Shown in pieces: positions 1-34,088 of a stretch of 34,088 nucleotides of DNA. Each line of letters opens with the position of its first letter. Positions within the stretch are counted from its first letter, which is position 1. The stretch is taken from positions 1-34,088 of the forward strand of contig JAJQHZ010000085.1 in assembly GCA_021199475.1 (NCBI GenBank), written 5' to 3'. The notes beneath the pieces are model-generated. The model was not told where the DNA came from, searched no databases, and was given only the letters and a program-made list of their open reading frames with translations. The DNA is from Lachnospiraceae bacterium. Its GTDB lineage: Bacteria; Bacillota; Clostridia; Lachnospirales; Lachnospiraceae. The position numbers were made by a program, and so were the translations under genes.

Positions 1-117
1 TCCGAATTTAGAGCAGCTCGGCAATAAAAAATCATCAACTTCACGGATTCAGGTTATTAAAAATGATTTGAATAAAAAATACCCTCAAAAACACAAAGAA
101 AGAACCGGTGGGTGAGG

Positions 118-146
118 TTGACATTGTCGGGCTTCTGCTGTATAGT
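118..146 (+). promoter_or_regulatory. Sigma-A type promoter of the thiT transcript
   Basis: A perfect -35 hexamer TTGACA (118-123), a 17-bp spacer and a -10 hexamer TATAGT (141-146) lie just upstream of the TPP riboswitch. Transcription should start near 152, so the aptamer and its expression platform are wholly inside the leader. No gene is visible in 1-117; that stretch is AT-rich and looks like ordinary intergenic DNA. Confidence 0.8.
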
Positions 147-196
147 AAGCGGGGCTGTCGGTTGAAGGACCGGTCAGCCGATACAATCTATTATCC

Positions 197-341
197 GCTA
201 GGGGAGCACATCGCTGAGACTGAGTTCCGGCGGGAGGTACTGCATGATGCGACGGCGCGGAGCCGTTATCATAAGGCTGTACTGACTGCGAAGGACTCTG
301 ACCCTTAACACTTGACCCGGGTAATACCGGCGGAAGGAAGC
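197..341 (+). promoter_or_regulatory. TPP (thi-box) riboswitch aptamer
   Basis: Conserved thi-box elements occur in the right order: GGGGAGC (201-207), CTGAGAC (214-220), GACCCTT (300-306), then the 3' signature ACTTGACCCGGGTAATACC (310-328) and GGCGGAAGGAAGC (329-341). The segment between CTGAGA and GACCC is about 80 nt and forms an extended variable P3: GAGTTC (222-227) can pair with GGACTC (293-298), with one G-U. The next gene encodes a thiamine transporter of the ThiT type, which fits known TPP regulation. The P1 helix is weak by eye, so the outer boundaries are approximate. Confidence 0.93.
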
Positions 342-485
342 AAAGACCTGTTACGGACGAAAAGACATTCGCGAAAGCAAGAAATCAGCGCTTGAATAAG
401 CGCCTGTTAGTGAGTAATATGCTCATTTATGTGAAGTTACACGTATGTTGGCAGGTTCGTTCCGACAGGGCCGCATCGATGTGAT

Positions 486-517
486 TCCTCCTTGCGCAGA
501 AAAAGGAGGAGTTTTTT
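486..517 (+). terminator. Riboswitch expression platform: terminator that also hides the thiT ribosome site
   Basis: A perfect 8-bp stem pairs TCCTCCTT (486-493) with AAGGAGGA (503-510) around a 9-nt loop and is followed by G and six T (512-517). The right arm is itself the Shine-Dalgarno sequence of thiT, 8 nt before its ATG at 518. One hairpin can therefore stop transcription and, in any read-through RNA, block translation. The competing antiterminator partner was not identified with confidence. Confidence 0.8.
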
Positions 518-1177
518 ATGTCTATTGTAACTGCTGATGGTGGTCTGACCACTCTTGGATATGCCCTCTGTGCCGTTGCCATTGTTGTGCTGGTGCGGGT
601 GGCGTCGTTTCTTCATGGCAGAACAGATTCGGGGAAAAAGATGTCCACGAAGCAGCTGGTCACCTGTGCGATGGCGATGGCGCTCGCGTTTGTCACCTCA
701 TATGTAAAGGTGTTCCGTCTGCCCTACGGCGGCTCCGTGACCCTGTTCAGCATGCTGTTCATCTGCCTGATCGGCAACTGGTACGGCGTGAAGGTCGGCA
801 TCATGACCGGTCTGGCTTACGGGATTCTGCAGTTCCTGCAGGAGCCATATGTTCTGAGCTTTTTCCAGGTGTGCTGCGATTACGTGCTCGCGTTCGCGGG
901 TCTCGGTCTCGCCGGCGTCTTCCGGAAGTCGAAAAACGGACTGCTCAAGGGCTACATACTGGGAATTCTTGTGCGCGGCGCATTCCACTCGCTAGGCGGT
1001 TATCTGTACTGGATGGATTACATGCCGGAGAATTTTCCGCAGGCGCTCACGGCGCTGTACCCGATTATTTATAATTATTCCTACATCCTGCTGGAGGGTG
1101 TGATCACGATGATCGTCATCTCTCTGCCGCCGGTCGCGAAAGCGCTGCAGATGGTGAAGGAGAATGCAGTGAAATAA
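518..1177 (+). CDS. thiT: Energy-coupling factor thiamine transporter substrate-binding component ThiT
   Basis: This 219-residue hydrophobic protein matches the ThiT S-component family, which binds thiamine in the membrane and works with a shared ECF energizing module (EcfA/A'/T) encoded elsewhere. The ThiT-like stretch GIMTGLAYGILQFLQ is followed by a segment resembling the family's FQVxxDYxLAFAGLGLAG pattern (about residues 90-130). A terminal YNYSYILLEG-type helix is also present. The family is usually near 180-190 residues; here an additional N-terminal hydrophobic segment (about residues 8-32) precedes the conserved core, which begins near KQLVTCAMAMAL. The start is fixed by AAGGAGGA 7 nt upstream. 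The upstream TPP riboswitch independently supports thiamine as substrate. Its last 62 bp overlap nrdG on the opposite strand. Confidence 0.92.
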   Translation: MSIVTADGGLTTLGYALCAVAIVVLVRVASFLHGRTDSGKKMSTKQLVTCAMAMALAFVTSYVKVFRLPYGGSVTLFSMLFICLIGNWYGVKVGIMTGLAYGILQFLQEPYVLSFFQVCCDYVLAFAGLGLAGVFRKSKNGLLKGYILGILVRGAFHSLGGYLYWMDYMPENFPQALTALYPIIYNYSYILLEGVITMIVISLPPVAKALQMVKENAVK

Positions 1178-1643
1178 TCCTCTGGTTCCGGCTGCCGCGG
1201 AACTGCAGCGAGATGTCTTTTTCCGCCTCGATGAACTCGCCGTCGACAAGCACATCGATGGTTGAAAGCATTTCCCGCGTCACATCTGTGAACACGCGGC
1301 CGCCAGGCATCAGGTCAACATCATACAAATATCCGGTGTAGCACCAGATATCCTTGTCAGGATAGTGCTCCCGGATTTTTTTCATGAGAGCAGCGACCAC
1401 AGGCTGGTTCTCCGGCTCGAACGGCTCACCGCCGAGGGCCGTAAAGCCCTGGATATAGTCGGGCGCGAGCGCATCCAGAATTTCTGCTTCGGTCTCGGAG
1501 GTAAATGGCTGACCGTAGCCAAAATCCCACGTCTCCGCATTGAAGCATCCTTTGCAGTGATGCCGACAGCCGGAAACGAAGAGGGATACACGGACGCCCG
1601 GACCGTCGGCAATGTCATATTTTTTTATGTTTCCATAGTTCAT
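1116..1643 (-). CDS. nrdG: Anaerobic ribonucleoside-triphosphate reductase activating protein
   Basis: A 175-residue radical SAM activase that cleaves S-adenosylmethionine with a [4Fe-4S] cluster to place the glycyl radical on NrdD. The cluster ligands form C26-x3-C30-x2-C33 (CRHHCKGC). The family motifs FTALGGEPFEP and DIWCYTGYL follow, and RGSRNQRII lies near the C-terminus. After RNQRII the protein continues for about 18 Ser/Pro/Ala-rich residues encoded opposite the 3' end of thiT, so this tail is probably an overlap-derived extension. The ATG is preceded by a G-rich but weak ribosome site. It lies 204 nt downstream of nrdD in the same direction and is probably co-transcribed with it. Confidence 0.93.
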   Translation of the reverse strand: MNYGNIKKYDIADGPGVRVSLFVSGCRHHCKGCFNAETWDFGYGQPFTSETEAEILDALAPDYIQGFTALGGEPFEPENQPVVAALMKKIREHYPDKDIWCYTGYLYDVDLMPGGRVFTDVTREMLSTIDVLVDGEFIEAEKDISLQFRGSRNQRIISLHSPSPSAALSRPAAER

Positions 1644-1791
1644 GGTGATGCCCCCAACAATTGTGGTATACGGTCAAAACTGCTGTATATATGGCTGGCA
1701 TGGCAGGCTGCTGAGTTTGCCCATACCCAATATAGGTAAATGAACCGCTAACTATCATAATAATTGTCTATAAAGAAAAGCATTGGTGCTG

Positions 1792-1827
1792 CGGACAGGG
1801 GAGAGAAAACGCCTCCTGTCCGTTTTT
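1792..1827 (+). terminator. Rho-independent terminator reading rightward
   Basis: CGGACAGG (1792-1799) pairs perfectly with CCTGTCCG (1815-1822), followed by TTTTT (1823-1827) on the + strand. On the - strand the stem is not followed by a T run. Its direction therefore fits rightward transcripts, the only visible source being thiT, rather than the leftward nrdD-nrdG message in whose intergenic gap it sits. Confidence 0.7.
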
Positions 1828-1847
1828 CAGGCTTGTTTTGTCTGAGA

Positions 1848-4037
1848 TTACAGATGCAGCACGCGGTCTTTGATTTCCTGTGTCCGGCCCTGGTTCCAGA
1901 ACTGGGTGCCGATGTAGCCGCAGGTCCGGCGGGCGACGCTCATCTTGTCCTGGTCGCGGTTGCCGCAGTTCGGACATTCCCAGACGAGCTTGCCGGCGTC
2001 ATCCTCGACGATCTGAATCTCGCCGCTGTAGCCGCAGCAGTCGCAGTAGTCGCTCTTGGTGTTCAGCTCAGCGTACATGATGTTGTCATAGATGAATCTC
2101 ATCACGGAGAGCACGGCCGGAATGTTGTTCTGCATATTCGGCACTTCCACGTAGCTGATGGCGCCGCCCGGGGAGAGCTCCTGGAACGGGGCCTCGAAGC
2201 TCAGCTTGCTGAAGGCGTCGATCTCTTCGGTGACGTGGACGTGGTAGCTGTTGGTGATGTAGTTTTTATCGGTCACGCCCGGGATGATGCCGAAGCGCTT
2301 TTTCAGAAGCTTTGCGAAGCGGTAGGTCGTGGACTCCATCGGGGTGCCGTAGACGGAATAGCTGATGTTCTCGGCAGCCTTCCACTCGGCGCACTTGTCG
2401 TTCAGCCGCTGAATGACGGCCATCGCGAACGGTCTTGCCTCCGGGTCGGTATGGGATTTGCCGAGCATGCGCACGCACATCTCATAGAGTCCCGCATAGC
2501 CGAGGGAGATCGTGGAGTAGCCGTTGTACAGGAGCTTATCGATGGTCTCGCCCTTTTTCAGGCGGGCGAGGGCTCCGTGCTGCCAGAGGATCGGTGCGAC
2601 GTCCGATACGGTGCCGAGCAGACGCTCGTGGCGGCAGCGCAGGGCGCGGTGGCAGAGCTCCAGGCGCTCGTCCAGGATTTTCCAGAACCGGTCCATGTCT
2701 CCCTCGGAGGAGCAGGCCACGTCCACCAGATTGATGGTGACGACACCTTGATTAAACCGGCCATAGAATTTGTAGCTGCCGTCCGGATTCTTCTGGGAAT
2801 CCTCCACCGTCAGGAAGGAGCGACAGCCCATGCAGGTATAGACATTGCCGCGCTTGAGCTTCTTCATCATTTTTGCGGAAATGTAATCCGGCACCATGCG
2901 CTTTGCCGTGCATTCAGCGGCGAGCTCGGTCAGATACCAGTATTTGGAATCCTCGGTGATATTATCCTCGTCCAGGACGTAAATCAGCTTCGGAAACGCG
3001 GGCGTGATCCACGCGCCGCTCTCATTTTTGACGCCCTGCATCCGCTGGCGCATCACTTCCGCGATGATCAGCGCAAGGTCATCGCGAGTGCGGCCCTCCG
3101 GCACCTCGTCCAGGTACATGAACATCGTCACGAACGGTGCCTGACCGTTGCAGGTCATCAGGGTGATGAGCTGATACTGGATGGTCTGGATGCCGCTGGT
3201 GATCTCGTCCTTCAGACGGCTCTCGGTCACCGTGGAAATAATTTGCTCGTCCAGAGGCTCGCCGCAGATCTCGCGCTCCTCGATGACCTTTTTGCGGAGC
3301 TTCTGGCGGCTGATGTCGACGAACGGTGCCAGATGCGCCAGAGAAAAGGACTGGCCGCCGTACTGGTTGCTCGCGACCTGCGCGACGATCTGCGTCGTTA
3401 CGTTGCATGCCGTGAAAAAGCTGTGCGGCTTCTCGATCATCGTCTCGCTGATGACCGTGCCGTTCTGCAGCATGTCCTCCAGATTGATCAGGTCGCAGTT
3501 GTGCTCCCGCTGCGCGTAATAATCCGCGTCATGGAAGTGGATGATGCCCTGCTCGTGAGCCTGTACGATCTCCTCCGGCAGCAGTACACGCATCGTCAGA
3601 TCCTTGCTGACCTCGCCCGCCATGTAGTCGCGCTGGGTCGAATTGATGGTCGGATTCTTATTCGAATTCTCCTGCTTCGCGTTCTCATTGATCTGGTCGA
3701 GAAGCGAGAGGATGCTGTTGTCTGTGGTGTTTGTCTTGCGGGAGATCTCGCGCTTGTAGCGGTAGCGCACATACTTCTGCGCCACCTCGTAGCCGCGCAT
3801 CTCCATAATGCCCGTCTCCACGAGATCCTGAATATCCTCGACATTCAGCGCGTGGGAGGACACCGCCGCCTGCTTTTCAATCGTGTCGGCGACCGCTGTA
3901 ATTTGATAATCATTCAGCTGGTGGATTTTCTCCACGCTGTTATTTGCCTTGCGCACGGCGTTCTCGATCTTTGTTTTATCAAAGAGTACCTCCTCACCGC
4001 TGCGCTTGATGACATTTGCCTTTCGTGCATCGCTCAT
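1848..4037 (-). CDS. nrdD: Anaerobic (class III) ribonucleoside-triphosphate reductase
   Basis: A 729-residue enzyme that makes deoxyribonucleotides without oxygen using a glycyl radical generated by NrdG. An N-terminal ATP-cone (about 5-95, KRSGEEVLFDKTKIENAV) is expected to sense dATP/ATP. The catalytic core includes HSFFTAC (C211) and VAQVASNQYGGQS, CNGQAPFVT, and YTCMGCRSFL. The C-terminus carries a four-cysteine zinc site (CDCC and CPNC) followed by the glycyl radical motif RRTCGY with the radical Gly at about 707. The chosen ATG at 4037 encodes MSDARKANVIKR and follows AAAGGGGAAC; an in-frame ATG 18 codons upstream has no such site and adds a non-family leader. Tandem NrdR-like boxes overlap its promoter. 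Confidence 0.95.
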   Translation of the reverse strand: MSDARKANVIKRSGEEVLFDKTKIENAVRKANNSVEKIHQLNDYQITAVADTIEKQAAVSSHALNVEDIQDLVETGIMEMRGYEVAQKYVRYRYKREISRKTNTTDNSILSLLDQINENAKQENSNKNPTINSTQRDYMAGEVSKDLTMRVLLPEEIVQAHEQGIIHFHDADYYAQREHNCDLINLEDMLQNGTVISETMIEKPHSFFTACNVTTQIVAQVASNQYGGQSFSLAHLAPFVDISRQKLRKKVIEEREICGEPLDEQIISTVTESRLKDEITSGIQTIQYQLITLMTCNGQAPFVTMFMYLDEVPEGRTRDDLALIIAEVMRQRMQGVKNESGAWITPAFPKLIYVLDEDNITEDSKYWYLTELAAECTAKRMVPDYISAKMMKKLKRGNVYTCMGCRSFLTVEDSQKNPDGSYKFYGRFNQGVVTINLVDVACSSEGDMDRFWKILDERLELCHRALRCRHERLLGTVSDVAPILWQHGALARLKKGETIDKLLYNGYSTISLGYAGLYEMCVRMLGKSHTDPEARPFAMAVIQRLNDKCAEWKAAENISYSVYGTPMESTTYRFAKLLKKRFGIIPGVTDKNYITNSYHVHVTEEIDAFSKLSFEAPFQELSPGGAISYVEVPNMQNNIPAVLSVMRFIYDNIMYAELNTKSDYCDCCGYSGEIQIVEDDAGKLVWECPNCGNRDQDKMSVARRTCGYIGTQFWNQGRTQEIKDRVLHL

Positions 4038-4113
4038 GAATCGTTCCCCTTTCCATTTACGGTAAAAATCAGTAAAAAAACAGTGATACATCTACATATC
4101 GTCTGCAAATGTA

Positions 4114-4163
4114 ACACATGATATTGTGCTTTTTCGTATAATCATGTACCAGATATTGCGCAA
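4114..4163 (-). promoter_or_regulatory. nrdD promoter overlapped by tandem NrdR-like boxes
   Basis: Reading leftward, a -35 TTGCGC (4158-4163), a 17-bp spacer and a -10 TATACG (4135-4140) precede nrdD. Two palindrome-like sites resemble the NrdR box ACACWATATATWGTGT: 4114-4129 (13 of 16 matches by eye) and 4146-4161 (about 10 of 16). Their starts are 32 bp apart, the spacing known for cooperative NrdR binding. The upstream box covers the -35 and the other lies just downstream of -10, as expected for repression. The nrdR gene is not in this window. Confidence 0.6.
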
Positions 4164-4327
4164 TTACAATCATACATGGTTTCACAAAAAAGTCAAGACA
4201 GAACCGGAAAGAGAGCATGTAGAAAAACAGGGGCGGGAAACGGGGGTGGTTTTGTTTAAAATGATATTTTTACGACTTGGAACGCAACTAAAATAAAAAG
4301 AGAAAATGCCTGAACTTCGTGTTTCAT

Positions 4328-4368
4328 AAAAAATGCGGTGAATGCTGCCAGCGCTGCATCCACCGCAT
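4328..4368 (-). terminator. Terminator of the secreted transglutaminase-like gene
   Basis: ATGCGGTG (4333-4340) pairs with CACCGCAT (4361-4368), and the stem continues inward with a mismatch (ATGC/GCAT). On the - strand the stem is followed by a run of T (4328-4332). It lies about 60 bp beyond the stop codon at 4432. The + strand side has no T run, so it serves the leftward gene. Confidence 0.75.
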
Positions 4369-4431
4369 AAAAAGCTTTTAAGTTAGGATATATAGAGGGA
4401 TTTGCCGCGCACGTCCGGATGGAAGGGCAGA

Positions 4432-5295
4432 TCACTTCCAGCTCACTTTGCCGTTTTTAACCGTCATGCGGAAGGTGCTGTTGCAGCGCAGCAGGTAAGG
4501 AAAGCTTTTTCGGGTCACGAGAAACAGGCTGACATCCGGGTGCCGGTTCTGAATGCTGCAGTCGATGATCCGCCAGGTGGAGCCGACCTTGACCTCACAC
4601 CAGCCATGCGGGGACAGGGTAGTTCCGCCGTAGGAATTGACGCCGCCGACAGATACCCGGGAGTCATATCCGAGAACCCTTGCGATATAGGCCATCGCAG
4701 AGGCGTACCGATAGCAGTTACCGGTATTGTTTTTAAACATATAGGAAGCGTAGGAAGCCATCTTCGATGCAGTTGGTGTCTCACCGTAAAATCGTGTATA
4801 CGGGTTTTTACACATTGCTTTATAGCAGGCTTTCAGCCGCTGCCTGTTTGACTGCGAACTCTTGGAGTGCTTCACAACGAAACTGACCGCCGCTTTAATC
4901 CTGGAATCCGTCACACGGACACCAGTCTTGTCCACATAATAGTATCCGGCTTTCTTTGAACCAACGATCTTGTTCGTCTGCAGCTTCCCTTTGGCGTTAA
5001 AGTAATAATACTTTCCGGAAATCTTTTTCCAACCGGTGACCTTTTCTCCATCGACGTAGTAGTATTTTACGTCATCGACCGTTTCCCAGCCGGTGTAGGC
5101 TTCTTCTGCAGCGACTGTTTCTGCAGTTTCAGCAGTCTCTGTGGTACTGGCGGCTTCCACAGCCTCCGCGGCCTTTGCGGTTATTCCGGCATCGGCGGCA
5201 GACACACCCGCTATCCAAAGGACAGCTGTTAGCGCGAGCATGAAAAATCGCGCTGAGAAGCTTCTGGTACCATTTTTTTCTTTTCTTGTGTTCAT
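4432..5295 (-). CDS. Secreted transglutaminase-like protein with cell-wall-binding repeats
   Basis: A 287-residue exported protein. Residues about 1-42 form a signal peptide (basic start, hydrophobic core, Ala-rich end), followed by an Ala/Glu/Thr linker. Residues about 68-125 contain choline-binding-type repeats (GWETVDD..YYYVDGEKVTGW, GKYYYFNAKGKLQ, GYYYVDKTG) that usually hold proteins to wall polymers. The C-terminal half is a transglutaminase/protease-like papain-fold domain with a likely triad C194 (NTGNCYRYA), H230 (SPHGWCEV) and D245 (IIDCS). Bacterial members may be peptidases or cross-linkers, so the reaction is uncertain. AGGAGG lies 8 nt before the ATG. It is 198 nt downstream of the lipoprotein gene, may have its own promoter (TATAAT near 5313-5318, weak -35), and ends at a clear terminator. 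Confidence 0.85.
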   Translation of the reverse strand: MNTRKEKNGTRSFSARFFMLALTAVLWIAGVSAADAGITAKAAEAVEAASTTETAETAETVAAEEAYTGWETVDDVKYYYVDGEKVTGWKKISGKYYYFNAKGKLQTNKIVGSKKAGYYYVDKTGVRVTDSRIKAAVSFVVKHSKSSQSNRQRLKACYKAMCKNPYTRFYGETPTASKMASYASYMFKNNTGNCYRYASAMAYIARVLGYDSRVSVGGVNSYGGTTLSPHGWCEVKVGSTWRIIDCSIQNRHPDVSLFLVTRKSFPYLLRCNSTFRMTVKNGKVSWK

Positions 5296-5493
5296 ACGGT
5301 TATCCTCCTTATATTATAGATTTTTTGTAACAGTTCGGAACAGCATCGAAATGAAAAGACAGTCTGTGGCCTGCTGTTCTGAATAGTTACAATTTTTGGA
5401 ATCTCATAGTTCCTTCAAATGCCTAGAACGAACATCCCCATTCGTTCGAACATTCACTTATGTGCGCACGGCCGCGAAAGGAAGTTTTGTCGG

Positions 5494-6081
5494 CTATTCC
5501 GTCTTCGCTGCAATCGTGACCGTTGAGACTGAGTCTCCGGTGATCCCAAATGTGATGGAAGTGTTTCCTTTTTCGTAAACGAGGGATGCCGTCTTTTCCT
5601 CGTCCGGATCCCCGTAAGCTTCCAGAACATCGTCCTTTGAACTTCCGATCGTAATACCCTCATCTGTCTCAATAGTATCGTCACGGAACACAATGGACAG
5701 GACATAATCGATGTCGTCAGACGGATAGGTATTCAGTTTGAAATGGGAATAGGTGTACACCTTATCCAGCCCGTCAAACGCGCAGCTCTCAGACTCAAAA
5801 TAATCATAGTCGTCTCCCAGCGCTTCTAAGATCGATCCGGCCTCCTCCCCCATCCCGATCACGGTGCCTTCATATGTAAATGTGAAACCGTCAGAGCTGT
5901 CCGCTGTGTTCCCTGTGCTCCCCGATGAAGCGGAGGCCTCATTTGCCGAACCGGACGAGGAATCAGACGAGGACGAACCACCGTCTGATCCGCAGGCGGT
6001 AAGCGTCAGGGCCATCACGGCGGCCAGCCCCAGCACGGCCCAGCTGCGCGGCACGTTGTTTCTCACTTTTCTCAACTGCAT
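5494..6081 (-). CDS. Predicted lipoprotein of unknown function
   Basis: A 195-residue protein with a lipoprotein signal peptide: a hydrophobic segment ending in the lipobox LTAC (Cys about 30), so it should be lipid-anchored outside the membrane. A Ser/Gly/Asp/Ala-rich linker (about 31-64) precedes a soluble acidic domain of about 130 residues. Its second half (GITIGSSKDDVLEAYGDPDEE, then VYEKGNTSITFGITGDSV) resembles the small SmpA/BamE-type or related repeat folds where G-x-S-x-x-D-V-x-x-x-Y-G-x-P recurs. No enzyme motif is visible. GGAGGA lies about 8 nt before the ATG. It is the last gene of the leftward dlt-like cluster, so it probably assists that envelope pathway, but this is inference from position. 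Confidence 0.75.
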   Translation of the reverse strand: MQLRKVRNNVPRSWAVLGLAAVMALTLTACGSDGGSSSSDSSSGSANEASASSGSTGNTADSSDGFTFTYEGTVIGMGEEAGSILEALGDDYDYFESESCAFDGLDKVYTYSHFKLNTYPSDDIDYVLSIVFRDDTIETDEGITIGSSKDDVLEAYGDPDEEKTASLVYEKGNTSITFGITGDSVSTVTIAAKTE

Positions 6082-6162
6082 ATTTCATTTCCTCCTTCTA
6101 TTAAAAGCAGTTCCTGCTTTTGCTTCGCTGTCAATAGCTCCTGTTTCCGCTTTGTGATTTAC

Positions 6163-6288
6163 AGTTTCTGTTTTACTGTTAACAGTCTCTGCTTTACAGC
6201 ATGCGGTTTTTGCTTTGCTGTTAGCAGTCTCTGCTTTATGACTTGTAGTTCCTGATTTATAATTTGCGGACTCCGTTTTGCGGCTTGC
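6163..6288. repeat. Six degenerate 21-bp tandem repeats between the SGNH and lipoprotein genes
   Basis: Six contiguous 21-bp units begin at 6163, 6184, 6205, 6226, 6247 and 6268, with a consensus close to AGTCTCTGCTTTacagnttGC. A seventh, 27-bp unit (6136-6162) and a partial unit precede them. Read leftward, the array is open in one frame and gives heptads such as ANSKAKT, ACCKAET, VNSKTET and TSHKAET. That frame has no ATG, and a stop lies just upstream, so no gene is called. The rest of the 304-bp gap (6082-6385) is AT-rich with no other clear element. Confidence 0.8.
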
Positions 6289-6385
6289 ACATTTTCCGGA
6301 AAGCTTTATGGCTCATGATTTATAAAGACTCTTTATTTCATCTCATAATTTATATCAGCTTACAATTTTTAGCCGTTCACATTTT

Positions 6386-7459
6386 TTAATAGCTCACAAT
6401 CTCCCCATATTCTTCCAGCTCCTGATACTGCGCGGCTTCCATCTCCTCATAAAACGAGATTTTTTCTGCATACACCGTACGGTATTCCGCATTTTCGCGA
6501 TAATCCGTCAGATCAAATGTTTCCGAAAGCCATGCCCCGAAATAATCCGAGAGCTTTTCTGCCCCCGACAGATTCAGGTGCAGCCCGGCATCGTAGGGAT
6601 CCGAAGAGTAATCAATTCCCACATCATCTGCCAGATCAATGTAATTAAAATAGTACAGTCCATATTCATCCGCATATTCCGCAATCTGTGCGTCCCATTC
6701 ATCGTACCAGTACGGATAGAGACTTGGAGACTTGACCAGCACCAGTTCGATGCCGTTTTCCTCACAGAGCGTCCGCATCCGGTCCAGATAGCTCATTGCA
6801 GTGCTGCCAAGCGTGTAGTCTGCAAGCACGTCCGGTTCCGGAAAGCTGTCCACTGGCTTTGTGTCCACCCGCATATAGTAGCCGTTGTGTGTGACTTTGT
6901 CCCGTGAAAAGAGATAGCTCACATCCTCACCGCTTAAATCTGACCAGCGGGAATGGTACCGCAGGATTGGAAACAGATAATCGAGAAAATTCTCGTCCTC
7001 CGTCATGGAAGCACGGATCGCGCCGATTTTTGAGGAAGACCACTTCATTCCATCGATCGTCATCCGATTGTACGCCTCACTCTGGGGCTCGTCGTATTTG
7101 AGAGCCAGCACGTTGAATACAACCACCTTCGGTGTCTCATACCGCAGCGTGTCCTCAAGAAGATAATAGGACTGCCATACCAGCTGCTGTGCGGAACCGC
7201 GAATGTAGCTTGTGATTCCATAATTCTCATACAGTGTGATTGGTGAAAAATTCTCATACACCTCACAGTCCCCGACAAAGATTACCTCATGTTCCGTCGT
7301 CTCCTCATAATATTCCGCAATCATAGCGCCTTCCGGAATGTCCGACATATATTTGGGCAGAAACAAAAGCTGCAGCAAAAAAAGGATGACCAGCACGGCT
7401 GTCGCTGTCAGAACCGCGGGAATCAGCCAGCGGGGGAATTTTTTTGCTCTCTCATTCAT
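6386..7459 (-). CDS. Membrane-anchored SGNH-like (DltD/AlgX-type) protein with Cys at the nucleophile position
   Basis: A 357-residue protein with one N-terminal transmembrane segment (about 12-34) and an extracytoplasmic domain. Block I of the SGNH fold appears as FVGDCEVYENF, where the family normally has GDS or GTS, so C65 stands at the usual serine nucleophile position. The C-terminal block is DAGLHLNLSGAEKLS, giving the expected Asp290 and His294. DltD and AlgX/AlgJ relatives act with MBOAT proteins in moving acyl groups onto extracellular polymers, and here it follows an MBOAT gene directly. The ATG has an AGGAG about 10 nt upstream. I infer the DltD-like role in this cluster. The Cys could mean a thioester-type mechanism or loss of activity. 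Confidence 0.75.
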   Translation of the reverse strand: MNERAKKFPRWLIPAVLTATAVLVILFLLQLLFLPKYMSDIPEGAMIAEYYEETTEHEVIFVGDCEVYENFSPITLYENYGITSYIRGSAQQLVWQSYYLLEDTLRYETPKVVVFNVLALKYDEPQSEAYNRMTIDGMKWSSSKIGAIRASMTEDENFLDYLFPILRYHSRWSDLSGEDVSYLFSRDKVTHNGYYMRVDTKPVDSFPEPDVLADYTLGSTAMSYLDRMRTLCEENGIELVLVKSPSLYPYWYDEWDAQIAEYADEYGLYYFNYIDLADDVGIDYSSDPYDAGLHLNLSGAEKLSDYFGAWLSETFDLTDYRENAEYRTVYAEKISFYEEMEAAQYQELEEYGEIVSY

Positions 7460-7596
7460 ACAGGAATGCTCCTATCTTGCTGCTCCGGACAGCAGGCCAC
7501 AGACTGTCTGCTGTGCAGGTTATATGATACCATAGACTTTGACGGATAAATCCGCCCGGTTTCTGCTATCATTTTGCTACTGCTCGGAACGGGTGT

Positions 7597-9399
7597 TCAA
7601 AACTGATTGTAGATAAACTGCGTCTGGTCGTACCCGATGCCATATGCGCCGAACACGATTACTGCGATTACTAAAGCCGCAAAGATGATATATTTCCAGG
7701 CTGCCGGTGCGGCGAAGATCCAATCGCGGACACCACGCACCGTGCTGCTTTCCGCTGTTGCTTCAGCACTCCCGGACACAGAATACGTTGCTGCTGCTTG
7801 CGTACTTCCGGATGCAAAATGCTTCGCCGCCGTTTCCGTACTCCCGGACACAGAATGCATTGCCGCCGCTTGCGTACTCCCGGATGCAGAATGCGCCGCT
7901 GACGCATCAACATTTCCTGTCGCAGAATGCTTTGCCGCCGCTTCCAGCTTCTCCTGTGCGAGGCTCACAGAAAGCACGACAAGCAGACTGACAAAGAGCA
8001 GAGCATAATCTGCAGCGCTCAGGCCGAGTCCCAGAAAGGCATCTGCCGTCAGGTCGCTGAGTTTGAACTGCGTGAACATGTTCGCGAACATCCGAAACGT
8101 CAGAGGTACGTTCCGATAACAGTCAAACATGCGGATGCAGCTCATCAGAAGGATTGTGCGGATGACCTCAAATACACCGTATCCGGCTTTTTCTTTTAAA
8201 TGAAAGCGCGCATGGAACCGGCGGTACAGCGGCTGCAGCTCCTGTGAAACCATGATCACAACGTAATTCGTCAGCCCCCAGGCGATGAAATTCCAGCTCG
8301 CGCCATGCCAGACGCCGGTAGCAAGCCAGACTGCGAAGGCGGACAGGTAGACCGGCACCCGTTTTCCGATTACGTCCCCGAAGTGCTTCCTGGAAAAGGT
8401 GGAAAGCTTCAGCATCGGTTTGCACACAGAAATCGGATAGAAAATATAATCCGTAAACCAGGTACCCATCGAAATATGCCAGCGATTCCAGTATTCTTTA
8501 ATATTCTTCGAAAAATAAGGCCGGATGAAATTTTCTTTTACCGTAATCCCCATCGTCTGTGCAATGCCAATTGTGATGTCGATGCCGCCGGTAAAGTCTG
8601 CATACAGCTCAAATGCGTAAAACAGCATCCCGACCAGAACAAAGCCTCCCTGATAGGTTTCCGGATGCTGAATGATGGCATTTACGGCGACCAGAATCCG
8701 GTCGGCAATCACCAGCTTTTTAAAATAACCCCAGAGGATCCGGTAGAGTCCGTAGGAGACGGTCCGCGCGTCAAACCGGTGCGGGGCATAAAGCGAAGCG
8801 GCCAGATCCGAATAGCGGCTGATCGGCCCCTGCACCAGCTGTGGGAAAAACGACACGAACAGCGCCAGACGAAACAGATTTTTCTCTGCGCGGCAGGTTC
8901 CCCTGTAAACATCAATCAGGTAGCCAAGCGCCTGGAACGTATAAAACGAAATCCCCATCGGCAGCACCAGATTTACATAGGAAAGCTGGTGCGTGCTCCC
9001 GACCATGGAGAGAAAGCCATTGAAATTGGCAATCGCGAAATTTGTATACTTCAGAACCGCTAAAATGCCAAGATTAAAGAGCAGGCCCCCAAGCAGCCAT
9101 CTCCATTGCTGTTTTTTGAATTGTGACTTAAACGCTTTCTTTTCCTCGCGGCTAAGCTGTCCCTTCTTTTCTTTAAAAAAAGCCTCCTGCCGGAGCCGCA
9201 GCGTCTCAATCCTTCGGCCGAGCAGCCAGACTGTGACGGTCGTCGTGCCGATAAAGATCAGATAGGACGGACTCGCCAGGAAATAGAACACATAGCTGGC
9301 GCCCAGAAGAAAACACCATTGATACCGTTTCGGAAAAAGATAATAAATGATAAAGACGGCAGTGATAAAGCCGATAAATCCATAGGATGTAAAAAGCAT
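7597..9399 (-). CDS. MBOAT family O-acyltransferase (DltB/AlgI-like)
   Basis: A 600-residue polytopic membrane protein of the membrane-bound O-acyltransferase family. DltB/AlgI members pass activated acyl groups across the membrane to wall or exopolysaccharide hydroxyls. Typical features are visible: the start MLFTSYGFIGF, LPMGISFYTFQALGYLIDVYRG, VQGPISRY, YADFTGGIDI, NRWHISMGTW and the catalytic-histidine motif TGVWHGASWNF (H365). Near the C-terminus, between the last two predicted membrane segments, an Ala/Ser/Gly-rich insert holds five 12-residue repeats, which is unusual and makes the protein longer than the common 450-520 residues. It sits between the carrier protein and the SGNH protein, matching a dltB place in a dlt-type operon. 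The ribosome site (GAGAGGG) is modest. Confidence 0.88.
   Translation of the reverse strand: MLFTSYGFIGFITAVFIIYYLFPKRYQWCFLLGASYVFYFLASPSYLIFIGTTTVTVWLLGRRIETLRLRQEAFFKEKKGQLSREEKKAFKSQFKKQQWRWLLGGLLFNLGILAVLKYTNFAIANFNGFLSMVGSTHQLSYVNLVLPMGISFYTFQALGYLIDVYRGTCRAEKNLFRLALFVSFFPQLVQGPISRYSDLAASLYAPHRFDARTVSYGLYRILWGYFKKLVIADRILVAVNAIIQHPETYQGGFVLVGMLFYAFELYADFTGGIDITIGIAQTMGITVKENFIRPYFSKNIKEYWNRWHISMGTWFTDYIFYPISVCKPMLKLSTFSRKHFGDVIGKRVPVYLSAFAVWLATGVWHGASWNFIAWGLTNYVVIMVSQELQPLYRRFHARFHLKEKAGYGVFEVIRTILLMSCIRMFDCYRNVPLTFRMFANMFTQFKLSDLTADAFLGLGLSAADYALLFVSLLVVLSVSLAQEKLEAAAKHSATGNVDASAAHSASGSTQAAAMHSVSGSTETAAKHFASGSTQAAATYSVSGSAEATAESSTVRGVRDWIFAAPAAWKYIIFAALVIAVIVFGAYGIGYDQTQFIYNQF
7758..7939 (-). 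repeat. Five 36-bp in-frame repeats within the MBOAT gene
   Basis: The coding strand holds five consecutive 36-bp units encoding 12-residue repeats of the type AAKHFASGSTQA, AAMHSVSGSTET and SAAHSASGSTQA. The unit length keeps the reading frame, so copy number could change without breaking the gene. The insert lies in a loop between the penultimate and last hydrophobic segments. Boundaries are approximate to a few bases. Confidence 0.8.
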
Positions 9400-9477
9400 C
9401 GTAAAGCTGCCCTCTCATTTTGTTAAACAGAATCCTGCGGCCGTCAGCAAGGATGAAACCGCCGGTTTTGGTACGGA

Positions 9478-9702
9478 TTAATCCTCCAGCCGCAGGATCA
9501 GATCGTACAGCGCCTTCGCGGAGTTGAAATTTTTCGGAACAATCTCCTCCGCCGGAATTACGACGTCATATTCTTCATTGATCTCCGCGATGATCGTCAC
9601 GATGTCAAACGAGTCGATGATCTTCTCGTCTACCAGTGCCGTGCAGGTCTCAAAATCCACCTCCGGATGCAGATCCTCCAGAATCTCAAGCAATGTTTCC
9701 AT
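9478..9702 (-). CDS. Acyl carrier protein (DltC-like)
   Basis: A 74-residue acidic carrier protein. The phosphopantetheine attachment serine is S31 in the motif IIDSFDI, where DltC and ACPs carry DSL or DSV variants. Helical carrier-protein pattern and length agree with the family. The start is the ATG at 9702 (METLLEILEDL), preceded by GAGAGGAGAG. A longer open frame upstream has no ribosome site and overlaps the adenylation gene. It lies immediately downstream of the adenylation enzyme, so the pair should charge and hold an amino acid or related acid for the MBOAT protein. No carrier-synthase gene is present in the window. Confidence 0.88.
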   Translation of the reverse strand: METLLEILEDLHPEVDFETCTALVDEKIIDSFDIVTIIAEINEEYDVVIPAEEIVPKNFNSAKALYDLILRLED

Positions 9703-9809
9703 GGTAAAACTCTCCTCTCTGTGCGGTTGGCAGCCAGTACGCAATTCTATGTGCATTCTGCACAGGTTCTTTCGATACCGTCTGTTGTCATATGATTTCT
9801 GTCCGTCTA

Positions 9810-11390
9810 TCAACGGGATGATTTTTCAACATGACCGGCCGTCCGGCGCTCCTGCCTTCGTTCCCGGCGCTTTACGGCCAGATCAGCGGCTATTTGTTTT
9901 AAACGCTGCCGGTCCGTTTTTCCGTTGGCAGTCAGCGGCAGTGCATCCAGCACATACACGTGATTTGGTACCATATAGCGCGGAAGCGTGCTGCGCAGCC
10001 GCACGACAAGCTCCTTTCCCTCGCAGCAGCCGGTGTAAAAGAGAATGATTTTCCCCTTTTCCTGTTCGTAAATACAGCAGGAATTGCGGATTCCTTCCAT
10101 CCGGTTCACATGTGCCTCAATTTCTCCAAGCTCAATGCGATGCCCCATGTGCTTAATCTGGTTGTCTTTTCGCGACAGAAAGATCAGGTCGCCATCCGCA
10201 TTGTAGGTTCCGATGTCGCCGGTGCGGTAGAGCAGCTCGCGGTAATGTGTATTTAACGGGTTCTGCACAAAGACCTCCGCAGTTTTTTCTTCATTATCAT
10301 AATACCCGAGCGTCAGCGGCGTCCCGCGGATACAGATTTCACCTGGCTCACCCGGTTCCGGCTGACGGTTCTGTTCATCCAGAAGCAGGATTCCCGTGTT
10401 TGGAAACGGCTTCCCGATCGGGATGACATCATCCTCTGCGAATTCATGCTTCGCCTCGTAATAACAGCTCATGCCGGTCGCCTCTGTCGGCCCGTAAAGG
10501 TTAAAAAAGCGCGCGTCCGGAAGCGTCCGCCTCCAGAGGTTGAACTGACGGATGGGGAAGACCTCACTGCCAAAGGCGACCGTATGCAGATATTCCGGAA
10601 CAATTTTATCAAAGGTTCCCGTCGAAGAGATCATGGTCAGCGCGGAGACGACCCAGCAGATTGTATTGATTTTGTATGTGTTCAGAAATTCCACCAGCCG
10701 GACCGGAAACAGGAACAGCTCCTTCGGCACAAGATATGTGGTTGCGCCGCATTTTAAGCTGCCAAACAATTCCTTCAGGCAGGCGTCAAAGTACAGCGGC
10801 GTCTGGTTGCCAAAGATCGTATCCTCCGTCACATGAAGCACCTCGGTCAGCTGATTCGCATAATCAATCACCGCGCGATGGCAGCCGACGACGCCCTTGG
10901 GCACACCGGTTGACCCGGATGTAAATACAATGTAGACCGGATCCGTGTCAATCGCATTGCGCCGAATTCCTTCCAGAAGCGTTTTTTCCACTGAGGTCTG
11001 GCAGATCGCATCGTACAGCAGAATTTTCCCGTCAAAGCCATCCAGCGCGCGTACCTGTTCACAGGTATTTTCATCACAGATCACCGTACGCGGCTGCAGG
11101 CTCTCAAAGATCAGCTTTACGCGGAACTGCGGCATTTCCTCATCCATCGGCACATAATAGCAGCCGCTGTAGACAACGCCCAGAAATGCCGCGATCATGT
11201 GCGGGTGGCGGTGCATCCAGACCACAATCGGTTCCTTCTTACAGCCGTTTGCTGCCAGACAGGTGCCAATGCTCTGCGAGGCCTTCAGCACCTCTTCAAA
11301 GCTCATCTCCATGGTTTCGGTGGCAAAGGCTGTCTTTTCCGGAAGCTTTTCCGCTGTCTGTTCCAGATATTCCAGTATAGTTCGCTGCAT
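9810..11390 (-). CDS. Amino-acid adenylation enzyme (DltA-like)
   Basis: A 526-residue AMP-forming enzyme of the NRPS adenylation/DltA family, expected to activate an amino acid with ATP and load it onto the carrier protein. Core motifs: A3 FTSGSTGVPKG (about 156-166), A5 NLYGPTEAT (297-305), YRTGDIG, IKHMGHRIELGEIE and the catalytic-lysine region NGKTDR near the C-terminus. The segment aligned with the DltA D-alanine pocket reads VAFGSEVFP (271-279), whereas Bacillus DltA has FMFCGEVLP with a Cys linked to D-Ala selectivity, so the substrate may not be D-alanine. A basic tail of about 25 residues (KRRERRQERR) follows the domain. GGAGC lies 5 nt before the ATG. Confidence 0.88.
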   Translation of the reverse strand: MQRTILEYLEQTAEKLPEKTAFATETMEMSFEEVLKASQSIGTCLAANGCKKEPIVVWMHRHPHMIAAFLGVVYSGCYYVPMDEEMPQFRVKLIFESLQPRTVICDENTCEQVRALDGFDGKILLYDAICQTSVEKTLLEGIRRNAIDTDPVYIVFTSGSTGVPKGVVGCHRAVIDYANQLTEVLHVTEDTIFGNQTPLYFDACLKELFGSLKCGATTYLVPKELFLFPVRLVEFLNTYKINTICWVVSALTMISSTGTFDKIVPEYLHTVAFGSEVFPIRQFNLWRRTLPDARFFNLYGPTEATGMSCYYEAKHEFAEDDVIPIGKPFPNTGILLLDEQNRQPEPGEPGEICIRGTPLTLGYYDNEEKTAEVFVQNPLNTHYRELLYRTGDIGTYNADGDLIFLSRKDNQIKHMGHRIELGEIEAHVNRMEGIRNSCCIYEQEKGKIILFYTGCCEGKELVVRLRSTLPRYMVPNHVYVLDALPLTANGKTDRQRLKQIAADLAVKRRERRQERRTAGHVEKSSR

Positions 11391-11404
11391 AGGAAGCTCC
11401 TTAC

Positions 11405-11456
11405 TCTTTATTCCATCGTCGGCGGTGTGGCCGGCGAAGATGGATATTCCCGTGTA
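11405..11456 (-). repeat. Leftover second copy of the transglutaminase gene 3' end
   Basis: Positions 11405-11456 match 11475-11526, the last codons of the neighbouring transglutaminase-like gene, with a 70-bp offset and only scattered mismatches. Read leftward the extra copy would encode EYPSSPATPPTME and a TAA stop, parallel to the real end LYPSTPTTPSTIE-stop. It sits between that gene and the adenylation gene and looks like the relic of a tandem duplication. Confidence 0.75.
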
Positions 11457-11477
11457 TTCCGGATCATGCCGTGTTCT

Positions 11478-13100
11478 TTACTCAATCGTCGACGGTGTGG
11501 TCGGCGTGGATGGATACAGACTTGTATCAAATGCATCGTAGGTACCGTTTTGTTCAAAATAGGAAAGCATTTCCTCGTCCGTGACCAGGAAAAAGGTCGC
11601 CCCGCTCTCCCTTGGCGTGGTGTCCAGATGGTACCAGCCGTCGCCTACATTGACCAGACTCCAATAGTGGTGTGAGCGGGTCGTATTCGATTTTTCCACA
11701 TCAATATTCGGAATTCCGGCCTGCGTCAGCAGAGCCTTTGTCACAGCAAAGTAAATGTAACAGTCGCCTGTACCGGTCGTGAAACCGATATGTGCACCGT
11801 TCGTCCAGCTTTCCTTATAAGTGGATTCCGAATAATAGAGATTTGCCCGTACCCAGTTATAGATTGCCTGTGCCTTCTGCTTCCGCGTCATGTCGTCCGT
11901 CACAATCTCATCGAGAATTTCCTGCGCTTCCTCCAGCACGACAGATTCCTCGACATAATCGTCCGGTTTTTCAGAAAAGGTAATCGTCGTGGACGCGGAC
12001 GCTGTGTGTCCCGCCCAGTCTGTTGCCGTATAAGTGATGTCATAGGTTCCCGGCTGATCCGGGTTCACAGCACTGGTATCTACCGTGAGCTCCACATCCG
12101 GGTCGCAGTCGTCAGTGACTATAATATTCGATTTGTAGGAGACCGGTACATCAAGGAAGGCGTCCAAAGCCACCACGCCGTCAATCACCGGCGCTTCCTT
12201 ATCTTCCAGGACCTCCACTGTGCCGGTGATCTCCGTCGAGTTGCCGCCCTCATCGGTCAGAACAACCACCGGGTAGACCATACCTTCTCTCGAATAATCC
12301 GGCTCTTCTTTGTACGCACAGGTCACCTCGGTCACATCGCTGATATCGGAAACCAGCTCTTCCGCCTCCAGCGTGCCGCCGACATTCAGGGAAGTGCTCA
12401 CCGCCGTGCCCTGCGGCGCCACGGTGTCCTGAACCTCCATCGTAGATTTCCACTTCCTGTTCTTCGCTTTAAGAACGATCTCGTAGGTACCCACATGATC
12501 AAACGAGTAATCCGATGCATCCGTCACATACGCCACGTCCATCCCGGCCGCATCGTCGGTCAGAAAGTCTTCGGCGGCAAGGGTTCCTCCGGCTTCTACT
12601 GCAACACTCTTCACAACGGGAGAGCGAAAATACTCAATGAGCCCACAGATCACGGCAATGACGGCGAAGCAGCCGCAGACCCCTCCGAGCGCGATCAGCA
12701 CATGTTTCCTTCTGCGGCGGGACTCCTCGTGCTTCCATCTTAAATGCCGCGCCTGCTGTTCCTTTAAAAAAGCCTGACCGTCGAGCTGATCCTCGCTCTC
12801 CATGCGCTCAATCTCCGCGAGATAATCCGGCCGTTGATCCGTTTCCGTTTTTGCTGCATTTGTTGCGTTTGCTTTTGGGATTTCTGCTTTTGGGATTTTT
12901 GCCTTTGGTTTATCTGCCTTTGGCGTATCAGCTATTTGTTTGTCAGCCACTGTTACGTCAGCCATTGTAATACCATCTACTGACGCATCAGCCATTGTTA
13001 TGCCAGCTGCGGGTTCGATTGCCACTGGCGCGTCTGCATTCGGTTCGATTGCCACTGGCTCGTCCGTATTCGGCGCGTCTGCTTTTTCGTTCTCTTCCAT
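11478..13100 (-). CDS. Membrane-anchored transglutaminase-like protein with Ig-like domains
   Basis: A 540-residue protein with type II topology. A 130-residue cytoplasmic N-terminus is rich in Ala, Lys, Pro and Asp with degenerate repeats (PVAIEP twice, GITMAD twice, PKAxIPKAE). A basic stretch RRRRK precedes one transmembrane helix (about 133-157). Outside are two or three Ig-like/bacterial surface-type beta domains (the third with DQPGTYDITYTATDWAGHTA) and a C-terminal transglutaminase-like domain. Its probable triad is C447 (GTGDCYIYF), H477/H478 (SHHYWSLV) and D493 (HLDTTP). It is first in the leftward operon, 87 bp before the adenylation gene with no terminator between, so it likely acts with the dlt-like set on wall polymers or proteins. 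GAAGGA precedes the ATG. Confidence 0.85.
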   Translation of the reverse strand: MEENEKADAPNTDEPVAIEPNADAPVAIEPAAGITMADASVDGITMADVTVADKQIADTPKADKPKAKIPKAEIPKANATNAAKTETDQRPDYLAEIERMESEDQLDGQAFLKEQQARHLRWKHEESRRRRKHVLIALGGVCGCFAVIAVICGLIEYFRSPVVKSVAVEAGGTLAAEDFLTDDAAGMDVAYVTDASDYSFDHVGTYEIVLKAKNRKWKSTMEVQDTVAPQGTAVSTSLNVGGTLEAEELVSDISDVTEVTCAYKEEPDYSREGMVYPVVVLTDEGGNSTEITGTVEVLEDKEAPVIDGVVALDAFLDVPVSYKSNIIVTDDCDPDVELTVDTSAVNPDQPGTYDITYTATDWAGHTASASTTITFSEKPDDYVEESVVLEEAQEILDEIVTDDMTRKQKAQAIYNWVRANLYYSESTYKESWTNGAHIGFTTGTGDCYIYFAVTKALLTQAGIPNIDVEKSNTTRSHHYWSLVNVGDGWYHLDTTPRESGATFFLVTDEEMLSYFEQNGTYDAFDTSLYPSTPTTPSTIE

Positions 13101-13182
13101 CGTGTTTTCCTTCGTTCCCTATAATCAACCACATTGATCCTGCACTTACGCTGAATCCTGTAGCATTTTGTCATAATTTGTA

Positions 13183-13211
13183 ATTATAATCCATATAATT
13201 GATGTAATCAA
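13183..13211 (-). promoter_or_regulatory. Promoter of the leftward envelope operon
   Basis: Reading leftward, -35 TTGATT (13206-13211), a 17-bp spacer and a perfect -10 TATAAT (13183-13188) lie about 80 bp before the ATG of the transglutaminase-like gene. No other strong promoter or terminator was seen down to the lipoprotein gene, supporting one transcript of six genes. Confidence 0.65.
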
Positions 13212-13350
13212 GACCAAAAAAGAATTAATCGGTTCTTCATTATGAGAATTATGAGAAAAAACGGATAACGCGATTAAAACAAAAGATGGCTGTTCGAATG
13301 GAAAGCAAATAAAAAAGCCGCATAAATGGCATGCTTAAATTATTAAACAA

Positions 13351-13379
13351 TTGCCAGAATCTGCTGTTTTTGGTATAGT
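13351..13379 (+). promoter_or_regulatory. Promoter of the methyltransferase gene
   Basis: TTGCCA (13351-13356), a 17-bp spacer and TATAGT (13374-13379) lie 52 bp before the chosen start at 13432. The 331-bp divergent gap 13101-13431 otherwise holds the opposing promoter and AT-rich sequence. Confidence 0.65.
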
Positions 13380-13431
13380 AAGGGTCACAGGCATTTAATG
13401 AATGGAAAAAGAAAGAGGAACGGAAATCGAT

Positions 13432-14457
13432 ATGTGGATTGCGAATGATTGGAACGAGTACGAGGTGATCGATACCTCTAAAGGAGAAAAGCTGGAGCGC
13501 TGGGGCGACTATCTGCTGGTGCGCCCGGACCCACAGGTGATCTGGGATACGCCGCGCCGCCACCGCGGATGGAAGCATCCGAACGGGCACTATCACCGCA
13601 GCAGCAAGGGCGGGGGTGAGTGGGAATTTTTCGATCTTCCTGAGCAGTGGAGCATTCATTATCGGGAGCTGACGTTCCGGCTCAAGCCGTTCGCGTTCAA
13701 ACACACCGGGCTGTTCCCGGAGCAGGCCGTGAACTGGGATTGGTTCTCGGAGAAAATCCGAACTGCGAAAAAAAGCAGGGCCGCCGTGGGTGGGGCATTA
13801 TCCTCGCGAGGTGCGAAGCAGAGAGGCGCAGCTTTTAGCGGCGCGGGACTGGATGACGCCCCAAAAGGTGGTACAGCCATGAGCGGCGCGTTCTCAAATG
13901 GCGTGAATGCAAATAAAGCCGGACGAGATGACGGAGGGCGCCCGGTCCGGGTGCTGAATTTATTTGCCTATACGGGCGGCGCGACGCTGGCCGCGGCTGC
14001 CGCGGGCGCGCAGGTCACGCATGTGGACGCTTCGAAGGGCATGGTTGGCTGGGCAAAGGAAAATGCCGCCGCGTCCGGGCTTTCAAATGCCCCGATCCGC
14101 TGGCTGGTCGACGACTGCATGAAATTCGTGGAGAGAGAGATTCGCCGCGGCAATCATTATGACGGCATTATCATGGATCCGCCGTCCTACGGGCGCGGCC
14201 CGAAAGGCGAAATCTGGAAAATCGAAGACTCGATCCATCCGTTTATCCGGGAATGCGCGAAGCTGCTCTCCGATGAGCCGCTGTTTTTCCTGGTCAATTC
14301 CTACACGACCGGCCTTGCGCCCGCCGTCCTGACCTATCTGATCTCGACTGAACTGAAAGGCCGGGGCGGGCATGTCGAATCTCAGGAAATCGGTCTGCCC
14401 GTGCGCGAAAGCGGCCTGATCCTGCCTTGCGGTGCGTCCGGACGGTGGGAGGCGTAG
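13432..14457 (+). CDS. Class I SAM-dependent methyltransferase (RlmI-like rRNA methyltransferase family)
   Basis: A 341-residue protein of the SAM-dependent RNA methyltransferase group related to RlmI. The N-terminus (WERWGDYLLVRPDPQVIW-type, here EKLERWGDYLLVRPDPQVIW) precedes SAM-binding motif I VLNLFAYTGGATLAAA (about 172-187). The catalytic/binding motif IMDPPSYGRGPKG lies near 246-258. Between KIRTAK and RPVRVLNL there is a low-complexity Gly/Ala/Ser-rich insert of roughly 55 residues that relatives generally lack. The chosen ATG gives MWIANDWNEYEVIDTS, matching the family start as I remember it; an ATG 10 codons upstream is possible but has no ribosome site. Target nucleotide cannot be told from sequence. 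Confidence 0.85.
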   Translation: MWIANDWNEYEVIDTSKGEKLERWGDYLLVRPDPQVIWDTPRRHRGWKHPNGHYHRSSKGGGEWEFFDLPEQWSIHYRELTFRLKPFAFKHTGLFPEQAVNWDWFSEKIRTAKKSRAAVGGALSSRGAKQRGAAFSGAGLDDAPKGGTAMSGAFSNGVNANKAGRDDGGRPVRVLNLFAYTGGATLAAAAAGAQVTHVDASKGMVGWAKENAAASGLSNAPIRWLVDDCMKFVEREIRRGNHYDGIIMDPPSYGRGPKGEIWKIEDSIHPFIRECAKLLSDEPLFFLVNSYTTGLAPAVLTYLISTELKGRGGHVESQEIGLPVRESGLILPCGASGRWEA

Positions 14458-14543
14458 AACGCTTTATGTGGCACTTTGGCATCGCTTTTCACAAAAAAAG
14501 CTTTGCGTAGCTGCGGCTGAGTGAGGATAGTCTTTCTTATCCG

Positions 14544-14577
14544 ATAAACAAAAGGCAGATAACCGAAGTTATCTGCC
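14544..14577 (-). terminator. Terminator below the left nuclease remnant
   Basis: GGCAGATAAC (14554-14563) and GTTATCTGCC (14568-14577) form a perfect 10-bp stem with a CGAA loop. On the - strand it is followed by TTTTGTTTAT; on the + strand only by TCAGATTCCTTTT, so it may work weakly for the methyltransferase as well. The gap 14458-14591 has nothing else. Confidence 0.7.
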
Positions 14578-14591
14578 TCAGATTCCTTTTA

Positions 14592-14990
14592 TCAGGCTTC
14601 CTGCATCGTTTTTTCTCTGATTTTAAGCACGTCCTCGATCGACAGATTCTGGTAAAGCGCTATTTTTTCAACAGGGATATCATCCTTCAGCATTCTCATA
14701 ACAGCTTTAGCGGTTTCCTTGGCCTTATTTTTCTCAGACTGGGCAATGCCCTGCTCGATACCTTGCTCAATACCTTTCTCCCTGCCTTCTTCGACACCCA
14801 GATTGTACAGATTTTCTGCTTCTTTGCTCATTAATTCATATCCTCCCTTCTCCCGCTTTAAATACCGAACGCGTTTTGACAAAGCACTATGGCTCATGTC
14901 ATCCGGATCAGCAGATTTGAAGTATTTCATCATTTTAGCCACGTTGCTTCCATCGTCAACCTTTGCGTTTACATAAATGACGTGACTTCC
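14592..14990 (-). pseudogene. C-terminal remnant of a PD-(D/E)XK nuclease-family (Rpn/transposase-like) gene
   Basis: The translated segment from GSHVIYVNAKVDDGSN to the stop matches the C-terminal part of the Rpn/PD-(D/E)XK 'nuclease family transposase' proteins common in Lachnospiraceae, including the Gly-Ile-Glu-Gln repeats (GIEQGIEQGIAQ) and ENLYNLGVEEGREKG. The nuclease core (D...ExK region) is missing. Upstream of about 14990 the open frame continues to 15209 but in unrelated sequence (Asn/Asp/Thr-rich) without family similarity. It is nearly identical to the 3' part of the remnant at 29961. Family members are thought to promote recombination as DNA endonucleases; this fragment should be inactive. 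Confidence 0.8.
14595..14990. repeat. Left copy of the direct repeat flanking the giant surface-protein gene
   Basis: This segment matches 29964-30359 in the same orientation with a constant offset of 15,369 bp. Positions 14773-14981 and 30142-30350 are identical over 209 bp as compared by eye; mismatches cluster in the part nearest the stop codon. Similarity stops abruptly at 14990/30359. The giant gene and its control region lie entirely between the copies. Confidence 0.9.
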
Positions 14991-15473
14991 ATACGGATTT
15001 GTTGTTGTGTTGTCAGAGTTGTTCCCAAAATAATCACCCCCGTTACTGTCTGTGACTCTTTCAGACGGCATCGCTGATGGCTGATGTTTTGATATGGTTT
15101 CATTATAGTAGAAAACATACGGTCGTGCAAGAGTCACTTTTTTTGGATAAACGTTTTTGCATGAAGCTATATCTGCGAAGATAATAACATAATGATGTTT
15201 AAATGTCAATAATAGAATAATAATAAAACATTTTAAATATGAAAGACAAACTGTTTTACTAAATTGCGATCTGATGAAAGGACAAGGGCTCGTATTTTGT
15301 TAAACACGAACCCGGCCTGGCTCCTGTCATCCGGATTGCCGAAAAAATATCGATTGGGAAGGCTTTGCATGAAAATATCAGAGCAATCGGAATATCAAGA
15401 AAAAATCTATGGGCAAATTTTATAAAAAATACGAGACACCTTACGAAAATTTTACGAAACTGCCCAAAACCAC

Positions 15474-15503
15474 TTGCGGGGGGGGGTCAAACGGTGTTAT
15501 AAT
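15474..15503 (+). promoter_or_regulatory. Promoter of the giant surface-protein gene with a nine-G tract in its spacer
   Basis: A -35-like TTGCGG (15474-15479) and a perfect -10 TATAAT (15498-15503) are 18 bp apart. An uninterrupted run of nine G (15478-15486) starts in the last bases of -35 and fills half the spacer. Homopolymers in this place are known to change promoter spacing by slippage in other bacteria. Here one G fewer would give the optimal 17 bp. The stretch 15210-15470 before it holds only an imperfect hairpin near 15287-15313 and AT-rich DNA. Confidence 0.65.
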
Positions 15504-15522
15504 ACCTGAAATTTGGTCACAG

Positions 15523-15610
15523 TGTAACGCTGTAACAATGTATCAATGCAGCACTGCAACACTGCAACATTGTAACACGGTAATACGGTAATACAGTAAC
15601 ACCGTAACAT
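15523..15610. repeat. Eleven 8-bp tandem repeats in the leader of the giant gene
   Basis: Eleven consecutive octamers run from 15523 to 15610 with a consensus near TGTAACAC; units include TGTAACGC, TGTAACAA, TGCAACAC (variants), GGTAATAC twice and CGTAACAT. The period is exact, with substitutions only. The array lies about 13 bp after the putative transcription start and about 115 bp before the start codon. Confidence 0.9.
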
Positions 15611-15615
15611 AGGTT

Positions 15616-15663
15616 CATGCTCGCGAAGCGGGCATGGACGAAGGCCGCGCCTCGCGCGGCTTT
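15616..15663 (+). promoter_or_regulatory. Two adjacent hairpins in the giant gene leader
   Basis: The first hairpin pairs CATGCTCGC (15616-15624) with GCGGGCATG (15628-15636) around a GAA loop, with one G-U pair. The second pairs AAGGCCGCGC (15641-15650) with GCGCGGCTTT (15654-15663) around CTC, with one G-U pair. The second ends in only three T, so it is a weak terminator candidate or an mRNA stability/attenuation element. Confidence 0.6.
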
Positions 15664-15724
15664 CACTGTAATTTCTGCGTGGGAAGATTTCTTTTCTGCA
15701 AAGCTGGCGATAAGGGGGATCGTG

Positions 15725-18700
15725 ATGAAAAAGAGGATGTTAAAGAAAGCAATGGCGCTGTTCGTGGCGCTGTCACTTGGCGTGACCAGCATTCCGACAA
15801 GTGCATTTGCGGGCGAAACAGGACAGAGCGCGGACGTCGCAGCGGCGATATCCGAAGATGGGGCCGCGGCAATCGCGGAGGATGCATCTGCGGAGGCGGC
15901 AAGTGACGGTTCAGAGAGCGCAGAGGCCCCGGCGGCTGAAGAGTCTGCCGATGCGGGTTCGGAAAGCAGCTCGGACAGTGGCAAAGACGCGGGTGCAGGT
16001 ACGGAAGATGCGGGCGGCTCCGGAAGCAGCTCGGACAGCGGCAAAGACGCGGGTGCGGGTACGGAAGACGCAGGAAGCTCGGAGAGCAGCTCCGGAAGCA
16101 GCCAGAACGCAGGCACGGGCACGGAAAGCGCGGGCGGCTCGGGGAGCGGTTCTGAAAGCAGCGGAAATGCAGGGAACGGCTCGGAAAATGCCGGTACGGG
16201 TACGGAAAACGCGGGCGGTTCAGGAAGCGGCTCGGAGAGCAGCGGAAATGCGGGAACCGGTTCAGGAGAAGCTGATGCAGGAGCGGAAAATGCCGACAGC
16301 TCAGGAAGCGGTTCTGAGAACAGCGGAAATGCAGGGACTGGCTCAGAAGATGCCGGAGCAGGCGCGGAAGACGCGAGCGATTCGGGAAGCAACTCCGATA
16401 GCAGCGCAGACGCAGGAACCGGCTCAGAGGATGCCGGTGCAGGCACAGGAACGGAAGGCGGAGCAGAGAACGGCACGGAGAGCGGCGAAGGCGCTGAGAC
16501 AGGTTCAGCAGAGACTGGTACAGACGCGGACGCTGCAGCAGCATCCGATGAGGGAATCGAACTTGCCAGTGATGAGGTCTGTGCGCATGGAAACACAGCA
16601 GGGGACTGCGCGGTCTGTGTACAGGAGCTGATCGATGCGCTCCCTGGCGTGAATGCATTGGAAGGAATGGATACAGACAGCCTGAACGCGGTTTATGAAC
16701 AGGTGCAGGCTGCTTATAGTGCATATAACGCACTTTCGGCGGGGAACCGGGCGTTGGTGGAAGCGGCGCTTCTGGAGACATTGGCGGATTATTTTGCCAA
16801 CCATCCGGTGGTATTAGCAGAAACAGAAGAAGTAGTCAACGAAGGCGTCGTGATCAAGCTGTCTTCAAAAAACGAGACTGTAAAGACCGGCGAAAACCAG
16901 CAGGTGACAGTGAAGGCCTCCTATGCCGCGACGAATGACGGCGATAAGGCGACGGTGCGCCTTTATATGCAGGATTCTGACGGGAATAAGAATACGCTGG
17001 CTCAACTGTTGAATCTGATTGATGATCAAATCGTGTACCAGAGCGAAAACAATGAGAAGCTTGCGGTTACGCTCTATTACAAGACGGGAGTGGATAATGT
17101 CGGGAACGAAATCGAATACCTGGAGTTTGAACTTCCGGCAGGTACTTCCGTGGAGATGGAGCTGGAATTCTATGTGCCGACCGGCATCTACGGTCCCACA
17201 GAAACGCTGGTTCTTGTGCCGGAGATTACCCACTCAGCGGCTTCGGAGCAGGGCGGCTCAGCGGTCGGAGCGAATGACGAGATTTCACCGGCCAAGCTGC
17301 CTGTATATTGGGAGTCTGCGTTTAACTGGAAGGACCTGACAAAGACGGGAGCTGTGACGAGCGGCACGACTGCAAATGGAAATGTACCTAATACGGAAAT
17401 CAGCACGGATGGCGTCCTGGATTCGGATATTGCCTATACATTTTCTGCAGTACCGAATTCGGATACAACCGGCATCATCTGGACGAAGGAAACGACGGTT
17501 ACAGATACAATCACATTGCCGGACGGGATGACCTTCCCGAGCGGATTAAAGATCGGTACGAACAGCACGGATCCGGGGGCGAAAGCGGATGGTATTTACC
17601 TGACCGATGGAAACGGAACCTGCACGACGAAGGTGATTGATGTAAGTGTCGGTGATCTTGACTTTGAATTGACCGATCTGGCAATAGGGACAAATAATGA
17701 CGGAAATGCTACGCTTTCTTTTACAGTCACTACGGAGAATCCGAACGTGGATACGGAGAGCGGAGACCTGACGGCGGATTATAATATGATTTCCGGTCTC
17801 AGTGTGACGATCCTCAAGGCGATCGGTCTGGAGATGGATGAGCGTGTCTGGGATGATGATAATATCATCAACAATTCGATTACGGCGACGTTTACACCAT
17901 GCCGCGAGGTGGATGAGATTAAACTGGACGCGGCGTGTGATGTGAATCTGACGGTCAAAGAAGACACGGTTTCTATCGAAAAGACCGCGGATACCACCTA
18001 TGTGGCGGAGGACGGAACGGTCACCTATACTGTGTCTGTCACAAACAATACGACAGAAGATCAGAACTTTGATTTCTACGACCTGATCTCTTCGGATATG
18101 AATCTGACGGAGTATTCTGCCCTGACGGATCTTGGCCTGTCCATCGGCAAACACGTGGATACGATCTATAGCGGCACGGATATGAAAACTGTCACCGTGG
18201 GTGATGGGACTGCGTCTGCGACGGAGGCGGTATTCACAGTAAATGAAGAAGTGGATCTGGCGGCGGGCGCTTCCGCTCTGGTGAAAGTGACACTTCCGTC
18301 TACGGATGATGAGATCACCGGCGACATAACGGTTACCGGTGTATTAAGCGTGACGGACGCGAACGGCGCTACAGCGACGTATACCAGCAAAACAGCCACG
18401 GTTGATTTCACAAAATCGGAAACGGCCGCGGACGGCACACGGAGTGTGTACGCGGTGCTGACGTTTGACAATGTTGCTGTCGATGATGCGACGGTGACTT
18501 CTCTGACCGTGACCACAGCGTCCGTGGCGGATACAGATGAGGAGCGCTATTCAGGGACACTCAGTGTGGGCGAGATCACGGTGATGAACGGCGCGGTGGA
18601 TGCGGATGATGATACAACGATTGCGGCGGGCGGCACATCTACTACATTGTATAATAATACTGCCAGCTATTCTGCAAGCAGCATTACCTTTGACGCCTCT

Positions 18701-21700
18701 AACTACTGGGATCAGAAAGCACTCAATGAATCTTATCCGGGACTTACTGCGGATAATTTTAAGATCAGTGGTACCTCTGAGCTTACAGTAGATGTAACAA
18801 ATGACACATCGAATAACATAAGCTGCTCCGGATACTATCTGGTAGTCGGAATGGTCGACAACAACTGGGACTGGGATAATTACATTTATCTGCAGCAGGC
18901 GATAGGAACGGTAACGCCAGGCATCACTACCTACACCTTTGATCTGCCGAGTAACTTTTATAACTACCAGGGGCTGGGATATGTCAGTATCAGTATCGTT
19001 GGCTCCGGAGTTTCTGCATCCAGGAACATTTCGATTGGGAACCTGAAGATCACGTCAACGGAAAGCCCGGTCTATCAGAATTTTGTCTCCGGTTCGTTTG
19101 AAGTCAAAGCGGGTGAGACGGTCAGCTTCAGCTATACTGTGACGCTGAAGGATACTGCTTCGGCGACGGTTACAAATGAGGCGGTGATCGGGAACGACAA
19201 TGGCTGGTATAAAGCAGAACTGGACGTTGCGGTCGTAGCAGGGACCGGAGACGCCAGCCTGGATCAGGTCTGGATTGACAAAGAGCTGGTTGCCAGGGAT
19301 GCAAGCTATTCCTCTACGGTTCAGGACAGTAACGGGACGACGTTAACCGAACTGATCACAGAAGAGACCTTTAAAAAATACGGATACACTTATGATGCGG
19401 ATGATCTTACCAGTGGATGGTCAGAAGAAGAGGATATGACCTTCCTTAACTGCCTCTCCGAGGGAGCGAAGCTTTACTATGAGATCACCCTGACAAATGA
19501 ATCGAATACCGCACAGGTGGTGACGCTGCAGGACTTCTCTCCGCTGTATTATGGCAAGCTGCAGAGCGCTTCTGCGGCAACGCCGGTCTCCATCTATTCC
19601 GGCAGCAGGGATTTTGGCGGCGTGGAGTATGTGGACAACGGCACCATCGGAAGCTTCAGTGCAAATGATTTCGCGGAAAATGGCGTGGAGTTGAAGTACA
19701 ACAGCAACGATCACATCACAACGATGCAGGTGGTTATCCCGGCGAAAACGACCTATACGCAGATGTTCGTGGTAAATGTACCGAAAGGGGATGATTTCCT
19801 GTATTGGGAGGAATACTGCTATTATACACAGTATTCGGAAATGAAGAACGAAACCACCAAGGACGTGGTCAGTCAGGAAAAAAATTCTGCTACTTATATT
19901 CCTTATAATACTCTGCGTCTGGTCGGCACAGACCGATATGTGTCGGTGCAGCATTCGTTTGAAAAGAAGGTGCAGGTGAACACATACGCGCTGGGTGAGT
20001 TTAGTTCTGATTACCGCTATGGGACGACCAGCGCGGTGGGGACTGCTCTGACAGATTATACAAGGACAGATACAAAGTCTGCGGATGGCAACCGCTATTA
20101 TCCGGTCATCAATTACAATATTTCGGATATCTACAATGTAGCGGCGGATTCCGATACCTATCTGGTTTATGGCGTGACGGTGACAAACGACAGCATCTGG
20201 AGCATGAAGCTGGAAGATCTTACGACTCAGATCGCGTTGCCGAACGGAACGGAGCTGGTAGGATTTGTAGATCTTCAGACTGCGGATTATTCGCTGGGTA
20301 TGGGCGAAAAGAATTCCTATCGAAACTACGATGGCAGTATTCGGGTATCGTATCCGTTAAGCCCAGGTTATATCAGCAGCACGGCTCTTTCTTCCTTGCA
20401 GGGACTGTTTGGCATATCGCTTGGCAGCTACAAATCCGGACGGACAAGCAGTTATCTGCCGTTTTCGATGGGCGATAACTATCAGCAGTACCGGACAGAC
20501 CATGCGGTCACCGCTACTACTTCGAAATATGACTACGCACAGTACGGCTCCATCGACAGAGCCGGTGGAAGCGGCGTTTATACGGTTACGCTTCAAAACA
20601 TCACGGACGGGCAGATGATCTCCGCAAAATCCTCTGCGACGTTCTACTATATCGTCCGTGTGAAGGATGACTATACATCGACAAGTACCGTTTATACGGC
20701 GGCTTCTGTGACCGTGGACGCTCCGGTCACGACAGTCCGGATGGCCTCCAGGGAAGCTGCATACTCAGACGGTTCAGGTCTGATGCAGACTTATGGCTCT
20801 TATAGTCAGAGCAGCAATCTGGTAGGTCAGTCGCAGTATTACAACCTGAATTCTTCGAACGGACATTCTACCTTTATGTCGCAGATTTCGCAGCAGTTTT
20901 GCAATTCTACTCAGACGATGCTGTACAAGAGTGTGGTTGGACGGAATACGCTGGAGGATATGGAAAATGGAGATGCGACGCTGACCTTGTACAGTACGGA
21001 TCTGAATGAAGTCACCATATCGGATGATGAGGTGGTGACCTTCTGCCTTGCGATTTCCAACGGTTCAGAGACTTCGACGACCTATACGGTGAATGATACC
21101 CTGCCGACCGGGATGACATTCCTCGGATTCAATGTTCTGACCGGGGATTATGAGTCAAATACCTATACCGGAACTACGAACAGTTTGAGTTGGTCGTCCA
21201 TTTATGACGTGGATTCCGTTAAGCGTTCCACCACCGGGAGAACAGCATCGTTTTCTGTGGAGGACTATTACCTGTCCGTACCGTACGCGAGCCTGGCGAC
21301 GGCATATAAGAACGAGAGTCCTGATTCCATGGATGTCCCGGCCAACAGCTTCTATACGTTTGATTATGGAGTAAGTGAGCGGACGCGGATGACGGCAAAT
21401 CATTCTTCTGTAGCGGGAAGCAATGCGGCCGTGGGAGGCTCGTCTTTCTCGTTCGGAGTAAATGTTGACGCGAATTCGACCGTATATATCTTCTATACCG
21501 CGAAGGTGGACGCCAGTGCGTTAGAAGAAGACGATGTGATTACAAATACTGCGACCATCACCCCGACCAGCGGTGTGATGACAGTATTCAAAAACGCAGT
21601 AACCGCGGAATATTACAACAGCGCATGGAGCGCATCGAACATCAACGAGGAAGGAAGAAATATCGACAAGGGAGAAGCGGTCGGCTATGCTGCGTCGATA

Positions 21701-24700
21701 TGCAATCCGCAATATGATTCGCAGGCGTTGGTAAGCTCTATACAGGCTTCGGTGTCCATGACGGCGAAAGAGCAGGTGAAGTCGGCGAAGATTGAGAAGG
21801 AAGTAGTTGGCGCATATTTGACAGAAGCCAGTGGCTCCTCTTATTATGAGAATGATGATGTAACTTCGGTTGTTTTGGGTAGTGACGGCGAAAACCTATA
21901 CAACATTGTTGGCAGCTATATGACAAACTTAATATCTGCTTCCGAAATGCGGATTTCCCCAGGATGGTCTACTCTTGTCTATTCGATTGTGGATGGTATT
22001 CATGCGACACAGGATTACCGGAGCAATATTGTATGGAAGGTGACTGTGACGAATGATGGAGAGGAAGCGATTGACGCATCTCATATCATTGAACATATGG
22101 ATCAGCCGATGCAGATGGTCGGGTATTTAGCAGTCTGCTATAACGATAATGGCGGGGCTGTAGGACTTACTTACGGAGCAGCTTCCTATGATTCTGTTGC
22201 TAATCTGTATGAATACAGTGGGAACGATGTAACGGTTAGTACCGGAAATGCTGATTATACATCAAAAGTCACAGGTGCGACGGTTACGCAGAATATTTAT
22301 GATATTGATCTGACAACGAAGTATATTAAATTTGGCGTGACCTATGATGTATCGAATCTTCCGTCCGGATATTCTTATGAACTGTATGTCTTTACAGACA
22401 TGACCGAGGAAGCTCTGGACTGGTATTACAATACCGCTGTTCTGGATCTTGGCGATAAGTTCCAGTCTGATGTGGAAGAATACGATTCTACGTCCATCTA
22501 CGCGAGCGACTGGATCACCTGCATCGCTTCTGATGGCGAGAAATATATTTCCAAGGGAACTGAGGATGAAGTAAACTCCAAGGAAAGTCTGGTTTATCTG
22601 GATACGATCACAGGCGAGAAAACATACACGTTTACGCTGAAGATGATGTCGAAGCTTTATCAGACAGCGCAGTATCAGAATGGAGAGCTGTCGCAGATCA
22701 TCTTTTACGACTTGCTGCCGGGAACCTCGGGCGGTCTTGAAGAAGACGAGCCGGGCGGCGGCTATACGGTGGATACGGACAGCTTTAATGCCTATATCTT
22801 AAGAACAAATGACAATACCGGAGCAACCTATAAAATACCGATCACCGCTGACCATTATACGGTGAATTATACAACGAACTCCCTGCACGGCGGTCGGCAC
22901 CCGATCAGTGTCAATGATACGGTGTACAACGTCGATTTCAGCGAGGCAACAGCGGAAACTACCGAATGGCATGAGAATTATTCTCAGGATGACCGTGCGT
23001 TCCGCGTGGTATTTGACACTACCGTCACTCTGAAAGACGGCGACATGCTTTACTTTGAGTATGATGTCAAGACCAGAGAGGATGTGGACTATGATACGGA
23101 ATACCACAACATCTTCGGTTACAGCTATACTCTGACCTCCGGAAACTACGTGGTGGGTCTCTATGAGGATACCACGGATGTGACCCTGCAGCCGGAGTAT
23201 GGAGAGATCTATGTCGGCAAAGCTCTGTATGACTCAGAGGGAAATGAGCTGGATGTGGACACCGATTCGATTCCGACTTATATCGCGGATAGGGATTACA
23301 CGTTCACACTCTATGAGTACGATGATGCGACACAGGAATACAATAAGGAAATTTATACCTTTACGCTGAAAGCCGGTGAGGCGCTGGAGCTTCTGGCACT
23401 TCTGGAAGCAGCGGAGGATGACCAGAGAAACAGCACTCCGATTGAGCTTGAGAAAGGCAAAGCCTACCGTCTGGTGGAGACCTTGAAGGACGAAAACGGC
23501 GATCCTGACAATGTCATTAAGAGTTCGGATGATCCGGAGGCGGAGACTACTTCAGTCTACACCTATGGGATTGAATCCGGCGACGAGGACTTTACGACTG
23601 GCATGGATACGGACAACCTGCTGCAGTATGTGGACTTTACCTTCGACGGCACCGGCACGAAGCTGATCTTTAAGAACCAGCTGTATAAGAGCGGCGCAGT
23701 GCGGATCGAGAAGGAAGATCAGGATGGCATCGCGATCACTTTTGATGAGGATACGACGGTAAAATACAGGGTTTATACAGATAAAGAAAAAACAAAGCTG
23801 GTCTACTTCACGGCGACGGAGGAGAATGTTTATCGTTATGCAAGCTCTTATCAGGAGACGGGGGCGGTGTCGGAGCTGACCGCGACGGAGTATCAGCTGA
23901 CACTGTACAACCTGCCGATTGGTACTTATTATCTGGAAGAAGTGGAAGCGCCGGAGAATTATTTAAAGAAAGAAGAACTCACGGAATTTGAAGTGACGAA
24001 AAGCCAGTGGAGCTCGGATACGGAGGACGACGAGAGCAACATTCTGACAGTGGAAGTTGAAAACACTTATGATGGCGTTACCGAGCTTTTGCTGAAAAAG
24101 CTGAACGAGAGCGGGGATCTGATCACTTCCTCGGAGACGAGCTTTACAGTGACCAGTTCGTCTGTATGGACAGACAATCTGAAGACGGCCTATAGCTTTG
24201 TCCTGGAAGATACTACTGACGAGAAAGGAAATATCTATCATCTCGCAACGGATGCGGAGCTGGCGGATAGTTCTGTGGATAAGGTGCAGACGCTGACGAC
24301 TTCGGGCGGTAAGCTTTATCTGTCAGGGCTGGACGAAAAAACCATGTATTTCCTGTTCGAGGTCGCTGGCCCGGACGGATATTGGTCAGGCGGGCAGAAG
24401 AAGACGGTTCTGTCCGGCGCGAATGTGGACGATGATGGAATCCTTACCGTTGCGAATGAATCTGCCACATTCTCCAAAGAGATCACGAAGACGGACGAAG
24501 ACGGCGTGGTGATCACGGAAGAAGTGTCCTTTGAGATCTACAAAGATGCGGATTATACCGAGATCGCTTATTTCCAGAAGCTGGATGATCTGACCGATGG
24601 CACTAATGTAACTTCAAGCTGTTATAAATATGTCACGGCCGCCGAGGCAGCTGCTTTGCAGGCATCGGATCCGCATTCAGTAACGACAACGGTGACGACA

Positions 24701-27700
24701 GCGGCCGGAAAGGTAACTCTTACAGACCTGCCGTATTATTGCTATTACACAGATACCTACACGGCGTGGATATCGCAGACAGAATCCGAAACGTATGAAT
24801 ACTGGACCTATGGATATCAGTACTATTATATTAAGGAAACAGCGGCACCGCGCGGCTACAGCCTTGGCAGCGGCAGCTTCTATAGCAATGCGTCAGAGGA
24901 ACTGACGACATTCACGTTCGAGAATAAGATTCTCGCGGGTCACATGAACCTGACCAAGACAGACAACCAGGGTGTTACGCTGACAGATGGCACGGCGAAG
25001 TTTGAGATTTATGACGAAAACAATAATCTGGTTGCCTTTGCCTTGGATAATACGAACGGATATTATTACGTGAGCGGCGTAGAATCGGAGAATACGATCA
25101 CCACCCTTATGACGACAGCTGGTACGCTTTCGGTAAAATACCTGCCGCTGGGCAAGTATACGCTGAAGGAGACAGAGGCACCTGAAGGGTATGCGGTGGC
25201 AAGCGAGACGACAGGCTTTACCATCACGAAGGCAAACTTTACGACTCCGTTGGAGCTGACGATTAAGAACGCGCACAACAACGGCGGCATCATTGTGACC
25301 AAACAGGATACGCAAGGGGCTGCGGTCACTTCGGATATGGCGAAGTTTGAGATCCGGACACTTGTGTACGATGAGGGAACCGGACAGACCAGTGAGGGGG
25401 CTGCGCTTACCTTTACACTGGATGATGGCGAAACAGCAGCGGCCGGACATCCGGTTTACCGGTATTCCTCCACAGGCACTGTGACCGAACTGGAGACCGG
25501 CAGTGATGGCAAATTTGCCGCATATGGGATACTGCTTGGCACCTACCATCTTGTCGAGACAGAGGCTCCGGACGGGTTTGAACTGGCGGACGCGAAGGAA
25601 ATCACTGTGACGGCAGCAGATTATTATGCCGAACAGGAAATTTCTGTCACGGATGGCCATGACAACGGCAAGGTGCAGATCTCCAAGCTTGATACGAATG
25701 GTGATCTGATTGAGAGTGATGCAATCGTGTTCCAGCTCTATGTCTACACGGATGACGCGATGACGACAAGTGAGCTGGTGAAGCTTTCCTACACAGGAAA
25801 TACGACGGATGACGGACGGGTATATACCTACGATCAGGACAACCCAAATAACAATACCTATAACCGCCTGACAACGTACAAAGGAAAGATTTATATTGAT
25901 CATCTGCCGGTCGGACATTATTATCTGAAGGAAATCGTGGCGCCGAGCGGGTACAGCCTGCTTGCGGACAAGTTCCCGTTCACAGTAACGGATAGCGAGT
26001 ATTATACGGTGCTGAATTATTCGGTGCAGGATCCGGATTATACATTTGGAGCTGAGGAGTATGTGTCCTCCTCCTACCAGAAGATCGAGGAGAAGGATGA
26101 TCCGGACAACTACGGATATGGATACAACGGAACACAGGCGGATTACGACGCAGGCAACAAGAACTACATCGTTGTAGACGCTGCGGAGGATCTGGTGACC
26201 TTTACCCTGCGGGTCATGAACTGCTCTCAGAAGGCATTTGAACATGTCGTGATCATTGATTCTCTGGCAGATATCAATGATACCGGTGCGGTGAACCTGG
26301 ATCAGGACAGAGGGTCGGAATTTACCCTTGCTCTGGCGGGCAATGCGAATATCTCGGTGACGATGTTCGATGAGAATGGCAATGAGATTGCACTGCAGTC
26401 CTCGGAGTACAGTATTTCCTATTCGAGCAAGACCTCCTATACGGACGGCGACTGGGACGGCACTTCCACCTGGTCAGCAGAGGCGGACAGTTCGACCCGT
26501 TCGTTCCGTGTGATGATGGCTTCTGATTTTGAACTGCCGGTCGGCTATACGCTGCAGGTAACGTTTGACTCGGAGATTCAGGACAACGCGGAACCGCTGG
26601 AGATCGCGTGGAACGCGTTCGGCTATCGGTATTATGTAGAGAGTGTGGAGCTGACGCCGGAACCGCCGAAGGTAGGAGTGAAGATTCCGGACGCGCCGTC
26701 CATTACAAAGGTTGTGACGGATAAGTCAGCAGCGATGAGTGATACGGATACGTATACATTCTACGTCTATGAAGTAACGACGGATCTGGAAGGAAAAGAA
26801 ACCGAAACACTGGTGAAGACTCTGGAGGTAAAACCGAACGTCAAGACAGAATTGACGCCGCACCGCATCATCAATGGCGTAGACAATAACGGTTATATTG
26901 AATCCGGTCATACTTATAAAGTTGTCGAAGCGGCATCCAAGAAGACTACACTGCTGAATGTGACCGGAAGCATGGACTCCGTCAAGGAGATGACATTTAA
27001 TTTCACCTATGACCCGGAAGCGGAAGGAGCAGAGGCAACCTTTACGAACGGCCAGAGCTATAACGGTGAGGTTCTCCTGACAAAGACAGACGTGGACGGA
27101 ACCGTTTTGCCGGGAGTAAAATTTGAACTGCGGGATTCATCGGGCAAGGCATATAACGTTACATGGTCGAGTGCGAAGCAGGCGTATGTCATTGACAGTA
27201 CCTCTTCGAATACGACACTGACGACCAATGCAAGCGGACAGATCCGGATCGTAAGCCTGCCTTATGGCGACTACGTCCTGGTTGAGACGGAAACGCTGGA
27301 TGGATACGTCTTAAGCAAAACGGAGCAGAAGTTTACGATTGATGATAATGACTTTACGTTGGAGGATACCGATGGGGACGGCGCGCTCGAGGGTGAGGAG
27401 CTGACTGTGATTCCGGAGGAAATCAGTGTTGTAAACCAGCCGACCAGCGTTTCAATCAGTAAGGTCAGCGGCTATGATGGGCTGACGCTGGTGTCCGGCG
27501 CGGTGCTGAAAGTTACGAATGTGGCGGACCCGACGGATGTGAGGACGGTTACAACGACAGCGGACAAGGCGGTTGAGATTACCGGTCTGGCTGCCGGGAC
27601 TTATACGATCAGCGAGACAACGACGCCGGAGGATTTTGAGACGGCAGCGGATGTTACGTTTACAATCGATAAGTATGGCGTGGTGACTGTGAACGGGAAG

Positions 27701-29695
27701 ACGGTTGAAACGGTTACCGTTACCGATGACCTGATTGTCGGTGCGATTAAGGTTACGAAGACCGGTGAGATGGCGGACACCGTCACGGTATCGGGAGGCA
27801 CGGACTATACAGTGGCGTATGCGGACGGAGTACTCGGGGATGTTACGTTTGAGCTGTACGCAGCGGAAGAGATTAAGGTACAGAATGTGGTAATTTTCGC
27901 TAAGAATGCTCTGATCGATACGCAGACGACGGGCGCGAACGGCGTGGCCACATTTGGGAACCTGCCGCGCGGGAACTATTACCTGGTTGAGAAGGAGGGC
28001 AAATCCGGCTATCTGACCGATGTGACCCCGATCGCTGTGGCGGTTGGCTATGACGCGAGCGGCGCGAAGACAGATGTGGATACTGTGGATGTGACCGTGG
28101 AGAATGAGCGCGTGAAGCTGGCGGTATCGCTGGTCAAGACCGAGCCGGATGGAAAAACCCCGGTCGCGAATGCGAAATTTGGTCTGTACACGGCGGAAGA
28201 GACGACCATTGGAACGGTCCTGATTCCGAAGGATACGTTGCTCGAATCTGTGACAACGGGTGAGGACGGAAAGGCGGCGTTCACGATCGACCTGCCGCTT
28301 GGAAAGTATTATGTGCAGGAGATTTCGGCGCCGGATGGCTACGTACTCTCCGATGAGAAACAGGAGATTGACTTTAATGATACTCTGGCCGCGACGGCGG
28401 ATACGAAGACGGCGACGGTATCTGTCACAGCAGAATTTACGAATGACTACACGAAGGTACAGTTCAGTAAGAAAGACCTCTCAACCGGAGAAGCGCTTTC
28501 CGGAGCAACGCTGGAGGTATATGACTCGGCCGGCACGCTGGTGGAAACCTGGGTGACGGACGGAACGGCACACGAGATCGACCGCCTGCCTGCGGGAGCG
28601 TACACGCTGGTAGAGAAGAGTGCGCCGGATGGCTATGCGGTAGCGGAGACGGTGAGCTTTACGGTGAAAGCGACCGGCGAGGCTCAGACGGTGGAGATGT
28701 TTGATGCGCAGGCAGAGACGGAAGCACCGAAGCAGACGGAGACGACACCGCAGAGCGAGACCACGCCGCAGTCGGAGACTTATAAGACCAGTGAAACTGC
28801 ATCGATTTCGGTGACGAAGAATCTGACCTACAATGATATGAATCTGGTGGCGAAGGATGAGACCTTCTATGTGGCACTATATACGGATGAAGCCTGCACC
28901 AGCCGGATATCCGATGTGAAGGCGCTGGAGTTCAAAAATGGATCCGCTTCGACGGTGACATTCACGAATCTTGATATTGGCAGAACCTATTATATCGGAG
29001 AATGTACGGCAGACGGTACGCGGATTTTGTCCGGGGCGGTTGCGGATGGTACGCTGTATTATGTAAACTTTGGCGATGGCAATGCTGTGACCGTTACGGA
29101 TGAGACCGGCAGAGTGACCAAATACTTTGAAAATCAGTATATGGAGATTCCGGCCGGCGGATACAGCCTGGAAGCGGAGCTGACGATTACAAAGAAAGTG
29201 CTTGATTCGAACGGGAAGGCGCTTAAGAGCAGCGAGACCTTCTATGCAGGAATCTTCGCGGATGCTTCTTACACGACATTGGCGGATAACGTAGATCAGA
29301 ATATTGTGCCGCTGACAATGAATGGCAAGTCGAAGACGAGCGAGATTGTCAAAGTAGCCATCAACCGAAATGAGACGGTGACGCTTTACATCACTGAGGT
29401 GGACGCGGATGGAAACCCGGTCGAGGGTGCGGATGGATTTATGTACACCGTGAGTGCGGATCAGACAAAGGTTCTTCTGGATCCGGACAATCCGACTGCG
29501 ACCGTGACCATCACGAATCAGGCAATGGAAGCCGACGAAACTGAGACCGAGACCGAATCCGAGACCGGGACAAATTCAGTGCAGACCGGTGACGACACGC
29601 CTCTGGCGATGTGGCTCTGCTTCCTGATCGCGGCGCTGGGCGTGCTGTTGGCGGGCGGCTTCTACCGAAGGAGACGCGGTGGCGCGGAGAAGTAA
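15725..29695 (+). CDS. Giant putatively sortase-anchored surface protein with Cna-B/SpaA repeats
   Basis: A 4656-residue exported protein, probably a fibrillar adhesin. Residues 1-30 are a signal peptide (MKKRMLKKAMALFVALSLG.. ending AFA). Residues about 73-277 are Ser/Gly/Glu/Asn/Ala low-complexity sequence with 27-residue repeats. A short Cys pair region (C286) and helical segment follow, then long beta-rich repeats including DUF11-like units (about 749, IEKTADTTYVAEDGTVTYTV). From about 2656 to 4335 there are eleven Cna-B/SpaA-like modules, recognisable by endings such as YTLKETEAPEGY, YHLVETEAPDGF and YYVQEISAPDGY; such modules often form Lys-Asn/Asp isopeptide bonds. Two further beta domains precede the C-terminal sorting signal VQTGD (4619-4623), a hydrophobic helix and RRRR. 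The start at 15725 follows AAGGGGG; the frame upstream lacks a signal peptide context. No sortase is in the window. Confidence 0.93.
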   Translation: MKKRMLKKAMALFVALSLGVTSIPTSAFAGETGQSADVAAAISEDGAAAIAEDASAEAASDGSESAEAPAAEESADAGSESSSDSGKDAGAGTEDAGGSGSSSDSGKDAGAGTEDAGSSESSSGSSQNAGTGTESAGGSGSGSESSGNAGNGSENAGTGTENAGGSGSGSESSGNAGTGSGEADAGAENADSSGSGSENSGNAGTGSEDAGAGAEDASDSGSNSDSSADAGTGSEDAGAGTGTEGGAENGTESGEGAETGSAETGTDADAAAASDEGIELASDEVCAHGNTAGDCAVCVQELIDALPGVNALEGMDTDSLNAVYEQVQAAYSAYNALSAGNRALVEAALLETLADYFANHPVVLAETEEVVNEGVVIKLSSKNETVKTGENQQVTVKASYAATNDGDKATVRLYMQDSDGNKNTLAQLLNLIDDQIVYQSENNEKLAVTLYYKTGVDNVGNEIEYLEFELPAGTSVEMELEFYVPTGIYGPTETLVLVPEITHSAASEQGGSAVGANDEISPAKLPVYWESAFNWKDLTKTGAVTSGTTANGNVPNTEISTDGVLDSDIAYTFSAVPNSDTTGIIWTKETTVTDTITLPDGMTFPSGLKIGTNSTDPGAKADGIYLTDGNGTCTTKVIDVSVGDLDFELTDLAIGTNNDGNATLSFTVTTENPNVDTESGDLTADYNMISGLSVTILKAIGLEMDERVWDDDNIINNSITATFTPCREVDEIKLDAACDVNLTVKEDTVSIEKTADTTYVAEDGTVTYTVSVTNNTTEDQNFDFYDLISSDMNLTEYSALTDLGLSIGKHVDTIYSGTDMKTVTVGDGTASATEAVFTVNEEVDLAAGASALVKVTLPSTDDEITGDITVTGVLSVTDANGATATYTSKTATVDFTKSETAADGTRSVYAVLTFDNVAVDDATVTSLTVTTASVADTDEERYSGTLSVGEITVMNGAVDADDDTTIAAGGTSTTLYNNTASYSASSITFDASNYWDQKALNESYPGLTADNFKISGTSELTVDVTNDTSNNISCSGYYLVVGMVDNNWDWDNYIYLQQAIGTVTPGITTYTFDLPSNFYNYQGLGYVSISIVGSGVSASRNISIGNLKITSTESPVYQNFVSGSFEVKAGETVSFSYTVTLKDTASATVTNEAVIGNDNGWYKAELDVAVVAGTGDASLDQVWIDKELVARDASYSSTVQDSNGTTLTELITEETFKKYGYTYDADDLTSGWSEEEDMTFLNCLSEGAKLYYEITLTNESNTAQVVTLQDFSPLYYGKLQSASAATPVSIYSGSRDFGGVEYVDNGTIGSFSANDFAENGVELKYNSNDHITTMQVVIPAKTTYTQMFVVNVPKGDDFLYWEEYCYYTQYSEMKNETTKDVVSQEKNSATYIPYNTLRLVGTDRYVSVQHSFEKKVQVNTYALGEFSSDYRYGTTSAVGTALTDYTRTDTKSADGNRYYPVINYNISDIYNVAADSDTYLVYGVTVTNDSIWSMKLEDLTTQIALPNGTELVGFVDLQTADYSLGMGEKNSYRNYDGSIRVSYPLSPGYISSTALSSLQGLFGISLGSYKSGRTSSYLPFSMGDNYQQYRTDHAVTATTSKYDYAQYGSIDRAGGSGVYTVTLQNITDGQMISAKSSATFYYIVRVKDDYTSTSTVYTAASVTVDAPVTTVRMASREAAYSDGSGLMQTYGSYSQSSNLVGQSQYYNLNSSNGHSTFMSQISQQFCNSTQTMLYKSVVGRNTLEDMENGDATLTLYSTDLNEVTISDDEVVTFCLAISNGSETSTTYTVNDTLPTGMTFLGFNVLTGDYESNTYTGTTNSLSWSSIYDVDSVKRSTTGRTASFSVEDYYLSVPYASLATAYKNESPDSMDVPANSFYTFDYGVSERTRMTANHSSVAGSNAAVGGSSFSFGVNVDANSTVYIFYTAKVDASALEEDDVITNTATITPTSGVMTVFKNAVTAEYYNSAWSASNINEEGRNIDKGEAVGYAASICNPQYDSQALVSSIQASVSMTAKEQVKSAKIEKEVVGAYLTEASGSSYYENDDVTSVVLGSDGENLYNIVGSYMTNLISASEMRISPGWSTLVYSIVDGIHATQDYRSNIVWKVTVTNDGEEAIDASHIIEHMDQPMQMVGYLAVCYNDNGGAVGLTYGAASYDSVANLYEYSGNDVTVSTGNADYTSKVTGATVTQNIYDIDLTTKYIKFGVTYDVSNLPSGYSYELYVFTDMTEEALDWYYNTAVLDLGDKFQSDVEEYDSTSIYASDWITCIASDGEKYISKGTEDEVNSKESLVYLDTITGEKTYTFTLKMMSKLYQTAQYQNGELSQIIFYDLLPGTSGGLEEDEPGGGYTVDTDSFNAYILRTNDNTGATYKIPITADHYTVNYTTNSLHGGRHPISVNDTVYNVDFSEATAETTEWHENYSQDDRAFRVVFDTTVTLKDGDMLYFEYDVKTREDVDYDTEYHNIFGYSYTLTSGNYVVGLYEDTTDVTLQPEYGEIYVGKALYDSEGNELDVDTDSIPTYIADRDYTFTLYEYDDATQEYNKEIYTFTLKAGEALELLALLEAAEDDQRNSTPIELEKGKAYRLVETLKDENGDPDNVIKSSDDPEAETTSVYTYGIESGDEDFTTGMDTDNLLQYVDFTFDGTGTKLIFKNQLYKSGAVRIEKEDQDGIAITFDEDTTVKYRVYTDKEKTKLVYFTATEENVYRYASSYQETGAVSELTATEYQLTLYNLPIGTYYLEEVEAPENYLKKEELTEFEVTKSQWSSDTEDDESNILTVEVENTYDGVTELLLKKLNESGDLITSSETSFTVTSSSVWTDNLKTAYSFVLEDTTDEKGNIYHLATDAELADSSVDKVQTLTTSGGKLYLSGLDEKTMYFLFEVAGPDGYWSGGQKKTVLSGANVDDDGILTVANESATFSKEITKTDEDGVVITEEVSFEIYKDADYTEIAYFQKLDDLTDGTNVTSSCYKYVTAAEAAALQASDPHSVTTTVTTAAGKVTLTDLPYYCYYTDTYTAWISQTESETYEYWTYGYQYYYIKETAAPRGYSLGSGSFYSNASEELTTFTFENKILAGHMNLTKTDNQGVTLTDGTAKFEIYDENNNLVAFALDNTNGYYYVSGVESENTITTLMTTAGTLSVKYLPLGKYTLKETEAPEGYAVASETTGFTITKANFTTPLELTIKNAHNNGGIIVTKQDTQGAAVTSDMAKFEIRTLVYDEGTGQTSEGAALTFTLDDGETAAAGHPVYRYSSTGTVTELETGSDGKFAAYGILLGTYHLVETEAPDGFELADAKEITVTAADYYAEQEISVTDGHDNGKVQISKLDTNGDLIESDAIVFQLYVYTDDAMTTSELVKLSYTGNTTDDGRVYTYDQDNPNNNTYNRLTTYKGKIYIDHLPVGHYYLKEIVAPSGYSLLADKFPFTVTDSEYYTVLNYSVQDPDYTFGAEEYVSSSYQKIEEKDDPDNYGYGYNGTQADYDAGNKNYIVVDAAEDLVTFTLRVMNCSQKAFEHVVIIDSLADINDTGAVNLDQDRGSEFTLALAGNANISVTMFDENGNEIALQSSEYSISYSSKTSYTDGDWDGTSTWSAEADSSTRSFRVMMASDFELPVGYTLQVTFDSEIQDNAEPLEIAWNAFGYRYYVESVELTPEPPKVGVKIPDAPSITKVVTDKSAAMSDTDTYTFYVYEVTTDLEGKETETLVKTLEVKPNVKTELTPHRIINGVDNNGYIESGHTYKVVEAASKKTTLLNVTGSMDSVKEMTFNFTYDPEAEGAEATFTNGQSYNGEVLLTKTDVDGTVLPGVKFELRDSSGKAYNVTWSSAKQAYVIDSTSSNTTLTTNASGQIRIVSLPYGDYVLVETETLDGYVLSKTEQKFTIDDNDFTLEDTDGDGALEGEELTVIPEEISVVNQPTSVSISKVSGYDGLTLVSGAVLKVTNVADPTDVRTVTTTADKAVEITGLAAGTYTISETTTPEDFETAADVTFTIDKYGVVTVNGKTVETVTVTDDLIVGAIKVTKTGEMADTVTVSGGTDYTVAYADGVLGDVTFELYAAEEIKVQNVVIFAKNALIDTQTTGANGVATFGNLPRGNYYLVEKEGKSGYLTDVTPIAVAVGYDASGAKTDVDTVDVTVENERVKLAVSLVKTEPDGKTPVANAKFGLYTAEETTIGTVLIPKDTLLESVTTGEDGKAAFTIDLPLGKYYVQEISAPDGYVLSDEKQEIDFNDTLAATADTKTATVSVTAEFTNDYTKVQFSKKDLSTGEALSGATLEVYDSAGTLVETWVTDGTAHEIDRLPAGAYTLVEKSAPDGYAVAETVSFTVKATGEAQTVEMFDAQAETEAPKQTETTPQSETTPQSETYKTSETASISVTKNLTYNDMNLVAKDETFYVALYTDEACTSRISDVKALEFKNGSASTVTFTNLDIGRTYYIGECTADGTRILSGAVADGTLYYVNFGDGNAVTVTDETGRVTKYFENQYMEIPAGGYSLEAELTITKKVLDSNGKALKSSETFYAGIFADASYTTLADNVDQNIVPLTMNGKSKTSEIVKVAINRNETVTLYITEVDADGNPVEGADGFMYTVSADQTKVLLDPDNPTATVTITNQAMEADETETETESETGTNSVQTGDDTPLAMWLCFLIAALGVLLAGGFYRRRRGGAEK
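15943..16520 (+). repeat. Low-complexity repeats coding the stalk-like N-terminus of the giant protein
   Basis: The DNA contains imperfect units of about 81 bp encoding 27-residue repeats such as GGSGSGSESSGNAGNGSEN-AGTGTENA, preceded by shorter 21-residue units (GGSGSSSDSGKDAGAGTEDAG). All differ by multiples of three, so recombination between them would change stalk length without shifting the frame. The composition (Ser, Gly, Glu, Asp, Asn, Ala) is very unlike the folded domains that follow. Confidence 0.8.
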
Positions 29696-29746
29696 GCGGC
29701 GATGAAATGCAAGCCATGAAAGCGCTGTAAAACAAAAACAACAAAC

Positions 29747-29781
29747 GAGACCGTCCGGGGATTCCCGGGCGGTCTCTCTTT
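29747..29781 (+). terminator. Terminator of the giant surface-protein gene
   Basis: GAGACCGTCCGGG (29747-29759) pairs with CCCGGGCGGTCTC (29764-29776) in a 13-bp stem with one G-U pair and a GATT loop, followed by TCTTT. It lies about 50 bp after the stop codon. Confidence 0.8.
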
Positions 29782-29796
29782 GCACAGGAGCGGGCA

Positions 29797-29827
29797 GGGC
29801 ATATCCCATGCGAAGCGTGGGATGCCC
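29797..29827. other. Stable hairpin after the giant gene
   Basis: TCCCATGC (29804-29811) and GCGTGGGA (29815-29822) close a GAA triloop; after a two-base bulge, GGGCA and TGCCC extend the stem to 13 bp. GCGGGCA (29790-29796) could instead pair with TGCCCGC (29823-29829), giving an alternative structure. Function unknown. The rest of 29830-29960 has only a short inverted repeat (CCCCACAATC/GATTGGGGG). Confidence 0.6.
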
Positions 29828-29960
29828 GCGCCCCACAATCGGAGATTGGGGGCATAACCCGGCGAGGGCGCTTTGCGGCTAAAGCTGCATCCGTTTCCTG
29901 CGCGATTGCACAGGCGTGTGCGAAATGTTTAGCATGGCTTTTTTACATAGGAAGGAGGCA

Positions 29961-30737
29961 CTAGGCTTCCTGTGGCATTTTTGCCCTGATTTTAAGAACA
30001 TCCTCTATCGACAGATTCTGATAAAGCGCTATTTTTTCAACAGGAACCTCATCCTTCAGCATTCTCATAACAGATTCAGCGGTTTCTTTGGCTTTGTTTT
30101 TCTCAGACTGGGCAATGCCCTGCTCGATACCCTGCTCAATTCCTTTCTCCCTGCCTTCTTCGACACCCAGATTGTACAGATTTTCTGCTTCTTTGCTCAT
30201 TAATTCATATCCTCCCTTCTCCCGCTTTAAATACCGAACGCGTTTTGACAAAGCACTATGGCTCATGTCATCCGGATCAGCAGATTTGAAGTATTTCATC
30301 ATTTTAGCCACGTTGCTTCCATCGTCAACCTTTGCGTTTACATAAATGACATGGCTTCCGTCATCGTATGGAATTGCGGAATCTCCGGTTCCCAGCGTTT
30401 TCTCGACTTTGTAAATGGGTTTTCCGGCGTTCCGCAAGTCCGTTTCGCTGATGTAGATAATGTACACATCGGGAAGCTTATCATAATCGATCCCCTTGTC
30501 CAGATTGCTTTTGTCGATCATGGAACCGTAGTATCTTGTACGCCTTGCATGATCGACCGTGTCTTTCCGCTGAATTTCGACGTTCATCAGCCGTCCGCTG
30601 CTGTCCTCGGCAAAGATATCCAGTACAGAATCTTTTGCGGTCAGGTTCAGGAGACGGTACTGTCCTTTGACTTTGATTACATTTAAGTCGTCTGTGCCCA
30701 GAATTGTACGGAGTACGTACTGACAGGCTGCTGCCTC
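29961..30737 (-). pseudogene. 5'-truncated PD-(D/E)XK nuclease-family (Rpn/transposase-like) gene
   Basis: Reading leftward from 30737 the frame is open to the stop at 29961 (258 codons) but lacks the family's N-terminal start. It begins AAACQYVLRTILGTDD, continues VKGQYRLLNLTAKDSVLDIFAED and NVEIQRKD (the D...ExQ-x-K nuclease core), then HARRTRYYGSMIDKS and VYIIYISETDL, and ends in the C-terminal region shared with the copy at 14592. Family members act as DNA endonucleases that promote recombination and spread in many copies through clostridial genomes. An internal ATG at 30587 could start a shorter protein, but it would lack the first acidic catalytic residue. The frame joins the stop codon of the metallopeptidase gene directly. 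Confidence 0.8.
29964..30359. repeat. Right copy of the direct repeat flanking the giant gene
   Basis: Partner of 14595-14990, same orientation, offset 15,369 bp; identical over 30142-30350. In this copy the sequence beyond 30359 continues into the rest of the nuclease coding region, whereas in the left copy it changes to unrelated DNA. Confidence 0.9.
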
Positions 30738-31271
30738 CTACTCGATCTCCAGATTGATATTCTTGAGCTGCGCCCGCCGTTCGCGGTAGTCGGGCATTTC
30801 CTGCTCGACGATGGCCCAGAACCGCGCGGAGTGGTTCATCTCGCGCCGGTGGGCGAGCTCGTGTACGACGACGTAATCCAGCAATTCCGGCGGCACGAGC
30901 ATCAGCTTCCAGTTGAAGTTCAGGTTCCCGGCGGCGCTGCAGCTGCCCCAGCGGGTTTTCTGCTCGCGGATGGTGATGCGTCCGTAGGTCACGCCCATCC
31001 GCGTCGCGTAGTAAGCCACGCGCTCCGGGATGATCCGGACGGCGTCCTGGATGCCCTTCTCACGCTCTTCCTGGGTGATGGTGTGCATGTTCTTCCGGGC
31101 TGCGGCCAGTTTTTCCTGTGTATGGGCAATCCAGTCGCTGTGCGACTGCACGAACTGCTGGATCTCCCGCTGTGACATGCGCATGGGTGCGCGGACGACG
31201 AGCTGTCCATCGTTTTTGACCTGAATGGCCATGGTTTTCCGCTGTGAGCGGATGAGGGTATATTCATACAT
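30738..31271 (-). CDS. YgjP-like (DUF45/WLM-type) zinc metallopeptidase
   Basis: A 177-residue cytoplasmic protein with the zinc motif HELAH (137-141) and a third ligand H147 (HRREMNHSARFW), plus the family signature TRWGSCS (106-112). Family members are predicted metal-dependent hydrolases whose substrates are mostly unknown. The start ATG at 31271 gives MYEYTLIRSQRKTMAIQV, a normal family N-terminus, with GGAGC about 11 nt upstream. The TAG stop at 30738-30740 is also the upstream boundary of the nuclease remnant in the same reading frame. Codon use and context do not tie it to the envelope genes around it. Confidence 0.88.
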   Translation of the reverse strand: MYEYTLIRSQRKTMAIQVKNDGQLVVRAPMRMSQREIQQFVQSHSDWIAHTQEKLAAARKNMHTITQEEREKGIQDAVRIIPERVAYYATRMGVTYGRITIREQKTRWGSCSAAGNLNFNWKLMLVPPELLDYVVVHELAHRREMNHSARFWAIVEQEMPDYRERRAQLKNINLEIE

Positions 31272-31341
31272 TATACTATAATGCTCCGAATTTCTGGTTT
31301 ATTCCCGATTGCTATTAATGAAACGTTTTTTTGAAAAGCTT

Positions 31342-32529
31342 CTACTTCCGGAAGCTCGTGTACACCTTGCCTTTTTTCATTCCGCCTCTGCACTCGGCCA
31401 GTTCACTTACCGTTACGAGTTGATAGCCGCGCTTTACCAGAGTGGGGATGATGGTCTTGGAGGCGGTCGAAGTCCAGCTGTAAAGATCGTGCATCAGGAT
31501 GATGTCCCCGTCCTGTACGTGATTCAGGACAGCTGAAATGGTGCTGGAGGCGCTGTGGGTTTCCCAGTCGCGCGTGTCGATGGACCAGTTGATGAGCGGC
31601 ATTTTTACTGCGCTCTGGACGGTGCTGTTGTAGCCGCCTCCTGGCGGACGCATAACGACCGGGCGCACGCCGGTAACAGCCTTGACTGCGGCGTTTGTGC
31701 TGGAAATCTGCTTTTTAATGAAGGATGCGGAAACAGTGGTCAGGATTGTATGGTTATAAGTATGGTTTCCGATCTCACAGCCCATGTTATAGGCCTTTTT
31801 GACGGTGGACGAATAAGTGGAGACGCGATTGCCCACGACAAAGAAGGTGGCTACGCTGTTGTATTTTTTCAGCGTATTCAGGATCGTAGCGGTGTTTGCG
31901 ATTGGACCGTCGTCATAGGTGAGTGCCACCATTTTTTTCTTTTTATTGACGCTTCGGTAGAGCACTCCTTTCTTATTAAAATAGCGTATGTAATTGCCGA
32001 TGGTCTTTTTCCCGGTCACGCGTATGCCGGTCTTTTTGTCGAAATAGTAGCGGTTGCCATTATCGGTGGTCAGCCAGCCGGTTTTCATTTTTCCGTTTTC
32101 TCTGAAGTAATAATAGTCACCGCTGATTTTCTTCATGCCGGTCACCATGGTGCCGTTGGCTTTGAAGTAATAGGTACTTCCGTTGATTTCTGTCATACCG
32201 ACGGCCATCGTGCCGTCCGTGCTGAAATAGTATTGATTGCCGGATTCGTCGGTATACCAGTACTGGGTCTGCATGATTCCATTGATGAAGTAATACTGGC
32301 TCCCGCTGATGGTGCGCGGACCGGTATATGGCTGTCCGTTTACGTAGTAGCAGCTGCTGCCGTCCGCCGCACTCGCATAGCCCTCCGCTGTTGTCGTTTC
32401 TTCCGCGAGAACGCTCCGTGGCGAAGCAGACAGAAGCAATACAGTCAGAACGAATGCGCTCAGAACCAATGTAGGCAAGGGAGCCATGGCCGCAGGTGTG
32501 AAGGGGTTCGTTTTCATACGTTTTCTCAT
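31342..32529 (-). CDS. Secreted polysaccharide deacetylase with cell-wall-binding repeats
   Basis: A 395-residue exported enzyme. A signal peptide (about 1-42, ending SVLAEE) is followed by seven or so choline-binding-type repeats (about 58-190; YYFINGIMQTQYW, YYFKANGTMVTGM, YYFRENGKMKTGW). The NodB-homology deacetylase domain (200-378) carries all expected motifs: TYDDG (D206, D207), HTYNH (H256, H260), RPPGG (R294), DTRDW (D319) and ILMHD (H347). It should remove acetyl groups from wall peptidoglycan or another N-acetylated glycan. AGGAGG lies 9 nt before the ATG at 32529; an ATG four codons later is possible. A short hairpin (31337-31355) at the stop codon followed by TTTT may be its terminator. 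The wall repeats resemble those of the protein at 4432. Confidence 0.9.
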   Translation of the reverse strand: MRKRMKTNPFTPAAMAPLPTLVLSAFVLTVLLLSASPRSVLAEETTTAEGYASAADGSSCYYVNGQPYTGPRTISGSQYYFINGIMQTQYWYTDESGNQYYFSTDGTMAVGMTEINGSTYYFKANGTMVTGMKKISGDYYYFRENGKMKTGWLTTDNGNRYYFDKKTGIRVTGKKTIGNYIRYFNKKGVLYRSVNKKKKMVALTYDDGPIANTATILNTLKKYNSVATFFVVGNRVSTYSSTVKKAYNMGCEIGNHTYNHTILTTVSASFIKKQISSTNAAVKAVTGVRPVVMRPPGGGYNSTVQSAVKMPLINWSIDTRDWETHSASSTISAVLNHVQDGDIILMHDLYSWTSTASKTIIPTLVKRGYQLVTVSELAECRGGMKKGKVYTSFRK

Positions 32530-32690
32530 ACTCGGGTTCCTCCTTTTTCCTTATGTGGAACAGTATAGCCCTTTTTGTAAGAAAAAGGAAGAGAAATCAC
32601 AGAAAAAGGGCTCCTGCGGATTGTACTGAAAAAAATACAATTTTTCGGGGAAAATTCCTCGAAAAAATAAAATTTTTCGAAAGAAACGTC

Positions 32691-32719
32691 TTGCAATATT
32701 CTGGAAAAGCCTTTATAAT
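32691..32719 (+). promoter_or_regulatory. S10 operon promoter
   Basis: TTGCAA (32691-32696), a 17-bp spacer and TATAAT (32714-32719). A/T tracts just upstream (32641-32680) resemble an UP element, as is usual for ribosomal promoters; they also form an inverted repeat TTTTTCGGGG/CCTCGAAAAA (32641-32666). Confidence 0.8.
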
Positions 32720-32725
32720 TGCTGA

Positions 32726-33019
32726 TGTTGTGGCCTTGATAGCGTAGAAGCGTGAGGTTGCTGCGGTGTGCGCCGCAGGTTTTTCCGTGGAGCGAATGTC
32801 AGGTTATGAAAGCTGGCGACAAGTCACTGTACAAATTTTAATGGTTCCGATTGGTCGATCGGACACCGTGCGGGCGCATGACACGCACGGGTGAGTGTAC
32901 AGTCACCGCTTGTCGTACTGATTTATGCCGTGGTTCTGCGAAGCAGACGCGCGGCGAAGACCACGTCCATTGCTGGCGTGGATCTCCATAAAAGTGCGAA
33001 TAAGGAGGCGACTTTTTTT
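32726..33019 (+). promoter_or_regulatory. Structured 5' leader of the S10 operon
   Basis: About 294 nt separate the predicted transcription start from rpsJ. A first hairpin CTGCGG/CCGCAG (32761-32778) is followed by GGTTTTT and could attenuate. A multibranch structure follows: outer stem CGACAAG (32817-32823) with CTTGTCG (32909-32915), continued by ACTGTACA (32826-32833) with TGTACAGT (32896-32903), enclosing hairpins TCCGAT/ATCGGA (32846-32863) and CCGTGCG/CGCACGG (32866-32890). A third element CGTGGT/ACCACG (32929-32965) encloses TCTGC-GAA-GCAGA. S10 operons of other bacteria are controlled by L4 binding to the leader, so a similar role is plausible. Confidence 0.65.
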
Positions 33020-33337
33020 ATGGCAACTCAGGTAATGAGAATCACACTGAAGGCGTATGACCACCAGCTGGTGGATGCATCCGCGAAGAAAATCATCGAT
33101 ACTGTAAAAAAGAATGGAGCGCAGGTAAGCGGACCGGTGCCGCTCCCGACGAAGAAAGAGGTAGTGACCATCCTTCGTGCGGTGCATAAGTACAAGGACT
33201 CCAGAGAGCAGTTCGAGCAGAGAACCCATAAGAGGCTCATCGATATCATCACACCGACCCAGAAGACAGTGGATGCGCTGTCGAGACTGGAGATGCCGGC
33301 TGGTGTCTACATCGATATCAAGATGAAGCAGAAATAA
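33020..33337 (+). CDS. rpsJ: 30S ribosomal protein S10 (uS10)
   Basis: A 105-residue protein matching S10: [61 protein letters not shown] and the C-terminal [11 protein letters not shown]. It binds 16S rRNA in the small subunit head and also joins antitermination complexes with NusB. The start ATG gives [11 protein letters not shown] and follows AAGGAGG (33002-33008) at a rather long 11 nt. The open frame extends 43 codons further upstream into the leader but that part is not S10. It is the first gene of the S10 operon; rplC follows after 185 nt. Confidence 0.97.
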
Positions 33338-33460
33338 TGGGGCAATTGTATTGAGGCAAATCCTATTCAGGTGGAAATAATTCACTCCTTGGACTAGGAT
33401 GATCGTGTTATGTAGTTTGTCATAGCATTTACGTGAGCCACCGCTGGCGCGGCGGCCTGC

Positions 33461-33489
33461 GTCATACATTTGCTTCGCAAATATATGAC
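33461..33489 (+). other. Hairpin between rpsJ and rplC
   Basis: GTCATA (33461-33466) and TATGAC (33484-33489), then ATTTGC (33468-33473) and GCAAAT (33477-33482), form a 12-bp stem with one mismatch and a TTC triloop. It has no T run, so it is not a terminator. It lies in a 185-nt gap, long for adjacent ribosomal genes. Confidence 0.6.
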
Positions 33490-33522
33490 ATGATCCGCTG
33501 TAGAAAATCAGGAGGAAAGGCA

Positions 33523-34088
33523 ATGAAGAAAGCGATTTTGGCAACAAAGGTCGGAATGACGCAGATTTTCGACGACAACGGTTTACTGATTCCGGTAACG
33601 GTTCTTCAGGCCGGGCCGTGCGTGGTGACGCAGGTCAAGACGGTGGAGAAGGACGGTTACAGCGCGGTTCAGGTCGGTTTCGTTGACAAGAGAGAGAAGC
33701 TTGTCAATAAGCCGCAGAAGGGCGCGTTTGACAAGGCGGGCGTTTCTTACAAGAGATATGTGAGAGAGTTTCGTCTGGACGACGCAGAGAGCTATGAGGT
33801 AAAGCAGGAGATCAAGGCGGATGTGTTCGCAGCTGGCGAGAAGGTTGACGCGACGGCGATTTCCAAGGGCAAGGGCTTCCAGGGCGCGATTAAGAGACAT
33901 GGACAGCACAGAGGCCCGATGGCGCATGGTTCCAAGTATCATCGTCATGCCGGCTCCAATGGCTCTGCATCTGATCCGAGCCGTGTATTTAAGGGCAAGA
34001 AGATGGCGGGACGCATGGGCGCTGACCGGGTAACGGTTCAGAATCTTGAGATTGTCCGTGTAGACGCTGAAAATAATCTGATCCTGGT
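33523..34088 (+). CDS. rplC: 50S ribosomal protein L3 (uL3), cut by the window end
   Basis: The first 188 codons of L3 (usual length about 205-215). It starts [16 protein letters not shown] and contains [33 protein letters not shown] and [24 protein letters not shown], all diagnostic of uL3, which binds 23S rRNA early in 50S assembly. GGAGG (33511-33515) is 7 nt before the ATG. The frame is open to the last base, with the C-terminus outside the window. Confidence 0.97.

Follow-up and report, generated by a model that had tools for sequence, protein, structure and literature searches.

Locus organization

The window (i.e. the whole stretch of DNA analysed here) covers positions 1 to 34,088 of a contig of 142,146 bases, which belongs to a genome of 165 contigs and 3.8 Mb (assembly completeness 96.7%). 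A SAM-dependent methyltransferase gene (13402..14457, + strand; PF10672, 47.9 bits) and a YgjP-like metallopeptidase gene (30738..31271, - strand; PF01863, 181.6 bits) form a convergent pair, and the space between them is taken up by a gene for a giant SpaA/Cna-B-type surface protein (15725..29695, + strand; PF17802, 344 bits in 9 stretches) together with two direct repeats that enclose it. The repeat copies (14595-14990 and 29964-30359) lie on the same strand, are offset by 15,369 bp and align over 396 bp with 94% identity, while a separate repeat search returned 93% identity over 300 nt. From the 22 mismatches found in these 396 positions, 20 are clustered at 14604-14772 and the other two are placed at 14982 and 14985, which leaves a 209-bp identical core as defined by the alignment of the copies (14773-14981 in copy 1, 30142-30350 in copy 2; strand unassigned). 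A mismatch-free run of this length was encountered once in 100,000 random placements of 22 mismatches. The original prediction of two same-orientation repeats of about 396 bp with a 209-bp identical core was thus confirmed, positions included.

At the level of the whole 3.8-Mb assembly, a DNA search (E<=0.001) matched just these two places, and the protein of copy 2 likewise reached only the two repeat sites; as the matches are confined to them, the possibility that identical remnants are widespread elsewhere in the genome did not materialize. The two copies cease to be homologous at their stop codons and no similarity was found between their 3' flanks, while copy 2 extends beyond the 396 bp, its homology to Rpn genes continuing to about 30,730. 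Downstream of copy 1 a terminator-like hairpin was recovered by consensus scan only (14552..14579, - strand). The copies do enclose the adhesin gene and its promoter, as had been proposed, but its terminator is less certain: a GC-rich hairpin was noticed by eye at ~29741-29783, where the + strand terminator scan made no call.

The adhesin gene and its promoter

The open reading frame of the adhesin opens at 15617 and ends in a QTGD motif followed by a membrane anchor (by eye). We consider 15725 to be a more likely start than 15617, since the ATGAAAAAGA found there is common to two relatives in the alignment. The predicted promoter (15474..15503, + strand) carries a G9 tract (15478-15486) between a TTG and the extended -10 element TGTTATAAT, within a spacer of 18 nt (counted by eye), and the leader that follows contains a degenerate 8-bp tandem repeat of 11.4 copies (15519..15609, + strand). 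The G9 tract is the only run of eight or more G or C in the window. The poly-G promoter was not listed by the consensus promoter scan, and its -35 element is weak.

The N-terminal region of the adhesin was found in two other genes (G007 and G064) of 47 genus genomes, and the aligned tracts measure G9 in the window and G10 and G8 in G007 and G064 (one genome per species). Hence, homopolymeric G lies between the predicted -35 and -10 elements in all three adhesin genes found in the genus, these three being the basis of the promoter layout. A strict pattern (TTGNN-G7-N5-13-GTTAYAA) had two matches in the 47 genus genomes, both at adhesin genes, its reversed control had none, and G007 was missed because the stretch before its tract is longer. 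A looser pattern had a single match in 397 family genomes (only two of which belong to this genus, with G007 and G064 not among them), namely the window itself; no adhesin homologue was found in any other of these 397 genomes, with at most two candidates scored per genome. In 1.42 Mb of genus loci (some overlapping) there are seven G/C runs of at least 8, two of which are the promoters described here, while the other five show no such promoter layout (by eye). Taken together, the G9 tract in the promoter spacer appears to be a candidate on/off switch, likelier to act in this way than excision, and by analogy with known systems its length may vary by slippage.

Relics of an Rpn nuclease gene

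Copy 2 (29961..30737, - strand) is a member of the Rpn (PD-(D/E)XK) family, as its scores exceed the cut-offs of both PF12784 (29.1 vs 27.4 bits) and TIGR01784 (58.1 vs 52.1 bits); its match begins inside the profile and the copy is truncated at its 5' side at the YgjP stop codon. Copy 1 (14592..15209, - strand) matches the last quarter of the profile alone (TIGR01784, 208-273), below the cut-off, and was delimited by comparing its frames with intact relatives. The damage was read from the three frames of each copy, set beside intact genes of related species. In copy 1, the family's own 5' region, a ribosome site and ~14 codons are followed by an out-of-frame jump to the C-terminal part, so that the catalytic middle is missing; copy 2 is missing the start. 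Neither is a complete Rpn gene with a nuclease domain, one by internal deletion and the other by 5' truncation. A comparable internal deletion, at a different N-terminal point, is present in G065, which has part of the 5' region in common with copy 1. The proposed identity of the repeats as nuclease-gene remnants was therefore borne out: judged by sequence, both are relics of one Rpn subfamily, confined to this site in the genome. There are five PF12784 matches in the genome (three nearly complete), and we assign the remaining ones to other subfamilies, since the copy-2 protein reached none of them except copy 2.

As a side observation, 15 of the 67 Rpn match rows in relatives have an open frame shorter than 200 aa, and by hand count 12 of these comprise the C-terminal part alone (one of them at a contig edge), 1 is N-terminal and 2 come from the middle, a distribution only suggestive of preferential retention of C-terminal pieces.

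In both relics a C-terminal ORF of 79 codons remains uninterrupted and has its own predicted start and ribosome site (copy 1: 14592..14831, - strand, ATG at 14831; copy 2: 29961..30200, - strand, ATG at 30200), with a Shine-Dalgarno-like AAGGGAGGA located nine bases upstream in each case. A methionine is found at the equivalent place in all 11 intact relatives matched by a pattern that did not require it, as well as in a twelfth (G027) missed by that pattern. Four-residue repeats start at residue 12 of the ORF (by eye), and their number varies among relatives. Over the 79 codons, dN between the copies is 0.045 and dS 0.293, values indicative of purifying selection in some period, which may have preceded the damage. 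The predicted structure (mean pLDDT 75, pTM 0.47; moderate confidence) has helices at residues 3-49, 54-60 and 65-78. Pfam (E<=1) gave no match for either 79-aa ORF, DUF4351 (PF14261) included, and a PDB sequence search gave nothing credible. The ORFs resemble known RpnS antitoxins, and any antitoxin activity is putative.

The site in related species

Seven of the 80 YgjP loci from named genomes have the methyltransferase on the examined stretch, each locus standing for one species by one genome (G032, G063, G061, G026, G013, G062 and G007). The methyltransferase and YgjP matches end 36-203 bp apart in six of them and 2.5 kb apart in G032. Neither an Rpn piece nor an adhesin was found at the site in any of these seven species, six of which have an empty site, while G032 holds an arylsulfotransferase gene instead. 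Approached from the other side, the methyltransferase was matched in 36 of the 60 genomes searched, own included (E<=1e-40); among the 33 methyltransferase loci examined, YgjP is present on the stretch in 4 and missing from 29 (some contigs being short), and none has an Rpn or adhesin match. Considering that the site is empty or differently filled in all seven other species, the gap between methyltransferase and YgjP is, as far as these sequences go, a slot variable between species. The empty site with a single repeat copy, expected in related genomes if the adhesin gene had been looped out, was looked for and found in none of the seven species (one genome each).

The repeats could alternatively record how the adhesin gene entered, if a fragment carrying it along with its own Rpn gene had recombined with an Rpn gene resident in the gap. 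We regard this as a credible though less than even possibility: it agrees with the fact that neither Rpn copies nor adhesin were recovered from the site in any of the seven other species and that a divergent Rpn gene likewise lies immediately upstream of the adhesin relative in G064, but the latter Rpn gene shares just 36% identity with copy 2, no Rpn match is present on the stretches examined beside the third adhesin gene (G007), and one genome cannot give the order of events. Carriage of the adhesin by phages or plasmids was rejected, as it had no match in plasmids, phages or viral contigs. For the Rpn protein, distant matches only were recovered from 1 plasmid and 7 phage records, and none from viral contigs. 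A composite transposon or integrative element was likewise rejected, given that no inverted repeats of at least 40 nt were found and that no integrase or site-specific recombinase was present among the 17 of 78 window ORFs (>=80 aa) scanned with Pfam.

Age of the copies and probable exchange between them

Comparing the copies at third positions, we counted 12 differences among 59 in the tail outside the core (dS 0.375) and none among 69 in the core (Fisher P 5e-5); should the assembly derive from short reads, a 209-bp exact repeat would exceed typical reads and bubble-collapsing could mask a few core differences. Among the relatives compared, G032 has the most similar methyltransferase and YgjP genes, and between it and the window dS amounts to 0.532 for the methyltransferase and 0.447 for YgjP; the divergence of the copies outside the core thus nearly reaches that of orthologues in the nearest relative compared. 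The third-position distance to seven outgroup genes is 0.41-0.64 in the core and 0.42-0.78 in the tail. With the tail rate scaled to the outgroups, a core without any change would arise with a probability of 1.5e-6; assuming a true tail rate as low as 5/59, this rises to 0.005 (the tail comparison covering 59 codons). The two tails resemble one another more closely than they resemble any of the seven outgroup genes. A diverged tail next to an unchanged core suggests that the copies separated long ago and that the core stretch was exchanged recently. Exchange between the copies has thus most likely occurred and recent gene conversion of the core is the best reading, although foreign replacement of one tail may be an alternative to it.

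With regard to the adhesin being a regularly excised module, in which frequent recombination between the relics would generate adhesin-plus and adhesin-minus cells, we find this unlikely. The 396-bp direct repeats with their 209-bp identical core and the probable past exchange between them are what such a module would have, yet the one-copy empty site was absent from all seven species, no third repeat copy that would betray a junction contig was found in the assembly, and the ORFs scanned include no recombinase. Moreover, the tail divergence suggests that the copies are nearly as old as the species split, and therefore, provided that they have lain on either side of the gene ever since separating, the module was kept. 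The population mix of cells that had been envisaged through excision is consequently not supported, and the poly-G promoter tract is judged to explain such variation better.

It is quite improbable that the core identity, and even the placement of the adhesin, arose as an artefact of repeat collapse in a short-read metagenome. Of 16 top Rpn subfamily matches in relatives, seven are located 1.2 kb or less from the end of a contig, compared with 1.6 expected (these being 16 of the best 17 listed matches, with G063:C72 omitted and the 1.2-kb limit set after the positions were seen), and Rpn genes hence seem to break assemblies; in addition, the seven named relatives with the site have NODE-style contig names. 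Against an artefact, unique sequence enters and leaves each copy, the copies differ in truncations and stop codons, and the path given is the simplest through such a graph. Strong nucleotide-level constraint in place of exchange is highly improbable as a cause of core identity: the outgroups do show greater conservation in the core than in the tail, both overall and in amino acids, but at third positions of the core they differ from the copies by 0.41-0.64.

Rpn-segment repeats around other genes

Direct repeats of Rpn segments (92-98% identity) were also found to bracket other genes, i.e. a schlafen AlbA_2 gene in G006, a gene with no Pfam match and a signal-like N-terminus (by eye) in G011, an AAA-ATPase_like gene with PDDEXK_9 in G067, and an AAA_35 gene in G064; a further pair, at 85% identity, is present in G009. 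The loci L131, L225, L226 and L227, all with repeats, were chosen for having two close Rpn matches among the matches listed, as was L228, which has no such repeat, while L134 was chosen for its adhesin relative and not for paired Rpn matches; its repeat was unflagged as Rpn by the script, yet overlaps the end of an Rpn ORF. A general rule by which Rpn genes come as direct-repeat pairs was rejected, as none of 37 loci has a repeat inside the Rpn match (one of them, L255, has a 113-bp repeat beside it). These 37 loci surround the stronger matches (38 of the 67 rows) and leave out L115, L123 and L124, which have no Rpn repeat either. The survey may undercount, since long repeats break assemblies. 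Among control loci, Rpn repeats were absent from both the 33 methyltransferase loci (434 kb) and the 80 YgjP loci (1.42 Mb), where other direct repeats numbered one and three, respectively. Bracketing by Rpn repeats seems, from these loci, to recur while being uncommon, and fits the tandem rpn duplication already reported.

We advance as a rather improbable speculation that stand-alone RpnS antitoxin genes, kept for immunity, act as conserved islands of homology by way of which accessory genes are loaded, exchanged or lost, with conversion keeping the pairs ready for recombination. The accessory genes named in connection with it are giant adhesins, AAA ATPases and schlafen-domain proteins.

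Proposed history of the locus

The reading that we favour, and hold to be probable, combines old relics, recent gene conversion, possible deletion, and on/off variation of the adhesin by G9 slippage. The two repeats would be old, decayed paralogues of one Rpn nuclease gene, between which, inside the variable methyltransferase-YgjP gap, an acquired giant adhesin gene came to lie, and their core would have been homogenised recently by gene conversion. A RecA-type crossover in the core could then delete 15,369 bp and leave one hybrid relic, made of the body of copy 2 joined to the 3' end of copy 1 and retaining an uninterrupted ORF of 79 codons; the adhesin would leave on the excised loop, together with the promoter side of copy 1. 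Given that no recombinase is present among the ORFs scanned, such a deletion would have to rely on general recombination and would not usually be reversed; the loss would normally be permanent, because nothing is seen on the loop for replication or re-entry by itself. Excision between the copies is thus possible and probably one-way, a route of loss and not a switch, whereas on/off variation of the adhesin would instead proceed through slippage at the G9 tract that lies in the spacer of its promoter.

By sequence criteria the deletion-prone arrangement is genuine, and the findings speak for old relics that recently exchanged sequence in preference to an active excision system, the promoter tract being the likelier source of cell-to-cell variation in the adhesin. 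Two sequence look-alikes are in this way told apart, namely loss through flanking repeats and switching by promoter. In this gut lineage, represented here by metagenome assemblies, each of the two ideas yields one concrete prediction: junction reads for the former and mixtures of G-tract lengths for the latter. If the G tract does vary, a Lachnospiraceae surface protein of ~4,700 residues would be under stochastic control, like meningococcal porins and bifidobacterial pili.

Comparison with known systems

A word search of the open-access literature retrieved the RpnS antitoxin only from one paper (PMC10327210), and nothing on Rpn in Lachnospiraceae, on promoter phase variation by homopolymeric tracts in this family, or on gene conversion, repeats and adhesins combined. 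Zhong et al. (2023, PMC10327210) describe systems of Rpn nucleases and RpnS intragenic antitoxins, and report stand-alone rpnS copies as well as directly duplicated rpn genes. The relics share with these systems the Rpn family match and a C-terminal ORF with an internal start, as well as four-residue repeats, which in RpnS lie 8-20 residues after the methionine and here start at residue 12. RpnS has a three-helix fold with a long first helix, to which the moderate-confidence model of the 79-aa ORF, with a long first helix and two short ones, may correspond. The DUF4351 match that RpnS has in some species is lacking here. Unlike the systems described there, the full-length form is lost in both copies, no further member of the subfamily was found in the genome, and the relics bracket an unrelated 14-kb gene.

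RecA-independent recombination by Rpn (YhgA-like) proteins is described in another report (PMC5350276). Those proteins are PD-(D/E)XK nucleases of a similar broad kind with a variable tail; the nuclease at our locus, in contrast, is broken, and its DNA would therefore act as homology and not as the source of an enzyme.

For the promoter, the closest known parallels are porA and the sortase pili of Bifidobacterium. The porA promoter has a poly-G tract between its -35 and -10 elements, with an optimum spacer of 17 (PMC7864442); the adhesin gene, too, encodes a surface protein and has a G tract in its predicted promoter spacer, whose 18 nt are near that optimum, but here the protein is a giant Cna-B adhesin of a gut Lachnospiraceae. 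In Bifidobacterium, G-tract slippage controls sortase pili (PMC9187656), which resembles our candidate control of a sortase-type surface structure by a G tract in a gut commensal, with the difference that the tract is intragenic at the two pilus loci described there and lies in the predicted promoter here.

Promoter and leader of the adhesin gene

The spacer of the promoter predicted for the giant SpaA/Cna-B-type adhesin gene (15474-15503) contains a G9 tract, and a G tract occupies the matching promoter position in both adhesin relatives found among the 47 genomes searched in the genus (G10 in one, G8 in the other). Judged from sequence, the adhesin promoter, with this tract in its spacer, is probably phase-variable. 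Further downstream, the leader holds a degenerate 8-bp tandem repeat of approximately 11 copies (15519-15609) and a hairpin (15640-15664), a region that the alignment showed to be mostly missing from the leaders of the two relatives (genomes G007 and G064).

Genomic surroundings and repeats

In the nearest relative compared (G032:C134, locus L036), the gap between the convergent methyltransferase and YgjP metallopeptidase genes holds an arylsulfotransferase gene, not the adhesin.

Repeats were also seen elsewhere: in the window, the minus-strand ORF for an MBOAT acyltransferase (7597-9399) carries a 36/72-bp tandem repeat (7760-7943) at its 3' end, and locus L047 of G017 carries a 144-bp direct repeat (1079-1222 and 15053-15194, 88% identity) with a spacing of 14 kb.

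Repeats of Rpn (PD-(D/E)XK nuclease family) sequence were present at loci of related species. In G064 (L134; C164:1-15000), the contig edge carries the adhesin relative, upstream of which lie a divergent Rpn gene and then an AAA_35 gene, the latter bracketed by a 343-bp direct repeat (98% identical) that corresponds to the Rpn end. In G067 (L227; C207:1-6556), direct repeats of an Rpn C-terminal segment enclose two similar AAA-ATPase-like ORFs, the first of which opens within the Rpn segment.
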